64,000 nt of DNA, from positions 1 through 64,000 of the IMG/VR virus record IMGVR_UViG_3300032240_002419, one strand, 5' to 3'. How positions within the stretch are numbered: position 1 is the first letter of the stretch; each line of letters opens with the position of its first letter. The DNA is from a virus. Positions 1 through 64,000 of this stretch are shown piece by piece. The translations under genes were made by a program, and so were the position numbers. Below the pieces are notes generated by a model that was not told the DNA's origin, searched no databases, and saw only the letters and a list, made by a program, of their open reading frames with translations.

Positions 1-1
1 A

Positions 2-958
2 ACCTACGATTGGAAGAATAACCAATTCAAGTTCGACGTAAAGGATGCGGCTTACCAAGCGTTTTATTCCAACTCGATCACCGAGATCGCCAAGCGCAAA
101 AAACCCTTGGACTTCCTGCTGTGCTTTTGGGGAAGCGGCGTCAAGGCGGTGGCAGACGCTCATTCCGACATGCTCGTGGTGGAGCCCGGTATCGGCTATC
201 CGGGGGGAATCTTTGCACCCTACCGAGTATTCGAGAGTCAGTGGATCATGGCTGCATGGTTCGGAATGCAAGCCATAGCTATATGCGATAACTATTCGTG
301 GTATGACGCGGTAATCCCAAACTACTTTGATTTAAAAGATTTTGAATATTCGGGAAACAAAGAAGATTACTTCTTGCATCTGGGTCGCATCGGACACAAT
401 AAGGGTCTCCATATTGCCATACAAGCGACAGAAGAAATTGGAGCTAAACTTATCGTGGCCGGACAAGGGAAAGATTTAAAACCACTGGGTATCGACTACA
501 TTCCAAAACACGTTGAAATGTACGGACATGCCGACGTCGAAGCCCGAAAGAAGCTCATGTCTAAAGCCAGAGGATTCTTCCTACTGTCCCAGTATGGAGA
601 GCCGTTCGGGGGAGCTCAGATCGAAGCCATGCTTTCAGGTACCCCCGTCATCAGCACAGACTGGGGCTGCTTTGGAGAGCTAAACTTGCATGGGGTTACG
701 GGATACCGTTGCCGTACTTTCGAGCACATCACTTGGGCCGCAAAGAACATCCACAATATCGAGCCCAGAGATTGCCGGGAATGGGCCATGAACTTCACCA
801 TGGATCGAGTGGCTCTTATGTACGAAGAGTACTTTGACAATATCGTCAAGATCCATGACGGCAGCAAGGGATGGTACGAGCCCAACCCGGACAGAAAGAA
901 CCTAGACTGGCTATACCGTAGATTCCCCAAAGACAAGAACCGGATCAAGATTGCATGA
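2..958 (+). CDS. GT4-type glycosyltransferase, 5'-truncated by the window edge
   Basis: The frame is open from base 2, so the true start lies outside the window; the first ATG or TTG inside it should not be taken as the start. The C-terminal half looks like a GT-B glycosyltransferase of the GT4 (Glycos_transf_1) type. It has a LHLGRIGHNKG segment, a LIVAGQG segment, then FLLSQYGEPFGGAQIEAMLSGTPVIS, split here as the acidic E-P-F-G-G-A-Q-I-E-A loop that binds the nucleotide-sugar donor. It would transfer a sugar from a nucleotide sugar to an acceptor that cannot be seen here (modified phage DNA base, or host surface glycan). Its stop overlaps the next ATG (ATGA), so the two are probably translated together. 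Confidence 0.8.
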   Translation, partial: TYDWKNNQFKFDVKDAAYQAFYSNSITEIAKRKKPLDFLLCFWGSGVKAVADAHSDMLVVEPGIGYPGGIFAPYRVFESQWIMAAWFGMQAIAICDNYSWYDAVIPNYFDLKDFEYSGNKEDYFLHLGRIGHNKGLHIAIQATEEIGAKLIVAGQGKDLKPLGIDYIPKHVEMYGHADVEARKKLMSKARGFFLLSQYGEPFGGAQIEAMLSGTPVISTDWGCFGELNLHGVTGYRCRTFEHITWAAKNIHNIEPRDCREWAMNFTMDRVALMYEEYFDNIVKIHDGSKGWYEPNPDRKNLDWLYRRFPKDKNRIKIA

Positions 959-1401
959 AAACCGTTTTGGCTCTCGACCTAGCAACCCAAACGGGATGGG
1001 CTTACCAATCCTGCGGTATGGTTACCTCAGGTAGCGAGGGTTTCAAACTCAAGAAGAACGACAAGCCGGGAGTACGGTTCCTGTTGTTTAGAACGTGGTT
1101 CAGGGACATCTTGGTATCGGTAAAGCCCACTCACGTTGTGTACGAAGAAGTCATGAGATGGTCGTCCGGGGCCGCAGCGAAATGCTACTGCGGGCTCTTG
1201 GCAATCATGCAAACGGAATGCGAGAGTAAGCAGATCCCGTACTCCGGGGTCAGCGTAGGCACGATCAAGAAATCGGCTACCGGTAGCGGCATAGCCTCCA
1301 AGGAACAAATGATCAAGGCAATGCAAGACAAAGGATACGCTCCGGTGGATGATAACGAGGCCGACGCTTTGGCCTTGCTTCTTTTTTCGATTCGCGATTA
1401 A
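955..1401 (+). CDS. RuvC-like Holliday-junction resolvase
   Basis: This 148-residue protein has the RNase H-fold layout of phage RuvC-like resolvases. The first strand ends VLALDLATQTGWA (Asp8), an acidic pair follows a hydrophobic strand in VVYEEV (Glu64/65), and the C-terminus has NEADALALLL (Asp137). These match the usual acidic metal-binding residues. Such enzymes cut branched DNA during replication or before packaging. It overlaps the upstream glycosyltransferase by 4 bases and lies at the head of the recombination and replication genes. A non-resolvase RNase H-fold nuclease is the main alternative. Confidence 0.75.
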   Translation: MKTVLALDLATQTGWAYQSCGMVTSGSEGFKLKKNDKPGVRFLLFRTWFRDILVSVKPTHVVYEEVMRWSSGAAAKCYCGLLAIMQTECESKQIPYSGVSVGTIKKSATGSGIASKEQMIKAMQDKGYAPVDDNEADALALLLFSIRD

Positions 1402-1415
1402 TATACGTCCTTCCT

Positions 1416-1664
1416 ATGAAAGCGGCCATCGAAGAACAGCTCGAAGACCACATGATGGTCATGGAGGGTTACGACAATTGCATCATCGGCATTGGGCGTC
1501 GATGCGGTCAACTAAACGTCTTGGTTTACTCGTACGAGAAGGTGATCAAACAGCTCATAAAAGAAGGGCTTAGCGAGGAAGATGCGGTAGACCATTTTGA
1601 TTTCAATATTCTCGGAGCTTATGTGGGAGCAGGTACTCCTATGTTTATCCATCAACCCAAATGA
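1416..1664 (+). CDS. Small hypothetical protein
   Basis: An 82-residue, mildly acidic protein with no family I recognise. It contains an E-E-Q-L-E-D-H start and a central YSYEKVIKQLIKEGLSEEDAVDHF stretch, where 'GLSEEDAVDHF' resembles small phage proteins with a helix and a turn. It is tightly packed: its stop overlaps the start of the following gene (ATGA at 1661). The gene is supported by this overlap and by coding-like composition. Function unknown. Confidence 0.55.
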   Translation: MKAAIEEQLEDHMMVMEGYDNCIIGIGRRCGQLNVLVYSYEKVIKQLIKEGLSEEDAVDHFDFNILGAYVGAGTPMFIHQPK

Positions 1665-1975
1665 AACCTAAAAACGACTCGACCTACACACCGCACAAAT
1701 CGGGACAGCGCATCGTCAACGTACACAACAAATCAGCCTGCCAAGGCAACCCCTGCCCCATCCACAATCAAAGCAATCACCACATGCGGGATTGGGAGCA
1801 ACACTGGCGTGGAGACAAAGGGGCCTTTGAGAGAATCTGCGAGCACGGTATCGGACACCCCGATCCTGACGACCGATATTACAAATCTAACGAGTACGCG
1901 GGCATCCACGGATGCGATGGATGCTGCACTCCGCCAAACGAAAAATCAGAACACGACCTATTAAGAACCGTATGA
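1661..1975 (+). CDS. Cys/His-rich small protein
   Basis: This 104-residue protein holds a CQGNPCPIHNQSNHHMRDW segment near residues 26-45 and a later CEHGIGHPDPDD followed by HGCDGCC near residues 67-91. The many Cys and His residues suggest a zinc-binding fold. The 'PCPIHNPS' style of motif is seen in small phage proteins of unknown function. It overlaps its neighbours by 4 bases on both sides, which places it in one translational unit with them. No function can be given. Confidence 0.55.
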   Translation: MKPKNDSTYTPHKSGQRIVNVHNKSACQGNPCPIHNQSNHHMRDWEQHWRGDKGAFERICEHGIGHPDPDDRYYKSNEYAGIHGCDGCCTPPNEKSEHDLLRTV

Positions 1976-2154
1976 GTGACCGAGTAGAGCGCAACTGGAA
2001 GATGGCAAATGCCGCATCCCCGAACGTGAGCCTTCCGCCGAGCAAGGCTTACCGGGACAACTACGTTTTAATATTCAAGCCCAGAAAACCAAAAACCCAA
2101 ACCACCAAAACATGCAAACCACAGACCCGTACAAAGCCGGACAGGAAGAAATGA
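1972..2154 (+). CDS. Small hypothetical protein (doubtful)
   Basis: The ATG at 1972 overlaps the preceding stop (ATGA), which favours it over upstream starts in the same frame. The 60-residue product begins MSDRVERNWKMANAASPN and ends in a Lys/Thr/Pro-rich tail. That tail is encoded by A/C-rich sequence of the kind that forms untranslated leaders elsewhere in this genome, and it overlaps the next gene by 43 bases. The gene may be real but shorter than drawn, or spurious. Confidence 0.35.
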   Translation: MSDRVERNWKMANAASPNVSLPPSKAYRDNYVLIFKPRKPKTQTTKTCKPQTRTKPDRKK

Positions 2155-2297
2155 GAGAGCGTATCTGCGCCCTCCTCCATCAGCACCATTACGAACTAGC
2201 GGCCAAATACCACGGCCCCCAGAGCGAAATGGCTTTGCTCATCAAGAACATCATTCACGACATTCGTGAAGATCATGCTTCCGAACAGGAAAGCTGA
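2112..2297 (+). CDS. Small hypothetical protein
   Basis: A 61-residue protein beginning MQTTDPYKAGQEEMRERICA. It is mainly helical in appearance, with 'HHYELAAKYHGPQSEMALLIKNI' in the middle. The ATG follows a G-free A/C-rich leader, as for most genes here, and the stop overlaps the next ATG by one base. No family recognised. Confidence 0.5.
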   Translation: MQTTDPYKAGQEEMRERICALLHQHHYELAAKYHGPQSEMALLIKNIIHDIREDHASEQES

Positions 2298-2620
2298 TGA
2301 GCTGCGCAAAGAAACACGTCACCTGCGTCCTAGTAACCCCCTATGGGGAGAAGTTCGTAGGCACGAACAAATGCCTAGCCCCTCAGGACCACTGCCCCAG
2401 AGAACCTTGGGAGGGCTACGAAAAATGCACCACCATCTGCCGCCAAGTTGGGCACGCTGAAGAAGTGGCCCTCCTTGAGGCAAAAGAAAAAGCAAAGGGA
2501 GCCCGCGCCTTCATACATGGCATTGGTCATGTATGCCGGGTCTGCCAAGAGAAACTATTCGGAGCGGGAGTGATCTCGTTCTCGATCATCCAAAACCTCA
2601 ATGAGCTTGAAGAAAAATAA
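2297..2620 (+). CDS. Cytidine/dCMP-deaminase-like zinc protein
   Basis: This 107-residue protein has the two zinc-site motifs of the cytidine deaminase fold: GHAEEVALL (His53-Ala-Glu55) and, after a short spacer, HVCRVCQEKL (Cys80-x2-Cys83). The usual deaminase motif is HxE followed by PCxxC; here the Pro is missing. The N-terminal half carries further Cys residues (C3, C10, C26, C33, C44, C48). It sits before the dNMP kinase, which would suit a role in supplying dUMP/dTTP. Activity on free nucleotide or nucleic acid cannot be told apart. Its start overlaps the previous stop, and its end overlaps the kinase gene by 20 bases. Confidence 0.55.
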   Translation: MSCAKKHVTCVLVTPYGEKFVGTNKCLAPQDHCPREPWEGYEKCTTICRQVGHAEEVALLEAKEKAKGARAFIHGIGHVCRVCQEKLFGAGVISFSIIQNLNELEEK

Positions 2621-3143
2621 CCTACTGGCCCTCTGTGGGCTGGCCGGAAGCGGAAAGACCTTTGCTTCCAATATGCTGATTGACCAATGGGATTTCCACC
2701 GCCTGAAGTTTGCGGGTCCCATTAAGGACATGCTGACCGCGCTAGGTCTGACGAAAGAGTATCTGGAGGGTTGCTTGAAAGAGGAGCCCACCGATATGCT
2801 CTGTGGAAAATCTCCACGTCAGGCCATGCAAACCCTTGGCACAGAATGGGGGCGGACCCTCATGCACCCGAACTTCTGGGTTCAAGCTTGGAAGAACCGG
2901 GCAAGGGCCACCCTTTATAATGGTTTCAAGGTGGTCGTAGACGATTGTCGATTCCAGAACGAAGAGGATGCCGTTCGAGAACTGGGTGGCAAAATCATCC
3001 TGATCAATCGTCCGGGAATTCAACCTGTGGCGTCTCACATATCGGAGCAATTCGTTCCCAAAGCTGACTTCGTGATTGAGAATTCCGGATCAATCTTTGA
3101 CTTGAGGGTAAAACTTCAAGACATCATGAAGTCCCTTGAATGA
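2601..3143 (+). CDS. Deoxynucleoside monophosphate kinase
   Basis: This 180-residue protein has a P-loop at residues 13-20 (GLAGSGKT) and the typical phage dNMP kinase middle and C-terminal segments VVVDDCRFQNEEDAV and ILINRPG, followed by SHISEQ. These enzymes phosphorylate dNMPs to dNDPs and raise the dNTP pool for phage DNA synthesis. The length matches T4 gp1-like and related short kinases. It overlaps the deaminase-like gene upstream and the helicase downstream (ATGA), consistent with one replication operon. Confidence 0.85.
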   Translation: MSLKKNNLLALCGLAGSGKTFASNMLIDQWDFHRLKFAGPIKDMLTALGLTKEYLEGCLKEEPTDMLCGKSPRQAMQTLGTEWGRTLMHPNFWVQAWKNRARATLYNGFKVVVDDCRFQNEEDAVRELGGKIILINRPGIQPVASHISEQFVPKADFVIENSGSIFDLRVKLQDIMKSLE

Positions 3144-4426
3144 AGACTCTGTATGATCGGCAGGAAAAGCACGTTCGCAATCTGTGCGGAATCCTGTCAG
3201 GCCATAAGTCAGTTCTAGACTCAAGCGAGACCGGAACCGGTAAGACGGTTTGCGGAGCCGAAGTCGCCCGTTTGTGCAGCGGGTCGACTTTGGTGGTCTG
3301 TCCCAAAGCCGTTATCCCGACATGGGAGCGAGAGCTCAAGGAACGGGGTGTCAAGGATTTCAACGTCATCAACTACGAGAAACTCCGTACCGGTAAAACC
3401 AAGTTCGGTAAGTGGGCCAATAAAAAGTGGGTGTGGACCATACCCGAGTCGCTGATCATTTTTGATGAGGCTCACAAATGCAGCGGGGTCTCCACGCAAA
3501 ACGCAAAGATGCTGATCGAGGCCAAAGACCGTCATTTCGTTATGATGCTCTCGGCGACGATAGCCAATAATCCGCTGCAAATGCGTGCGGCCGGATGGGT
3601 GCTGGGATCTCACATGCTGGGCAACTACTGGCAATGGTGCTTCAAGTACGGCTGCGTCAAAAACCGTTGGAACGGTGTCGAGTTCGCTGGTTCCGAGTCG
3701 CACATTCAGGCACTGGCGGGATCTATAGCTCATCGCTGCGCCCGAATGAAAGCCTCGGAACTTGCGGATCATTTTGCCGAAACGCAGATCATCACCGAGC
3801 CCTTGAACTTTGGAAACGAAATCAAGGACATCTACGACGAAATGGAAAACGAGCTGGCAGAGCTGGAGGCTAGAGCAAAAACCGACAGCAAGAACAAAGC
3901 TGCCGAGGCTTTGGTGAAACAGCTACGCGCACGCCAACGAGTCGAGTTGCTCAAAGTGCCAGTCATCGTGGAGATGACGGAAGATCTTTTGGCAGAGGGA
4001 AAGAGCGTCGCAATCTTCGTGAATTTCAAACAAACGTTGGAGGCCCTATACGACAAGGTAGATCAACGGCTGGGGGTCGGCGTCATCCACGGAGATCAAT
4101 CGGCCGAAACCCGACAGGCGAGTATCGAAATGTTTCAAGAAGATCGAGCTAGGATTATGCTGGCAAACGTAGCCGCTGGCGGAGTCGGGGTATCGCTTCA
4201 CGACGTCACGGGCAAGCATCCCCGAGCCGCGATCATCTCCCCCTCTTGGAACGAGAAGGACATTATTCAAGTCATTGGACGAGTCCATCGCGCTGGAGGA
4301 AAAACTCCTTCGATGCAACGAATACTGTTCGCCGCAGGAACGGTTGAGGAAAAGGTTCAGCAATCTGTCAACAAGAAAATAAAAAGATTAAATACTCTCA
4401 ACGAAATCGCTTGCGCGTCCGAATAG
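3140..4426 (+). CDS. SF2 DEAH-type helicase (SNF2/DEXH family)
   Basis: A 428-residue superfamily 2 helicase. Walker A is ETGTGKT (30-36), motif II is DEAH (109-112), motif III is SAT (138-140), and the C-terminal RecA domain contains VIGRVHRAG, the motif VI arginine-finger region, near residue 375. The 'VHRAG' form is typical of the phage/SNF2-like group. It is expected to use ATP to move on or remodel DNA during replication or recombination. It overlaps the kinase gene by 4 bases and is followed by a PD-(D/E)XK nuclease, a pairing common in phage recombination modules. Confidence 0.85.
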   Translation: MKTLYDRQEKHVRNLCGILSGHKSVLDSSETGTGKTVCGAEVARLCSGSTLVVCPKAVIPTWERELKERGVKDFNVINYEKLRTGKTKFGKWANKKWVWTIPESLIIFDEAHKCSGVSTQNAKMLIEAKDRHFVMMLSATIANNPLQMRAAGWVLGSHMLGNYWQWCFKYGCVKNRWNGVEFAGSESHIQALAGSIAHRCARMKASELADHFAETQIITEPLNFGNEIKDIYDEMENELAELEARAKTDSKNKAAEALVKQLRARQRVELLKVPVIVEMTEDLLAEGKSVAIFVNFKQTLEALYDKVDQRLGVGVIHGDQSAETRQASIEMFQEDRARIMLANVAAGGVGVSLHDVTGKHPRAAIISPSWNEKDIIQVIGRVHRAGGKTPSMQRILFAAGTVEEKVQQSVNKKIKRLNTLNEIACASE

Positions 4427-4469
4427 ACCGCATACGATCCAACGCACACCCTAACTACCAAACTACCAA

Positions 4470-5582
4470 ATGTCCCAAATCGTAACACACAAGGATTCCG
4501 CCACTCGCCCCCACGCAGAATACTCACCCTCAGCCCTAAAAAACTATGAAGCTTGCCCGTCGTTCAAAGGCCGTTCCGGCACAAATCCGATCGCGGAAGC
4601 TGGGACGAGAATTCACGAAGCTGTCGAAAAAGCCGACGCAACCCTCCTCGTCGATGAGGTCGAACGATCCCTCGCTGAATGGTGCCTCGCTTTTCTGGCT
4701 CACACCCGAGGAGAGAAAAGCCGGACTTCAAATCTCGTGGCTTCTCATCAGGAAATTTTTCTTACTATGCGACTTGGGGATCACCAGACTTTTGGCACGT
4801 CTGATCTGCTCGATCTATATTCCGACGGCACAGCTGTTATGTACGATTGGAAGACGGGGTACGGAGCGGTCGAAGACGCAGAAATCAACGCTCAGGTCCA
4901 AGCTTACGCCTTCGGGGCGTTTCAAAAGTTTCCCGAAATCAACGAGCTGGCTTGCTACTTGGTCCTCCCAAGAAGGCAGGAGATAAGCCATGCGGTCTAC
5001 AAAAGGGAAGACATGGGTCGAATCCGTCTTCGACTCAGCACTATCATCGCTCGTGCGAAAATTGGAGAGGAGTACGTCCCCACAGAAGGCGTCTGCGATT
5101 ATTGCGCGAATCAGGGCCGATGCAAGGCTCTCGCGGAAAAAGCGCTCGTAGTTGCTCAGAAGGCCGGGTTTGCAGTACCCGCTACGCTCTCCCTTAACGG
5201 AACAGCCGTTGAGAAGGGTCAGCTTAACAAGCTGGCTCAACTCATGGAAGGTTGGGCCGGAGAAACCAAGAAAGAACTTTTACGTCAAGCACTCGAGGAC
5301 GGAGCTGAAATCAGCGGTTACAAGCTGGATAGACGCAGGACTCCTCGGGCTATTGACAATCCTCTAGTGGGGTACGATGCGGTCAAAGATCTCGTATCCG
5401 TCGAGGAATATCTGCTCGCTTGCTCTCGGGTAAGCGTTGCCGAGCTAGAAAAATTTGTAGCGGAACGCGCTCCCAGAGGCCACAAAACTGAGGCCAAACA
5501 ACATCTGGAAGACGTTCTGAAACAAAGCGGTGCTCTCCGCGAGGAGGGCGTCGTGCATCTTCTTAAGCCAATTAAGGCGTAA
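4470..5582 (+). CDS. PD-(D/E)XK exonuclease, Cas4/RecB-like with Cys cluster
   Basis: A 370-residue nuclease of the PD-(D/E)XK fold. YSPSALKNYEACP opens the domain as in RecB/Cas4 nucleases. The active-site residues are visible as GTSDLLD (Asp112) and MYDWKTG (Asp126, Lys128), with His49 in RIHEAVE. Cys29 and the trio Cys209, Cys212, Cys218 are placed as in the iron-sulfur nucleases Cas4 and AddB, so a 4Fe-4S cluster is likely. It probably resects DNA ends for phage recombination together with the neighbouring helicase and the following protein. The ATG is preceded by a G-free leader with no Shine-Dalgarno sequence. Confidence 0.8.
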   Translation: MSQIVTHKDSATRPHAEYSPSALKNYEACPSFKGRSGTNPIAEAGTRIHEAVEKADATLLVDEVERSLAEWCLAFLAHTRGEKSRTSNLVASHQEIFLTMRLGDHQTFGTSDLLDLYSDGTAVMYDWKTGYGAVEDAEINAQVQAYAFGAFQKFPEINELACYLVLPRRQEISHAVYKREDMGRIRLRLSTIIARAKIGEEYVPTEGVCDYCANQGRCKALAEKALVVAQKAGFAVPATLSLNGTAVEKGQLNKLAQLMEGWAGETKKELLRQALEDGAEISGYKLDRRRTPRAIDNPLVGYDAVKDLVSVEEYLLACSRVSVAELEKFVAERAPRGHKTEAKQHLEDVLKQSGALREEGVVHLLKPIKA

Positions 5583-5630
5583 GAATTGCAATTAACCAAC
5601 AACACCAAAACCCAAAATACCAAAACACGT

Positions 5631-6383
5631 ATGGCAGCTATAACATTCAATCCCAAGGGCGGAGCAGTCGTTAACACCCCCAAGGACGAAACCCCGGCAC
5701 AGGTGACCCTAGAGGTAGCCACAGCTCAGAATCAATCTCTGGCTGTTACCCCTTCGCCTCTCCCCGATACCGGAAACATCACCCGCGACGACATTCTTCT
5801 CCCCCGAGTCAATCTGGTGCAGAAGTCTGGCAAACTTTGTGACGACTTCCCTCCGGGAAGCTTCCTGTTTGAAAAGCAGGTTGTGATTGCAAAACCGAGC
5901 GAAGGGTTTTTCGCCGTGGTCCTCGGACACACGAAGTATTATCAGGAGAAAGTCGAATACGGCTCGGACGATTTTGGCCGTCGCGCAAATACCGAAGACG
6001 AGGTCCGCAACATGGGCGGAACTACGACTTGGGGCGTTGCCGACAAGCCTTACTTCCAACCCGTGGCTGACCTTCTCATGGCCGTTAAGGCTCCTGAGGG
6101 CGCAGACGAAGAAACTCTGTCTCTGTTCCCGTTTGAGCACAAAGGAGAGCATTATGCGATTGCGGTTTACACGGTTGCTTCATCAGCCTATACCTCTCTC
6201 GCAAAGAGAATCTTCACGGACAGCCTTTATACTCTTAAGGCAGGTCTTCACCTCGGTGAGTACCACATCAAGAGTGAACTGAAGCGTAACGCAGCTAACA
6301 GCTGGTACGTTCCAGTCACCGGGATGCCTAAGAAGTACAACGATCCCGAGAAGGCGGAATTCTTCGCCAGCTTGAGGAACTAA
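5631..6383 (+). CDS. Possible ssDNA-binding/recombination accessory protein
   Basis: The ATG at 5631 is preferred over an in-frame TTG at 5586 because it follows an A/C-rich leader like other genes here. The 250-residue product has a disordered N-terminus, then a conserved-looking core beginning DILLPRVNLVQKSGKL, a pattern I associate with phage proteins of unknown function encoded beside RecB-like nucleases. Its position between the nuclease and the polymerase suggests an ssDNA-binding or annealing role, but no diagnostic motif is seen. That role is inference only. Confidence 0.5.
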   Translation: MAAITFNPKGGAVVNTPKDETPAQVTLEVATAQNQSLAVTPSPLPDTGNITRDDILLPRVNLVQKSGKLCDDFPPGSFLFEKQVVIAKPSEGFFAVVLGHTKYYQEKVEYGSDDFGRRANTEDEVRNMGGTTTWGVADKPYFQPVADLLMAVKAPEGADEETLSLFPFEHKGEHYAIAVYTVASSAYTSLAKRIFTDSLYTLKAGLHLGEYHIKSELKRNAANSWYVPVTGMPKKYNDPEKAEFFASLRN

Positions 6384-6391
6384 AACAATCA

Positions 6392-6507
6392 GGAGTCCTT
6401 GGAAGCCTAGGAGCTGGGAGAGAACCCCAGACCGTGGTTTAGCGGTGCCCGAAGTGATGGTCAGGCCCGCAATTACAAATCGCTAGGTGAACACTTCCAA
6501 GGGCTCC
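6392..6507 (+). ncRNA. Structured RNA candidate before the DNA polymerase gene
   Basis: Bases 6392-6405 (GGAGTCCTTGGAAG) pair with 6494-6507 (CTTCCAAGGGCTCC) in a 14-bp helix with a single G-U pair. Inside, CCTAG (6406-6410) can pair with CTAGG (6483-6487), CTGGG (6414-6418) with CCCAG (6426-6430), and ACCG (6431-6434) with CGGT (6443-6446). The element fills the gap between two genes and ends 20 bases before the polymerase ATG. This could be a cis-regulatory leader, a processed small RNA or a replication-linked element. It does not match any riboswitch or ribozyme class I can recall. The orientation is assumed from flanking genes. Confidence 0.55.
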
Positions 6508-6526
6508 ACCCCCTTACCCTAACACT

Positions 6527-8320
6527 ATGCCCATCGCAGCTGTTGACTTTGAAAGTTACTACGACGACGAGATCAGTATTGGCACGCTCGGCGTTCATCA
6601 TTACTTACAGAAGACGGACATCTATCTCGTAAGCATCGCCACCGACACGGGGATAAAATACGTCGGTCACCCCAAAAATTTTGATTGGAGCCAAATCTCA
6701 GGGCCGGATTGGATCTGGTTATCGCACAATACGGGTTTTGACTGGCCCGTCTTCCTGCGTCTTCAGGAACTCGGAGAGGGAAACATCCTGTCTGTCACCG
6801 AAATCGGCCAGTGGTATGATACCGCAGACCTTACAGCTTATCTTGGTTACCCTCGATCGCTGAAAGAGGCCAGCAAGTACCTCCTCGGGCAGGAAATCTC
6901 CAAAGACACCCGAGACAAGATGAAAGGCAAGGCTTGGGAGTCCATGACACCCGAATTCAGGGCAGAAGTTGAGGCTTATGCGCTCAAAGACGCCGAAAAC
7001 TGCCTCAATTTGTGGCTTCATCATGGGCACAAATGGCCCGAAGACGAGCGGGAAATCAGTCAGGTAACCCGCGAAATGTGCTATCGGGGAGCTCCTTTAG
7101 ACGCAAAAGGGCTTGATGACGACATTCTGAAGCTGGAAACCGACCTCTGGAAGCTTAAACAAAGTATTCCATGGAAGGATACCCCACATCGCGATCCTGC
7201 CAAGGCAAGGAAGGGAGAGACTACGGCTATTCTGTCCCCAATCGCCATTCGCGAGGAGTGCCTGAAACACGGACTGGCGGCTCCCGCTAGTTTTGCCAAA
7301 GACGACCCGGAAGCCGAAGAATTCTTTGAGAAATACGCTCAGACCTACACATGGGTTGGGGCTGTCAGGGATTACCGCAGGGCAACTAAGCACCTTGCCA
7401 CGCTCAAGACGATGAAGAATCGCATGCGCGAGGATGGATGGATGCCATACGGGTTGAAATACTTTGGTGCTCACACGGGTCGCGACAGCGGTGACACCGG
7501 ACTCAACATGCAGAACCTACCCAAGGGACTAGTGGCCGGGGTTGACGTACGATCCAAGATCAAGGCTCCCAAAGGATACACCTTGGCCATCGTAGATTTG
7601 AGCCAGATTGAGCCGAGGTGCTTGCACTGGCTGGCCAACGACGACACGACACTTGAATACATCCGAGAAATCCCTGATCTGTACGAAGCACAGGCTCGTG
7701 CATGGAAAATCTGGAACGGCGAAGGGAGCATGAAGAAAGAAGCTCCTGACGTTCGTCACATGATGAAACAGCTTGCCTTGGGTCTGGGGTATGGAATGGG
7801 AGATAAGAAGTTCGCCGAGGTGGCGAGCGTAACTCCCGAAGAGGCCAAACGCCTTACCGCGCTATACCGTAAGAAAAATCCCAAAGTTCTTACCTTATGG
7901 AAATCGTTGGAAAAGTCCATGCGCAAGGCGGTCTATGAGCCGGAGCGGACTTTCCACCTGTTGCTTCCCTCTGGTAGAATCATGAACTACCGAAACGTGG
8001 AAGTGAACGGCGACAAGCTGTCTGCCGCGATTTCTCGCCAAGGGAAACTCCTGCAGATGAGTGTGTGGGGCGGGGTTCTGACCGAAAACTTGGTTCAGGC
8101 CACGGCACGCGAAGTCTTCATGCACCATTGTGCGGAAATCGAGAAAGCAGGGATTCCCGTCATCATGCGTGTCCACGACGAAGCGGTGTGTCTAGTTTCT
8201 GAAAAGAACGCAGAAGCAAAGCTTCAACAAATTATACAGATCATGTCCGTAGCTCCTTCATGGGCTCAAGGACTACCCCTCTCCGCAGAAGGATCACTCT
8301 CCAAAGTCTACAAAAAATGA
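6527..8320 (+). CDS. Family A DNA polymerase with 3'-5' exonuclease domain
   Basis: A 597-residue replicative polymerase. The N-terminal DEDD exonuclease shows Asp7/Glu9 (AVDFES), Asp72 in SHNTGFDWPVF and Tyr151-x3-Asp155 (YALKD). The polymerase domain has motif A IVDLSQIEPR (Asp357), motif B DVRHMMKQLALGLGYG (Arg410, Lys414, Tyr422) and motif C MRVHDEAV (His550, Asp551, Glu552). There is no 5' nuclease domain, as in T7-like phage polymerases. It is expected to copy the phage genome with the primase-helicase encoded next, whose ATG overlaps its stop. Confidence 0.95.
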   Translation: MPIAAVDFESYYDDEISIGTLGVHHYLQKTDIYLVSIATDTGIKYVGHPKNFDWSQISGPDWIWLSHNTGFDWPVFLRLQELGEGNILSVTEIGQWYDTADLTAYLGYPRSLKEASKYLLGQEISKDTRDKMKGKAWESMTPEFRAEVEAYALKDAENCLNLWLHHGHKWPEDEREISQVTREMCYRGAPLDAKGLDDDILKLETDLWKLKQSIPWKDTPHRDPAKARKGETTAILSPIAIREECLKHGLAAPASFAKDDPEAEEFFEKYAQTYTWVGAVRDYRRATKHLATLKTMKNRMREDGWMPYGLKYFGAHTGRDSGDTGLNMQNLPKGLVAGVDVRSKIKAPKGYTLAIVDLSQIEPRCLHWLANDDTTLEYIREIPDLYEAQARAWKIWNGEGSMKKEAPDVRHMMKQLALGLGYGMGDKKFAEVASVTPEEAKRLTALYRKKNPKVLTLWKSLEKSMRKAVYEPERTFHLLLPSGRIMNYRNVEVNGDKLSAAISRQGKLLQMSVWGGVLTENLVQATAREVFMHHCAEIEKAGIPVIMRVHDEAVCLVSEKNAEAKLQQIIQIMSVAPSWAQGLPLSAEGSLSKVYKK

Positions 8321-10488
8321 AACTCTTTTCCCTACAAAATCTAACCACACATGTCGCAAACGTCACCGATGACGCCACGCTAGGCTCTTCGCCGAACCCT
8401 CGCCCTAATTTGGCCAATAAGCAGGCCTACAACGATTGGTGCAGGGCATCTACTACGAAGGGTTTCTTCATATCGGCTTGGGAGGGTATTAATCCTCAGG
8501 GTCGCGTGGTAGCACAGAATCCGGGCAGATTGCTGCACGGGATCATTGCTGACTACGACAACGCCAATGCGGCGTCCCTGCTGAACAATCTACCGACCAG
8601 CACGTCCTATCTGCCGACGTGGGTCATCGACAGCTTCACCCCCGGAAAGTGCCGACTCATCTGGCCCTTCGAGAACCCGGTGATGGTCTCCAATCCGGAG
8701 CTTACCGAACAGTTCCTGAAGGTGCTGGATGAGAAGGTCAAGATCAGTGATGCGCTTCCCGGATTCGACAAGTCGAGCTGGAAGGACTCGCAGTACTTCG
8801 AGATGGGGACCAACTGGAGGAAGATCACCGAAGCCCTACCGCTGGCTGATGCTCTGCTCGCTCAGTGCATGATGGAAGCGGGTACCCGCAAGCCGATTGA
8901 CACGGGCGACGTAGAGATTCCTCTGGACGTTATCGCCGAAGAGGTCGAGGCTCGCTGGCCCGGTCGCTGGCCTGTTGGAACATTCACGGAGGGCGTCGTG
9001 GGACCCTTGTTCTGGATCGAGCCTTTCGTCAACCATCGCAGCTGTGCGGTGGCGGTCAACGGGATGATCTGCTATTCGGATCGCGCACCATCCAACTTCG
9101 TGCCTTGGAGAGCTATCTTGGGCAACAAGTTTGTGGAGAAGTACGAGCAGGACAAAGCTGCTCGGGTAGCGGAGATGTTCTGGTTCGACGGTGGGAACTA
9201 CTGGACCGAGCAGAACTCGCCCGGATACTGGAGGACCTTCAGCCGGACGGATGCCCAGCTTCACCTCAAGAGTGCGGGCTGCAGCTTGCGTCAGCGCCGG
9301 GGTAAGCCGACCAACGAGGTCGAGGAAGTGCTCAAGTACATCCATGATCACCGGTATGTCAACATGGCGGTACCCCTGCTCTTCGAGCGCGAGAAGCTGG
9401 TCCACTACAACGGCAAGAAGCTGCTCAACATCTCCAACAAGATGGTCATGCAGCCTGCCGAGACCGGGGACCCGAAGGACTTTCCTTGGCTACACAACTA
9501 TTTCATGAACTGCTTTGACGGGGACCAAGACGGGATTCCGGCAAAAGAGTTCTTCTTGGCTTGGTTCAAGCGGTTCTACCAGTCCAGCTACGAGGGCGAC
9601 CCACAACAAGGCCAGTCCATCGTCATAGCGGGCGAGGCTCATACGGGTAAGAGCTTCATGAGCCGTTGGGTCATTGGAGCCGCCCTAGGTGGTAGTTGCG
9701 AGGCCTCGGACTTCCTCCTCGGTAATACTAAGTTTAACGAGGAAGCGGCCCATAACGCGGTCTGGCTTTGCGACGATGCAGTCGCTCAGGGAGATCTCAA
9801 AACTAAGCAGGAGCTGGCCCTACGACTCAAGGCTATGGCTGCCAAGCCGACGGTCCGGTACGAGCCCAAGTTCGTCAATGCCGCAGAGCTTCCGTTCAAG
9901 GGACGGGTGGTGGTCTGCTGTAACGTGGACCCGGAGTCCCTCAGGATTCTCCCGACCATGGATGGTACCATCAAGGACAAGATCATGCTCTTCCGCATCG
10001 ACCCGGAATTCGCACCTGTCTTCCTACCTAAGAACTCGGAGAACGAGGGGCGGGTCATGCGGGAGATGCCCTTCTTCCTTCGCTGGCTCTTGGACTACCA
10101 AGTCGACGAGAGGGTGGTGGATCGGAAAAACACCCGGTTTGCGGTCAAGAGCTTCCATCACAGGGATCTCATTGACGAGGCCAACAGCGAACAGCCTGAG
10201 GCCCGTCTGGCGGAAATGATCGCCCAGATCATGAAGGTGAAGCGGGGCGACGTGAAGCCGGGTGCCACCTGCCGCATGAACGTCACCGAGCTGATGCAGG
10301 CAGCGGACGATGCTCAGGTCTCCCGTCACATTCAGTCGCTCGGGGGAATGCGTAACGTCGGCAAGCTGCTGCACAAAGTTATCGAACAAAACTTATCGCC
10401 TTTTATCACGGATCGGCCTAGAAAGATTAATGGTTATCCAACCTACACTTTCAACCCCCACCTTCATACCGAAGAAACCTACGACTGA
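8317..10488 (+). CDS. Primase-helicase (AEP-like N-terminus, SF3-like helicase)
   Basis: The ATG at 8317 overlaps the polymerase stop and is preferred to upstream in-frame starts, giving 723 residues. The N-terminal part has LLHGIIADYDNANA (Asp79, Asp81), resembling the catalytic D-x-D of archaeo-eukaryotic primases. The C-terminal part has Walker A GEAHTGKS (439-446) and a Walker B-like AVWLCDDAV (481-489), as in D5/SF3-type phage and plasmid replication helicases. It would unwind the origin and make primers. The iteron array about 1.3 kb downstream is a natural substrate candidate. Codon use is more GC-rich than in the preceding genes. Confidence 0.85.
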   Translation: MKLFSLQNLTTHVANVTDDATLGSSPNPRPNLANKQAYNDWCRASTTKGFFISAWEGINPQGRVVAQNPGRLLHGIIADYDNANAASLLNNLPTSTSYLPTWVIDSFTPGKCRLIWPFENPVMVSNPELTEQFLKVLDEKVKISDALPGFDKSSWKDSQYFEMGTNWRKITEALPLADALLAQCMMEAGTRKPIDTGDVEIPLDVIAEEVEARWPGRWPVGTFTEGVVGPLFWIEPFVNHRSCAVAVNGMICYSDRAPSNFVPWRAILGNKFVEKYEQDKAARVAEMFWFDGGNYWTEQNSPGYWRTFSRTDAQLHLKSAGCSLRQRRGKPTNEVEEVLKYIHDHRYVNMAVPLLFEREKLVHYNGKKLLNISNKMVMQPAETGDPKDFPWLHNYFMNCFDGDQDGIPAKEFFLAWFKRFYQSSYEGDPQQGQSIVIAGEAHTGKSFMSRWVIGAALGGSCEASDFLLGNTKFNEEAAHNAVWLCDDAVAQGDLKTKQELALRLKAMAAKPTVRYEPKFVNAAELPFKGRVVVCCNVDPESLRILPTMDGTIKDKIMLFRIDPEFAPVFLPKNSENEGRVMREMPFFLRWLLDYQVDERVVDRKNTRFAVKSFHHRDLIDEANSEQPEARLAEMIAQIMKVKRGDVKPGATCRMNVTELMQAADDAQVSRHIQSLGGMRNVGKLLHKVIEQNLSPFITDRPRKINGYPTYTFNPHLHTEETYD

Positions 10489-10489
10489 C

Positions 10490-10648
10490 ATGAAGCCAAA
10501 ATCACTCAGAACCATTCTTGTACGGTTAGATGAACAGGAAAAAAGGATCAAAGAGTTGGAGATAAGAGCGGTTATAATTGTAAGCATTGCGGTCGGCTGC
10601 CTAGCCGTGGCTATCGCTCAGATATACGTTCTATTCACTAGTCGATGA
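10490..10648 (+). CDS. Small membrane protein with short coiled coil
   Basis: A 52-residue protein starting 1 base after the primase-helicase stop. Residues 9-24 (ILVRLDEQEKRIKELE) look like a short coiled coil, followed by one membrane segment (AVIIVSIAVGCLAVAIA). It is probably a single-pass inner-membrane protein. The ATGA overlap with the next gene supports translation. Function unknown. Confidence 0.6.
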   Translation: MKPKSLRTILVRLDEQEKRIKELEIRAVIIVSIAVGCLAVAIAQIYVLFTSR

Positions 10649-10863
10649 GCGCCTATACGGAATCCAACTTCAATGCCTGTCTCGACGCTATCTGCATCAT
10701 CAAGAAGCAGCGGGACACGGCAATCAGGATCGCAGAGTGCTTCGACATAGCGGGACTGGAAAAGCGGGACAGGTTGCTACTGAGCGAACGACTGGCCGAC
10801 CTTCAGCGGGAGGTCCGGGACTTTCAGAACCGGAAGCAAAAGCAGAGCGCTAGTCCTTCTTGA
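10645..10863 (+). CDS. Small helical hypothetical protein
   Basis: A 72-residue, charged, mostly helical protein beginning MSAYTESNFNACLDAIC, with Lys/Arg- and Glu-rich heptad-like stretches in the C-terminal half. It is translationally coupled to the preceding membrane protein (ATGA). Its end overlaps the convergent - strand gene by 14 bases. No family recognised. Confidence 0.55.
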   Translation: MSAYTESNFNACLDAICIIKKQRDTAIRIAECFDIAGLEKRDRLLLSERLADLQREVRDFQNRKQKQSASPS

Positions 10864-11047
10864 TTCCAAAGGTTTCGTTGTGCCAGATACGAATCTGATC
10901 ACTGCAAAAGTGCAATACACGACCATCGGCGCATAGACAAACCGTCCACACATCGTTCTCGAACATGCCGCCACTCTCCACGTAAATCGCATACCCGTCA
11001 CCGATAGGGGTGACAACAGGTATGGGTTTCTTAAACTCGTAGATCAT
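10850..11047 (-). CDS. Small conserved-type phage protein
   Basis: A 65-residue - strand gene, convergent with the preceding + strand operon. The product has a beta-rich look, with VWTVCLCADGRVLHFCSDQIRIWHN, split here at the 'DGR-x-LHF-x-SDQI' core. I recognise this as a type of small phage protein that is common but unassigned. It reads the opposite way to the replication genes and may belong to a separate transcript with the gene at 11090-11452. Confidence 0.55.
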   Translation of the reverse strand: MIYEFKKPIPVVTPIGDGYAIYVESGGMFENDVWTVCLCADGRVLHFCSDQIRIWHNETFGIKKD

Positions 11048-11089
11048 AACCTACAAACCGCCATGGCAAACTCAGACCTCAGTCTAAAT

Positions 11090-11452
11090 CTACTTGAGGA
11101 AGGTCAGCTTGTAGATTGTGGAGTCGATGAGCTCGGCGATGTTGTCGGTCAGGTTCTGGAGCTCAGTCTCCTTGCCAACGCACTCGCGGTTATCAATCAC
11201 AAACTTTTGAATGTACTTCAGGAAAACAAGGCTGTCGTTCTTACCGGCAACTCGAACGGTCTGATCGGGGTACTCAAGGATCTTGCCGTGAACGCCCTGC
11301 CAAGCCTCAATCACCGAATCAACCAAGTCAGGAAGATCTGAATAGAACGTTTGAAGAGCTTTGTGCTCCGCATAGCTCTTGCTCTGGAGATGAAGGACAT
11401 GTCCAAAGGTAGCAGCGTTCAGGAGGGTGATGAAGAATTTTCCGGGTTCCAT
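11090..11452 (-). CDS. DUF5856-like helical protein
   Basis: The ATG at 11452 gives MEPGKFFITLLNAATFGHVLHLQSKSYAEHKAL onward, 120 residues. A longer frame would need a GTG at 11503 that lies upstream of a likely promoter. The all-helical look and the 'HLQSKSYAEHKALQTFY...LVDSVIEAWQG' layout recall the DUF5856 phage family, which looks like a four-helix bundle. The function is unknown. A -35/-10 pair directly upstream would give a leaderless or nearly leaderless mRNA. Confidence 0.65.
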   Translation of the reverse strand: MEPGKFFITLLNAATFGHVLHLQSKSYAEHKALQTFYSDLPDLVDSVIEAWQGVHGKILEYPDQTVRVAGKNDSLVFLKYIQKFVIDNRECVGKETELQNLTDNIAELIDSTIYKLTFLK

Positions 11453-11459
11453 GGTGACA

Positions 11460-11488
11460 GGTTTAAGGAGTTCGGAAAACTTTGTCAA
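11460..11488 (-). promoter_or_regulatory. Promoter candidate for the DUF5856-like gene
   Basis: On the - strand TTGACA (11483-11488) is followed after 16-17 bases by TTAAAC/TAAACC (11460-11466). The predicted start of transcription falls at or very near the ATG at 11452. The same -10-like TTAAACC follows TTGACA upstream of the major capsid gene, which supports both. Confidence 0.45.
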
Positions 11489-11521
11489 CACAAATGCTTG
11501 CACTTTTTAAAAACATTTGTG
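11489..11521. promoter_or_regulatory. 8-bp inverted repeat between divergent promoters
   Basis: CACAAATG (11489-11496) and CATTTGTG (11514-11521) form a perfect inverted repeat with a 17-base centre. It lies between the -35 of the leftward promoter and overlaps a possible rightward promoter (TTGCAC 11498-11503, 18 bases, TAGGGT 11522-11527). This is a natural place for a repressor to control both directions. Confidence 0.4.
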
Positions 11522-11533
11522 TAGGGTATGTAC

Positions 11534-11702
11534 GGAGACTCCGGGCACGGTGTCTCCTGTCTGCTCCAGATGGTTTCTACCTACTGGATGCGGTGACTGA
11601 CACGTTCTCCGGTGAGGGAACCTTGGTCGCCGCTTATGGCGGGGGAGGCATTGAGGGCTGGAAAGATAAACCAGAGCGACCTGAACCTCCCCCGACCTTT
11701 TT
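11534..11702 (+). ncRNA. Small RNA candidate with intrinsic terminator, beside the origin
   Basis: No convincing protein is encoded here, but the sequence is rich in helices. A 5' hairpin pairs GGAGAC (11534-11539) with GTCTCC (11552-11557) and CCG with CGG inside. Near the 3' end, CGGGGGAGG (11640-11648) pairs with CCTCCCCCG (11686-11694), enclosing CTGG/CCAG (11658-11661/11671-11674), and TTTTT follows at 11698-11702. That is an intrinsic-terminator layout. A possible promoter starts at 11498. The RNA would be about 170 nt and would point toward the iteron array; an antisense or primer role in replication control is speculation. Confidence 0.45.
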
Positions 11703-11781
11703 ATAGGGACGGATTTTACAAAACCTATACTTTTGAGGGCGATAGACGGCCGATTGATTCGATCTATTCGATGCCACGGTA

Positions 11782-12252
11782 GGGGGAGTGAGGGGGAGTG
11801 AAGCTTGTTATATTCATTGTTAAATTGTCACCCTGCATCCCTGTTTCAGAAATTAGTGGTTCTTGAATATAATATTTTTAATGTTATATTTTTTGTTATA
11901 AAAATTTCAGTTTGGATTGAAGAAAGGGTATTTAACGTATTTAATGGCCCTTATTTAGGTGAGTGAGATTTCAGGGGGAGTCAAAATCGGGCTTCACTCC
12001 CCCAAGTTAAGTGGCTCAGGACGACAGGGTTACAACGAAAAAGTGAGTAGGGGGAGTGAAGGGAGTGTTTTTTAAACGCACCCATTATATAGCATGGTGC
12101 ATATACCATATACCCTATATATCTATCTTTATATTAATTTTAAAAATACACTCCCCTCACTCCCCCTATCAATATAAATATCTGTAAAATCAACAACTTA
12201 ACTTGGGGGAGTGAGATTTTTTTTCACTCCCCCTCACTCCCCCCACTCCCCC
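11782..12252. other. Iteron array, candidate replication origin
   Basis: The 10-mer GGGGGAGTGA occurs exactly four times on the + strand (11782, 11792, 12050, 12205) and four times inverted as TCACTCCCCC (11994, 12157, 12224, 12234). Near copies lie at 11974 and 12243. Two pairs are in tandem. AT-rich DNA (about 11860-11945 and 12080-12200, including TATATAGCAT and ATATACCATATACCC stretches) lies between the clusters. Repeated protein-binding sites next to easily melted DNA are the usual design of iteron origins in phages and plasmids. The primase-helicase gene ends about 1.3 kb upstream. No protein is encoded here. Confidence 0.65.
11994..12214. repeat. 19-bp perfect inverted repeat spanning the AT-rich core
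   Basis: TCACTCCCCCAAGTTAAGT at 11994-12012 is the exact reverse complement of 12196-12214. Each arm contains one iteron plus a 9-base extension (AAGTTAAGT). The arms frame 183 bases that include the AT-rich segment and two more iterons. This could mark the borders of the melting region or allow a large cruciform. Confidence 0.7.
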
Positions 12253-12749
12253 TAACGGGTCTTTGGCTTGTGTTTTACTCTGTTAACCGAGTCCCTTGAC
12301 GTTCTGTTACCCTGATCCCTGTCAAAAATTACGGTGGTTCCTTGTTACAGGGTCGCAGGGTCGCAGGGTTACCCTGAGATGCCCCGCCTTAACGCGCTAT
12401 AGGGCCTGTGGCTTCGTTTTGTTGTTTTTGCGACCCGTTGTGGCCGAACAAGGTTTTTGGGCAAAATTTTTTGCAGCAGGGGGGAATATCGACTTACGCT
12501 CCCGCGACCCCCGCCCACCCCCGCACCCCACCCCCGGGTGCTCACGCGCATTATGCGCAAGCGCATCACGCCCACGTGACGCGAGCGTAACGCGACCCCA
12601 GAGCGAAGCTCTGACTTCGGCAAGGTTGGGCAAGGTTGGCCATAAAGGGTATCGACGGCATCGACCGATCGAAACTGATCTTTCACATTACACGGCGGTC
12701 GGACAGAGCAAGTCTGACCACAGGAGCTACGTAACCAATAACAGGTAGC
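12253..12749. other. Non-coding GC-rich stretch with short repeats and hairpins
   Basis: I see no believable gene here; the open frames on both strands give proline- or arginine-rich nonsense. It holds a tandem GGGTCGCA pair (12350-12365), tandem CAAGGTTGGG (12621-12640), and hairpins GCGCA-TTA-TGCGC (12546-12558) and CAGAGC-GAA-GCTCTG (12599-12613). A very C-rich run lies at 12500-12537. It continues the origin-like non-coding block. Confidence 0.6.
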
Positions 12750-12776
12750 CTCCGAACCCTAGCCGGAGAATAGGGT
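12750..12776 (+). ncRNA. H-type pseudoknot-capable element
   Basis: CTCCG (12750-12754) can pair with CGGAG (12764-12768), and ACCCTA in that loop (12756-12761) can pair with TAGGGT just downstream (12771-12776). The two stems (5 and 6 bp) with loops of 1, 2 and 2 bases have the order of a compact H-type pseudoknot, although the third loop is tight. It lies about 250 bases before the gene at 13027 and could be part of its leader. Confidence 0.35.
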
Positions 12777-12812
12777 GACAAGTGGGGGGTAGTCTGGCAT
12801 GAACCGGATGAC

Positions 12813-12985
12813 TTCCACTAGTGGAAATCTCGTAATACAGGAAGGGCTTCCTGTAATCCGCTTTGCGGAGCCAAGAAAAAGATACGCTTTGCGTCATCTG
12901 GCTAAAACAGGAAGCCCCTTTCCTACGGAACCTTCCTTCTCTGCAACCTGTCCACAATCGACGCTTGCTCCTTCGGAGCATGTGG
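12813..12985 (+). ncRNA. Multi-hairpin leader upstream of the gene at 13027
   Basis: A 14-bp palindrome TTCCACTAGTGGAA (12813-12826) is followed by a competing pair of structures. Bases 12847-12855 can pair with 12836-12844 (9 bp), or 12844-12854 (GGGCTTCCTGT) can pair with 12907-12917 (11 bp). The second form encloses hairpins TCCGC-TTT-GCGGA (12857-12869) and ACGC-TTT-GCGT (12884-12894). Then TGCTCC-TTC-GGAGCA (12966-12980) is enclosed by CCACA/TGTGG (12952-12956/12981-12985). Mutually exclusive stems in a leader suggest a regulatory switch. No known class is recognised. Confidence 0.5.
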
Positions 12986-13026
12986 GAAACTGGTGGTGGG
13001 TAGGTAATCAGAGAAAGGAAACATAC

Positions 13027-13461
13027 ATGAACGCATCAACCAATGCAGTCGCAGTCGTCAACAGCCTCAACACCCGTGCTTTGCTCCGCAAAGATGGAGA
13101 AGTCCGTGGCACTCGCTACACCTTCGGTGGAACCGAGACTCCTTCGGAACTCCGCAAGCGACTCAAGGAATCCGGGCTGAAGGGGAACAAGCTGTCCACG
13201 GCTGTCCGTGAAGTGCAGATGGGCAAGCTCCACGCCTCCTTTGTGGAGACCCAAGCCTTCGTGGAATACATGCGGAAGGAAGGTTTCATCCCTGCTGGTG
13301 GTCAGATCACCGCAAGGGCTGGCAAGATTGACTTCGTCAAGATGACTGGCGGAGCCAAGACCGCCAAGACGGAATCCCAGATCCGCGAAGCTGCGGTCGC
13401 CGATATTTTGGCGAAGCTCCGTGCTCTCGGACTCGACGAAGCAACCCTTGCTTCCCTGTAA
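13027..13461 (+). CDS. Hypothetical protein with strong RBS
   Basis: The ATG at 13027 is chosen because AGAAAGGAAA lies just upstream, one of the very few Shine-Dalgarno-like sites in the window; longer in-frame starts would read through the hairpin leader. The 144-residue, basic product contains TPSELRKRLKESGLKGNKL, which looks like a helix-turn-helix or short DNA-binding segment, and an Ala/Leu-rich C-terminal helix. The separate long leader and ribosome binding site suggest a strongly expressed or tightly controlled gene. Its position next to the candidate origin makes an origin- or nucleoid-binding role possible, but unproven. Confidence 0.65.
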   Translation: MNASTNAVAVVNSLNTRALLRKDGEVRGTRYTFGGTETPSELRKRLKESGLKGNKLSTAVREVQMGKLHASFVETQAFVEYMRKEGFIPAGGQITARAGKIDFVKMTGGAKTAKTESQIREAAVADILAKLRALGLDEATLASL

Positions 13462-13477
13462 GGGAATTGACACTCGG

Positions 13478-13499
13478 CCCCTCTCCTTTCGGAGGGGGG
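13478..13499 (+). terminator. GC-rich hairpin after the gene at 13027
   Basis: CCCCTCTCC (13478-13486) pairs with GGAGGGGGG (13491-13499) around a TTTC loop, 9 bp with one G-T pair. It begins 16 bases after the stop codon. There is no T-tract after it, so it may stabilise the 3' end rather than terminate on its own. Confidence 0.4.
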
Positions 13500-13524
13500 T
13501 CGCAGTCAGTTCACCCATACCCAC

Positions 13525-13800
13525 ATGACAACACCTACACCCAAACCCGTTCGGTCGTGGTGGAACTCGCACATCAAGTGCGATTCCCACGGCAAGTATG
13601 ATCCCGTCTTTGACGGGGACTGGTCATTCAAACAGACCTGCAAGTTTCATCGGATCAAGGAGAAGCTACCCGATCCCAAGCTCCAACGTCTCAAGCTAGT
13701 GCTTCGCCTAGCTGAAGCGGACAAAGACCGACCTGCATGGCAGGCTTCCGAGAAGGAACGCCTTATTGCAAAGTATCGGGAGCTGGTTCGGAGTCGTTGA
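13525..13800 (+). CDS. Small hypothetical protein
   Basis: A 91-residue basic protein beginning MTTPTPKPVRSWWNSHIKCD. A CDSHGKYDPVFDGDWSFKQTCKFH stretch, split as C-x2-H near residue 19 and C-x2-H near residue 41, might bind zinc. The C-terminus is helical and Lys/Arg/Glu-rich. It overlaps the 3' end of the convergent HTH gene by 38 bases. No family recognised. Confidence 0.55.
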   Translation: MTTPTPKPVRSWWNSHIKCDSHGKYDPVFDGDWSFKQTCKFHRIKEKLPDPKLQRLKLVLRLAEADKDRPAWQASEKERLIAKYRELVRSR

Positions 13801-14371
13801 CGGGTTGGCTACCCGACTCCAACTCCTGAACATCCTCGGAGGGTGACGCATCGGTGACACATTCACCCTCGATGATGTCATCTTGGACGTTTGCTCGGAG
13901 ACGATCGTTGACCACCTGCAGTTGCACAATCGTATTGTGTTTCGCCTCGCCGTCATCGAGTCCGAGCACTCGCCGCATCATCTTGTCCGCTATGTCAAAG
14001 TCTTTCCAAGTCCGAGGCGGAGCGATAACGGTCTGCGACAGAATCTTAAAGAGTTTGTCCGCCGACTTATGTCGGTATTGTTTAGCTATCTCATCCAAGT
14101 CTGTCGATGTAGCGACGGAGTTTTGAGGGGCTTTTGCCTCATTAAGCTGATCAATTAGAGACTGGTTCTGTGCGACCCTGCTATTGTGCAACCCTGCAAC
14201 CTTGTTCAACCGATTCTGAACACGCTTCGGAGTGTTCCAGTTTTCTCTGTTGCTCCGCATCCTAACAGCGGCTTCAGAGATGCCGAACAACTTGGCAACC
14301 TCCCTCTGGGAAGTTCCCTTTTCACAGCTTTCGCGGATCTTATCCCACGGAACGTCAAGAGCTTTCGGCAT
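13763..14371 (-). CDS. HTH protein, terminase small subunit-like or regulator
   Basis: This 202-residue protein opens with DVPWDKIRESCEKGTSQREV and continues KLFGISEAAVRMRSNRENW, a helix-turn-helix of the sort found in terminase small subunits and in phage regulators. A central helical region and an acidic C-terminal tail (residues 160-202) follow, as in many TerS proteins. It is about 47 kb from the TerL gene, so the TerS call is not secured by context. A perfect inverted repeat at 14374-14399 directly before its start suggests autoregulation. It may recognise packaging DNA, an operator, or both. Confidence 0.6.
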   Translation of the reverse strand: MPKALDVPWDKIRESCEKGTSQREVAKLFGISEAAVRMRSNRENWNTPKRVQNRLNKVAGLHNSRVAQNQSLIDQLNEAKAPQNSVATSTDLDEIAKQYRHKSADKLFKILSQTVIAPPRTWKDFDIADKMMRRVLGLDDGEAKHNTIVQLQVVNDRLRANVQDDIIEGECVTDASPSEDVQELESGSQPVNDSEPAPDTLQ

Positions 14372-14373
14372 AA

Positions 14374-14399
14374 AGTTATGTGGTGGGTATCACATAACT
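14374..14399. promoter_or_regulatory. Operator candidate, 9-bp inverted repeat
   Basis: AGTTATGTG (14374-14382) and CACATAACT (14391-14399) are perfect inverted copies around 8 bases. The left arm begins 3 bases from the start codon of the leftward HTH gene and the site faces the rightward operon that begins at 14481. A dimeric HTH protein bound here would block leftward translation or transcription and could affect the rightward genes. Confidence 0.5.
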
Positions 14400-14480
14400 A
14401 ACTTCGACGCAATACTTTTATCACCCAAAGGGCTAACGCCTCGCCGCCAGTAAGTGCGAGGCAACTCAAACCCCATCACC

Positions 14481-14606
14481 ATGAGCAAGAGCAAACTGGA
14501 AAAGACCCTCCACGCAATCGACGTAGCCCTCAACATGACGCTAGTGGCGATCCTGCTCGGAGGCTTCGGCATGATCTTCTTCGTGCTTCTGAAGGTTCTT
14601 CCCTAA
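14481..14606 (+). CDS. Small single-pass membrane protein
   Basis: A 41-residue protein, MSKSKLEKTLHAIDVALNMT followed by a hydrophobic segment (LVAILLGGFGMIFFVLL). It starts 4 bases after an A/C-rich leader portion that follows a GCCTCG/CGAGGC hairpin (14438-14462). The + strand position, start context and clean membrane helix support it as a real gene despite its size. Function unknown; the positive N-terminus suggests N-in topology. Confidence 0.55.
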   Translation: MSKSKLEKTLHAIDVALNMTLVAILLGGFGMIFFVLLKVLP

Positions 14607-14643
14607 CCACCCACCGACACCACACCAAACCAAACATACACAC

Positions 14644-14856
14644 ATGAGCACCATCGCCATCAACCCCGTCCATCTGTCTGACCGCCGCATGCGGCAGGAG
14701 TTCCTGACAGGCCCGTTCCTTGACCTCATCACCGACCGCACCAACCGCAAGTTGGAGCAGGAGTATGGTCACAGGCCCACACCCAAGGAGTCGCCCCTTC
14801 GGTTCTCCATCGGTGCGATGTTCGCCAAGGAGCTGAACCAACTCATCACCCGGTGA
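14644..14856 (+). CDS. Small hypothetical protein
   Basis: A 70-residue protein, MSTIAINPVHLSDRRMRQEF onward, helical and mixed-charge. Its leader (14607-14643) has a single G in 37 bases, the typical start context here. Its stop overlaps the GTG start of the next gene. No family recognised. Confidence 0.55.
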   Translation: MSTIAINPVHLSDRRMRQEFLTGPFLDLITDRTNRKLEQEYGHRPTPKESPLRFSIGAMFAKELNQLITR

Positions 14857-15101
14857 AGATAAAGTTTGTCCATCGACAACCCGACACCCAGTTCTACTGG
14901 TTCCTTGTGAATCGTAGGAAGGTGGGGCTGTCGTTGGAACACGGAAAGTTCCCACACTTCTACAAGGTATCCTTATCGAAGTCCTTATCGCCAAAGAATT
15001 TCTGGCTATTCACCGATCCCTATCAACCCGACGAACTTGCCCAAGACACACAAGACGAGATCGTCAACATGGCCAAGGCCATGTCAAGGCTCACCCAGTA
15101 G
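14853..15101 (+). CDS. Small hypothetical protein (GTG start)
   Basis: An 82-residue protein starting at GTG 14853, which overlaps the previous stop as GTGA; no better ATG lies near. The N-terminal half looks like a beta-sheet (IKFVHRQPDTQFYWFLVNRR), and the C-terminal half is acidic and helical. Translation is probably coupled to the preceding gene. No family recognised. Confidence 0.5.
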   Translation: MKIKFVHRQPDTQFYWFLVNRRKVGLSLEHGKFPHFYKVSLSKSLSPKNFWLFTDPYQPDELAQDTQDEIVNMAKAMSRLTQ

Positions 15102-15119
15102 CCCACAACCCAACACACC

Positions 15120-15287
15120 ATGCCAACATACATAGACAACACTGATGCCCCGTGCTTCTTCTACTGGAGCCCGGGTCAGCACGAACAGGAGACCCCGGTC
15201 TCTGAACGCAACGATCAACTTGCCCGAGCTGTTGCAGAGCAGTGCTCGGTCGAGGAGATCCAACAGAGGGACAACCGCCATGAGTAA
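15120..15287 (+). CDS. Small hypothetical protein
   Basis: A 55-residue protein, MPTYIDNTDAPCFFYWSPGQ onward, with an acidic, Gln-rich C-terminal half. The ATG follows a G-poor leader ending CCCAACACACC. It overlaps the next ATG by 8 bases. No family recognised. Confidence 0.45.
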   Translation: MPTYIDNTDAPCFFYWSPGQHEQETPVSERNDQLARAVAEQCSVEEIQQRDNRHE

Positions 15288-15459
15288 GAACAAACCCACA
15301 CCGAAGGTTGAGGATCTGATCCGCAACCATAACCGCAAAGTCCGTGCGATCCGAGCCGTCATTGTGCTCGACATGATCCTGCTGACTATCATGCTCACCG
15401 CCGCCGCCGTGATCTGCTCGGATCTCCTGATCCGGTGCGTCAAGGAGATGGTGCGTTGA
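15280..15459 (+). CDS. Small single-pass membrane protein
   Basis: The ATG at 15280 lies inside the end of the previous gene (ATGAGTAA), which favours coupled translation; upstream starts in this frame are less likely. The 59-residue product has a basic N-terminus (residues 1-25) and one long hydrophobic segment (AVIVLDMILLTIMLTAAAVI). Function unknown. Confidence 0.55.
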   Translation: MSKNKPTPKVEDLIRNHNRKVRAIRAVIVLDMILLTIMLTAAAVICSDLLIRCVKEMVR

Positions 15460-15505
15460 CAACTTCAACAAACCCTGCAACACTTCAAACACCTTAAATC
15501 AGTCA

Positions 15506-16192
15506 ATGGAAACCATCAAACCCACGCGGTTGAAATACTACCGCTATGTCGGAAACCTATCGAAGGCCTTCCTCTTCGGCGAGATCCCACCGCAAGGCGG
15601 ACGCTATCGAACGCCTTCGGTCACCCTTGCCGCAAAGGATGACGTCATTTGGATTGGCGATTTCACCTATCCAATGGTCGCCTACAACCGAAAGCTCAAG
15701 GCCATCGTCACCCAATGCCTCGTTGGTGTCGGCCCCAATTTGGCGTATCGCCGCCTCATGGGAGACATGCGACAGAGTGTTGTCGGGCTTGAGGAGGAAC
15801 ACTTCATCCCCATAAGTAAGCGTGATTCCAACAAGCGATATGTAGCTTACCTACGTAATGAACGTCATCCTGCCCTGTCGGATCACGCTGTCGTTCAGGT
15901 CAAGAGGCTGACGCCAGAGATGGCATCCTGTGACCTTGCGACCCTGATCCCCAGAGTCCAAGAGTGCTTCGAGTCGAAGCTCCCTCTTCTGGTCAAGAAG
16001 TCATTGAAAAGCTGGGAGAATTGCATGCTTCTGTCTGGAACCTTTTGTGTATACAGATCTGCAGAGGAAGGAGACGTCAGCAACCCACTCGAGAGGATGA
16101 AAACAAGCTGGGCCAAGATCGGCATCCCCTACGATGAGGAGTGGGACAGACAACTCCTAGCCGCTGAAGCTCGACGCAAGCTCCTATCTTAA
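15506..16192 (+). CDS. Hypothetical protein
   Basis: A 228-residue soluble-looking protein beginning METIKPTRLKYYRYVGNLSK. The first half is rich in beta-like segments (VIWIGDFTYPMVAYN), and the C-terminal half is helical. I recognise no motif. It lies in the rightward accessory operon between small membrane proteins and DUF6878/DUF6915-like genes. Confidence 0.6.
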   Translation: METIKPTRLKYYRYVGNLSKAFLFGEIPPQGGRYRTPSVTLAAKDDVIWIGDFTYPMVAYNRKLKAIVTQCLVGVGPNLAYRRLMGDMRQSVVGLEEEHFIPISKRDSNKRYVAYLRNERHPALSDHAVVQVKRLTPEMASCDLATLIPRVQECFESKLPLLVKKSLKSWENCMLLSGTFCVYRSAEEGDVSNPLERMKTSWAKIGIPYDEEWDRQLLAAEARRKLLS

Positions 16193-16232
16193 ACACCTAA
16201 CCGTCAACCATTAACCTACAACCCATACACAC

Positions 16233-16718
16233 ATGCAAGACGAAACAACACTCAAGAACCTAGCCAAGGCCAAGCTCCTTGGCTCCGCCAAAGTTGAAGT
16301 CCAAGCCCTCTTCGGTCTGGCCTACAAGCTCGGCGTCGTAAAGGCAGAGATCGAGTTCTCCGGTAGCGGAGACAGCGGGGACATCGACGAGGTCAACATC
16401 TACCGCAAGAATGGCACCGCCTTTGAGGAGATAGCCCCGAAGAAACTCAACCCGGAGACAGACGAGTTTGAGGTTGACCCTACCTACACCGACGACCACA
16501 AAACCCTTGAGGAGCTAGTGGAGAAGTTCTTCCACGAGAACAATCCCGACTATGTCCAATGGGATTGGTACAACGACGAGGGCGGAAGCGGACGCCTAAC
16601 CCTTTGGTTTGACAACGGCCACGTCCATGTCACCGGAAGCTACAACGAGGTGGTCAGTCACGACGCTGGCGCCTACACCTTCAATGTTCTCGGACTAGAA
16701 GAGGAAGAGAAAGAATAA
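16233..16718 (+). CDS. DUF6878-like protein
   Basis: A 161-residue acidic protein. IEFSGSGDSGDIDEV (about residues 40-55) and QWDWYNDEGGSGRLTLWFDN (about 109-128) match the pattern I recall for DUF6878, a phage and plasmid family of unknown function, where 'YxGxGDSGxI' and 'DWxNNEGGxG' recur. The adjacent DUF6915-like gene supports a shared accessory module. The leader before the ATG contains one G in 40 bases. Confidence 0.6.
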   Translation: MQDETTLKNLAKAKLLGSAKVEVQALFGLAYKLGVVKAEIEFSGSGDSGDIDEVNIYRKNGTAFEEIAPKKLNPETDEFEVDPTYTDDHKTLEELVEKFFHENNPDYVQWDWYNDEGGSGRLTLWFDNGHVHVTGSYNEVVSHDAGAYTFNVLGLEEEEKE

Positions 16719-16740
16719 CCCCCAACCCCAATCCATAACC

Positions 16741-17229
16741 ATGCATCCATACCATCACGCAGTTTCCTCGGCCCGCAAGTTCGGCGGACAGCCCGAGGAC
16801 TACCAAGCCATCCATGACTGGTTCGACGAGAGCAAGATGTTCTACGCCGACTTCCGTCATCGTGCCCTACGTCACCATGCCGAGGGCATCTACATGGCCG
16901 AGCGTATCTTCGGCACCACGCTGACCAACTCCGACGGCAAGGCTATTCCTGTCCGCTACATCGGGGAGCAACACGTCAAGGAAGACCTTGGCCGTATCCC
17001 GTCATGGCAGGATTGGGCCAGCCGCATCGAGCCGGAACGCTGGATGCGACCCAAGCCCCACGATGTCGACGACGAAGTCTACGTCATGGCCACCGGACGT
17101 GCCCCCCTGTCGAAGGTCGAGCCCCCGATCGAGGAGGGCACCGCCAAAAAGAACAAGATCCCCCAGTATGTCTTTCCCTTCCACGACAGCGTGAAGGCGA
17201 AGAACACCCCAGCAACCACAACCAAATGA
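16741..17229 (+). CDS. DUF6915-like protein with C-terminal extension
   Basis: Residues 1-115 follow the DUF6915 pattern: HHAVSSARKFGGQPEDYQAI then HDWFDESKMFYADFRHRALR, HHAEGIYMAERIFG, NSDGK, and EQHVKEDLGRIPSWQDW. Its many conserved His, Asp and Glu residues suggest a metal-dependent enzyme, but no activity is known to me. A basic/acidic tail of about 45 residues follows the domain. Its stop overlaps the next ATG (ATGA). Confidence 0.7.
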   Translation: MHPYHHAVSSARKFGGQPEDYQAIHDWFDESKMFYADFRHRALRHHAEGIYMAERIFGTTLTNSDGKAIPVRYIGEQHVKEDLGRIPSWQDWASRIEPERWMRPKPHDVDDEVYVMATGRAPLSKVEPPIEEGTAKKNKIPQYVFPFHDSVKAKNTPATTTK

Positions 17230-17387
17230 GCCCACAAGAATACCAAACCCTACTCCGTCCCTATCTGCAAAGGCAGCTACAAGCCCGACGTAAGCAACAG
17301 ATACGCTTCGCTGGCTTCGTCGCCCCCTTTGCTTTCATCATCGCCGTGCTCATTGTGACGATCTGCGTCGCCATGTATCGGCCCTAA
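17226..17387 (+). CDS. Small single-pass membrane protein
   Basis: A 53-residue protein coupled to the DUF6915-like gene by an ATGA overlap. Residues 1-25 are basic and Gln-rich, and residues 28-48 are hydrophobic (FAGFVAPFAFIIAVLIVTI). Likely N-in membrane protein. Function unknown. Confidence 0.55.
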   Translation: MSPQEYQTLLRPYLQRQLQARRKQQIRFAGFVAPFAFIIAVLIVTICVAMYRP

Positions 17388-17412
17388 CCCAAACCCATCA
17401 CACCCACATACC

Positions 17413-18468
17413 ATGACAAACCTAGTAAATACCCAAGACATTGCCCGTAAGTTCAGCGACTCCTTCGTCCTCGTCCGACTTCAACTATCACGTTTCGGAA
17501 CCAACAAGATCGACAAGGACAAAAGTGCCGAGTTCCGGAACGCTCACAACGTGACCAGTCCCAACGCCGCCAAGGTGACCAAGGAGCTGTTACCCAAGTC
17601 CCCTGCCATCAAAGCCTTGAAGTCCCACGACGATGCCACATGGAATCGGCTCAAGAGATTCGGTGCTCCCTATTCCAAGGGAGTCGTCATGCTCCCAGCC
17701 ACCAAGTTCCTTGAGGCGACCACACAGCTCCGCAAGGATCTCTCTGACCGTGATCCGCTTATCAAGGCGGTCGGTGAGGACTACGCCATGAGCATCCTCG
17801 CCGCTCAGAACACTCTGGGCACCACCTTCAACCCGAAGGACTACCCATCCTTGCCGGACTTCCTGTCCGAGTTCTCGCATGAGATGGATGTCCTCCCGGT
17901 TGCTGACCCGTCACAGCTTAACGTCGTCGCCCTTGGCGATGCCGCCGAAGCCATCCAGCATGCGGTCAACGAGACCTATCGCGAGAAGATTGAGTCTCTG
18001 TCGCCGTATGTCCGGTCGGTTCTCCTGACCTCTCTGAACGTGTTATCCGATACGTGCCAGAGGATCTTGAGCAAGGACAAGACCAAGGTCTTCGACTCCT
18101 CGTTCCAGAATGTCCACGCCGCCGCTGAGCAAGCCAAGCACTTGAACATCTCTGACGACGAGCAGATTAGGAACGCGGTCTTTCAGATCGAGCAAACCAT
18201 TCCTACCCACAGCGAGGGCATCAAGGAAGACAAGCCAAGAGCGGCCATGCTTCTCTCCGATGTCAACGCCATCATCGAGTCACTCGACGGCACACCTCCC
18301 GTAGCGGAAGTGTCGCCCTGTGACCCTGCAACCCAGCAACCCGAACCCAGCTTCGAGGACTACCTCGACAAGAAGTGTGGATACACCCACACCGAAGACG
18401 AGGCTCAGCCCGAAGCACAACCCCCAACCGACACCGACTCCAAGCTGGCGTCACTCGGCTGGATCTAA
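17413..18468 (+). CDS. DUF3150-like protein of the MoxR-VWA cassette
   Basis: A 351-residue, largely helical protein. Its length, helical make-up and place directly before a MoxR ATPase and a VWA-metallopeptidase recall DUF3150 proteins, which are encoded with CobS/CobT-like pairs in phages. The C-terminal 60 residues (after about 290) are acidic, Pro/Gln-rich and probably disordered. It may be the substrate, adaptor or target of the two-part ATPase machine. The family assignment rests mainly on context. The 25-base leader has no G. Confidence 0.5.
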   Translation: MTNLVNTQDIARKFSDSFVLVRLQLSRFGTNKIDKDKSAEFRNAHNVTSPNAAKVTKELLPKSPAIKALKSHDDATWNRLKRFGAPYSKGVVMLPATKFLEATTQLRKDLSDRDPLIKAVGEDYAMSILAAQNTLGTTFNPKDYPSLPDFLSEFSHEMDVLPVADPSQLNVVALGDAAEAIQHAVNETYREKIESLSPYVRSVLLTSLNVLSDTCQRILSKDKTKVFDSSFQNVHAAAEQAKHLNISDDEQIRNAVFQIEQTIPTHSEGIKEDKPRAAMLLSDVNAIIESLDGTPPVAEVSPCDPATQQPEPSFEDYLDKKCGYTHTEDEAQPEAQPPTDTDSKLASLGWI

Positions 18469-18511
18469 TCAACACCTCACCCTAACCTAACCCATACACA
18501 CCCATACACCT

Positions 18512-19528
18512 ATGACCACCATCGAAGTCACTCCTACCCAACTCCGCTCCGTCCTCCGCGACTGCCACGCCGCCAAGCTCAACCCCTTCATTCAGGGCCA
18601 GCCCGGTGTCGGCAAGTCGGCTGTCGTCGCGGACTACGCCAAGTCCATCAACGCCGAGTTCGTCGACGCACGACTCGCCTACTACGCTCCGCAGGATGTG
18701 CAGGGCTTTCCGTATCTCAACACCAATGCGGACGGCTCCAAGTCCATGCGGTTCTCCAAGCCAGCTTTCTGGCCCACCACCGCCAACCCTGTCATCGCCC
18801 TTGAGGAGTTCAACTGTGCTTCCAAGTCGGTGCAGAATGTCGCCCTGCAACTCCTCAACGAGCGTCGTGTCGGCGAGCATGTGCTTCCCGACGACTCGTT
18901 CGTCGTGTTGCTCGGCAATCGTGCAGAGGATCGTGTCAACATCGAGAAGCTCAGCTCGGCTGTTGTCAATCGTATCGTCAACATCCGTGTCCGCCTCGAC
19001 CTCGACAGCTGGGTTCGCTGGGCACAGAACAACGGCATCGACCCTCTGGTCACGTCGTTCCTCCGGTATCGCCCTGACCTCCTGTCCACCTTCAACGGTG
19101 CCAAGTGGGACGGCGTATCCAACTTCGCCTCGCCCCGCACTTGGGAGAAGGCCAGCAAGATCTACGAGACCTCCAGCGATCGCCAGATCCGCCACGCTCT
19201 CCTGACGGGTGCCCTCGGTGACGGTGCCGCCTCGGAGTTCCTCGGCTTCATCGGCGTCTATGAGAAGCTCCCCGATCTCGACGCTGTCCTCCTCAACGCT
19301 TCGGCGGCTGACATCCCGACCGATCCATCCGTGATCTACGCCACCTGTGCCGGTCTTGCCAAGAAGGTCAAGTCCAAGACCATGGGTGCGTTCCTCACCT
19401 ACACCGAGCGTATGGGCAAGGAGTTCGCTGTCTTCGCTCTCAAGACCGCTGTGCTCCGCGACAAGACGCTGTGCAATACCCCGGCCTTCACCACTTGGGT
19501 CTCTGATAACCAAGAGATCTTCGCCTAA
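18512..19528 (+). CDS. MoxR-type AAA+ ATPase
   Basis: A 338-residue AAA+ protein with Walker A GQPGVGKS (29-36), a MoxR-like insert ARLAYYAPQDVQGFPYL, Walker B PVIALEEFN (Glu98/99) and a sensor-like LLGNRAEDR. MoxR/CobS ATPases act as chaperones that remodel a partner through a VWA protein. The VWA-metallopeptidase gene lies about 260 bases downstream with one small gene between. The 43-base leader has no G. The gene is unusually rich in C at third codon positions, which gives a long open frame on the opposite strand. Confidence 0.85.
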   Translation: MTTIEVTPTQLRSVLRDCHAAKLNPFIQGQPGVGKSAVVADYAKSINAEFVDARLAYYAPQDVQGFPYLNTNADGSKSMRFSKPAFWPTTANPVIALEEFNCASKSVQNVALQLLNERRVGEHVLPDDSFVVLLGNRAEDRVNIEKLSSAVVNRIVNIRVRLDLDSWVRWAQNNGIDPLVTSFLRYRPDLLSTFNGAKWDGVSNFASPRTWEKASKIYETSSDRQIRHALLTGALGDGAASEFLGFIGVYEKLPDLDAVLLNASAADIPTDPSVIYATCAGLAKKVKSKTMGAFLTYTERMGKEFAVFALKTAVLRDKTLCNTPAFTTWVSDNQEIFA

Positions 19529-19563
19529 GACTCTAGGTGACTGAGACTAACATTCGCCCGACC

Positions 19564-19776
19564 ATGCGTTTCTGGTTCCATTACAACAAACCGCTCAGCA
19601 AACAAAAGGGCTGCAACGTCCTGACCATACACTACAAGGGAGCCTGTCACTTTGTGACCGGGCTAATCTGCAACGTGCCGATCGCTACCCGTGACCGCAC
19701 GTCTCAGCCCCGATGTGTCATGGCTGGCGACGCGACCAGCATCACCATTACCGACAGCGTAGCAACCATCAACTAA
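19564..19776 (+). CDS. Small conserved-type phage protein
   Basis: The ATG at 19564 gives 70 residues (MRFWFHYNKPLSKQKGCNVL onward); an in-frame GTG at 19537 is less likely. The 'FHYNKPxSK' opening, HYKGACHFV, and TRDRTSQPRCVMAG resemble a small phage protein that I have seen near accessory modules but cannot name. It is embedded in the MoxR-VWA cassette and may belong to it. Confidence 0.55.
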   Translation: MRFWFHYNKPLSKQKGCNVLTIHYKGACHFVTGLICNVPIATRDRTSQPRCVMAGDATSITITDSVATIN

Positions 19777-19784
19777 TACAACCT

Positions 19785-20927
19785 ATGTCTACCGCACAAG
19801 AGAAAGTCTCTCAAGCCACCACGCAGATCATTCTTGATCATCCCTTCTTCGCCACCCTGCTCCTGCACATGCGGCGTATCGAGGACGACAAGATCCCCAC
19901 GGCCTGCACCAATGGCGTCTTCATCAAATACAACCCCAAGTTCATCGACACGCTGACTCTTCCCCAAGTCGTCGGCTTGCTTGTCCATGAGGTTCTTCAC
20001 CCCGCACTCGGTCACCTGCATCGTCTGCCCCCTACCAAGCGTGGCAACATCGCTGGCGACTATGCCATCAATAACTTCCTCGACGACTACAACAAGACCG
20101 TCGGTCACAATCGTATCGATCTGCCTCCCGGCGGTTGCGTCGACCATCAGTATGACGGCCTGTCGGCCGAGCAGATCCTCGGCAAGCTTCCTCCCGAGGA
20201 AGAGGACGGTGGCGGCGGCAACGGCGACGGCACGGGCTGGGGCGACTTCGAGGGCCCCGCAGGTGACGGCGACCTCAGCCCCGAGGACATGCAGTCCGAG
20301 TGGGAGCGTCGTGTCGTCCAGTCCGCTACGGCGGTCAAGATGCAACAGGGCAAGCTCCCTGCCTGTATCGAGGCCATGGTTGAGAAGCTCGTCAACCCCG
20401 TCGTGCCTTGGCAGGAGGTGCTGGCTAGGTTCATCGACAACACCTCCGCCAATGACTACAGCTGGTCTAAGCCCGACCGCAGGTTCCTGCCCGACGACAT
20501 CGTGATCCCCGATCTCCACGACGAGACGCTCGGCGAGATCGTTGTCGCTCTGGATACGTCAGGCTCCATCTATGGATCTGCCGATGTCCTCGAGTCCTTC
20601 CAGACGGAAGTCAACGAGATCATCCGTCGGTGCAAGCCGGAGCGTACAACTATCATACACTGCGACGCCGCCGTTCAGCACGTCGAGGAGTTCGGCCCCG
20701 GTGACACCGTAACGCTCAAGCCCAAGGGCGGTGGCGGCACGGACTTCCGTCCGGTCGGCGATTACATCCGCGAGCACAACATCAACCCTCGCGTTGTCAT
20801 CTATCTCACCGACCTCTACGGGACGTTCCCCGATCGCGAGTGGCCCTTCCCCACGATCTGGGTCGTCTACAGCAACCCCACGGGTGTCGCCCCCTTCGGC
20901 GAAACCGTGACCATCCCCAACTCCTAA
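19785..20927 (+). CDS. VWA-like zinc metallopeptidase (DUF2201/CobT-like)
   Basis: The ATG at 19785 follows an A/C-rich leader, giving 380 residues. The N-terminal zincin domain has LLVHEVLHPALGHLHR, with His68-Glu69-x2-His72 and His77 or His79. A Gly/Asp/Glu-rich linker (about 138-165) follows. The C-terminal VWA-like domain has the metal-site motif VVALDTSGS (Asp257-Thr-Ser-Gly-Ser261). This is the DUF2201-type pairing of a metallopeptidase-like and a VWA-like domain. With the MoxR ATPase it probably forms an ATP-driven protein-remodelling or protein-cleaving pair. Confidence 0.85.
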   Translation: MSTAQEKVSQATTQIILDHPFFATLLLHMRRIEDDKIPTACTNGVFIKYNPKFIDTLTLPQVVGLLVHEVLHPALGHLHRLPPTKRGNIAGDYAINNFLDDYNKTVGHNRIDLPPGGCVDHQYDGLSAEQILGKLPPEEEDGGGGNGDGTGWGDFEGPAGDGDLSPEDMQSEWERRVVQSATAVKMQQGKLPACIEAMVEKLVNPVVPWQEVLARFIDNTSANDYSWSKPDRRFLPDDIVIPDLHDETLGEIVVALDTSGSIYGSADVLESFQTEVNEIIRRCKPERTTIIHCDAAVQHVEEFGPGDTVTLKPKGGGGTDFRPVGDYIREHNINPRVVIYLTDLYGTFPDREWPFPTIWVVYSNPTGVAPFGETVTIPNS

Positions 20928-20930
20928 CCC

Positions 20931-21188
20931 ATGGAAAATGACGAACGCCTTCTATCCAACGCAGTCTACCAGACTGTGCATGACCAGCTCGATCCTCCGC
21001 CGTATGTTTTCTCAAGCCTACCCTTCGAGGAAGAGCAGACCATCATAGAAGCTCTTGGAAAAAGTGCTTACTACCTCATCACCACCAACGGGAATCGGTT
21101 TCACCCCCGAGTCCTAGAATACTACAAACGGTGGGGCAACCGATACCTTCAGGGTCTTCGTGCGTCTCGCCGTCTCCTAAAATCCTAA
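20931..21188 (+). CDS. Small hypothetical protein
   Basis: An 85-residue protein starting 3 bases after the VWA gene stop, within an A/C-rich spacer (CTAACCC). It has a helical, Tyr- and Arg-rich C-terminus (RVLEYYKRWGNRYLQGL). Tight spacing suggests it is part of the MoxR-VWA transcript. No family recognised. Confidence 0.55.
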   Translation: MENDERLLSNAVYQTVHDQLDPPPYVFSSLPFEEEQTIIEALGKSAYYLITTNGNRFHPRVLEYYKRWGNRYLQGLRASRRLLKS

Positions 21189-21209
21189 CCCACACATAAC
21201 CACACATCC

Positions 21210-22046
21210 ATGAAAACAAACATTATATTACCATCAGCTTCTGGCCCGAGTCACGACTACCGAGCAAGACAACGCGACAAAGTGTTAGAAGCCATGCAGT
21301 CTTTAGAAAGTATTCGCGTTAATCTGGGCAATCCCACTTTCTTTACCCTTACCAAGAACCTTGACTTCCTACAGGAAATCACGGAGTGCTTGGGGGTAAT
21401 TAAGTCGGCTCGGCCCGACGGTCAACTATATAGGTCTGGAGCTAAGTTTCCTTACAAACAGGCCCCTCAGTCTCCCACAACCAGTTACTTCAATCCACAT
21501 AGGAGGATTGACTTTGACTTCGATACTCCTTTGCCACGTAAGAAAGAAACCTTTGCCGCCGAACGTATGTCAACAGCTATTACATGCGTTAAGAGACATA
21601 TCGAAGCAGCTCACTATGGCCCGCAAAACGTCGAGTTTAGCGATACCAAAACTCCTTCATTGGTGGCCAAGAGATACAAGAGGCGCTGGCACACTCGTCA
21701 ATATACTGTAGACTGGACGGTCACCTTGCCCACCAAGTGGGTTCAGTCTGGAGCCCCTGATGTAGCCAAAGCGTTCGACAATAAGTTCGTTCCGTTAAGG
21801 TGTTCTGCTATTCAGTCTCTCAGTGAGTACCGGATCTACCAAGTCACTCGGGCTATCTATAAACCCGTCAAGGACGACGTGCAGATCACAGTCGATAGCG
21901 GTTTTGCCGCCTTCATCAATCGACCCGGTAAAGATGCACTTGCCGGATGGGGTGACACTTCGGAAGCCGCCATTAAGGGAGTGAAGCGGGCCATGGCCAA
22001 GGAAGCTCGCGAACGTCTGCTCAGCTCAATGAAACCCACAACCTAA
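21210..22046 (+). CDS. Hypothetical protein
   Basis: A 278-residue basic protein with no family I recognise. Codon use shifts here: third positions are more A/T-rich than in the preceding MoxR-VWA genes, which suggests a different origin. The leader CCCACACATAACCACACATC has no G. It may still be co-transcribed with the upstream cassette. Confidence 0.6.
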   Translation: MKTNIILPSASGPSHDYRARQRDKVLEAMQSLESIRVNLGNPTFFTLTKNLDFLQEITECLGVIKSARPDGQLYRSGAKFPYKQAPQSPTTSYFNPHRRIDFDFDTPLPRKKETFAAERMSTAITCVKRHIEAAHYGPQNVEFSDTKTPSLVAKRYKRRWHTRQYTVDWTVTLPTKWVQSGAPDVAKAFDNKFVPLRCSAIQSLSEYRIYQVTRAIYKPVKDDVQITVDSGFAAFINRPGKDALAGWGDTSEAAIKGVKRAMAKEARERLLSSMKPTT

Positions 22047-22055
22047 CCTCAACCC

Positions 22056-22307
22056 ATGAAAACCACACATAGTCAAATACCACCCAATGCAAAGTTTCCC
22101 GCTTTCCCGTTCCCGGGATTCGCAGGGAGTTCCCACCATCCTCCGCAACCCAGTAACTCCGGTATGTGCTTCCGAGACTACCTAGCTGTCAAGGCTATGG
22201 AGAGTATCGTAGGCCATGCAAACTACCACCCCGAGTACCCTAGCAAAATTGCTTCAGCAGCCTATGCTATATCTGACGCCATGATCGAAGCTAGAGGAAC
22301 ATACTAA
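22056..22307 (+). CDS. Small hypothetical protein
   Basis: An 83-residue protein, MKTTHSQIPPNAKFPAFPFP onward, with a Pro/Phe-rich N-terminus and a helical C-terminus that includes FRDYLAVKAMESIVGHA. The C-terminal part resembles small phage proteins with a 'DYfAakAm' helix of unknown role. The short leader has no G after the preceding stop. Confidence 0.55.
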   Translation: MKTTHSQIPPNAKFPAFPFPGFAGSSHHPPQPSNSGMCFRDYLAVKAMESIVGHANYHPEYPSKIASAAYAISDAMIEARGTY

Positions 22308-22325
22308 CCCCAACCCACCACACCC

Positions 22326-22547
22326 ATGATAAAAGAAACAGACGATAAACAGAAAGCAGTCATTGCTCGTTCACTTAAATGCGTGCAAGACGGCTTATCT
22401 CATTACTTAACCGGTAAAGAGAAAGCCCCCACGGAGAAGGAGATCCTTGCCTGCGTCAAAGACCTCATCAAGCTGTTCCCCTGTCTCGGGGCTCTTGCCA
22501 AAACTTTCGTGGATAAAAACGATAAGTCGGTAGAGAAAGCATCCTAA
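22326..22547 (+). CDS. Small hypothetical protein
   Basis: A 73-residue Lys-rich helical protein beginning MIKETDDKQKAVIARSLKCV. The 18-base leader contains only C and A. No motif or family is recognised. It is one of a run of four similarly spaced small genes. Confidence 0.5.
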   Translation: MIKETDDKQKAVIARSLKCVQDGLSHYLTGKEKAPTEKEILACVKDLIKLFPCLGALAKTFVDKNDKSVEKAS

Positions 22548-22565
22548 CACACAACCCACATACCA

Positions 22566-22949
22566 ATGAAGAAACAGACCAAAAACACCATCAAGAAGTC
22601 CGCCTCTAAACCCAAAGCCAAGGCCAAGTCCAAAGCCAAGCCAAAGACCAAGCTGAGGGATCGCCTCAACCAAAAGTTGACGCCACTCATGCAGAGCTTC
22701 GTCGAAGACTTGAGGAAGATGCAGACTAAGTATCCCATGTGCATTGTCGATGGCTGGACGCCAATTGACTTCGAGTACGCTCTGCATCGCCAAAATGACC
22801 CCGACGTCCAGATCGGCGACGTTAGCCCTAACTGGGAAGATGATCGCTATCTCTGGGCGGCTGAGCAAGTCGATCGCTATCGTGACGCTAACATCGGCAT
22901 CAGCTGGAATTTCCTGTCTGCAATTCTGTCCGGGCTACACGAAGCCTAA
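22566..22949 (+). CDS. Basic-tailed hypothetical protein
   Basis: A 127-residue protein. Residues 1-30 are a Lys/Ala/Pro-rich tail (SKPKAKAKSKAKPKTK), of the kind that binds nucleic acid without a fold. The remainder looks folded and acidic, with WTPIDFEYALHRQNDPDVQ and a DRYLWAAEQVDRYRD helix. The tail is reminiscent of histone H1-like tails but the core is unrelated. A DNA-binding role is an inference from the tail alone. Confidence 0.55.
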   Translation: MKKQTKNTIKKSASKPKAKAKSKAKPKTKLRDRLNQKLTPLMQSFVEDLRKMQTKYPMCIVDGWTPIDFEYALHRQNDPDVQIGDVSPNWEDDRYLWAAEQVDRYRDANIGISWNFLSAILSGLHEA

Positions 22950-22981
22950 TCATCACTATCACGAACAACAACCCACATACT

Positions 22982-23251
22982 ATGACCACAGAAATCGTAA
23001 CCTACGGAAAAGAAGCATCGCTCAAGAAAGCTCGCAGGATGGAAAAGTCCCGCGAGTATTCCCGGAGATACTATAAAAAGAACAAAGACGCTCGAAGAGC
23101 ATATAGCCAGAAGTACTACAGCGAGAAGAGGAAGAAAAACAATCGAATCAGCATTGAATTGCCGACGTCTTTCTTCGGTCGCTTGAAGCTTGCCTCTGAG
23201 CTCTTGTTTCGTATCGCCGTCGTATCGGTGAAGATTGTCTTCACTCGATGA
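22982..23251 (+). CDS. Small basic protein with a C-terminal hydrophobic helix
   Basis: An 89-residue, strongly basic protein. Residues 20-50 hold many Arg, Lys and Tyr residues (SREYSRRYYKKNKDARRAYS), and the C-terminus has an amphipathic or membrane-touching helix (LKLASELLFRIAVVSVKIV). Possible nucleic-acid or membrane binder; no family recognised. Its stop overlaps the next ATG. Confidence 0.5.
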   Translation: MTTEIVTYGKEASLKKARRMEKSREYSRRYYKKNKDARRAYSQKYYSEKRKKNNRISIELPTSFFGRLKLASELLFRIAVVSVKIVFTR

Positions 23252-23526
23252 GGACGTTTGCCTTACAGACTCAGAAACCGATCACTGCTGGCTGGACACC
23301 TACCCACGAGGCCTTGGCCTTGGTTTCCAAACCCAACAGTGCCAAGCCAAAGAAGTTGAGACAGCCAAAGACCAAGCGGTCTGCCTCCAATCTCTACGGC
23401 AAAGAGTTCGATCCTAAGCGCTGCATCTATGCCGTATCCGATCCGACCGGATTTTGGCAGTGCGGTCATGTCGCGGGGAAGGGCCCCAAAGAGCTCTTCT
23501 GCGGACGACACGCTACTGCGGCGTAG
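23248..23526 (+). CDS. Small Cys-containing protein
   Basis: A 92-residue protein coupled to the preceding gene (ATGA). The C-terminal third has RCIYAVSDPTGFWQCGHVAG and ELFCGRHA, a Cys/His set (four residues) that could hold a zinc ion. The N-terminal part is Lys/Pro-rich. It overlaps the convergent metallopeptidase-like gene by 14 bases. Confidence 0.55.
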   Translation: MRTFALQTQKPITAGWTPTHEALALVSKPNSAKPKKLRQPKTKRSASNLYGKEFDPKRCIYAVSDPTGFWQCGHVAGKGPKELFCGRHATAA

Positions 23527-23911
23527 TAGGTTCGACTGTCGGCTTAGTCTTGTTAGAACGAAAATGCTTAACGCATTTCTCCATTAGGTTCTCAAGGAGG
23601 TAGGCGGCGGCCTCTTCGGTGCCCTCTGCCTCCTTGACACCTGTGTGGTGAAGCACGTTAAAAGTGACGTGGCACAACTCGTGTGCCAGCAAAGCCAACC
23701 CTTCCGGGGTATCCTTGAAGTCGTGCATGAACATCAAGTTCCCGTGCGAAGTATAGAACGTGATCGCATCGGTCTCGTCGTAATCTTCCATATCGACCAG
23801 CTCATCAATCTTCTTTCTCTTGAGCCATCCCTGCGCTTGTTCCTTGGTGCAGGGACAGAAGAGATAAAGACGATCCTTGTAGGGTTCAATCACAAAAGCT
23901 TTAGGTTTCAT
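23513..23911 (-). CDS. HExxH zinc metallopeptidase-like protein
   Basis: A 132-residue protein with a zincin motif LLAHELCHVTF (His77-Glu78-x2-His81) and, 18 residues later, GTEEAAAYLLE, whose Glu99/100 could be the third zinc ligand as in gluzincin-type phage peptidases. The fold is small and compact, similar to the metallopeptidase-like proteins that many phages carry. It lies 8 bases after the 253-residue gene, in the same leftward group, which interrupts the rightward accessory genes. The target is unknown. Confidence 0.65.
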   Translation of the reverse strand: MKPKAFVIEPYKDRLYLFCPCTKEQAQGWLKRKKIDELVDMEDYDETDAITFYTSHGNLMFMHDFKDTPEGLALLAHELCHVTFNVLHHTGVKEAEGTEEAAAYLLENLMEKCVKHFRSNKTKPTVEPTTPQ

Positions 23912-23919
23912 GTTATTAG

Positions 23920-24681
23920 TTAGGTTGCGTTTGAAGAACTCATGGTTGCGTAAAAATTAAAGCTTATACTTCCATCCGTTAGATCATAATTAGACCCAAG
24001 CCTTGAATATGCTCCATCAGTTAATTTACTGTATAGAGTTCCTCCAAAACTTGCCCCAAAAATAGTCAGGGAATAGCTTCCATTAGCAGTAAAAGTTGAT
24101 GATCCTTGATTTTTCGAGTCGCCTGACCATCCATTTCCTTCTATACTTATTAAAGTAATCGGAACTTTTTTAGTTTCTTTTTCAGGGCACCCCACGTAAA
24201 AAACTACTTCCATGTGTTCTAAGTTATCAAGAGTAGAGTACGAATTTACTCCGTAACAACTAACCTGTGTGTACATAGTTTGACCGGGATAATAAAGATC
24301 CAAAGTACATACCGCATCATATACAGAACATAAAGAATCAAAAGTATGTGTATCTCTCTCATTGGTTTCGTCTTCTGCTGGTCCCTCCCCAACTCCTCCC
24401 GGCTCGTAATAAAAAGTGCCGTCCGCCACGTCGTTTACATAAGAATCCGCAGTTGCGTACGCGTTTCCATCCGAGTCGTCCGGACAATCTCCAGTATAAT
24501 CATAATTCATCTGGGCCGTTAAATCCCAATCGTTGCTACTTAAAGTTATAGTAGTTTTTTTCTCTATGTCGGCAATGATTTCCGTTTGATCAACGTATTG
24601 AGTTTCTCCTATTTTTCCGTGCGGAGCTCCTAAGAGTTTAGTATCTGTTTGATCGTTGCAGCAAGGGTATAAATAAAACAT
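23920..24681 (-). CDS. Ser/Thr/Tyr-rich protein, virion-like
   Basis: A 253-residue protein rich in Ser, Thr, Tyr, Gly and Asp, with several Cys residues and a beta-strand appearance throughout. The composition resembles tail-fibre or surface-decoration proteins more than enzymes. A/T-rich third codon positions mark it off from the neighbouring accessory genes and resemble the late region proteins at 42.6-55 kb. Its isolated place among accessory genes suggests a lysogenic-conversion gene or a relocated structural gene. No signal peptide is seen. Confidence 0.5.
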   Translation of the reverse strand: MFYLYPCCNDQTDTKLLGAPHGKIGETQYVDQTEIIADIEKKTTITLSSNDWDLTAQMNYDYTGDCPDDSDGNAYATADSYVNDVADGTFYYEPGGVGEGPAEDETNERDTHTFDSLCSVYDAVCTLDLYYPGQTMYTQVSCYGVNSYSTLDNLEHMEVVFYVGCPEKETKKVPITLISIEGNGWSGDSKNQGSSTFTANGSYSLTIFGASFGGTLYSKLTDGAYSRLGSNYDLTDGSISFNFYATMSSSNAT

Positions 24682-24697
24682 AGTCTTTGAGGTAAAA

Positions 24698-25108
24698 TTA
24701 TAAAGTAGGTTCCAAGTACGCTCCTATATCAATCAAACCTGCGTGACGTTCCCTATGGCACCTGCAGCATAGCAAAATGCATTTCTCCGCTTCTTCAGTT
24801 GATTTTTGTTTATGCCCACGGATCACACTTATATGAGCTTTCTTAGTGGAAGGGTCTAGGTGATCAAACTCCAAAGCTTGTATGCATTTGTTGTATCCGC
24901 AAACAGCGCAAGCGCCTCCGTAGGCCATCTTCAAATCCTTTGCAAGCCTGCGTCTCCGCTCTCGATTGCGAACGACCACCTGCTGCTTGGCCCCTTTGGT
25001 CAACACGTAGTGTACCGAAGAACGGCTGCACGGAATTGCTTCAGCAATTTCCCGATAGCTCAGGCCCTTGCTTCGCAATTTGAAAATCTGTTTTCCTAGT
25101 TCAGTCAA
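24698..25108 (-). CDS. HNH endonuclease with N-terminal HTH
   Basis: A 136-residue protein. Residues 10-37 form a helix-turn-helix (SKGLSYREIAEAIPCSRSS). An HNH fold follows with Cys67-x2-Cys70, LEFDHLDP (Asp82-His83) and LLCCRCHRERH (Cys114-x2-Cys117-His118). This layout is typical of free-standing phage HNH homing endonucleases, with the HTH for site choice. It heads a leftward group of three genes inserted among rightward genes, as expected for a mobile element. The HTH may also be a DNA-specificity module. Confidence 0.8.
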   Translation of the reverse strand: MTELGKQIFKLRSKGLSYREIAEAIPCSRSSVHYVLTKGAKQQVVVRNRERRRRLAKDLKMAYGGACAVCGYNKCIQALEFDHLDPSTKKAHISVIRGHKQKSTEEAEKCILLCCRCHRERHAGLIDIGAYLEPTL

Positions 25109-25289
25109 ACGTTGTGATCAGTAAATGATACGAACCATTCGGTCAACATATTAATTTCTAGTTCGGGCTATTTGATTGACACATCAAAAAATCCCGATCT
25201 AGTGTCGCCCACCATTTAGCGTCCTGTAAATTGCAATCAACTTACATGAAGTTAAATACAACCCAAACCAACACCTAAAATAAAATATT
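25109..25289. promoter_or_regulatory. Divergent intergenic region with promoter candidates
   Basis: This 181-base, AT-rich gap separates the leftward HNH gene from the rightward gene at 25290. A rightward promoter may be TTGACA (25176-25181), 18 bases, TAGTGT (25200-25205). A leftward promoter may be TTGACC (25139-25144, reading left) with a poorly matched -10 near 25116-25121. Both -10 boxes are weak, so these are only candidates. Confidence 0.35.
25127..25141 (+). repeat. 15-bp repeat, copy 1
   Basis: GATACGAACCATTCG occurs here and again, exactly, at 25519-25533. This copy is 18 bases upstream of the HNH gene start (leftward). An exact 15-base repeat within 400 bases in two intergenic gaps suggests a shared regulatory site or a homing/insertion footprint. 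Confidence 0.5.
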
Positions 25290-25484
25290 ATGAGCAATCT
25301 ATTTAATAACTCCGCTCTTAAGAAGTACATGCTAGAGCGCATCAAGGTCGTCAATCCCGGACGCGGGGACAAGTTCACTCGTGTGTCGGCCGACGCCATT
25401 GTTGACCTAGACGCCCGATTTCGTGGCGTTGTCGACGCTTACCTCCGTGCCCAGACCACGGGCAAAACCATCACCACACCGTGA
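25290..25484 (+). CDS. Small conserved-type protein, possibly DNA-binding
   Basis: A 64-residue protein. The pattern 'KKYMLER...FTRVSADAIVDLDARFRG...TGKTI' resembles small phage/plasmid proteins in which a single helix-strand-helix unit ends with 'GKTI', with a layout like a minimal histone-type fold. I cannot confirm that by eye. It is preceded by an AT-rich leader and a possible promoter at 25176. Confidence 0.5.
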   Translation: MSNLFNNSALKKYMLERIKVVNPGRGDKFTRVSADAIVDLDARFRGVVDAYLRAQTTGKTITTP

Positions 25485-25518
25485 TTTTGCTGTTGACGCT
25501 TAACACGATTTACCACAC

Positions 25519-25533
25519 GATACGAACCATTCG
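25519..25533 (+). repeat. 15-bp repeat, copy 2
   Basis: Second exact copy of GATACGAACCATTCG. It ends 5 bases before the ATG at 25539, and a TTGACG (25493-25498) lies 20 bases upstream. A protein bound here could block ribosome access or promoter use for the gene at 25539. Confidence 0.5.
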
Positions 25534-25538
25534 ATTCT

Positions 25539-25856
25539 ATGCCCGACATCATTCTGCACTCTATTTTTCAAGAAGGCTCGGATCTTGAAGAGATCGCCAG
25601 TTGCGTGACTGCCTTTCTTGACGGCGATTGCGGAACTATAACCAGTGACGACGAAGTTCTAGGATTCATGAAACGCAGCGTTGAGGGTAAGGCTCGACAC
25701 GGCATCTATGAAACCAAAACCGGAGGACGAGTTCACGTCATCGGCGACGACGAAAAAGTCATGGCCATGCCTGACATCATCTTTGCGCAAAGCGGGGCTG
25801 GCTCGCTCTGCTCAATGAATACCTGCCAGCACAACCACGAAACATCCAATGAGTGA
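25539..25856 (+). CDS. Small hypothetical protein
   Basis: A 105-residue acidic protein beginning MPDIILHSIFQEGSDLEEIA. A GIYETKTGGRVHVIGDDEKV segment looks like a beta-hairpin. It opens a tight rightward operon of small proteins; its stop overlaps the next start by 8 bases. No family recognised. Confidence 0.55.
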   Translation: MPDIILHSIFQEGSDLEEIASCVTAFLDGDCGTITSDDEVLGFMKRSVEGKARHGIYETKTGGRVHVIGDDEKVMAMPDIIFAQSGAGSLCSMNTCQHNHETSNE

Positions 25857-26109
25857 AGCATGGACAAGGAAAGAAGGAAAAAACCCTAAGGGCGGGCTGA
25901 ACGCCAAGGGCAGGGCCAGCTACAACAAAGCGCACGGCGGTAACCTCAAGGCTCCCGCTCCGCATCCCAAATCGAAATCTGACTCCGCTCGACGCAAAAG
26001 CTTTTGTGCCCGCATGTCCGGCATGAAGGCCAAGTTGACCAGCGCCAAAACCAAGAACGATCCCAACAGCAGAATCAACAAGTCCCTTCGGGCTTGGAAC
26101 TGCAAATAA
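25849..26109 (+). CDS. DUF6321-like small basic protein
   Basis: An 86-residue Lys/Arg/Ser-rich protein. It contains WTRKEGKNPKGGLNAKGRAS, then RRKSFCARMSGMKAKL and NSRINKSLRAW. This is the pattern I know from DUF6321, a small protein common in large phages and in some algal viruses. Its role is unknown; the charge suggests nucleic-acid contact. It lies first in a run of similar small basic genes. Confidence 0.75.
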   Translation: MSEAWTRKEGKNPKGGLNAKGRASYNKAHGGNLKAPAPHPKSKSDSARRKSFCARMSGMKAKLTSAKTKNDPNSRINKSLRAWNCK

Positions 26110-26111
26110 TC

Positions 26112-26372
26112 ATGGCCACGAAGAAACGCGACTATTCCTACGACACTGCCTACGAGTCTTCTCCCGAGCAGATTAAAAACCGAGAGGCTCGTAACCTAGC
26201 CCGCGCCCACGCAAAGAAACGTCTGGGTGCTTCAACAGTTAAAGGCAAAGACGTAGACCACATCAAACCACTATCACGCGGCGGAGCTAAATCCGACGGC
26301 AACACCCGACTACGGTCTGTCCACTCCAACCGAGGCGACAAGACCATGTTCCAACACAGACACGGCAAATGA
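26112..26372 (+). CDS. HNH-like small protein
   Basis: The ATG at 26112 gives 86 residues. KGKDVDHIKPLSRGGAKSDG, then NTRLRSVHSNRGDK is the HNH-like 'DVDHIxPLSxGGxNxxxN' core seen in small phage proteins. The Cys pairs of full HNH nucleases are absent. It may be a minimal DNA nuclease or a degenerate HNH fold. The stop overlaps the next ATG. Confidence 0.7.
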   Translation: MATKKRDYSYDTAYESSPEQIKNREARNLARAHAKKRLGASTVKGKDVDHIKPLSRGGAKSDGNTRLRSVHSNRGDKTMFQHRHGK

Positions 26373-26713
26373 GCAAAGACACCATCCACCAAGACCAAGA
26401 CGCTTACGATCAAGTCGTACAGCACGACATCACCCAATCCATCCTCAAGGCCGAGGAGTCTGGGCACCTAGCCGGGGCAGAAGCTCCGGTTTTTGCTTGC
26501 CATACGTTCCTTCCCACAGGAGGCGGAGATGTTTATGCACGGGTCATTACTCGTCAGCTTAATCACCTTGCTAAGCAACTGGGAGTCCTAGGCTTTCAAG
26601 TGTTGTATAAAGAGGACACCTTTAAGACCGATACGGATAAGCCCGATCACGGGTACTTCCAAGTCCGAGTCTTTGCCAACGTACCCCCAGAAGACAATGG
26701 CTCCGAAAACTAA
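26369..26713 (+). CDS. Small hypothetical protein
   Basis: A 114-residue acidic protein, MSKDTIHQDQDAYDQVVQHD onward, with an alpha/beta look (DVYARVITRQLNHLAKQLGV). It overlaps neighbours on both sides (4 and 17 bases). It differs from the basic proteins around it. No family recognised. Confidence 0.5.
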   Translation: MSKDTIHQDQDAYDQVVQHDITQSILKAEESGHLAGAEAPVFACHTFLPTGGGDVYARVITRQLNHLAKQLGVLGFQVLYKEDTFKTDTDKPDHGYFQVRVFANVPPEDNGSEN

Positions 26714-26882
26714 ATCCAAGGTCAACGCCGCTGGTAACTACACCAAGCCAACAATGCGTAAAGAATTGTTTAACCGTATTAAGGCTGGCAGTAAAGGCGG
26801 CAAGCCCGGTCAGTGGTCGGCTAGAAAAGCTCAGCTATTGGCGACTAGGTACAAATCCAATGGCGGGGGTTACCGCGACTAA
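26697..26882 (+). CDS. DUF5872-like small basic protein
   Basis: The ATG at 26697, inside the end of the preceding gene, gives 61 residues. KVNAAGNYTKPTMRKELFNR and GSKGGKPGQWSARKAQLLA form a strongly conserved-looking pattern found in phages and in large eukaryotic viruses. The DUF number is from memory. It is basic and probably DNA- or RNA-binding. No enzyme motif is visible. Confidence 0.7.
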   Translation: MAPKTKSKVNAAGNYTKPTMRKELFNRIKAGSKGGKPGQWSARKAQLLATRYKSNGGGYRD

Positions 26883-26885
26883 ACC

Positions 26886-27116
26886 ATGAGAAAACCTCAA
26901 ACATCTCTCAAGGAATGGACCAACCAAAAGTGGCGCACCAGCGATGGCAGTTTGTCCAAGGGCAAGAAAAGATACTTGCCTGACGCTGCGTGGAAAGCTT
27001 TGACCCCATCAGAGAAGTCTGCCACCAACCGAGCCAAGGCCAAAGGAAACCGCTCTGGTAAACAATTTGTAGCGCAACCTAAAAGCATAGCCCGTAAGAC
27101 AGCCAAATATCGTTAG
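26886..27116 (+). CDS. Small basic conserved-type viral protein
   Basis: A 76-residue protein. LKEWTNQKWRTSDGSLSKGK, YLPDAAWKALTPSEKSATN and KQFVAQPKSIARKTAKYR form a pattern that I recognise in many large phages and algal viruses but cannot name. It is highly basic, with no predicted catalytic residues. It is spaced 3 bases after the preceding gene. Confidence 0.7.
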   Translation: MRKPQTSLKEWTNQKWRTSDGSLSKGKKRYLPDAAWKALTPSEKSATNRAKAKGNRSGKQFVAQPKSIARKTAKYR

Positions 27117-27140
27117 TCTAACCCCAAACCCAACAACACC

Positions 27141-27308
27141 ATGCCCGCAAAAAAGAACCCCATCCACATCAAAGAGTCTCACAAGGGACGTCTGACCGCC
27201 ATCGAAAAGCGGACAGGCAAGTCTCCCTCCGAGCTGAAGAACAGCAAGAACCCGGCCGTTCGCAAAATGGCTACGTTCGCGCTCAACGCCAAGAAGTGGA
27301 AGCACTAA
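27141..27308 (+). CDS. Small basic conserved-type viral protein
   Basis: A 55-residue protein, MPAKKNPIHIKESHKGRLTA, with a C-terminal NSKNPAVRKMATFALNAKKW. The 'IHIKxSHKG' opening and 'NAKKW' ending recur in small proteins from large phages. It completes the basic-protein run that began at 25849. The 24-base leader has no G. Confidence 0.65.
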   Translation: MPAKKNPIHIKESHKGRLTAIEKRTGKSPSELKNSKNPAVRKMATFALNAKKWKH

Positions 27309-27389
27309 CAAATCACAGTCAACGCCGCTAGAAGTTTGCGTGACGGCCCGGAGAGACGGGCACCCCCTAACCTTAAATCCTTAAACATC

Positions 27390-27674
27390 ATGAAAACATT
27401 TCTTGTAACCCTGTTACCCTGCATCCTTGCACCCCTGCAACTCCTAGCCCAGTTGCCACCAATGTATAACCCGGCTGACGTGACCTACGGAATCCAGTCC
27501 GGTAACACCTATGACATCACTACCCGCGACGGACGGGAGCACTACGGCATTATCTACAACAACGTGGATAAAGACGGCTACGGAACCATCACCACGTTCA
27601 GTCCCGACATGTCTACCATGACCACAACGCATGTGTCTCCGGGATTCAGTGTGACCACCAGTCTAGGGCAATGA
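27390..27674 (+). CDS. Secreted small protein
   Basis: The ATG at 27390 gives a 94-residue protein with a clear signal peptide (MKTFLVTLLPCILAPLQLLA, probable cut after AQ). The mature part is beta-like and Thr/Tyr-rich. A short GCCCG-GAGAGA-CGGGC hairpin lies in the leader near 27341-27356. Export suggests a periplasmic or cell-surface role, perhaps in lysogens. No family recognised. Confidence 0.55.
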   Translation: MKTFLVTLLPCILAPLQLLAQLPPMYNPADVTYGIQSGNTYDITTRDGREHYGIIYNNVDKDGYGTITTFSPDMSTMTTTHVSPGFSVTTSLGQ

Positions 27675-27850
27675 AATCCAACATACTTTTAGACGAAGTG
27701 GCGGGCTGCCTGTCCTTTGCCCTTAAACAAGCCAGCGCCTCCGGGCACCCCGGCCTTGTTGTCATCACCAAGGCTCGAGCCAAGACCCTTCTTCAAGACA
27801 TCAGAGCTGCCCAAACTCAAAACCGCAAACTCTCAAGACTCATAAAATGA
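27671..27850 (+). CDS. Small hypothetical protein
   Basis: A 59-residue protein, MKSNILLDEVAGCLSFALKQ onward, coupled to the secreted protein by an ATGA overlap and to the next gene in the same way. It is helical, with ITKARAKTLLQDIRAAQTQN. No family recognised. Confidence 0.5.
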   Translation: MKSNILLDEVAGCLSFALKQASASGHPGLVVITKARAKTLLQDIRAAQTQNRKLSRLIK

Positions 27851-28215
27851 ACAACGACTACTACGAAGAGCTAGACCCAAACGTGGCCAAAGCCGCTGGC
27901 GCAGATGGATTTAATAAGATTAGCGACACGCCTAGAACGGATGCACAGACTTATATTTGGGAAAACGGAGGACAGAATCCCTTTGTGCATAAGGAGTTTG
28001 CCCAAGAGCTTGAGAGAGAACTCACCGAGCTACACAACGAGGTCGCAAGGCTCCGTGAGCTAATGCGAAACTATATTGATTTCATTGACGCAAACATGGG
28101 GACAACTGCTGATTGGCCTATGGAAGCGGCATTTGATGACGAAATTACAGCACAACGCCATTGCGATTTACTGAACGCAATGAAGCGAGAAGTGAAACCA
28201 GAGGACATCAACTGA
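27847..28215 (+). CDS. Coiled-coil protein, phage 'SDTPRTDA' type
   Basis: A 122-residue protein with ISDTPRTDAQTY near residue 37, then a coiled coil over roughly 58-75 (FAQELERELTELHNEVARLR). The SDTPRTDA segment recurs in small phage proteins of unknown function. A related ARLRE coiled-coil segment, with a shared DNA repeat, is present in the next gene. Confidence 0.6.
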   Translation: MNNDYYEELDPNVAKAAGADGFNKISDTPRTDAQTYIWENGGQNPFVHKEFAQELERELTELHNEVARLRELMRNYIDFIDANMGTTADWPMEAAFDDEITAQRHCDLLNAMKREVKPEDIN

Positions 28216-28216
28216 T

Positions 28217-28870
28217 ATGTACGGAATCCAAGACAAGATTAACCAGATCCTGCGAGGGGCAGAAACCATTAAGAAAAACTCTATGAAACCCGACACCAAC
28301 AACTGCCACCATTGCGGGGCTAAGCCAATGATTCATAGCTATGTTTGCGGAACTACTTTCCCCAATATAGCAGGGAATTGCAGTATTTCAGAAATATGTA
28401 AATTAAATAACGAGGTCGCAAGGCTTAGGGAGGTATGCGAATGGGCTGCTGATATGATGGATGGTATCAGCCCTGCAAGGGGTCAAGAAATCCGAGATGC
28501 AATAGCCCGACTCGCCCCGTCGCCAGAGGATTACAAAACCTCTGCACAAATTGATAAGTGCATAGGAAATGTAACGGAACCAACTAATCCGACTTGCTCT
28601 AACACCACGCACAAGTTCAGCCATTGCGATTGCGAAAACCCCACCCATATTGCTCCCGAATGGAGAGAGCTTGGCCCTGAAGAGGAAATCCACACAGGAG
28701 ATCAAGTCCAAGCCAAGCACCACGATAGGGTTCATGGAGTCTGGTATGATGTTTTCCCATACGAAATTGGAGCAATGCCTATAGACCATGAAGCGTTCAG
28801 ATACCGCACCCGCCGCCCGTTGCCTAAACCCGTCGAATTCGAGGGAATTAAAAATCTGAAACAAAAATGA
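28217..28870 (+). CDS. Hypothetical protein with Cys motif and coiled coil
   Basis: A 217-residue protein. NCHHCGAKPMIHSYVCGTTF (C-x2-C and a later Cys near residues 29-44) may bind zinc. A coiled-coil segment NNEVARLRE follows near residue 68 and copies the preceding gene, including the DNA stretch AACGAGGTCGCAAGGCT. The C-terminal half has a 'WRELGPEEEIHTGDQVQ' domain, of a kind I have seen repeated in phage proteins. It looks like a mosaic of common small phage modules. Confidence 0.6.
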   Translation: MYGIQDKINQILRGAETIKKNSMKPDTNNCHHCGAKPMIHSYVCGTTFPNIAGNCSISEICKLNNEVARLREVCEWAADMMDGISPARGQEIRDAIARLAPSPEDYKTSAQIDKCIGNVTEPTNPTCSNTTHKFSHCDCENPTHIAPEWRELGPEEEIHTGDQVQAKHHDRVHGVWYDVFPYEIGAMPIDHEAFRYRTRRPLPKPVEFEGIKNLKQK

Positions 28871-29019
28871 AGCTACTCGCAAGGACAACTCTGTGGTCTA
28901 TCCCGGTCTCTGTGGTTGCCGTTAACTTTGTTGACGACAACTTCCTTCCAGCCTATGGCCTCTTTGTTGCCACCTTGTGTTCCCTAACTCTCGTCATCGT
29001 GTCGGTATGGCACGATTAA
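28867..29019 (+). CDS. Small two-pass membrane protein
   Basis: A 50-residue protein coupled to the previous gene by ATGA. Two hydrophobic segments (LWSIPVSVVAVNFV and LFVATLCSLTLVIVSVW) flank a short DDN loop, so it is probably a helical hairpin in the membrane. Function unknown; a holin-like role would fit the topology but not the distance from the endolysin. Confidence 0.5.
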   Translation: MKLLARTTLWSIPVSVVAVNFVDDNFLPAYGLFVATLCSLTLVIVSVWHD

Positions 29020-29255
29020 CTTGGATCATCAATCACGTAACACGTTTCCAGACCCCACTCATTCTGCTCGCACATTTCGTGCTGCAGGTGACCCGGTAGG
29101 TCTAGAGGCATGTCCATGTGATTAGCCACCATATAGTTCTTAACCTTTTCCACCAACTCTGGAAAGAAATCTGCTTTAAACCGTATTCCGTGGGCCTTGC
29201 AGTACCACCGGTACCCTCCGGGAGGAATCAAATTAACATCTCGTATCCGTTTCAT
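29016..29255 (-). CDS. Small hypothetical protein
   Basis: A 79-residue protein on the - strand, MKRIRDVNLIPPGGYRWYCK onward. The 'NLIPPGGYRW' start and the Cys/His positions (YCKAHGIRF, CEQNEWGLETC) resemble small phage proteins that carry a 'PPGGW' opening. The start codons of this gene and the + strand gene at 29259 are back to back with only 3 bases between them. Confidence 0.55.
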   Translation of the reverse strand: MKRIRDVNLIPPGGYRWYCKAHGIRFKADFFPELVEKVKNYMVANHMDMPLDLPGHLQHEMCEQNEWGLETCYVIDDPS

Positions 29256-29258
29256 ATC

Positions 29259-29414
29259 ATGAAAAAAAACTTGTTTTGGCCTTTGTTTATTGTGTGCTTC
29301 CCCGTGATCTTTGTTATTTGGTCTTCGGTGATGCTGTTTATACCTTCGGCTATGTACGGAGTGTCCAAGGGCGGAACGGCTTTGTCAAAGGCTGCTCCTC
29401 CCCTTATCCGTTAA
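29259..29414 (+). CDS. Small membrane protein
   Basis: The ATG at 29259 gives 51 residues with one long hydrophobic segment (LFWPLFIVCFPVIFVIWSSV) after a short Lys-rich start. The segment continues into MLFIPSAMYG. It overlaps the 3' end of the convergent giant gene by 11 bases. It marks the switch from rightward accessory genes to leftward virion genes. Confidence 0.5.
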   Translation: MKKNLFWPLFIVCFPVIFVIWSSVMLFIPSAMYGVSKGGTALSKAAPPLIR

Positions 29415-32400
29415 TCTTGAGTTTTCCCGTCAACACGTCGCGTTCGACCTTTGCTTTGGCATAGGCCGTAGCGGCGTGATTGATGCTGGGACCGTCCAGT
29501 ATGGACTGAGCCAGATCCCTATCCATCTGGGTCAGCCTTTGAACGAGCTGTGGAGTAAGAATCTTCTTCAGCAGCTCACCCCTGTAGATAACGAACTGAC
29601 GCCATGCGGCGTCTCCTGAATCGTTCAGGGTCTTATACTCGCCCTTCTTGTTTACGAGAATTTCCGTGGACTTCTTAGGTCCAGACAGGAACAGCCCATG
29701 ATCCAGCAGAGGATTGAGGATAGGGTCAGGGGGTGCCTGAGCCACAAACAGCCACCTGTCCGTTAGCGGATCGGTTGCGGCGTGAGTGATCGGGTTCCCC
29801 AAGATGTTGAGGGAAGGCTGGTTGTAACCCAGATAGAAGGGCATGAACTGCGCCGCTTTGCCAGCCGCCGAGGTAAGGTCAAGGTTATTGACTTCGCGCC
29901 CCGTTCCTTGGGTGGCGATCGAGTTGCGGATAAACCGCATGATCTGAGGATTGGTAAACTGGCTGGCTGTTCCGGCTAGCTGCTTGACAACCGCTTTGGG
30001 GGCCGAAGCACCCTGAGGGTCGTGCAGCACGTCGATAAGATTCTTTGCTCCGCTAAGGAAGTGATGCTCCAGAGGGCTCATGGCCACTCCGAGCGCCATC
30101 CTCCAGATAGCGTCTCCAGCATAAACATCCGGCCTCTGAATTACTCCGTGAACCTTCTTAATTGCCGGAGCGTCAAAAGTCATGTAGTCGTGCAGGGTAC
30201 CCAGCATGGTTCCCAGCAAATCAACTCCGGGCATAGCCTTGTACGGGATGTAGGTGTCCCCAATCTTGAGAGTATTGGGACGTGCTCCCGAGGCCATCCA
30301 CTCGCTGCGCTTGGCGTAGTCTTTGGGACCCGCCCCGTAGAACATGAAATCGGGTTTCTTGCCCGTTTCCATTTCGTCGTGCAGCTGCTTCAGGAACCAA
30401 GCGGTAATGGCCGTGGCTACCACGGTTCCAAAGGCAGACTTGGCCATGAGAGCGTACTGATCGGCCGACCCTTCCACGTATTTACCAAACGCGTATTTGG
30501 AGTCTTCTCCCAGCAAAAGATTGGACAGGGTGCGATTCTTGGCTTTGGCAAATCCGAGCGGGCTATAGTCCAAGCTGTTATTCATCAGGTTGCTGATGAT
30601 CCTGACGAATGGGAAGATGAACTGAGTAACCTTAGTCTTGCGGTTCAGGGTCCCGATGATTCCGTCGGCCACCATTCCCGCCAGTCCTTTGGCGTCGCCC
30701 TTGAGGGTCCAATCCTTAGTCAGCTTGTCAATCCGCTCTCCCTTGAGAAGATCCATAAGATCCTTGCCTGTGGAGATCTCTTGGTGCAACTGCTCAAGGC
30801 GGTTGGCCATAGAGAACTTGTTGTCCCACTTGCCCATGTTCTCAAAGAATCCGGAATCAACTTCTTTCTGAAGCTGCTCCCTTGCCGCAGCCATCTCTTC
30901 TTGTGTGGGGGCAAAGACAGTCCTCATCCTCTCGGCGAGTTCCTTTCCTTTGATTCCGCCGTTCAGGAGGGCCGCTCTCATGGCCATGCGTTGATTGAGT
31001 TCCCTAGCGGAGTTCGCGTTAAGAGCGTCAAAGGCAGACATGAACCTAGGTAGAATCGCCATGGCCCCGGCATACTTCTGGAACCACTTAGGACCTACCC
31101 CTTCTTTCAGGAGGTCCGCTCCGCGCTTTCCAATTCCCTGCTCCAGACCGATACCAATCTGTCCCGTGGTAAGAGCACGGAGAGCCTCGCGTCCAAACGG
31201 GTTACCTCTTGCGCCCTTGTCGCCCAGCAACATGGTATCCAAGAAATCTTTCAGGTATCCCACGCTCTCTTGGAACGAGTTACCTTTACCCACAGACTCA
31301 ACGAATTGACCGAAGGTTTGGAAAGCACCCTGCAACCGGACGTTGACGAATCCGCTGAAGCCGTGCGTCAGGAACGTCGGGGGCCCGGTAAGAATCGCGG
31401 ACCGGAAGATTTCAGGTAGAATGTTAAAGGCTGCCTTGGCTGCCTGTACCCCACCGGCTTTGAGCTGCTGGTTGATGATCTCGTTTGCGATCATTCCTTG
31501 GAAGTTGGTCAGCTGCACGTTGCGCTGATCGCTGTTCTCAGGGAGTTTCATGATTTCATCAGCTTTCTCCCTGACCGCTTTTACAAAGTCTGCATCGTAA
31601 CCTCCAATTCCTAGGCTCTCCAATAGGGTTTGATGAATATTGTCTTCGTCAAACTTGCCTAATTTAATGTACTCTTCCAGCTTCTTTGCCATCTCAACGG
31701 GCTTTACGGCACCCTTGGTGGCGTAGGCTTCAAACACGGCTTTGGGCAGGTCAGTCGCAGCGATCTTTTGAACCGCCTTGTTGAACAGTCCGGCTAAGTT
31801 TCCGGTGAGAGACTCGACGGTCTCCGGAGGAGCTCCCTCGGGGAGCATCTGAGCAATGAAAGCCTTCAGGTCGCTACGGTTAAACTCGTTACCGGAAAGC
31901 AACTGAGTCAGCTGTGAGATCTGCTCCGGGTCGGTGATTCCCGATTTAGACAGGAGATCAGAAGCCGCCTTCATTGTGGCTTCCGCAGCCCTGAGTTTGA
32001 TGGACGTGATGCTGTCCATGAGGCCCTGCAGATTGATCTTGCCCTTGGTAAGATCTTCCACGCTTCCGCCTAGGGTTCCCTTAAGGAACTGGTCGACGTA
32101 GTCTCTTGAAGACAGCTCGTCGATATTCTTGCCGGTATTAAGCACCTGTCCGCTGGCGCTCAAGGTTTTCACAGATAGGTTATGAGCCTCGATATTCAGC
32201 CTGTTGGCCTTTTTCAGCTCTAAGCCCTCGGCTATTGACAGAGGCCCCGTGCTCTTTTTATCCAACAAGTCCTGAACCACCTTTTGATATTCTCTCTCGG
32301 CGCGGATAAATCCACGATTGATAGCCGCCAACGAGTATTCTGCGTTGGGGTTAGACAGCATTTTCTTCAAACTATCATAAGCCGCATCAGTACCAACCTT

Positions 32401-35400
32401 CTTAAACAGGTCGTCCATTTGAGCGTCCCACTTGGGATTTGATCCCGTCTCGTATTGGTTCGGAGCGTAGGCAGCCCGGTTTTCTTCAGTAAGGTACTGT
32501 TGATCACCCTCACGGGCGGTAGATTCTTTTGTGGCAGGAGATTGGGCACGGAGTTCTCCCTCGTTCTCACGAGTAGCCGGGGTCATGCCAATAAGTTCAT
32601 TCAACCATGCCTCATCTTCTGGAGACGTTTTTGTTTTCGGAGCTACTCTTTTCGTCCCAAGATTTTGTTTTATCTCTGCATACGTTTCCGGAAAAACCAA
32701 GCTCAACGCTTGTCTGGCCGCAATGTTTGATTCTATACGAATGGCCATCGCCATCCTTTCCACGCTCGAATAGTCTTCGTTGTTTTTAACGTAATCCCAA
32801 ATCTTTTTGTAATTTTGAGTTTTGATGGACTCGTTTTTGAACCCCTCGCGTTGTACGTTGAAATTACTTGCCAAATTGTACAGGATTTCAAAGGTAACCC
32901 TACCGTACTTAGGGTAATCGGTCATTGCCCGCTTCATTAAAGTAGTCCGTAAAGAAGAAGGAAGATTTGGATTTTGAGTTAAGAAAGTATCAATGATCGG
33001 GTTATTTAAATCTGCAAATGCTTTATAGTTACCGGCTCGATCCTGCCCCAGCTCATCTTCCAAAATTTTTCGCAGTTCGCGTCCTTCACTTTCGTTCTCC
33101 AAATAGGGCATTCCCTTTTCTTCGATCTTTGTCGGATCGAATTCCGGATTTCTTTCAACAAGCTGTTTGGCTATTTTTTGAATTCTTTCCGGGGAAGTTG
33201 AAGGATTTTTCAATTCAAACAGCTCGTAGTTCTTAAGCTGATCGCGTCGCGCGTCGAGCAATTTTGAAATGTCCTGACTGTACTCTTCCGGAATCGTCCC
33301 GTTGTTTGCTTTACCCTGTATCTCTGCAATCTTGCCGCCGTCAATTATGCGAATAGCAGCAGCGGGTCTGTCGCCATGGGTGAGTATCCACATGCCCCCC
33401 TCCTTAAGATACGGCTCAGCGTTATAAGTTTTTGTGCACCAGTTGTCGTGCGAAAGAGATTTTAGATTGTCGACATTGGTTTGAAAATTTTGAGGATCTT
33501 CCGATCGGGAAGGTATGTAAATCCACTCTCTATTTTCTGTAGCTTTTACCGTATCGGCAGCATTTTTAATGGCGTAGTCCGCAAGACTTTTTCGGTACGC
33601 TTTCAGAAGATCAAAATTTTGATCCTTAGGATGTAAAGCGACTTGTTCCCTCAAACGAGCTAAAACACCCGGGTTTAGCGGCAGAGTCTCGCCAGCTCCG
33701 TAAGCTCGGTCAGAAGACAAAGCATTGTAGAGCATCTCGTGAACCATAGCCTGCCAATAGGGATCTTTAGCGTATTCTTGATTCCCTTCCGTTAAATAAT
33801 TTTTCCATACGGAATAGTTTTCTTCACGCTCTTCGGAAACTTTTTTGGCCATCTGACTGGCTTTAAGTTTTTGCGCTTCTTCACTATCGGACAGGAACCT
33901 ACGGGCTGCTTCCCCTCCCTGTCCTGCATTATCTTGATTAGCGTATGCTTCCTTAACCAAGATAGCCGCCATATCATCAATCGATATTACTAACTTGTTT
34001 TGAGTCTTAGAAACGATTCCGTTAACGATTGAATCAATCTGCTCAGGCAGGTTTTTTTTATTTAGGTCAATCAGCTTTTCGTATTTCTCCACAAACAGGC
34101 GACCAGTATCGCTTTCGCCCAATCCCATCTTGACAGCCTTCTTGTATGCAGCCTGAGCAAATAGCGACCACCGCTTGGGGTTGCTGCTAATTTCTCGGGT
34201 TTTGTTGGACAGCATGTTGTAGCTCTTTTCGGCAAAATCCAACTGACCGGAAAGCGTAGCATCTTCTGGAGCATACCGTAGTTTTGCTTGCAGCCAGCGC
34301 GTGATGTTTTTGATGTAGTCCATCAGAGCACCAAGGATGCTAGGATTGCGATCCACTTCACGCATCACTTCGGTGGTGTGCCCCATACGCATCATCTGAC
34401 GCAGCATACGGGTATACTCCCAGCCAACTTGGAAATTGCTCTTCAGGAAGAAATTGATCCGGTCATTGCTCGCGTTCTTACCCAAGTAGAATCTGGCGAG
34501 CTTTAGCTTCTCTTCGTTGGATAGCTTGGCTCCGATTTCCGTTAAACGATCCTGAGCTTCAGGGCTGAACGTTCCGGTCTCGTCGATGACGCCAGCGATG
34601 TGCTCTACCTCTTCGTCACAGGCAGCCTCGATGTATTTACGAGCCTGCTCTTCGGTCATTCCACGAATCTGATTTTCCAACAGGTTCACATCGTACCGTA
34701 CTCCAAACGAATTGTCGGCTGTGTTGATGTGGGCCTCCATGACTCCGGCCGTTTCTCCGGGTTTGGCTCCGGCGTTCATGTCCGGGTCGGCGTAGAACTC
34801 TACCCCGGGGAACCGGTCTTGTAGGGTGGACCGGATATACTCGTGGGCGTCCATCGGAATCTCTCCCTCGGTCTTGGCCGTAGCCATGCGGGCAGAGCGA
34901 GCTCCAATGTCGGCCCTCTCGTGCAGTCCGTCGAGAATCTGGTCAACGGTAAAGCGATCGGCAATACGGGTCGCTTGGCTTACCAGCGCCTTACGCTCCC
35001 GTTCCGGAATGTCAGAGAATTGTGCAGCCAAACGAACGACGTCCTCGGCACTCAATTCCTTGGCCTCTACCAAGGCTCGCAGTAAGGCAACCTTGTCGAC
35101 GAGTTTTGTATCGGCAGCTTCAATCTTCTTAACTGCCTGATCCTTGAGTCGGGAAGCGATAGCCTCCGCAGTCTCTACGGAGACTTCGCCGGGAAGACGA
35201 TCTTCGGTGGGTTTGAAAACTTCTTCGCTGTCTTCAGGCGCAATTCCGCTCTCGGCAAAGTGATCTTGAAATTCCGTACCGGATTCCCCAAGCGGAGCAT
35301 TCAGAGAGACAGTGGCAGTACCTCCGGTCTTCATGCGCCTACGAATTTCGTCTATTTCGCTCTTTGATTTACGTAGGGCTTTGTTGACCTCTTTCTGAAA

Positions 35401-38259
35401 AGCGGGACCGTCTTCGATCTTTGCGAGGAATCCTTCTTTCTCTCCGCGCATCTCCTGAGCGACTCGGCCCATGAACTCGGTGATTGCACCCCAGCGCATG
35501 GCATACTGAGCGTCGTCATCATATCCCCGATAAAGATCCAGCGGGGGGAAGCTCCTCAGTCGGGAGATATTTTTGTCGCCCTCGGGGTTCTCATAGACTC
35601 CGTATTCTTCTTCGGAGAAAGGGGTCTCCTCTCCCCGCTTGCCTTGACTCGGAAGGGCGGGTTCCTCTTCTTCAATCTTTCCTTCACGGATGGCTTTCTC
35701 ACGAGCTTCGCGTAGGCGGTCTTCGCGTTCGATTTCTTGCTCTACCTTGCCCTTGCGGTTCTGAGTCCTTTTCTTAGCTTCCTCGGATTGAGTGAGCTCG
35801 CGTTCTAGAGTACCCCCTAACCGGGTAGTCAATGCATTGTTCAGCCTGATCAGAATCTGGTTAAAGGGCGTTTTCTGCTCGGGGGGAAGGGAATTTACAA
35901 TCGCGTTGTAGGTGTCCGTGGACTCCTTGAGATAAGCGGAAGGACTGAGGCGATTGGTCTGGGAATAGATCCTGTCGGCCTCGGTTCGGTTTTCTACGTT
36001 CCGCTTGTACCACAGCAAAGCGTTTTCGAGCCGGTCAGTCGGCATCGGGTTCTCAGCCATGACGCTTCCCGGATCGGGGTTGGTCTGAGTACTGATCGTT
36101 CCCTTGTCGGTTTTGCGATTCTTGCCCGTCTTCTTGAGGTATTTATTAATGAAGGTGGCAATCTGCTGCTGGCTGAAATTTCCGTTCTGGCCGGTGGGTT
36201 TGATTTTTCTAGCCTCGATAACGGCGTCAAACTTGGAAGGACGAACAATAAACTGACCGGACTCCGGATCGTACTCGAACGAGATTGCGGGATTGAATTG
36301 CTGCGGATCGTCCATGTTGACGAATCTCGGTACAACTGTGTCTTCGCCCCGGAGCTGACGAATCTCAAGAGCTTGAGGATCATTGATCCAGTTCTCGATG
36401 TGACCCAGATCCTCTTTGGCTTTAACAGGATTTTTAAGGTACTCGTTGGAGTAGTCCCACAGGTCCTTAAGTCTCGGCGCGATCTCTTCTCCAAATGCAG
36501 CTCGCATCCTATCCGACCAAGCGGCGAAATCCGTGACTCCATCATTTATGAGCTTGGCTCCCTGAATCGAAAGGCCCAGATCTTTCTTAAGTCCAGCGCG
36601 GGGATCTTCTTCGGCCTTGGTTGCCGGGGATTTGGCAGCCAATTCGGTAGTGCCTCCCAGTAGATCGTCACCCAGCTTAAATAGGTCATCGAGGTCCTGC
36701 TTCTGGGGAACGGCGGGCTCTTCTGTAGCGATAGGTGCCTCGGTCGAGATGGGCTCCTCTGCAGGCATTGCTTCACCATTCTGGACCCGTGCAATTCTTT
36801 GACGAATGCTGTCGGCTAGTTTAGCGGCATCGGATTTGGTCTTGGCGTTGCCCCTCTGCTGTCGAATTCTTGTCTCCAAAAGGAGCTCGTTTAGTTTGTC
36901 AACATTCCCTGCCTTTTCAGCCTCGACCGCCTGAGCCTGAAGTTGAGGAATCGCCGTCCGTACGTGTTGACGATTGCGCTGCTTGTAGTCTTCAGCAACA
37001 AGCTGTTTCTCGCCGTCGATCGGTTGAGGGGCCTCAACAATCGGAGCGGTAGCAGCTTCAACTTTTTCGGTTTGTTCTGCAGCAGGGGTCTCGGTAACAC
37101 CCGGCGCAACCTGTTGGATCGGCTCGGCGGGCGAAGATTCCAAAGGGAGCGGTAGTTGCTCCTCTTTAGCTGGTTCGGCTTCGGTTACCGGCTTTTGTCC
37201 CTTTTGCAACTCTGGCAGCACGCCGGTTTGCTCGACATTCGGCTCAACCGCGATTGGTTCGCTGACGGCTGGCGTTGTGCCTGCAGTGCTTGGCGTAATG
37301 GGTTCTTGCTCTGGGGTTTTTTCATTGACTGCTGGGGTTGTGGGTTTGGTTGCTTGTAGCGCATCTGCGGTCTCGCTTGCCCCGGAGCTGCGTAAAGTTT
37401 CATCCAATTTCTGACTGGCTTCTTCGGAGACAATGTCCGGAACTTCGGGTTCGGGAGCAGTCTTCTTCTGGGGTTTGTTAAAAGTCGTTGGCGTCTGAGT
37501 CTGCTGCTCGGAAGCCTTAAACGGATCGAGGAACATGCCGCCCGGACCAACATACGGCTTGACGGCCATTCCTGCGGCCCCCTTCAGGGCTGCGGTGCCA
37601 AGGTCTTCTCCTTGTGCAACCCCCATGCCTGTCTGGGTTCCGATAGCGGCCGTCCCCCCGATTGCATGACCAAAGTTCTCCAGAGCTTCTTTTGCGGCTT
37701 TGCCCTCTGGGGTAGCTTGTTGAGACAGCGTTTGTAATTCCTTGACGCCGCCTTTCTTGGCCATGGCTGCCGCGACATCCTTGATACCCTGTCTCCCTGC
37801 AGTCGTGCCAACCGCTTTCACTAAACCGCCAGCCGCTTTCAGGCTGGGTCGGCCCGTGCCAAGCAAGCCTCCGGCAAACGTTGCCCAAGGATGTTCCTTC
37901 TCCTCCTTTTCGGCCGTTTCGGTACCGAGGAAAGATTCCGGAGCGTACTTGTTTGCAAGAATATCTTGTCCTTTGCGAGCCGCCATGCCTGCTCCGAAAG
38001 CACCCGCAACACCCAGCACCGGAACAGCGATGGGAGCTAAGGGTCCGGCCGCTAGTCCAAGAGAGCCCATCGCAAGTGCTCCCCCCATTCCGGCAACTCC
38101 GGGAACAACGCTACGGCCCGCTTCGTGAAGTAGCGCCGTTCCAGCGGAAGTGGGCGCTTCGGGTTCGGGAGAACTGTACGTCTCCTCCCATGGCATTTTG
38201 TTAGAAGGGGTTGCCTCTGGGGAGGCATACTCTTCTTCCCAAGGCATTTTGTCGGACAT
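29404..38259 (-). CDS. Giant polyvalent/internal virion protein (2951 aa)
   Basis: A 2951-residue single chain. Residues about 45-100 are hydrophobic Gly/Ala-rich, and a long Glu/Pro/Ala/Thr-rich disordered region follows (about 260-540). Near residue 985, TATVSLNAPLGESGTEFQDH resembles a piece of a sigma-70 factor. Near 1220 there is ACDEEVEHIAG, in a region that looks zincin-derived. Near 1605, SLSHDNWCTKTYNAEPYLKE with GGMWILTHGDRP and GKANNGTIPEEY recalls the PcfJ-like 'WCT' domain of polyvalent proteins. About 2250-2700 carries membrane-like segments (SAILTGPPTFLTHGF; FGTVVATAITAWFLKQL). I infer a protein packed in the virion and injected with the DNA. Confidence 0.75.
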   Translation of the reverse strand: MSDKMPWEEEYASPEATPSNKMPWEETYSSPEPEAPTSAGTALLHEAGRSVVPGVAGMGGALAMGSLGLAAGPLAPIAVPVLGVAGAFGAGMAARKGQDILANKYAPESFLGTETAEKEEKEHPWATFAGGLLGTGRPSLKAAGGLVKAVGTTAGRQGIKDVAAAMAKKGGVKELQTLSQQATPEGKAAKEALENFGHAIGGTAAIGTQTGMGVAQGEDLGTAALKGAAGMAVKPYVGPGGMFLDPFKASEQQTQTPTTFNKPQKKTAPEPEVPDIVSEEASQKLDETLRSSGASETADALQATKPTTPAVNEKTPEQEPITPSTAGTTPAVSEPIAVEPNVEQTGVLPELQKGQKPVTEAEPAKEEQLPLPLESSPAEPIQQVAPGVTETPAAEQTEKVEAATAPIVEAPQPIDGEKQLVAEDYKQRNRQHVRTAIPQLQAQAVEAEKAGNVDKLNELLLETRIRQQRGNAKTKSDAAKLADSIRQRIARVQNGEAMPAEEPISTEAPIATEEPAVPQKQDLDDLFKLGDDLLGGTTELAAKSPATKAEEDPRAGLKKDLGLSIQGAKLINDGVTDFAAWSDRMRAAFGEEIAPRLKDLWDYSNEYLKNPVKAKEDLGHIENWINDPQALEIRQLRGEDTVVPRFVNMDDPQQFNPAISFEYDPESGQFIVRPSKFDAVIEARKIKPTGQNGNFSQQQIATFINKYLKKTGKNRKTDKGTISTQTNPDPGSVMAENPMPTDRLENALLWYKRNVENRTEADRIYSQTNRLSPSAYLKESTDTYNAIVNSLPPEQKTPFNQILIRLNNALTTRLGGTLERELTQSEEAKKRTQNRKGKVEQEIEREDRLREAREKAIREGKIEEEEPALPSQGKRGEETPFSEEEYGVYENPEGDKNISRLRSFPPLDLYRGYDDDAQYAMRWGAITEFMGRVAQEMRGEKEGFLAKIEDGPAFQKEVNKALRKSKSEIDEIRRRMKTGGTATVSLNAPLGESGTEFQDHFAESGIAPEDSEEVFKPTEDRLPGEVSVETAEAIASRLKDQAVKKIEAADTKLVDKVALLRALVEAKELSAEDVVRLAAQFSDIPERERKALVSQATRIADRFTVDQILDGLHERADIGARSARMATAKTEGEIPMDAHEYIRSTLQDRFPGVEFYADPDMNAGAKPGETAGVMEAHINTADNSFGVRYDVNLLENQIRGMTEEQARKYIEAACDEEVEHIAGVIDETGTFSPEAQDRLTEIGAKLSNEEKLKLARFYLGKNASNDRINFFLKSNFQVGWEYTRMLRQMMRMGHTTEVMREVDRNPSILGALMDYIKNITRWLQAKLRYAPEDATLSGQLDFAEKSYNMLSNKTREISSNPKRWSLFAQAAYKKAVKMGLGESDTGRLFVEKYEKLIDLNKKNLPEQIDSIVNGIVSKTQNKLVISIDDMAAILVKEAYANQDNAGQGGEAARRFLSDSEEAQKLKASQMAKKVSEEREENYSVWKNYLTEGNQEYAKDPYWQAMVHEMLYNALSSDRAYGAGETLPLNPGVLARLREQVALHPKDQNFDLLKAYRKSLADYAIKNAADTVKATENREWIYIPSRSEDPQNFQTNVDNLKSLSHDNWCTKTYNAEPYLKEGGMWILTHGDRPAAAIRIIDGGKIAEIQGKANNGTIPEEYSQDISKLLDARRDQLKNYELFELKNPSTSPERIQKIAKQLVERNPEFDPTKIEEKGMPYLENESEGRELRKILEDELGQDRAGNYKAFADLNNPIIDTFLTQNPNLPSSLRTTLMKRAMTDYPKYGRVTFEILYNLASNFNVQREGFKNESIKTQNYKKIWDYVKNNEDYSSVERMAMAIRIESNIAARQALSLVFPETYAEIKQNLGTKRVAPKTKTSPEDEAWLNELIGMTPATRENEGELRAQSPATKESTAREGDQQYLTEENRAAYAPNQYETGSNPKWDAQMDDLFKKVGTDAAYDSLKKMLSNPNAEYSLAAINRGFIRAEREYQKVVQDLLDKKSTGPLSIAEGLELKKANRLNIEAHNLSVKTLSASGQVLNTGKNIDELSSRDYVDQFLKGTLGGSVEDLTKGKINLQGLMDSITSIKLRAAEATMKAASDLLSKSGITDPEQISQLTQLLSGNEFNRSDLKAFIAQMLPEGAPPETVESLTGNLAGLFNKAVQKIAATDLPKAVFEAYATKGAVKPVEMAKKLEEYIKLGKFDEDNIHQTLLESLGIGGYDADFVKAVREKADEIMKLPENSDQRNVQLTNFQGMIANEIINQQLKAGGVQAAKAAFNILPEIFRSAILTGPPTFLTHGFSGFVNVRLQGAFQTFGQFVESVGKGNSFQESVGYLKDFLDTMLLGDKGARGNPFGREALRALTTGQIGIGLEQGIGKRGADLLKEGVGPKWFQKYAGAMAILPRFMSAFDALNANSARELNQRMAMRAALLNGGIKGKELAERMRTVFAPTQEEMAAAREQLQKEVDSGFFENMGKWDNKFSMANRLEQLHQEISTGKDLMDLLKGERIDKLTKDWTLKGDAKGLAGMVADGIIGTLNRKTKVTQFIFPFVRIISNLMNNSLDYSPLGFAKAKNRTLSNLLLGEDSKYAFGKYVEGSADQYALMAKSAFGTVVATAITAWFLKQLHDEMETGKKPDFMFYGAGPKDYAKRSEWMASGARPNTLKIGDTYIPYKAMPGVDLLGTMLGTLHDYMTFDAPAIKKVHGVIQRPDVYAGDAIWRMALGVAMSPLEHHFLSGAKNLIDVLHDPQGASAPKAVVKQLAGTASQFTNPQIMRFIRNSIATQGTGREVNNLDLTSAAGKAAQFMPFYLGYNQPSLNILGNPITHAATDPLTDRWLFVAQAPPDPILNPLLDHGLFLSGPKKSTEILVNKKGEYKTLNDSGDAAWRQFVIYRGELLKKILTPQLVQRLTQMDRDLAQSILDGPSINHAATAYAKAKVERDVLTGKLKING

Positions 38260-38264
38260 AAAGC

Positions 38265-40370
38265 TTAGACCTTTTCGTAATTGTTCTTGTCGTTGGGGCT
38301 GCCCCCCTTAAACCTAAACCCGTTCACAACATCGCCCTTTTTGGGCGGAGCTTTGGGTTGAGGCGCGGTCTGAGTAGCTTGGCCATTGGCACCGTTCTGG
38401 TCAACTTTTTCTTCTTCTATGCCCATAAGTTTTCTGTACCTCGCAAGCTCTGCAGCAGCTTCACGATGAAGTTTGGCAATAAGTTCAGGATTTTGAGCAC
38501 TTTTAGCAACGTCAGATTCCAAAGCTGTTGCTCGATCTTCTCTATCTTTATACATTGCAAAAGCGTTTTTAGCCTCCGCAGACTCAGACTGTGCAAGGCG
38601 TTCTTCCCTTCTCCTGAGATTTTCTTCCTTGGAACGTACGCCTTCGGAAGCGGCCGCTTGCTTGAGGGCTTCTTCATTTTGACGACGATCCTTGGCCGTA
38701 CCGCCAGCATTGTTATAAACGCTTTGCCTAACGAGATCCTCCAAGGACGCTCCCTGCAGATGCTGAAGCGCAAGACGGTTAAGTTCGCCTGAACTCTTTG
38801 TTCCGTTATTTTGCAGATATTGAGCGGCTGCTTGCGGGTTCTTCTCCACGTCGACACCGTTGGCGCGGGCCATCTCCTTGGCTGCCTCGGCGCGATCTGC
38901 TGCAATCTTAGCATCCCGCAGGGGATCACCATTGGGAGCGGGCTGCATGGCCTCTTCCATACGATTGCGGGCCGCGATCTGCGTTTCCCTAACGGCATTG
39001 GCCTGATCTTGAGCTGCAGTCTGCTGAGCGTAGGAGTTGATTCCGGGCAGTTGGATATTTCCAATCTGACCGCCTTTTTCCATTTCTTCCCTAGTGGGAA
39101 GAGCGGCAGCGGTGGAGAGAGCTCTCTGAACCGCTGTTTTTTGAGCTGCCTCGGTAGGAGCTGCGTTGGTAAACCGCATGGGACCGGGGTTCTGCACGTT
39201 TTCTTGCCCCTGCTCATTCCCAAGTTGGGGAAGATTGGTGGGCAGAGCCGCTCCACTACGATCAATTGCCACGGGTGACCTATTGAAACCGGGTTGACTT
39301 GCGGCCTTGTCACGCTCCGCCAGAAGATCTGCAAACGGCTGATTTGCTTTGATTCTCTGGTTTATGGCGTCCTCGTATTTGCTTGCAGGGCTACCGGGCA
39401 TCACGATTCCTTGTTTCAGGGCATTGTTGGCCTGCTGCTCCACGTAATCATTTGTCGGAACGATCTTAGTCGGCCTGCCGTTCTCGTCACGATCCAGAAC
39501 AACCCCTGACGCCAAAGCGGGCTTAGGAGCGTTACCCCGAGTCACGGACATCTTGCCGTAAGGAGTCTCGATGTATTCAGTCTTTCGACCCTGCTCGTCT
39601 ACGCCCTGAGTCCGGCTGGTCACTTGAAGCGGGAAAACTTTGCCGTTCTCATCAACGAGATCTCCGGCCTGTGAAGTTCCCGTGGTGGTATACTGTTTTC
39701 CATCGGGACCTGTCACCAAGCGACCCTGTTGCTGGGCCAACCTATTTTCATCGTGCTGACGGAATACATCCTGCAGACGCTGAACGTTTGCCATCCCAGC
39801 GGCGTAATCGTTCGCCAGAGCTTCAGGACTCTGTTTTTCGCCTTTCCAAGAATGAGCCTGACCGTAACCCTGACGGAATTGAATATCCCTTAAAAGTCTA
39901 GCGGTTAAGTCGGGAGCATACAGTTTTGAAGTTGCTGCAGGGGCTTCTGTTGAGGGGGCAGTAGCTCCCACGGTAGTCGCAGTCGGTGCGGGGGCCCCAA
40001 GATATTTACCCACTTCTGTATTCGCAAAACTTCGGGCAGGAGCCCCAATCACAGTTTGTCCCGTTTCGGCGGCAAAGTTCCCCGTAGCCTGAGCAGGAGC
40101 ACCTACCGCCGCCTGCCCCACTCCGGTAGCAAAATTACCAATATCAGACGCCAACGTTGCCCCGGAACCAACTCCCCCCATTTTAGCAAAGCTTTGTTTG
40201 GCGCTTTGTAGATAATCTTGATTCTGCACATGTTGGTTCATTCCGGCCGCTCCCTGTTGCGCGGCATCCGGTGCCGGAGCAGGTGTCACCAAGTTTCCGG
40301 ACACGGCGGAAACGTCTTTAGGATCTTTTTGATCCTTGGGCTTTTTGTCGGAGTCGTCGGGGTTTGCCAT
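38265..40370 (-). CDS. Low-complexity virion protein (701 aa)
   Basis: A 701-residue Gln/Ala/Gly/Thr/Pro-rich protein with helical segments between. The C-terminus, VVNGFRFKGGSPNDKNNYEK, follows the 'GxRFKGGxPxDxxNWEKV' ending I know from phage internal virion proteins encoded beside giant ones. It sits 5 bases before the giant gene in the same transcript. Residues 505-620 look like a long charged coiled coil. It is probably an internal virion (ejection) protein; the role is inferred from context. Confidence 0.6.
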   Translation of the reverse strand: MANPDDSDKKPKDQKDPKDVSAVSGNLVTPAPAPDAAQQGAAGMNQHVQNQDYLQSAKQSFAKMGGVGSGATLASDIGNFATGVGQAAVGAPAQATGNFAAETGQTVIGAPARSFANTEVGKYLGAPAPTATTVGATAPSTEAPAATSKLYAPDLTARLLRDIQFRQGYGQAHSWKGEKQSPEALANDYAAGMANVQRLQDVFRQHDENRLAQQQGRLVTGPDGKQYTTTGTSQAGDLVDENGKVFPLQVTSRTQGVDEQGRKTEYIETPYGKMSVTRGNAPKPALASGVVLDRDENGRPTKIVPTNDYVEQQANNALKQGIVMPGSPASKYEDAINQRIKANQPFADLLAERDKAASQPGFNRSPVAIDRSGAALPTNLPQLGNEQGQENVQNPGPMRFTNAAPTEAAQKTAVQRALSTAAALPTREEMEKGGQIGNIQLPGINSYAQQTAAQDQANAVRETQIAARNRMEEAMQPAPNGDPLRDAKIAADRAEAAKEMARANGVDVEKNPQAAAQYLQNNGTKSSGELNRLALQHLQGASLEDLVRQSVYNNAGGTAKDRRQNEEALKQAAASEGVRSKEENLRRREERLAQSESAEAKNAFAMYKDREDRATALESDVAKSAQNPELIAKLHREAAAELARYRKLMGIEEEKVDQNGANGQATQTAPQPKAPPKKGDVVNGFRFKGGSPNDKNNYEKV

Positions 40371-40374
40371 TGTT

Positions 40375-41202
40375 TTACTTGGGCTGGTTTCGGAGGTAGC
40401 TCCGGTATTCGGCGTGGTTAAACGTAGGGAGGCCCGCCTTGAGCCTGTCCATGTTAAGACGATCCATGGAACTCATCGCGCCATTGTAAGTGGTTCCGGT
40501 GTCCTTTTTGAATTTGGCGTTCCAATCTGTTCCCGAAGGCTGTCCTCCCCCCACTGCAGCGGGAGGGTTAACGGCACTATTAGGAGCGGGCATTCCGTTT
40601 GCGATTCCGTTCAGCGGGGTGATTTTGGTCTGCGCCGTAGCGGGGGGCGAGACCAATCCGTTCATGAGTCCGGCATTCGGGGTGAGCGAAAGTCCGGCAG
40701 GAAGCTTAAGGGGATTCATCGGAGCGCCAACAGAATTGTAGGCAGTTGATCCAAATGCGGATGCAGGTTTTTGGAACGGTGCTGCAGTGCTAGTGACAGG
40801 AGATGTGCCGTTCAAGATTCCTGCATTGGGGGTAATTGCAGGAGCAGGGGAGGAAACTGTACTCGTTGGGGAGGAAACAGAAGTTCCGGGAAGATTAATA
40901 ACTTTAGATCCATACTCAATGTCGGGTTTTGCATACTGTCCAATCAACGCAGGAGCGGGTCCTTCAGGAAGAGCTCTGCCCTCGGGAGTATACGTAGCGC
41001 TCTTTAAGCCGTCGTTAACGAAACCACCATTCATCAAACTCGCATTAGGTGTGATGCTAAGTCCTCCCATACCGGAATACTGACCGGGAGAGTACGGAGT
41101 CTGTGCAGCTTTGAAAGCATCGAGGCGGGGAGTAGCTGCAGCCATAGGCTGACTCTGGGCAGCTTTGAAAGCATCGAGGCGAGGTGTTTGGACTTCGGCC
41201 AT
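40375..41202 (-). CDS. Repeat-containing virion-associated protein
   Basis: A 275-residue protein made of short repeats. The N-terminus has two copies of TPRLDAFKAAQ (about residues 6-34), and 'LTPNAGLMNG'-like units recur at about 50, 131, 172 and 197, each separated by Pro/Ser/Ala-rich linkers. Asn-Ala-Gly/Ser-hydrophobic-Asn-Gly is the core of each. The C-terminus is helical (MSSMDRLNMDRLKAGL). It follows the adaptor gene closely and is probably a minor virion component. No family recognised. Confidence 0.55.
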   Translation of the reverse strand: MAEVQTPRLDAFKAAQSQPMAAATPRLDAFKAAQTPYSPGQYSGMGGLSITPNASLMNGGFVNDGLKSATYTPEGRALPEGPAPALIGQYAKPDIEYGSKVINLPGTSVSSPTSTVSSPAPAITPNAGILNGTSPVTSTAAPFQKPASAFGSTAYNSVGAPMNPLKLPAGLSLTPNAGLMNGLVSPPATAQTKITPLNGIANGMPAPNSAVNPPAAVGGGQPSGTDWNAKFKKDTGTTYNGAMSSMDRLNMDRLKAGLPTFNHAEYRSYLRNQPK

Positions 41203-41214
41203 AATAGTGGTGGG

Positions 41215-42207
41215 TTAGTATCTTTGCGGTATCCGCATCGCTGCGGCAATTGGGTTCATGTTCATGGTGATCACGGGGGCCCCCATGTCTTCTTTCAACT
41301 CCGCGTTCAGTAGTTGAATGGCTTTGTTGAAATAGGAGTCGGCCCTCTCGACGTCGTTCTTGTCCTCGTACTGGAGGGACATAAGAACCAGTTTCAGGGC
41401 ACCTTCGTTTCCGGGCACTATCACGGTTTCATCATCCGGCCCGTCGACCAAATAGTTAAATTTACGTTTGCAAAGGCAAAGAATTCTAGAAGCAAACTCC
41501 GCTCCGCCAAGACGATACCGCTTGTATTGAGGAATCGTTTCGGTGGCCTCAAACGAGGCAATAAGATTTTTCTGGGATGTATTGTCGGGGTTCACCGCAT
41601 ACATGTTGATGGTACCCTGCGTCACTGGCTTGTGAACCTCGAGTACCTTGCCCCAAGTTGTTGTGGTCAGGGTAGTATTCATACCGAGGCTTAGGTGAGA
41701 GTTACCCGTGCCGTCGAATACGTACTGGCCGTCTTTATTAAGACCAATAACTTTGATGCTGACTGCAGAATCGTCTGCGTCCACGTTCTCGAACCGGATG
41801 TAGAAAGGAAGCGTAGGGTCGGTGAAGATTGGGAATCCATCACCCATATCCACGGCCATCTGCATGGATGTCCCTGCGGCAAGCTGTCCGTTGCCACCGG
41901 CGATGAACTCCTGCCAACGGGGGAACACCAACCTAGGAATGGCAGGAAGCCCTGCGGCTCCGAATTGAATTCCAAGCAAAGACTGAAACTGGCGGGGGAG
42001 GGTGACGTATTGTACGGCCTCGTCGGGGAACCAGTTGGTATTCTGGCAGTTATTGAAGACGATTGTGGTCGTCAAGCCCTTCCACTTGCCGCTGTTGTAG
42101 ATACGCTCCAGAGCGGAGTTGATACGGTCAGTCACAAGACCCGTATCAAGATTCGGACCTACATACCGGTACAGCTTTTGTCGGGCTAAAGAGAGTGTAA
42201 AAGGCAT
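41215..42207 (-). CDS. Tail tubular/adaptor-type protein
   Basis: A 330-residue protein. The N-terminus ARQKLYRYVGPNLDTGLVTD, then ALERIYNSGKWKG, is the layout of head-tail adaptor or tail tubular protein A of podoviruses, in which the first helices pack onto the portal. The middle is beta-rich, and the C-terminus is helical (ADSYFNKAIQLLNAELKE), as in that family. It has its own good promoter (42267-42295), so it starts the leftward ejection-protein transcript. Confidence 0.65.
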   Translation of the reverse strand: MPFTLSLARQKLYRYVGPNLDTGLVTDRINSALERIYNSGKWKGLTTTIVFNNCQNTNWFPDEAVQYVTLPRQFQSLLGIQFGAAGLPAIPRLVFPRWQEFIAGGNGQLAAGTSMQMAVDMGDGFPIFTDPTLPFYIRFENVDADDSAVSIKVIGLNKDGQYVFDGTGNSHLSLGMNTTLTTTTWGKVLEVHKPVTQGTINMYAVNPDNTSQKNLIASFEATETIPQYKRYRLGGAEFASRILCLCKRKFNYLVDGPDDETVIVPGNEGALKLVLMSLQYEDKNDVERADSYFNKAIQLLNAELKEDMGAPVITMNMNPIAAAMRIPQRY

Positions 42208-42266
42208 TTGGAGAAGGTTGTGGCGTCATAAATCACCAGCCCTCTGCCAAAAGGCTATCGGCGCAA

Positions 42267-42295
42267 ATTTGACCGAAACACTTATTTTTTGTCAA
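42267..42295 (-). promoter_or_regulatory. Promoter for the adaptor and ejection-protein genes
   Basis: Reading leftward, TTGACA (42290-42295), a 17-base spacer, and TCAAAT (42267-42272) give a sigma-70-like promoter with a perfect -35 and a -10 that matches 4 of 6 bases. It lies in the 97-base gap before the adaptor gene. The transcript would have a leader of about 50 bases. Confidence 0.6.
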
Positions 42296-42304
42296 GAGCA
42301 TAAT

Positions 42305-42583
42305 TTACGCAAATACGGGTCCCCAAAGACCGAGAGGACAGGAAGAGGTAGCTAGTTTTAATTTAAGTTTAGCTATGCATCCGCATTTCGTGCACTTACC
42401 TTTTCCAAAAAAAGCCAAATGGTCAAAAAACTCGCAGCAGCGGCAAATTGACAACCTTTCTTCCTGATCGTATTTAGAAGCAAACTGTAATCCCGAGTGC
42501 GCCCATTTGACCATGTCAGTTCCAAAACTGACTGTTTTTTCTCCCATAGTAGGAGAGTCATCCGTTTTATCATCCAAACTCAT
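42305..42583 (-). CDS. Zinc-ribbon protein (DUF6171-like)
   Basis: A 92-residue protein. Residues 45-85 contain RLSICRCCEFFDH and GKCTKCGC, followed by SSCPLGLW, forming a C-x2-C ... C-x2-C set that should bind one zinc ion. The final 'CPLGLW' resembles small phage zinc-ribbon proteins (DUF6171-like, from memory) encoded among structural genes. Function unknown. Confidence 0.6.
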   Translation of the reverse strand: MSLDDKTDDSPTMGEKTVSFGTDMVKWAHSGLQFASKYDQEERLSICRCCEFFDHLAFFGKGKCTKCGCIAKLKLKLATSSCPLGLWGPVFA

Positions 42584-42601
42584 GCGACGTAATGTTAAAT
42601 T

Positions 42602-44527
42602 TTAAGATTTCTGCACCGGAGACGCTAATATTTTATAAGTTTTTTGGTTTCCGTCTTTATCACACAGGGTCACTTCTACAGGTTCAAATTTATCCTCGTC
42701 GATTGTAATCGCGTCGGCTTCCAATTTCATGTTTGCATCGCCGTCCGTGATCTCTATGTACGGCTGGTCATTTATGGTTACGGAAGTGCTATCTGATCCA
42801 TAAACCATTATTTCCCCATCCGCAGAATCGTACGACATTCCGGAATTATCATCCGCTTCCACTTGTATAGAGGAAGTGTTTATAGTCGTTGTATTGTTAC
42901 TGCCGTCGTCAAGGGTTATTGTAACCTCTCCGCCATCACTATTTACGTCGATGGTAGCGTTAGGTTGATCCTGATTTGGAGTCCCATCATTACCCAACTG
43001 ACCGATAAACAGTTCACTGGTAGTGAGTTTTGCACCGGAGGAATTTCCGTCATCCAAAGCCACCGATACTTCTCCGTCAGTAACATCAATATTTAAATTA
43101 GGCTTGTCGGGATCTGTTTCTCCTCCGCTATCCAAGCTACCGATAAATAGTTCGCTGGTGGTGAGCTTAGCCGCACTTGAGCTGCCATCGTCCAAAATTA
43201 AAGTCACATCTCCCCCGTTAGTATCCACATCCAGATCAAAATTTGGCTTATCCGGATCGTGTTCTCCTGAACTATCCAAGCTACCTATGAATAAAGAACT
43301 GGTTGTCAACTCCGAAGCAGCGGATTTACCGTTGTCCATTGTAACGGTAACCTCTCCCCCGTTAGTATCCACATCTAGATCAAAATTCGGCTTATCCGGA
43401 TCGTGTTCTCCTGAACCATCCAAGCTTCCAATAAATAACGAGCTGGTCGTCAACTCCGAAGCGGCAGACTTACCGTTGTCCATTGTAACGGTAACCTCTC
43501 CCCCGTTAGTATCCACATCTAGATCAAAATTCGGCTTATCCGGATCGTGTTCTCCCGCATCGTCGAGGTGGCCTATGAATAAAGAGCTGGTTGTCAACTC
43601 CGAAGCGGCAGACTTACCGTTATCCATCGTAACTGTGACTTCCCCACCTTTCGTATCGACATCCAAATCAAAATTAGGATATTCCGGGTCAATATCTCCT
43701 TTATCATCCAGACTTCCTATAAACAACGAGCTGGTATCTAATCGTGATGCAGCATTCTGTCCGTTATCTAACGTAACCGTGACCTCTTGTCCTTCATCAT
43801 TTGCCTCTACGTGAAAGCTGACCTCGGAACCAGAAGGCCCTCGCCTTACCCATACATCTTGAGAATCAGCAAAGAAATACGCTGTGTCGGTATTGTCATT
43901 GCTATTATCAACGTAAAGAGCCTTGTCGGTATAGACATTACTACTGATGTAGTTGAGGGTCTGAAGTTGACCCATTGAATCGGCGTAAACTTGTCCAACA
44001 AGAATGTTTCGGTCGGTTCCGGTATCTTGAGCGTTCGGATCTTCTCCCGAAGTCTCAAGAGTAATATTATTCCCAATTTCAGAGGTTTCGCTATCAAAAG
44101 GAATCTGTAAATAAACGTATGTCGTGTCTCCTTCAAGCGGAAGGGTAAAGATTTCCCCTTCAACCATTTCGCTGGGGGGGTAACCGTCTACCTCCCCATA
44201 GCTCACTATAATAATATTGTCGCCATTGTCGTCTTGCCCGATAGACAGAGCGAACGGGAAAGGGTAGGAATCGCCCGAACTTATCGGACTACTAATAGCA
44301 AGAGGCTCGGGAGTCTTGAGGCTTCCGCTATAGTCTGTAACTTGAGGGTCTAACTGAGTCGTAGATTCCCTATTACCGTATCCTCCGGAATAACCGGGAG
44401 AACTGGTATTCTGTACCATGGGGTTTCCACGAACCCCCAAGCCGTCTCTTACCCATCGAGGTTGAGCCTGTTGAATGGCATTTAAAATATCTGGAGATAT
44501 TTGTGGGGCAGAATCATCGAGCGCCAT
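42602..44527 (-). CDS. Tail/fibre protein with six 48-residue repeats
   Basis: A 641-residue protein. Residues 1-220 hold a unique, Pro/Ser-rich part and a beta domain. From about 260 to 545 there are six copies of a 48-residue unit, each with a 'SLFIGSLD...PDKPNFDLDVDT' half and a 'GGEVTVTMDNGKSAASELTTS' half (quoted in parts). Three middle copies are nearly identical in DNA too. The acidic, Thr-rich beta repeats resemble fibre shafts. It lies in the tail-fibre region 3 bases after the 862-residue gene, and probably forms an adhesin or fibre. Confidence 0.6.
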   Translation of the reverse strand: MALDDSAPQISPDILNAIQQAQPRWVRDGLGVRGNPMVQNTSSPGYSGGYGNRESTTQLDPQVTDYSGSLKTPEPLAISSPISSGDSYPFPFALSIGQDDNGDNIIIVSYGEVDGYPPSEMVEGEIFTLPLEGDTTYVYLQIPFDSETSEIGNNITLETSGEDPNAQDTGTDRNILVGQVYADSMGQLQTLNYISSNVYTDKALYVDNSNDNTDTAYFFADSQDVWVRRGPSGSEVSFHVEANDEGQEVTVTLDNGQNAASRLDTSSLFIGSLDDKGDIDPEYPNFDLDVDTKGGEVTVTMDNGKSAASELTTSSLFIGHLDDAGEHDPDKPNFDLDVDTNGGEVTVTMDNGKSAASELTTSSLFIGSLDGSGEHDPDKPNFDLDVDTNGGEVTVTMDNGKSAASELTTSSLFIGSLDSSGEHDPDKPNFDLDVDTNGGDVTLILDDGSSSAAKLTTSELFIGSLDSGGETDPDKPNLNIDVTDGEVSVALDDGNSSGAKLTTSELFIGQLGNDGTPNQDQPNATIDVNSDGGEVTITLDDGSNNTTTINTSSIQVEADDNSGMSYDSADGEIMVYGSDSTSVTINDQPYIEITDGDANMKLEADAITIDEDKFEPVEVTLCDKDGNQKTYKILASPVQKS

Positions 44528-44529
44528 GT

Positions 44530-47118
44530 TTAAGGCCTAGTTATAGTTGTTACTTCCTGAATCCAAACTCCAAATCTCCATTTTTCAGTGCGAATTTCCG
44601 AAATAAGAGTTCCTCCGGATTGTATAGGAGCAGAGCTATCCGGCAAAACCAAAGTGGCTTTTGCCGTCCCTTCCGCTTTGGCATAGGCTGCCGGATAGCT
44701 GTTGTTTCCGGGAACGCTTCCGCCCGTAGCAGTGTTTTCAATTAGGCCGGTATCGCTTTCGCCAATTTCAGTTAGCGATACGCTAGAATGGACACACGGC
44801 CCTATGTTATGCCTTACGGCCACGACGTCGACGTCGACCGCATAAGATCCTCCCGATTCGGTTTCCGTTTCGCCTTTTCCTCGAACATAAGACGTTTCTT
44901 TTGAACTACCCCCGACTCCCGTGATTACTATGGAACCGATAACGGGTAGAATCGGAGTTACCGCCGAAGTACCGGTGGGAGGAGACAAGTAAAAAGTGCG
45001 AGTAGTAGTGGCGGAGCAGGGTCCAGAATATCCCGCATTAAATTTGGTGTACGGCACCCCACGAATAATGGCTTTAGCCGACGACTCAGCCTGAGCAGTC
45101 CATATAACATTACCGTCTCCCGTTCCGCTTCCGGCTGCCCCTCCTTTTCCCGTAGAAGATTCATAATAAACTCCAGCCTCGATAAGTTCGTCGGGAAAAC
45201 TGAAATGTACAGTATGCGACCACGTTTCTTGAGATGGTAAAGAACTCTGATCTACGAACGAATGCATCAAAATTGAATTATAGGGATCAATTGGATGAAG
45301 CTCGTACGATTCATTCGTTTGTATGGTTGCGGGTATCAAATTGGGAGTTGTGGGGTCTACTAGAGTTTTATCTACGTAAACCTTCACCTTATACATTTCA
45401 TCTACGTGAACTTCCCTGAGCGTCGCTGGCTTAGAAGGATATTTGGTTGTTTTACGAACATATCTTCCATCTCCGGTAGGTTCTACTTCATCTTTGGCCG
45501 TAAGATAACCCCCAGTAGCTGCAGGAGGCCACGTTCCGCTTGTGCCAGATCCACCTTGATTTAATAGGGATTCGGAAACCGTCTCTTGACCCCACATTCC
45601 GGTTTGACTGCCATTCAAAACAACGTCTTTACCCGACATCGAGGACACGGAGGTCTTTTTCTTGAGCGAGGTAACCTGCTCGGAAGAGCGATCCATTTCG
45701 TACGACTGTTTAAAAGCAACGTCGCTGGAAGTGACCGTACCAGCCTGAACATGAGATTCCTTTACCGGGGGGTCAGCCACCTTGAACTTCATCGGCAGGC
45801 CCCAAAGAGGTTTTTCACTAGTGTAGGCTTGCTCAGTAAATAAAGTGGGGGCTTGGACTTGAGTTAAAACCGTACTTCCATCTCCCACGGCCTCTATGGA
45901 ACCTTCTACCGTAAGAGCATCCACAACTATAGCTTGCCCTCCGGTTGGATCGTAAGACTCCGTGACGGTTCCCAATTGCTGTTGGGGCGTTACTTTGTAC
46001 CCTACAAGAGTTTTCTGAGGCGTTATAGTACGAGAAACTGATGTCTTGCGTTTCTTATACTGAGTAACTTGTTCTTCGCTTTTGGAGAGATCTCCAGTGC
46101 TGAGCGTCGGTTGGGTTGCCGTGCCAACCTCTATACCACTGTTAGTTACGGTAGGTATCGCGACGCGGAATTTTTGAGGAACGACATCTGGTCGTTCGGC
46201 AACAAGCCTTGTCTCAGGAAACACGCTGGGTACGGATACTTTCGTTACGACACTTTGACCGTTACCAAGATTTTCAACATTTCCTTCTACCGTAAGGGCA
46301 TCTGCTATAACCCTATCCTGCCCGCTTCCGGTGGGAACCATAGTTTCCGTAACCGTAGCAACTTGCTGCTGCGAAGTAATTTTTGATCCCCCCAGCGAAA
46401 CTATGTTTGTATCTAGGGTGGAATTTACTTTTTGAGCTTTAGCAATGCTTGCCTGCTCAACCGAACTTTCCACAATTGTAGAAGTAGTATCGTCCGGAAT
46501 TGAATTTGCGGCCACCGTAGTTTTGGTGACGGTAACCTGACGGGCTGCTTGAAATTTAGTCGGTATCGCAGAAGCAGATCCTTTTTTTAGAGTCGTTAGT
46601 CCGGGTCCGGGAAGTGTCTCGTAGACCCGAGTGACCTTTACGAAAAGAGAGTCAAGTTGTCCATCGGTCTGATCATCCTTGATACGATCTACGGATTCCT
46701 CAACCAAAACAGCTGCCGCATAAACCGAATCGGGAGTTCCTTTAGATACGGGAGCGTATGTAGCTCGGGGAAGAGTGTAGGTACGGACATAGATCGGCTT
46801 GGTGGGGTCCTCTCCGCTGTACTTGAGCGCGTAGTTGTAGGCTTCTTGATTAAATCGTTCGTTGGCGTAAACCCGCCTAACCCACATGTAGTTGTTCTCG
46901 TTGTCGAGCGGGGTCTGATAAACGAGTTTGAGATTGGGGTAAAGGGTGTAATCCGGATGGGGGTCACCGTAATTTGCCGGAGAGTATCCGGGCAACCTAG
47001 TATCTACATCCTGAACCACCAGCAAATCACTGGTATTGGGAGTAGGGTAACTAGTTACCGGAACGTCAGGAGATAACGTTCTGGGAGGTGGTTGTTTGGG
47101 AGAATTAGAAGCCATCAA
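44530..47118 (-). CDS. Large virion structural protein with internal repeats (862 aa)
   Basis: An 862-residue beta-rich protein. The segment FVKVTRVYETLPGPGLTTLK (about residues 151-170) is a motif I know from phage virion structural proteins. Three long related units follow (about 170-510), each with 'KFxVAxP', 'QQxxTVTE' and 'DALTVEGxxE' elements, so the protein grew by duplication. The C-terminal third has YTKFNAGYSGPCSATTTRTF, and ends with WRFGVWIQEVTTIT. It is likely part of the tail or fibre complex. Confidence 0.6.
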   Translation of the reverse strand: MMASNSPKQPPPRTLSPDVPVTSYPTPNTSDLLVVQDVDTRLPGYSPANYGDPHPDYTLYPNLKLVYQTPLDNENNYMWVRRVYANERFNQEAYNYALKYSGEDPTKPIYVRTYTLPRATYAPVSKGTPDSVYAAAVLVEESVDRIKDDQTDGQLDSLFVKVTRVYETLPGPGLTTLKKGSASAIPTKFQAARQVTVTKTTVAANSIPDDTTSTIVESSVEQASIAKAQKVNSTLDTNIVSLGGSKITSQQQVATVTETMVPTGSGQDRVIADALTVEGNVENLGNGQSVVTKVSVPSVFPETRLVAERPDVVPQKFRVAIPTVTNSGIEVGTATQPTLSTGDLSKSEEQVTQYKKRKTSVSRTITPQKTLVGYKVTPQQQLGTVTESYDPTGGQAIVVDALTVEGSIEAVGDGSTVLTQVQAPTLFTEQAYTSEKPLWGLPMKFKVADPPVKESHVQAGTVTSSDVAFKQSYEMDRSSEQVTSLKKKTSVSSMSGKDVVLNGSQTGMWGQETVSESLLNQGGSGTSGTWPPAATGGYLTAKDEVEPTGDGRYVRKTTKYPSKPATLREVHVDEMYKVKVYVDKTLVDPTTPNLIPATIQTNESYELHPIDPYNSILMHSFVDQSSLPSQETWSHTVHFSFPDELIEAGVYYESSTGKGGAAGSGTGDGNVIWTAQAESSAKAIIRGVPYTKFNAGYSGPCSATTTRTFYLSPPTGTSAVTPILPVIGSIVITGVGGSSKETSYVRGKGETETESGGSYAVDVDVVAVRHNIGPCVHSSVSLTEIGESDTGLIENTATGGSVPGNNSYPAAYAKAEGTAKATLVLPDSSAPIQSGGTLISEIRTEKWRFGVWIQEVTTITRP

Positions 47119-47145
47119 AAACGACTGGTTAGGGTCGATTGGAAA

Positions 47146-48738
47146 TTAGTATTCCCAAACCCAAGTATCAGTATCAACTTTTAAAAGTATTCCCATGGCA
47201 CCTTTACCCGAATACATGTTGTAGTCGAAGCCTCCACTGGCTCCCGTAGCTCCGCGATTAGGCCCAGTAGTAAGCAAGGTTACTCCAGAAGAAACTACTA
47301 TGTAAACTGGATTACCGTACCCCATGACAATCCAATAACGAGTACCGGCCGAAACTGGTACAGAAGCATTAGTGGGAATCGTTATAGTAGCGGAACCGCT
47401 GGAGTTCTTTACATATATAACTCCGTTAGCATTTGCAGTTCCAATTCCAAAAGTGGTGGTCTGAGGGTATACCGTCAACGAAGAATTTGATAGCCCAGTC
47501 GCTCCGGTGGCTCCTGTAATCCCTATCGGCCCCGTAGCCCCAGAGGCTCCAAGCAAAGAAGAAACGGTCGACGACCAACTGTTAAAGGTTCCAGTACCGC
47601 CATAAACATCAACATTTATGGTAATGCTGGTATTGGATACCACGCTGGTTACCACTCCTTCTACATAATAAGCAGAATTTGTAGTGGGTATAAACCTAAC
47701 GCGACCTCCGGCAACGTACGCTCCCGTTGAAGAAACATTAAAAGTTTTTGATCCAGATCCAATGGTTACCGAGCTAGTACTAGCGGGAAGCAAATAACCC
47801 AGCCCAGTAGCGCCAGTAAGTCCCGTTGCTCCGGTAGAACCTGTCGCTCCAGTAAGTCCTGTCGCTCCGGTGGCTCCTGATCCGGTAGCTCCTACAGTCG
47901 AAGTAAGTAGTATAGACCAGCTAGAGTATACCGGACCAATATTTAGAGAGCAGTAATCTACCGTTACGATTAAAGTAGTGCCTGAAAAAGAGGTAATCGT
48001 TCCGGACATATAACCGGAATTTCCCGTGGCCACACATCTTACGTAATCCCCAACTTGAAAAGCACAGGCAGTACTGGCCAACGAAGTAGTAAAAGTACGT
48101 GTACCAGAAGCAACGGCAGCTAAGCTAGTAGTAGAAGTAAGGCCCTTATACCCCAATCCCGTAGCTCCCGTAGATCCTATTAAACCGGTAGCTCCTGTAA
48201 CGCTCAGACCCGTCGCTCCAGTAAGTCCTGTCGCTCCTGTAGATCCCGTATTACCTTGAAAAGCGCCCATGGAAACCCAAGACGTGCCGTTCCAAACGTA
48301 TGCGAAACCGTTAGTGCTAAGTACATAGACGTCGCCCACAGTATTTCCGGTAGAGGGCAAAGTGGAAACTACTCCCTTGGCCAAGATACCCTTCCCTGTA
48401 GCTCCGGTGGCTCCGGCTCCAGTCGCACCAGTAGCTCCCAACAATCCAGTAGCCCCAGTAGCACCGTTAGGTCCAGTAGCCCCGGTTACACTAACTCCGG
48501 TCGCTCCAGTAGCTCCCATTACTCCGGTAGCTCCGACTCCCGTAGCCCCGGAAGCACCAACCGATCCCGTTAACCCGGTAGCTCCAATTCCAGTAGCTCC
48601 AGTAAGCCCTGTAGCTCCTACCAAACCTACTCCGGTAGCCCCGACAGGACCTGTAGCCCCGGTGGCTCCGGTAGCTCCAGAGGTTAGTACTTGAAAAGGA
48701 GTGGACGGGAAAGTCCCGAGGTTTAGGGAATAGCTCAT
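47146..48738 (-). CDS. Collagen-like tail fibre protein (530 aa)
   Basis: Two blocks of Gly-x-Thr triplets, mostly Gly-Ala-Thr (about residues 20-115 and 165-200), are separated by beta-like domains. Further triplet blocks recur at about 280-310 and 400-425. Collagen-like triplets in phage form trimeric fibre shafts. The C-terminus is a distinct beta domain without the 'WKQLDN' ending of the other two collagen-like proteins. The DNA is rich in GCTCCGGTAG-type repeats, so long open frames on the opposite strand are an artefact. Confidence 0.75.
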
Positions 48739-49085
48739 TGTGTGGTTACGGTTGGGTCGACATATACTTTACCTTCTGACAGACATAGACGACTTTGGTC
48801 TGTAAAAATCGCAATAATATCATAGACCCAAGGGGTACTGGTGGGAGAACCGAGATTGCCGGTTGCCGGAAGTTTAGAAGTCACATCATGGGGGATAAAC
48901 AGAAAAAGATTGGTCCCATTCCAACTTGTCTGTACGTCAGCGAGTACCGGACCCCCGGAATATCTACGTATTTGGCACAGAAAAGTCACGTCTCCGGTAG
49001 ACACGGTAGTAGACGTTAACGAAAGATTTGATACAAAATCAGATCCTTGCTTGATGGTGGGAAAATCCTGTAAAAGGGTACTCAT
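48735..49085 (-). CDS. Small beta-sandwich fibre-associated protein
   Basis: A 116-residue protein, coupled to the collagen-like gene by a 4-base overlap. [16 protein letters not shown], an Ig-like '[11 protein letters not shown]' strand pair, and the terminal [11 protein letters not shown] match the N-terminal beta domain pattern of phage baseplate or fibre-associated proteins. It may attach or chaperone the fibre. Assignment from pattern only. Confidence 0.6.
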
Positions 49086-49115
49086 AGTCGCGTTCGGTGA
49101 TATATCACCCAGACC

Positions 49116-49310
49116 CTACTCGTCAAGCTCAAAGGAGTCGGATTTTTTGCGATTTCGGATATTTTTAGTGGGGCGATAAAAACCACCGACTTCATCGTCA
49201 TCGTCGTACAAACATATTTCGCACAAACCATTATAGACGGCGGGCTCTTCGTCGCATTTGCGGCAAAGATTGTGGTCAGAATTGTAGTCAGAACTGGCGG
49301 CAGCAGTCAT
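49116..49310 (-). CDS. Small zinc-ribbon protein
   Basis: A 64-residue protein with two CxxC pairs, LCRKC (Cys16/Cys19) and LCEIC (Cys30/Cys33), and an acidic stretch that follows. The pairs are spaced for one zinc ion. It lies 5 bases upstream of the endolysin stop (leftward, after that gene). Function unknown. Confidence 0.6.
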   Translation of the reverse strand: MTAAASSDYNSDHNLCRKCDEEPAVYNGLCEICLYDDDDEVGGFYRPTKNIRNRKKSDSFELDE

Positions 49311-49314
49311 AAAA

Positions 49315-49809
49315 TTAAGTTAAAAGCTCTAGATTTAAGAATTTGGCCTCGTCGTAAATCCTTGCTTTCCATCCGGATAGATACTCCTTGGAGGCTGGGC
49401 GATGTTGAACTATGAGGTCAAATACGTTAAGTTCGTCTTTTAAGTAAAGGACTGGGTCATTTGTTGATCTTTGGAGACATCTGTTAGCTTGTTTCCTGCC
49501 ACTCATAGTAGCGCAATTGAAGTAACACTCCCCGAGTTTAGGAGACATTAACTCAATGCGATCCATGCACCAATGCTTCCAATAGATCTGTACCGCTTGA
49601 TCGTAAGTCAAATTTACGATCTGCTCCTCGGTAAGGTGCCAAGGAGACTCTTTGTGTTCCCCATAGTCAATTCCAAATTTCGTAGTTCCTCCGGGATCGT
49701 TCGGATCTCGCTCAGCGCGGGCAAAAGAGTAATCCCCGTAGTGGCCTTTGACGAAGACCGTCTCATGCTTCAACACGAAGGGTATGAATATGTTAAAGCG
49801 AGAGGTCAC
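49315..49809 (-). CDS. GH108-type endolysin
   Basis: A 164-residue protein with the GH108 N-acetylmuramidase layout: FVLKHETVF with catalytic Glu16, DPNDPGGTTKFGI, then LTYDQAVQIYWKHWC, and a C-terminal half like PG_binding_3. It would cut peptidoglycan at lysis. No signal peptide is present, so a holin is required for release; the 152-residue gene overlapping its start by 17 bases encodes a two-helix membrane protein. An insertion (GHYGDYSFARAER) separates the catalytic Glu from the DPGG motif. Confidence 0.85.
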   Translation of the reverse strand: MTSRFNIFIPFVLKHETVFVKGHYGDYSFARAERDPNDPGGTTKFGIDYGEHKESPWHLTEEQIVNLTYDQAVQIYWKHWCMDRIELMSPKLGECYFNCATMSGRKQANRCLQRSTNDPVLYLKDELNVFDLIVQHRPASKEYLSGWKARIYDEAKFLNLELLT

Positions 49810-50251
49810 GTCCTAGGAAGTCTTTGGGGGATCGGAATGAACCGACGATAACTTCTTGCGTGGTCGCAGGCTGAGAGATTTCTGATGCAGTCGAGACGTT
49901 GAGATTCTGAATGGGCTGGTTGCTGTCTATAGCTACATTGTGTTGATTGCGTTCAATTCTTTCGATAGTCGTGTCTTCGCTCATGTGCTGAAGCGCAGAA
50001 ACGGCTTTCCAGTCAAACGCTGACTGCCCGGTAATCAACGTAACCGCCAATGCCATGAAAGCCATAATCGCGGTGCTGGAAAGCTCTACAACTTCTTTCG
50101 CTGCCTCCGCATGCTTGAGAAGTATTCCGAATGCAACAAACACGGTCGCAGCAACCAAAAACGCGGCGACTCCTGCGTATATGGCCTTCTTGGAAGCCAA
50201 TACGGGCTGAGTCAGCTTGCTCTTGATAACCTGCTGTCGAGTCTCTTGCAT
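49793..50251 (-). CDS. Two-pass membrane protein, holin candidate
   Basis: A 152-residue protein with two hydrophobic segments (AIYAGVAAFLVAATVFVAFGIL and TAIMAFMALAVTLIT) in the first 80 residues, then a long charged cytoplasmic tail. It overlaps the endolysin start by 17 bases. The topology and context suit a holin, although the tail is longer than usual. Alternatively it is one part of an inner-membrane spanin-like pair. Confidence 0.5.
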   Translation of the reverse strand: MQETRQQVIKSKLTQPVLASKKAIYAGVAAFLVAATVFVAFGILLKHAEAAKEVVELSSTAIMAFMALAVTLITGQSAFDWKAVSALQHMSEDTTIERIERNQHNVAIDSNQPIQNLNVSTASEISQPATTQEVIVGSFRSPKDFLGRDLSL

Positions 50252-50254
50252 GAC

Positions 50255-50788
50255 TTAAAAGAACCTCACCCAAGAAAAAACTGCTGCAAAAACTAATCCC
50301 GCAACGACAAGTCTTCCGGCAAAGCTGTATGCAGCAAACATCGGGGTCAGCAAAGGGGTCACCATTCCAAGCAAATTAAACACGAAGAGTGCCGACACCG
50401 TGGCCAAAGTAAACCCCAAGAGATTGAGCTTATGATCCCGCTTGGCGATGATCTTTTGATCGGCGATGATCTTGGCATCCTTCGACTCGCTGTCGGCCTT
50501 CCACCAATCACGCTCGGCGATTACTTTGTCAGCAGAAACCTGAACCAAGGCCAATTTCTTTTGAGTAGAGGCTACTTCAGCGCGACCGGCTTGCGCAATC
50601 TTTGCGATCTGTTTACGGGAAACTTCTTTCTGCACCTGCTCGAAGTCTTTGTCGATCGCTGATAGACCCTGCGCGACTGGCGTGGTGTCGACCCGGTGCA
50701 GAGCACGATTAACACAACCCACAAGAGCAAGACTGCCAAAAAGAAGGACGTACGGGAGGAGAACAAGTCGATCATTTAACGTTTTCAT
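50255..50788 (-). CDS. Lipoprotein-like membrane protein of the lysis cluster
   Basis: A 177-residue protein with a lipobox-like LALVGC (Cys25) after a hydrophobic N-terminus. A coiled-coil-like, Lys/Glu/Gln-rich middle (about 45-115) follows, then two membrane segments (LLGFTLATVSALFVFNLLGM; LVVAGLVFAAVFSW). A lipid-anchored N-terminus with membrane segments at the C-terminus could bridge the two membranes, as spanins do. This combination is unusual, so the spanin call is only a suggestion. Confidence 0.5.
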   Translation of the reverse strand: MKTLNDRLVLLPYVLLFGSLALVGCVNRALHRVDTTPVAQGLSAIDKDFEQVQKEVSRKQIAKIAQAGRAEVASTQKKLALVQVSADKVIAERDWWKADSESKDAKIIADQKIIAKRDHKLNLLGFTLATVSALFVFNLLGMVTPLLTPMFAAYSFAGRLVVAGLVFAAVFSWVRFF

Positions 50789-51008
50789 CGGAGGGGCGGG
50801 ACTTGTGTGATATTAACCGACTAAAGATGGCCACTGTCGAAGCACAAATAGAAAACACTGCTGCAAACGCACCCAATACCGCGAAGACGTCCTGAAGCCA
50901 TGGATGGGAAGAGATGTAAGAGGCCTGAGTGGCGGCTACGGAAAGTGAAGCCGATCCCATGGTTGCGGCTATTTCTACTCCGAGAGGAGGAGGTTGTGAG
51001 TGGTTCAT
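50772..51008 (-). CDS. Small membrane protein, second holin candidate
   Basis: A 78-residue protein with one or two hydrophobic segments (ATMGSASLSVAATQASY; VFAVLGAFAAVFSICASTVA), the second followed by a basic tail. Size and topology fit a class II or III holin. It overlaps the next gene of the lysis cluster by 17 bases. Which of the membrane proteins here is the holin cannot be told from sequence. Confidence 0.5.
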   Translation of the reverse strand: MNHSQPPPLGVEIAATMGSASLSVAATQASYISSHPWLQDVFAVLGAFAAVFSICASTVAIFSRLISHKSRPSDENVK

Positions 51009-51075
51009 AAAAAGTCGATACTTTTTTGTCGGCTTCTTCCGGAGGTTTTACCCTCCGGAGAAGAATTGACAAAGG

Positions 51076-51273
51076 TTATTTGCTAAATCGGACGTTAATG
51101 ACCCCCGATCCATCTGGCTGCACATTAACCCCAAGTGCAATCAAATTTGAGAGATCCGACTGACTGGCGGGAAGCGTTAGTAGGGGTTGAAGGGCGGATT
51201 TAAGAGCGGAGATATCCTCCGCGCTCAGTTTAGCAGAAGCCGTAATAGGCTGAGTGTTGAGTTGGATTGACAT
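51076..51273 (-). CDS. Small hypothetical protein
   Basis: A 65-residue protein, MSIQLNTQPITASAKLSAED onward, with a helical middle and a beta end (GVINVRFSK). It begins the lysis cluster after a 138-base gap downstream of the fibre genes. No family recognised. Confidence 0.5.
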   Translation of the reverse strand: MSIQLNTQPITASAKLSAEDISALKSALQPLLTLPASQSDLSNLIALGVNVQPDGSGVINVRFSK

Positions 51274-51411
51274 GATGTGGGTTTGCTGGATTTTATCGGT
51301 TCAGCTTCCGGTTATACAACGATCGAGGTTCCCTCATTCTCTACGCTAAGCTTACGAAGAGAGCTTGGGGTTGCCGTGATCTATGTAAAAGGTTTATTTA
51401 AATTAAATTCA

Positions 51412-51672
51412 CTAGGGAATAGTTAAAGGTTTAAATGCTTCGGCCGGATTTGATCCTAGCAATTCCAAAATCCTAGCGTCTGCTTGTTCTTGAGTCCAGT
51501 TCCCAACAGTGTCGTAGTCTGCTCCACTCCACAAAATCAAAGGTTTTGGTATGCCTCTGAAGATGGCGGAAACGGTTTTCTTAAACGAATTATCAGTAAT
51601 GTAATACTGAGGGTTAACCGGAATTTTAACTTCCGAGATAACTACGTTGAGTTCGGAGGGTAACGTTATCAT
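51412..51672 (-). CDS. Small fibre-region hypothetical protein
   Basis: An 86-residue protein, MITLPSELNVVISEVKIPVN onward, with YITDNSFKKTVSAIFRGIPK and a helical end WTQEQADARILELL. It follows a fibre gene with a 39-base gap. Such small proteins after fibre genes often help fibre assembly. This is inference only. Confidence 0.5.
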   Translation of the reverse strand: MITLPSELNVVISEVKIPVNPQYYITDNSFKKTVSAIFRGIPKPLILWSGADYDTVGNWTQEQADARILELLGSNPAEAFKPLTIP

Positions 51673-51711
51673 AGAACTAAGTATGTGGGTTTGGGGTGGA
51701 GGATTGCAATT

Positions 51712-55504
<3,793 letters not shown>

Positions 55505-55517
55505 TCAAAATTTTTAG

Positions 55518-55552
55518 ATAATCCGACGAAGGATTGAACTTCGCCGGATTAT
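55518..55552 (-). terminator. Strong hairpin between the acidic-protein and fibre genes
   Basis: ATAATCCGACGAAG (55518-55531) pairs with CTTCGCCGGATTAT (55539-55552) over 14 bp, with one G-T pair and a 7-base loop. It lies 8 bases after the leftward acidic-protein stop and 22 bases before the next start. In the leftward RNA the stem is followed by CTAAAAATTTTG, so the U-tract is poor. Termination may be partial. Confidence 0.5.
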
Positions 55553-55560
55553 GCTGATAC

Positions 55561-56088
55561 TTACTTTTTGAACTTTTTAGCCTTGCTCTCGATGGCGCTA
55601 AGGAAATCCTTAGGCTCACCAGCATCGTTGGCCTCGGGTTCTTCGGTCGTGGGTTCAGACTCTTCGTCTTCCTCCATGTCATGAGATTCGGGTTCGGCTC
55701 CAGCTTCTTCTTCAGAAGTCTCCTCTTCAGGAGTTTCTTCAGATTCTTCTTCAGGAGTCTCTTCCTCTTCGCCGTACTCATCGCTGACGGGCGCGCCGTC
55801 AAGTTCGTTGAGAACGAGTTTCCCGTTTTCCATCTTTAGCGTGGCCATTGCGTCGAAAGGCTCACCTTCTTTGACGCCCTCGGGCAGCTTAAAGCCCTCG
55901 GGTTTGGCAAAAGAAAGTTTACCCGTCTTGGACTCGGCCTTTTCATCCTCGACAAAAGGTCCAGAGACGCTCTTGTCTTCGGGTGCTCCGCCAGACATGG
56001 AATTGTTGAGATACTGTTCCATCGGGTTCATGTGCTTGGTTCCTTTTTTGGGTTTACCGCCCATTCCGATGATAAGCATTGTGCCCAT
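55561..56088 (-). CDS. Acidic capsid-associated protein
   Basis: A 175-residue protein. The first 110 residues contain a Gly-rich start (IIGMGGKPKKGTKHMNPMEQ) and a beta-like part. Residues 108-160 are strongly acidic (many Glu). The last 15 residues are basic (SAIESKAKKFKK). It directly follows the major capsid gene. The composition recalls small head proteins, but no family is recognised. An ATG at 56076 (MLIIGMGG) is an alternative start. Confidence 0.55.
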   Translation of the reverse strand: MGTMLIIGMGGKPKKGTKHMNPMEQYLNNSMSGGAPEDKSVSGPFVEDEKAESKTGKLSFAKPEGFKLPEGVKEGEPFDAMATLKMENGKLVLNELDGAPVSDEYGEEEETPEEESEETPEEETSEEEAGAEPESHDMEEDEESEPTTEEPEANDAGEPKDFLSAIESKAKKFKK

Positions 56089-56112
56089 ACGGTTTGGAAA
56101 ATCATCCCCCAG

Positions 56113-56144
56113 TAAGTGCCGGGGCCGTTAAGCCCCAGCACTTA
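56113..56144 (-). promoter_or_regulatory. 13-bp hairpin between the capsid and acidic-protein genes
   Basis: TAAGTGCCGGGGC (56113-56125) pairs with GCCCCAGCACTTA (56132-56144) with one G-T-type mismatch pair and a 6-base loop. In the leftward RNA it begins 15 bases after the capsid stop, and no T-tract follows. Such a hairpin may protect the capsid message 3' end or let some polymerases stop, giving more capsid than downstream protein. Confidence 0.5.
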
Positions 56145-56158
56145 TTTGGGAGGGTGGA

Positions 56159-57637
56159 TTAGGCTACGATGCCGGGCTGATAGCCGCTACCGTCCGTGGT
56201 GTAGCTCATGGTCGGCTGGGCGATAACCTCAGCGGAGCCATGGTACACTGCGTTCAGAACCAGCGGGGTGCTGGCACGCAGGTGGCGGATAACATAACCC
56301 CACTCAGGACGGATCGGCTTCGATCCGGCGCTGAGGATGGCACGGAAGTAACCGATCGTACCATCCGGATTGAGGTCAGGATGGAGGATGTTCTTCCACT
56401 TGAAGTCTCCCATGTAGGAGACCGCATCAAACGTGACGTTTGAACCAGCCGCAGTGATCGGTTTGGGAACGAGGTTAACGAACACATCCTGATGGAAGAT
56501 GATCGTGTCCTCATACGCAGCCGACTCGTAGGCGGTATTGATGTCGTACTTGTATCCCTGCGTAGTCTGCAAAGACTTGTAGGGCAAGCGACGGACGTAG
56601 ATTTTGGTTCCGGTAGCGCCACCAACATTGTTGGATAGGGTAACGTTGGCTCCGGTAACCGTTGCGACAACCGTTCCAAGGGGGATGTTGGTGCCGGAAA
56701 CTTGGTCTCCAACAACAAGATCGCCGGAATTGGCGGTCACGATGGCACTGCCAGAGCTAACGCTAGTGATCGTCACCGCATCGTGGCGAGGACCCCAATC
56801 GTCAACCATGTGGAAGAACCCGGCGTACGAACGCTCAATGCCGAGAGGCGAGAGCAGCTCGTTGACCTTGCTCGACCACCGGTAATCCTGACGGATGTCG
56901 GGATTCTGGGCGATAAGGTTACGGGAAGCCTCAGAGGAGAGGACCGCACCGAAGACGGGGCGGCTATTCTCACGATCGAGGGGGTTATTTCCTGCTCCGT
57001 CGCGGATGAGCTTCATATAAACGCGATCAAGCAGACCCTGAACCAGAATGCTGGTAGGAAGGGTCGTGCTGCTGAACAAGCTATTTTCACCCGAGTTCTG
57101 CACAACGTTACCGTTGCCATCAACGGCAGCGATAATCTTGCCCTGAGAGAGGCGAACAAACTCGTCACGATAACGCTCCTGCCAAGCATAGGAGGTGTTC
57201 TCCTGAAGGATGGCAAAGATGTTGGAGAGCTGCTCTTTCCTCTTCAAGCTGAAGCGCAGGTCGTTCACGGAGAGCTTGGGGCTCTCGAGAGCGGTCTGGG
57301 TCAGGTTGTAAGTGCGGAGCGTCTGGGCGAAGTTAATCACCTGAGCGGAAGGCACAGCGTTGTTACCCCAGCCGCTGCCAGAGGCGACGGTGGTGTTATT
57401 GCTGTAGCTACCATCATTAGCGATGACAGGGTCAATAGCGATTTTGTTCCAGCTCAGAGAGTTCGACGGAAGCGAACGCTCGTAGGTAAGAACGCGAATG
57501 GTGTCACCCATCTCGTCGGGCCAAACGTCTTTCTTGACGAGCTTGAGCCAAGGCGAGGTGTTGAGGGTTTTGCGGTAGATGTCGGGGCCGATACGATTAG
57601 CTTCGTTGATCAGCACCTGTTCGATGTCGTAAGCCAT
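56159..57637 (-). CDS. Major capsid protein
   Basis: A 492-residue protein directly downstream of the scaffold gene, as usual for phage capsid genes. It opens MAYDIEQVLINEANRIGPDI, with a helical N-terminus and an alpha/beta body that suits an HK97-type fold. A Val/Thr-rich insertion (about 290-350; SGSAIVTANSGDLVVGDQVS) looks like an added beta domain. It has its own promoter (57830-57858) and a leader of about 190 bases. The scaffold gene upstream ends in a strong terminator, so the capsid gene is transcribed separately and probably at a high level. Confidence 0.75.
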   Translation of the reverse strand: MAYDIEQVLINEANRIGPDIYRKTLNTSPWLKLVKKDVWPDEMGDTIRVLTYERSLPSNSLSWNKIAIDPVIANDGSYSNNTTVASGSGWGNNAVPSAQVINFAQTLRTYNLTQTALESPKLSVNDLRFSLKRKEQLSNIFAILQENTSYAWQERYRDEFVRLSQGKIIAAVDGNGNVVQNSGENSLFSSTTLPTSILVQGLLDRVYMKLIRDGAGNNPLDRENSRPVFGAVLSSEASRNLIAQNPDIRQDYRWSSKVNELLSPLGIERSYAGFFHMVDDWGPRHDAVTITSVSSGSAIVTANSGDLVVGDQVSGTNIPLGTVVATVTGANVTLSNNVGGATGTKIYVRRLPYKSLQTTQGYKYDINTAYESAAYEDTIIFHQDVFVNLVPKPITAAGSNVTFDAVSYMGDFKWKNILHPDLNPDGTIGYFRAILSAGSKPIRPEWGYVIRHLRASTPLVLNAVYHGSAEVIAQPTMSYTTDGSGYQPGIVA

Positions 57638-57829
57638 AGTGGTGTAAAATGTGATTGCTGGTTAACAGGCTAACCCACCGGATAGTTCCAGTTATAAAAG
57701 TCAGCTTGTTTGTTGGTTTCCCCGCCCCGAGCCAGAAGCAGAGTATTTTAAGCTCTAGAAGTGTTGATCAACGTGATCGAGGCTCACGCCGCCTTTTCCG
57801 AGTTGGGTGCGACTCGGGACGCAAGAGTG

Positions 57830-57858
57830 GTTTAAGCTTACGGGATCATATCTGTCAA
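57830..57858 (-). promoter_or_regulatory. Promoter of the major capsid gene
   Basis: Reading leftward, TTGACA (57853-57858), 17 bases, TTAAAC (57830-57835). The -35 is perfect; the -10 is poor but is shared (TTAAACC) with the promoter at 11460-11488. It lies 12 bases after the terminator, so it starts a new transcript for the capsid and downstream fibre genes. Confidence 0.6.
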
Positions 57859-57870
57859 GCATTTTCCCAC

Positions 57871-57907
57871 AAAAAAGATGTGGCCACTACCTCTCGGCAG
57901 TGACCAC
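57871..57907 (-). terminator. Intrinsic terminator after the scaffold gene
   Basis: In the leftward RNA, GUGGUCACUGCC pairs with GGUAGUGGCCAC (12 bp, two G-U pairs) around a GAGA loop, followed after three bases by six U residues. On the + strand these are 57896-57907, 57880-57891 and AAAAAA at 57871-57876. It is the clearest intrinsic terminator in the window. It ends the terminase-portal-scaffold transcript. Confidence 0.85.
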
Positions 57908-57939
57908 GTAGTCTTATCCGCGACTAGGCGGATAGATAA

Positions 57940-59196
57940 TTATCCCAGATGCTGTTCCAAAGCCTCAAGGAATCCAACATCTTCAGGAACGTCCCTGCTA
58001 GTATCGGAAGATCCGGAACCCGCTTTAGGTGACCCGTTTCGGTACCCGGCAATAGTTTTGTTGGCTTTGTCCAGATCCGCCTTGGCCGCTTGAAGGGCCT
58101 TGAGGATATGGGGCAAAACAGCTCCAGAATGGGCCAGATAGGCCTTCAGGTCGGCAGGCGCAGAAGAGTAATCTCCTTTGGCCAAACGCTTTACGTCAGC
58201 GGCTACCTCTTCATCAGAGAGAACCGGAACCGACTTCTTCAGGTCATTGAAGACTTTTTCGGAAGCCTTCTCGTAAGCGGCCTTAGCCTCGGCAACAGTC
58301 TTCTCGGACTGAGCCTGTTGATTGGCAATTTCAGACTGACGCTGCTGCTCAATCTGGGCCATGCGATCCCTACTGGTGGACTGGTAATAGTCGCGGCGAC
58401 GAATGATTTCGTTGTAGTCATCTGCAGCGGCGTAGAACTTCAGCCGATCGCGTTCGTTCATGTTGGACGCAATGTCCGAAACTAATTCGTTCTGCTTGGC
58501 AGGATCAGATTCGGCAAAAGCGGCCAGCATATCACTAGAATTGAGCTCATACCGAGTAGACAAATCGTTGACAAATCCCATGACATTCACCATGGGTTCG
58601 TAAACGTTTTGTTTGTATTCGGCAGTTGCCTCAACCCGAGAAACAGCCAACTCCTTTTCATACTCTTCGTTGATCTGTTTCAAACGGTCCAGCTCGCTGT
58701 TGTCAGCAGGAGGGGTTGTCTTAAGCTTCTCGATTTCAGACTTAAGTTCCTCAAGCTGCTTCTTGTAGGCGCGATTCTCGTTTCGGAGTTCGCCCCATTT
58801 GACAGCAGCCTTTTCGGTCAAACCTTTAGGAGTTTCCTCGGTGGGAGTCTCTTCGGAATCTTCGGTCTTGGTCTCCTCAGTGGATGCATCTTCCGGAGTT
58901 TCTGTAGTTTCGGGTTCTTCTGCTTTGACGACTTTTGCTGCCTTTTTGACGGATTTTTTGGTCTCTTTTTCCGTCACCGCATCGTTGTTCTCGGCCTGCT
59001 TTTCAGACCGGGTTTTTTCTCCGTCATCAACTTTACCGTATTTAGTGGCTCCGGTATCTTTGTTAATCTGATCCATTGCCGCATCCAACCTACTTGCCCA
59101 ATCGGTATCGGAACCGGTATCGGGAGCAGAAGTTACGGGAGGGGTGACTTGCAGGTCGGCCTGCGATGATGTTTCGACTACAGTTGGGGTTTCCAT
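57940..59196 (-). CDS. Scaffold protein
   Basis: A 418-residue, very acidic protein between the portal and capsid genes. Residues 60-130 are Glu/Thr/Lys-rich and disordered (TETPEDASTEETKTEDSEET). Residues 130-175 and 255-300 look like long coiled coils. Such Glu-rich coiled-coil proteins in this position are capsid scaffolds that guide shell assembly and leave. No protease gene is seen between portal and capsid. The start at 59196 follows an A/C-rich leader. Confidence 0.75.
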   Translation of the reverse strand: METPTVVETSSQADLQVTPPVTSAPDTGSDTDWASRLDAAMDQINKDTGATKYGKVDDGEKTRSEKQAENNDAVTEKETKKSVKKAAKVVKAEEPETTETPEDASTEETKTEDSEETPTEETPKGLTEKAAVKWGELRNENRAYKKQLEELKSEIEKLKTTPPADNSELDRLKQINEEYEKELAVSRVEATAEYKQNVYEPMVNVMGFVNDLSTRYELNSSDMLAAFAESDPAKQNELVSDIASNMNERDRLKFYAAADDYNEIIRRRDYYQSTSRDRMAQIEQQRQSEIANQQAQSEKTVAEAKAAYEKASEKVFNDLKKSVPVLSDEEVAADVKRLAKGDYSSAPADLKAYLAHSGAVLPHILKALQAAKADLDKANKTIAGYRNGSPKAGSGSSDTSRDVPEDVGFLEALEQHLG

Positions 59197-59211
59197 ATTG
59201 GTGGTTTGGGT

Positions 59212-59508
59212 TTACTTTTCTTCAGGTTCCGAGGCGTATTTCCAAGGAACCAAATTGTTTTCTTCCGTAAGTTTCTTGGGCTCGACGGACAGGGATTTCA
59301 AATTCCGTAGGAACTCAAAATACCCCTCACGTTTGGCGTTAAGTAGAGCGTTGTTCTCCAAAAGATTTGGAGTACTCGCGGTATACTTTGTCTTGGGAAG
59401 ACCATGATCCGTCAAAACGGACAGAGCTAATTGCATGGTCGAATCAGAAAGTAGCAAACGAAGGTTCGCTACTAGATCGGGCCTTTCGGCCCACTCTTTG
59501 TAGGTCAT
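59212..59508 (-). CDS. Small protein between portal and scaffold
   Basis: A 98-residue protein, MTYKEWAERPDLVANLRLLL onward. The 'W-x5-L...LLSDSTMQLALSVLTDHGLP' region resembles small phage proteins encoded beside the portal in podoviruses. It may be a helper in head assembly. It sits 17 bases after the portal stop. Function not known. Confidence 0.6.
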   Translation of the reverse strand: MTYKEWAERPDLVANLRLLLSDSTMQLALSVLTDHGLPKTKYTASTPNLLENNALLNAKREGYFEFLRNLKSLSVEPKKLTEENNLVPWKYASEPEEK

Positions 59509-59525
59509 GTAGTTTTTTGGGTTTT

Positions 59526-61745
59526 TTAGACTGACTGCTGACGAATCTTTTGTGCCATTTCTGCGTCGCGAAGGGCAAGCTTTTGTTTTGCTTCTGCAGC
59601 CTCAAGAGCCATTTTTTGTTGATGCCGCTCGGCTTCCAGCTGCATCTCTTGCTGATGTTGTTGCAGTTTGACCTGATCTTCGGCTCCCGAGCCTTGTTGG
59701 GGAGCCCCTTGCTGTTTAGCCTGCTGCGACTGAATCTTTTCGCTGGTCTGCTCAAAAATTTCGGATGATTGCTGCAAGGCTTTCTTCATCTGCCCATATT
59801 CCTGTTTACGGCTGGCATCTTGTGCAATTTGCTCTAGGTGCTGGGTGGCGTGGGGGAAGGCAACCTGTGCATAGGCCACAGCTTGTTGAGGATCGGCCTG
59901 ACCCTGCTTCAGGGCTTCGGCCTGTTGAGCAATATCCTGAATGTGGACCTGAGCATGAACAAAGTGATTCTCGCTCGGGGATACCTGAATTTGTTTGCCC
60001 TGTGCCATAGCAGCGTTTTCGAGCTCTGCAATTTTCTGGTCTACAACGGGTCGGAGGTTGGGTTGCTCGGGAACATACCGATCAACTTGATCATAGCCCA
60101 CTCGAGTAGCAATACGATCGCGGAGAAGGTTGGTACGGCCCTGCTCATCAAACTGACCCATCATCTGCATCATCTCGTCAAAGGCAACCAACCTGAGCTG
60201 ATCACTACCTGCTCCGATTGATCGGACGGCATTAACGGATTCAATCTTCCTGTGAAGCACTTCAAGGGGTACTCCTCTCTCGGTGCAATATTTCCAGAAA
60301 GCCATGACCTGACGACCCCCTCTTTCGTATCCGAGATAATCTTCCCGAGTCGCCCGTTTAAAGCAGCCCCGAAGGAGGCGTTCCCAAGGAGCATAAAACA
60401 ACCCCATGGAGGCCGTAGTAAGATGAGCATCTCCTTGAAGCTGAGCCTGAACCTCAAACTTAGTACGTTCCGTCGAATTGGGGTTTCCAGTAGGTGCCGT
60501 ATAGGCCCCAGCACGACGCTGAAGTTGCTCGGCCATATCCTGCAACACGGGAATGGCGTTCTGACCAAAGTTGGGCAACTGCTTGTCAACAATGTTAACC
60601 CCAGACTGCATGATGGAGAAGGGTCCAAGGTACTCGAACGCCAAATTCTCCAAAGCGTCTTCACTCTCAGGCTGAATCAACAGAGAGCTAGAAAGCATGG
60701 AACCATCAACGAGCTGGCAACGCATTCGGTTGGAAACCTGAATGTGCGGGAAAATTTTATAGCCCAAACCGCGTATACTTTGATAGAAACCGTTAGTTCC
60801 GACGCCGTAAGTAAAAGTTACGAACGCATCGCAAGCTTTACTAAAACGTCCACGCTTTTGATAAAGAAAGTCTTCGTTGCTTCCGTCGGCTAATGAAATG
60901 TAGTGGCTTATGGTGCCGTCGTATTCCTTGACCCACCCGTGGATAACTCGGATTTCGGAACCGGAACCATGAGCCACGAAAAGATCGTTGTTCTTGAGGT
61001 CTTCCTCGTACCGTTCCCAATCTGTAATGTGATATGTGGACTGAGCTCCGGTATTGGCCAAAATGGCTTTTTGAACTTCCTCAATATTCCAGCCTAAAGA
61101 CTTGGCTCGTTCTTGATCTTTAATAAAGTTGTAAAGCTCATGAGCCCGCATAATACGGGGACTTACAGCTACCTCGATGCTGTCCTCGTTGGCCCATGTT
61201 CTACGTGGAATAAGGAAATCTCCGATTTTAGAGACTTGCCAACGCCAATCGTATTCATCTTCCCAGTAATTAATGGAGACGCCATGTTTAACGAAATAGT
61301 TGGCATTCAACATGTAGCGAGGGAAAAACTCATCCCATTCTCGAAGCATTTTGGTAAAGCCCGTCGCAATGATTTGCTCATAGTCGGACTTTTTCTGAGG
61401 GTCTTCTTCCTTAACCCGTACAGAAATCAAATTCTCTACCGAGTTAATGAGGTCGATATACCCAGCAAGAGCGGCCTCAAGCATATACTCCGACTCTCCA
61501 AAATTAAGATTGCATCGACTGGCCATACCTGCCTGACGAAGAATGTTGTCAGCGTACGGGGGAGCCCCATCAAACATGGCGTCCACTTCGGCGCGGTTGC
61601 GAGCATTAACGTCATCAGCCTGCTTGAGCCGTAGATAAACCTGATGCAGGGAATCTGGGTCCCGAATACGACTTGCCGGAGCCGAACCATCGGGATTCAA
61701 ATTGCCAACGAGCGGGTCGTTGATATTAGGGGAAAGATACTCCAT
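59526..61745 (-). CDS. Portal protein
   Basis: A 739-residue protein between the terminase and scaffold genes. LNFGESEYMLEAALAGYIDL, DWRWQVSKIGDFLIPRRTWA, and the Gln-rich coiled C-terminus (about 620-735; QQHQQEMQLEAERHQQKMAL) fit the podovirus head-tail connector. The long Gln-rich barrel-like C-terminus is typical of large portals. The portal ring is the entry for DNA packaging by TerL, encoded just before. The start at 61745 follows a G-poor leader. Confidence 0.8.
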   Translation of the reverse strand: MEYLSPNINDPLVGNLNPDGSAPASRIRDPDSLHQVYLRLKQADDVNARNRAEVDAMFDGAPPYADNILRQAGMASRCNLNFGESEYMLEAALAGYIDLINSVENLISVRVKEEDPQKKSDYEQIIATGFTKMLREWDEFFPRYMLNANYFVKHGVSINYWEDEYDWRWQVSKIGDFLIPRRTWANEDSIEVAVSPRIMRAHELYNFIKDQERAKSLGWNIEEVQKAILANTGAQSTYHITDWERYEEDLKNNDLFVAHGSGSEIRVIHGWVKEYDGTISHYISLADGSNEDFLYQKRGRFSKACDAFVTFTYGVGTNGFYQSIRGLGYKIFPHIQVSNRMRCQLVDGSMLSSSLLIQPESEDALENLAFEYLGPFSIMQSGVNIVDKQLPNFGQNAIPVLQDMAEQLQRRAGAYTAPTGNPNSTERTKFEVQAQLQGDAHLTTASMGLFYAPWERLLRGCFKRATREDYLGYERGGRQVMAFWKYCTERGVPLEVLHRKIESVNAVRSIGAGSDQLRLVAFDEMMQMMGQFDEQGRTNLLRDRIATRVGYDQVDRYVPEQPNLRPVVDQKIAELENAAMAQGKQIQVSPSENHFVHAQVHIQDIAQQAEALKQGQADPQQAVAYAQVAFPHATQHLEQIAQDASRKQEYGQMKKALQQSSEIFEQTSEKIQSQQAKQQGAPQQGSGAEDQVKLQQHQQEMQLEAERHQQKMALEAAEAKQKLALRDAEMAQKIRQQSV

Positions 61746-61789
61746 TTAGGGTAGAATGCCGGTGGTTATGGCTTAGTGTGATTGGGCTG

Positions 61790-63589
61790 TCAAGAGTATT
61801 TTAGGTCGGGCGTCAAAGACCTACCCACATTCGCTCGTGAAAGCCTGTCAAAAGCCAGTCTTTGTTTTAGCTGAATGTTGGTCGCTTTACGCTTCTGTTG
61901 TACCGTCATACCCCCAAACCCAAACCGCTGTCTACACAATTCTATCAAAATCATAGCGGCATCAGCCAAATCGGGAGATTCTCCAGTTCTGGCCTTCATG
62001 TCCGTTTTAGTCTCCACGACCATTCGTAAACCCACTCCCTTTTGAGTCGCGTACTTTCTACTGCACATTTCTTTGGCCAGTTCCCGGTCAATTCCTTTGA
62101 GCTGATTGGTGCGTATTAATTCTTTGGCCCCAAACCATAGCTCAGTCACCCTATTCACGTATCGGTCGCTCGACAAAGTGGCATCTGTGATGGACACGGG
62201 CAAATCGCTGGCTTTTCCGCCAAACTGAACTCCAAGGACTTCGGGCGACCACATCATGGACACAACATCGCCAAACGGACCTCCAGCCCCAGACTTATCG
62301 TAGGCCGCGCAAAAAGGTTCCACGCCCTCTTCGTCGCACAACTCTTTGAATTGCTGCACAATTTGTTCTGTACGAGTTTTTTTCCGATTGGTCACGTCAT
62401 CCCTGAGAAGCTCTCGATGCGTGTACATGAGTGTGGGTATGCCTTCTCGGGACACTCCAAAAAGACCAAACTGAACCGGGGTTCTGTCTCCCCCGTTGGT
62501 GAAGGCGGGATCAAGAGCGGCTACCTTGGTTGGAGGCTCGATCCAAATAGCGTCTTGATCAGCTCCGGAAGCGATAATTTCAGTCTCGGAGTAAATGTTG
62601 TCGTCCTCTCCCGTAGGAGCCCAATATCCGCGAAACATTCGATAGTAGGCCAAGGAGTTGTCCCCGAAGCGAACTTTTGCTTCGTCCAGCTTGGCCTGAG
62701 TAACAATCCATGGGTACAGCAATTTACCCGTGAGTACGTTGGGACTCTTTTCCCCGTCAAAACGAATGCACAAGCCGCGCTCCGTCTCCCACTCTTCCTC
62801 CAACGGGCTTATTGATTGCCATCCGTTTTTGGGCTTGGAGAGAATTCCAAAGGCGTCAAAACGACTGGCCGGATTGCCGATACCGATAAATTGAAATTCT
62901 GGATTGAGGGAAAGGTTGCTGGCGGATGCTTCCAAAATCGACTCGGAAAGTTCGGGCATTTCGTCCGCAATGACAATGACGCGGTTGTTTTTGAAACCGA
63001 TCAATTTACCCACGGCCTCTTTTTCTTTTTTCTTTTCCGCCGCGATCAGCGTTATCCCGCACTTGTCCGAAGTACCTCCGGTGCCGTCGTCAAATCGAAT
63101 GAGTCCCATGGAGTCCACAAGCTTGCCGGGAAGTGGGGGAGCAGCCTGCCAGTAGTCTCGAATAGATCCCCAAATACGTTTGCGAGAGTCTTTGAGAGTC
63201 GTGGAAGTGACAAGCACCATGGTCTCGTACGGCGCGGTAATGAAATTCACAATCGCCCAGACGGCGTAGAAATCGGTCTTGCCGGAACTGGCGCAACCCG
63301 CCACAGCTAAATACTTGTTCTCACATGAAGCGTCCAGCATACGCTCTGCCCACGGATGCCAGACAAATGGCTTGGGGCCGTCTTCGGGCCAAAGTGCCGA
63401 GACGATTCGTTTGAAGTGCTCCGCCTTTGGGAGTCCACCTTTATCAACAGGAACGGGATTCCGAAACGAGTAGAGTTCGCGATTGAACTGGTCGATGGAT
63501 TTCTTCCACCAGCGACCGTACTGATACTCTTTGTCCGAAACGTCTACAATCCGTCCGTCCGAAGTTTTTACTTTCCGTGGGGCTACCAT
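61790..63589 (-). CDS. Terminase large subunit (TerL)
   Basis: A 599-residue packaging motor. The ATPase has Walker A-like AGCASSGKT (97-105) and Walker B VIVIADE (203-209). The nuclease domain opens with AALDPAFTNGGDRTP (Asp359), then AAYDKSGAGGPFGDV and ESPDLADAAMILIE hold further Asp residues of the RNase H-like site. Length and order are normal for TerL. It starts the leftward head-gene transcript. A TTGCAT/TGTATA pair upstream (about 63600-63630) may be its promoter. The gene is far from the TerS-like gene at 13763. Confidence 0.9.
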   Translation of the reverse strand: MVAPRKVKTSDGRIVDVSDKEYQYGRWWKKSIDQFNRELYSFRNPVPVDKGGLPKAEHFKRIVSALWPEDGPKPFVWHPWAERMLDASCENKYLAVAGCASSGKTDFYAVWAIVNFITAPYETMVLVTSTTLKDSRKRIWGSIRDYWQAAPPLPGKLVDSMGLIRFDDGTGGTSDKCGITLIAAEKKKEKEAVGKLIGFKNNRVIVIADEMPELSESILEASASNLSLNPEFQFIGIGNPASRFDAFGILSKPKNGWQSISPLEEEWETERGLCIRFDGEKSPNVLTGKLLYPWIVTQAKLDEAKVRFGDNSLAYYRMFRGYWAPTGEDDNIYSETEIIASGADQDAIWIEPPTKVAALDPAFTNGGDRTPVQFGLFGVSREGIPTLMYTHRELLRDDVTNRKKTRTEQIVQQFKELCDEEGVEPFCAAYDKSGAGGPFGDVVSMMWSPEVLGVQFGGKASDLPVSITDATLSSDRYVNRVTELWFGAKELIRTNQLKGIDRELAKEMCSRKYATQKGVGLRMVVETKTDMKARTGESPDLADAAMILIELCRQRFGFGGMTVQQKRKATNIQLKQRLAFDRLSRANVGRSLTPDLKYS

Positions 63590-63645
63590 GAAAGCTTCCT
63601 ATACACCATTCTTGAAACAAAATGCAAGCACATCCAACTTTTCGG

Positions 63646-63675
63646 TTGACGAACGACATCAAGTATCACCATACT
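63646..63675 (+). promoter_or_regulatory. Promoter candidate for the integrase
   Basis: TTGACG (63646-63651), 18 bases, CATACT (63670-63675) lies 18 bases upstream of the integrase ATG. The -35 matches 5 of 6 bases and the -10 matches 4 of 6. Together with the leftward terminase start, this 104-base gap is a divergent promoter region. Confidence 0.45.
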
Positions 63676-63693
63676 CCCCTTACCTTAAATTTT

Positions 63694-64000
63694 ATGAAAA
63701 CCATCAAGTCGTTTGAATATCCGTTTATTCATGCCACTCCGTTTGGCAAAGTAAAAATCTACCGGAACTCTGAGGGAGCCCGCACAAGGTACATTGTGGC
63801 GTGGATAGATCCTGATCAGGGCCGTCAGCGCAAGGCCTACGAATCCGAAGCGCAGGCGCATCAACGAGCGAAAGAAATCGTGGAAGACCTCAAGCGAGGC
63901 GTGACTTTCCGAAACAAGATCTCTGCGGCCAGCGCGGTGAAGCTGGCCGAATACGAGAGTTTGCTCAAGGAGCGGGGGGCAACTCTTGGAGACGCAGTCA
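63694..64000 (+). CDS. Tyrosine integrase, N-terminal part (3'-truncated by window)
   Basis: The frame starts at ATG 63694 and runs off the window, giving 102 residues. It begins with a short beta region (KVKIYRNSEGARTRYIVAWI) then a helical linker with SEAQAHQRAKEIVEDLKRG and ends AEYESLLKERGATLGDAV. This layout resembles the N-terminal arm-binding region and start of the core-binding domain of tyrosine integrases that I recall from Verrucomicrobiota and related bacteria. The catalytic Arg-His-Arg-Tyr set would lie beyond the window, so the call is provisional. It lies directly outside TerL, a usual place for phage integrase genes. Confidence 0.6.
   Translation, partial: MKTIKSFEYPFIHATPFGKVKIYRNSEGARTRYIVAWIDPDQGRQRKAYESEAQAHQRAKEIVEDLKRGVTFRNKISAASAVKLAEYESLLKERGATLGDAV

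What the first reader, a model, noticed from the sequence alone, without database searches (positions are those of the whole stretch)
11782..12252. Dense GGGGGAGTGA iteron array around AT-rich DNA: candidate phage replication origin
Seen: eight exact copies of one 10-mer within about 470 bases, four in each direction, some in tandem, plus near copies, and AT-rich segments between them. No gene fits here. The primase-helicase gene ends about 1.3 kb away. Established: iteron arrays next to AT-rich DNA are a common origin design in plasmids and several phages. Inference: this is the origin recognised by the encoded primase-helicase or by a small neighbouring protein. The G-run repeat is unusual for iterons and could also form G-rich single-strand structures.
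Basis: partly seen in the sequence, partly recalled or inferred. Interest (0 to 1): 0.8.

Follow-up and report, generated by a model that had tools for sequence, protein, structure and literature searches.

The report
Phage replication origin with switching iterons
A non-coding 300-500 base stretch of an uncultured phage is very probably its DNA replication start site: relatives keep the same spacing and orientation of short repeats around a melt-prone core at the same place, while the repeat sequence itself has been rewritten from phage to phage.

Summary
All eight exact GGGGGAGTGA copies in the complete circular genome (65,679 bp without its end repeat) lie at 11782-12243, four per strand, plus near copies, in DNA with no plausible gene. 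The main array is ordered: inner iterons converge on an 81-bp, 77% AT core, followed by a constant box (AATCAACNACTTA), a lone opposite iteron and three more. It lies 3' of a primase-helicase gene whose product models (pLDDT 88) as an NrS-1/poxvirus-D5-type helicase with an AEP-like N-terminus and a C-terminal winged-helix-like domain. A blind repeat scan of relatives (28-74% protein identity) finds an array 3' of the same gene in many, usually with the same spacing and orientations, but with different iterons (TTGGTGGATGA, GGGGTGGGTG, AGTGAGGGTA, TGTTAGGG, TGGTGATG, GTGACGTT). Three cultured phages (AH2, JS26, ER24) also carry arrays there. Best explanation: the replication origin, bound and opened by the primase-helicase, of the design known from SaPI/PICI and SCCmec replicons. 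The array marks the cumulative GC-skew maximum, not the minimum. G-quadruplex formation is not conserved. Function is inferred; no experiment exists. Some marine relatives show no array.

The parts
11782..11801 (+). two tandem exact iterons GGGGGAGTGA (outlying left pair)
11958..11966 (+). degenerate iteron GGTGAGTGA, in register with the first box of L010/L011/L012
11974..11983 (+). iteron, 1 mismatch (GGGGGAGTCA)
11994..12003 (-). exact iteron; starts a 19-bp perfect inverted repeat with 12196-12214
12050..12067 (+). inner left block: exact iteron plus degenerate GGGAGTG, pointing at the AT-rich core
12068..12148 (.). AT-rich core, 81 bp, 77% AT: presumed unwinding element; cumulative GC-skew maximum at 12067-12078
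12149..12166 (-). inner right block: CACTCCCC plus exact iteron, pointing back at the core
12188..12200 (+). constant box AATCAACAACTTA, kept in relatives with other iterons
12205..12214 (+). lone iteron directly after the constant box
12224..12252 (-). right outer block: two exact iterons and one with 1 mismatch
8317..10488 (+). presumed initiator: primase-helicase (DUF5906 / NrS-1- and D5-like), 723 aa from the conserved start (742 aa from 8260); winged-helix-like C-terminal domain about residues 640-735 of the 742-aa form
6527..8320 (+). family A DNA polymerase, conserved neighbour in the replication module

Best explanation
The array is the phage's DNA replication origin. Shown: an ordered, non-coding array of about 10-bp iterons that converge on an AT-rich core, a constant box, and a conserved position 3' of the primase-helicase gene in many relatives. 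Inferred: the primase-helicase binds the iterons as double-stranded DNA through its C-terminal winged-helix-like domain; two helicase rings assemble on the convergent inner blocks and melt the core; the N-terminal primase domain makes the first primers there, and the phage family A polymerase extends them in both directions. The iteron sequence has changed repeatedly while the layout was kept, as expected when one protein reads all copies and site and protein change together. The constant box probably serves a factor that did not change.
For: Array unique in the complete genome. In 10 of 11 relatives with enough 3' DNA the strongest two-strand repeat cluster of the contig is 3' of this gene. 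Further arrays were found down to 27-35% identity. The order >> | core of about 80-140 bp | <<; >; <<< recurs with similar spacing. The constant box precedes the lone iteron in lineages with different iterons. GC skew breaks at the array in four genomes. AlphaFold model pLDDT 87.8; Foldseek top hits are the NrS-1 polymerase C-terminal region (E 2.9e-12), then MPXV E5, ASFV PrimPol, vaccinia D5 and PriRep1 with dsDNA. The C-terminal domain is the most divergent part, 25% mean pairwise identity against 38-52% elsewhere. The prediction held in cultured phages: AH2 has 10 exact AGGTCCGAA sites in the 531 bp after its primase-polymerase gene, JS26 has CCTACGCAA sites, ER24 has GGTTACAA sites in the window's layout. 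Precedents: PMC6092414, PMC4234260, PMC7581432.
Against: No experiment. Iteron similarity does not track C-terminal-domain similarity beyond overall relatedness (partial r -0.09, permutation P 0.79), so the binding domain is not shown. The skew extremum is a maximum, not a minimum. The core is not AT-rich in L027, L028 and L062 (45-46% AT). Relative L038 and many marine relatives show no array. In the window, small ORFs and a DUF5856 gene lie between the gene and the array. Four more distant phage primases (PAE1, BUCT791, Milano, Sonora) showed no array.
Confidence: 0.78

Rival explanations
1. It is the origin, but the iterons are read by another phage protein (for example the HTH protein encoded at 13763-14371 or a small ORF), which then recruits the primase-helicase, as lambda O does for host helicase.
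For: An HTH-like protein encoded 3' of the array is conserved in most relatives near the array. Covariation did not single out the primase-helicase C-terminal domain.
Against: The HTH protein is not found in L039, a 44.7-kb contig with end repeats that has the array. Only replication-module genes recur in all array-bearing loci, the polymerase and primase-helicase among them. Precedents with this helicase type use the helicase's own C-terminal domain (PMC7581432).
Confidence: 0.12
2. The array is a partition (centromere-like) site or a packaging start site rather than an origin.
For: Centromeres and pac sites can also be arrays of short repeats in non-coding DNA.
Against: No ParA/ParB-like match among the proteins tested near the array. 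The terminase gene is at 61790-63589, far from the array. Position follows the primase-helicase gene across relatives.
Confidence: 0.04
3. It is a transcription control array (operator sites or an activator-binding enhancer) for the genes on its right.
For: Intergenic position; gene content changes there; three weak sigma-70-like matches.
Against: Promoter-like matches are at the chance level (3 against 1.9 +/- 1.3). Genes on the right differ between relatives while the array stays. A convergent layout around a core of fixed length is not typical of operators.
Confidence: 0.04
4. The G-rich strand acts as a structured single strand (G-quadruplex), independent of sequence-specific binding.
For: Several iterons are G-rich, and G4(3+) motifs exist in L012, L026, L037, L039 and L068.
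Against: No G4(3+) motif in the window, L036, L010, L011, L025, L064, L084, L094 or L099; several iterons lack G-runs.
Confidence: 0.02

Closest known systems
PICI/SaPI replicons (pri-rep-ori; PMC6092414)
   Same: Origin 3' of the primase/initiator-helicase gene; [quoted passage not shown] helicase structure related (PriRep1, PDB 7pds).
   Different: Found in complete 65-70-kb phage genomes with their own family A polymerase, not satellites; a more elaborate layout with a constant box and lone iteron; the 3' distance is about 0-5.6 kb, not always immediate; a different protein lineage.
SCCmec Cch2 / CCPol-MP (PMC7581432)
   Same: A D5-type helicase binds direct-repeat iterons containing AAGTG, downstream of its operon, through its C-terminal domain; the element's primase starts at the iterons. 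Some iterons here (GAAGTGG, AAGTGGGG) contain AAGTG.
   Different: Cch2 lacks a fused primase and its origin has three iterons; the shared AAGTG may be chance.
pRN1 plasmid and phage BIP-1 (PMC4234260)
   Same: An AEP primase + SF3 helicase + winged-helix protein with its origin directly 3' of the gene.
   Different: There the origin is a large stem-loop; the authors rejected the iterons they found in BIP-1 as an origin.
NrS-1 polymerase and its recognition sites (PMC8718748, PMC7102993)
   Same: Closest solved structure to the helicase part; it primes at TTTGGTTA and at GTGA/GTGG, and GTGA or GTGG lies inside 14 of 16 iteron types here.
   Different: The NrS-1 genome has only two copies of the 8-nt site; its C-terminal tail was described as having no known fold; no array reported.
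P4 alpha protein, SV40 T antigen, papillomavirus E1 (comparison partly from memory)
   Same: Initiator, helicase and (P4) primase in one protein acting at repeats beside AT-rich DNA.
   Different: No sequence kinship tested here; the eukaryotic viruses use an N-terminal origin-binding domain (PMC7581432).

Membership tests
PICI/SaPI-type iteron origin | origin 3' of the initiator-helicase gene | tested here: met
   (met on the 3' side; not always immediately adjacent: 1.3 kb in the window)
[quoted passage not shown]
   window core 77% AT; some relatives' cores are only 45-54% AT
PICI/SaPI-type iteron origin | element is a PICI: phage-induced satellite with int, rpr, xis | tested here: not met
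   complete 65.7-kb phage genome with terminase and tail genes; no integrase among the proteins examined, though not every gene was scanned
PICI/SaPI-type iteron origin | initiator C-terminal domain binds the iterons; segment replicates with the initiator | not testable with these tools
   needs binding and plasmid assays
NrS-1/D5-like primase-helicase | D5/SF3-type AAA+ helicase domain | tested here: met
   Pfam DUF5906 in all 14 members; Foldseek NrS-1 E 2.9e-12, E5/D5 about 1e-9
NrS-1/D5-like primase-helicase | N-terminal AEP (PrimPol) domain | tested here: inconclusive
   full-length alignments to AsfvPrimPol and MPXV E5, DxD-like invariant D98-Y99-D100, weak PHROG DNA primase matches; the domain was not searched alone
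pRN1-type replicon | winged-helix domain after the helicase | tested here: inconclusive
   H-E-H-H-H-E-E pattern at 646-731 with pLDDT about 80-90; not searched as a separate domain
pRN1-type replicon | large (about 100-nt) stem-loop as origin | tested here: inconclusive
   a 29-nt, 90% complementary inverted repeat with a 63-nt loop spans the core (12048-12168), but its arms are the iterons; a structure is not required by the data
G-quadruplex element | conserved G4-forming motif | tested here: not met

The most novel reading that the evidence does not exclude
The iterons have two jobs: double-stranded binding sites for the helicase, and single-stranded start sites for the fused primase, oriented so that primers made at the inner convergent iterons grow outward as leading strands. 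GTG[A/G] occurs in 14 of 16 iteron types, against 6.1 +/- 1.8 in letter shuffles, and is a known start motif of the NrS-1 primase (GTG for pRN1; PMC8718748). Rewriting all iterons while keeping the layout would then be a replicon-specificity switch, for example to escape competitors or satellites at the same origin.
Probability: 0.25. Interest if true: 0.78.

Novelty: new variant of a known kind. Interest (0 to 1): 0.6.

Why it matters
[quoted passage not shown] Here it appears in a broad group of uncultured phages and in at least three cultured ones, so it looks like a general design of primase-helicase phages. The coordinated change of 8-12 repeats at fixed geometry gives a natural set for asking how an initiator and its origin change specificity together, and the constant box shows what does not change. 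Origins of most phages are unknown; a blind two-strand repeat scan 3' of such genes finds candidates directly.

Tried and rejected
Rfam: no match at gathering score. The tandem 20-mer elsewhere in IMG/VR (L014) is an isolated pair without an array: rejected. G-quadruplex: not conserved. Promoter array: chance level. The CAGGGTTG 8-bp repeats beside the array as part of the origin: rejected as dispersed through the genomes. Specific covariation of iteron with the C-terminal domain: not found. First structure model from 8 sequences: pLDDT 45, not used for fold searches. Primase-helicase profile searches against sequences of solved structures gave no significant hit. tblastn of the primase-helicase in named phages: no match. 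Arrays in more distant named phages PAE1, BUCT791, Milano, Sonora: none; Kokobel1 unclear. AH2 genome paper: the main text contains no occurrence of 'repeat'. Records AY576273, AY986977 and NC_006938 are not held.

Full report
Observation. The window is bases 1-64000 of a 65,802-nt IMG/VR record with a 123-nt direct terminal repeat, so the genome is complete as a circular assembly of 65,679 bp. All eight exact GGGGGAGTGA copies are at 11782-12243, four per strand, with none elsewhere. The region has no plausible gene. The finding is real and far beyond chance.

Anatomy. Reading the G-rich strand as an arrow, the main array is: > 11958 (degenerate), > 11974, < 11994, then inner > 12050 and > 12061 (partial), an 81-bp core at 77% AT (12068-12148), inner < 12149 (partial) and < 12157, constant box 12188-12200, lone > 12205, and < 12224, < 12234, < 12243. 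A separate tandem pair lies at 11782-11801. The inner blocks form a 29-nt, 90% complementary inverted repeat around the core, and a 19-nt perfect inverted repeat surrounds it.

Relatives. A search with the primase-helicase found close relatives, and alignments reached 59 loci in IMG/VR plus one Verrucomicrobia MAG contig, a weak hint of host. A blind scan for 8-mers repeated on both strands, without reference to the window's motif, put the strongest cluster of the contig 3' of the primase-helicase gene in 10 of 11 relatives with sufficient DNA; L038 had none. Iterons differ: TTGGTGGATGA (L010, L011), GGGGTGGGTG (L012), GGGTGGAGC (L025), GGGTGGGGG (L026), TGTTAGGG (L027, L028), AGTGAGGGTA (L036), GGGTGGATG (L037), GGGGTGGAGATG (L039), and among more distant ones GAAGTGG (L062, L063, L066), AAGTGGGG (L064), AGTGGGG (L068), TGGTGATG (L084), GTGGTGGT (L094), GTGACGTT (L099), AGTTGAGA (L101). 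The order and spacing are retained in most: L036 reads >>> < >> | 108 bp | << > <<<, and L027 and L028 keep >>> | about 83 bp | << > <<<. L101 and L026 are less regular. A large set of marine relatives at about 31-35% identity shows no array with this scan.

Constant box. AATCAACGACTTA (up to 2 mismatches) stands just before the lone iteron in the window, L010, L012, L025, L027, L028, L036, L039, L084, L086, L094 and L103, and in reversed orientation in L037. It is rare elsewhere in the same contigs. So the iterons changed within otherwise recognisable DNA; this is not just loss of alignment.

The presumed initiator. The gene carries Pfam DUF5906. With 29 sequences the AlphaFold model has pLDDT 87.8, pTM 0.61. 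The best solved matches are the NrS-1 polymerase C-terminal region, MPXV E5, ASFV PrimPol, vaccinia D5 and PriRep1. Residues 646-731 have a winged-helix-like order of elements. That C-terminal part is the least conserved, 25% against 38-52%. I expected iteron similarity to follow it; it did not beyond general relatedness. This may reflect my hand-chosen iteron strings and the few lineages, or another binder.

Skew. In the complete genome the cumulative GC skew peaks at 12067-12078, inside the array, also after detrending, and skew falls from about 0 on the left to -0.10 to -0.18 on the right. A similar drop occurs at the array in G001, G002 and G006, but there the global extremum is not exactly at the array (1.5 kb away in G006, about 9 kb in G002, elsewhere in G001). 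The break supports a boundary at the array; the sign is opposite to the usual bacterial origin. Transcription modules could also cause it.

Generality. The fold search of viral models listed the primase-polymerase of Burkholderia phage AH2. I predicted an array 3' of that gene: AGGTCCGAA occurs 10 times exactly in the 531 bp after it and twice in the first 57,400 bases of the record. Among seven further named phages, Serratia phage JS26 (CCTACGCAA, two > and two < exact) and Salmonella phage ER24 (GGTTACAA in the order > | << > <<, two of the inner copies with one mismatch) have arrays; PAE1, BUCT791, Milano and Sonora do not; Kokobel1 is unclear. ER24 exceeds 300 local shuffles only narrowly (5 against a maximum of 4).

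Primase motif. GTG[A/G] is in 14 of 16 iteron types against 6.1 +/- 1.8 in letter shuffles, none of 20,000 shuffles reaching 14. NrS-1 primase starts efficiently at GTGA and GTGG, and pRN1 primase at GTG (PMC8718748). Caveats: the iteron strings were chosen by me, lineages are related, and AH2, JS26 and ER24 iterons lack the motif. It is a lead.

Verdict. The array is very probably the phage's replication origin, of the SaPI/PICI/SCCmec design, in a group where it had not been described as far as the literature search here shows. Membership in PICIs is not claimed. The new elements are the large phage setting, the fixed geometry with a constant box, and the repeated rewriting of the iterons.

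Noticed in passing
window 11826-11845, 12024-12033, 12306-12378: 8-bp repeats CAGGGTTG/CAGGGTCG, partly in tandem, beside the array and dispersed through the genomes of relatives; function unknown.
   Followed up: partly
window 11640-11703; L010 9240-9330; L011 10142-10238: Conserved hairpin GGCGGGGGAGGC...CCTCCCCCGACC, followed by T5 in the window; no Rfam match.
   Followed up: partly
window 12830-13026; similar in L011 and L036: Long leader with inverted repeats before ORF 13027-13461, recognisable in relatives; possibly a structured RNA.
   Followed up: no
window 5586-6383: ORF between exonuclease and polymerase; by synteny with phage AH2 probably the single-stranded DNA-binding protein.
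   Followed up: partly
L027, L028, L062, L063, L066 array cores: A GGC-repeat tract takes the left half of the core that is AT-rich in other relatives.
   Followed up: no
window 13763-14371: HTH-like protein on the minus strand, conserved 3' of the array in most relatives.
   Followed up: partly
window 29404-38259: ORF of 2951 aa on the minus strand, not examined.
   Followed up: no
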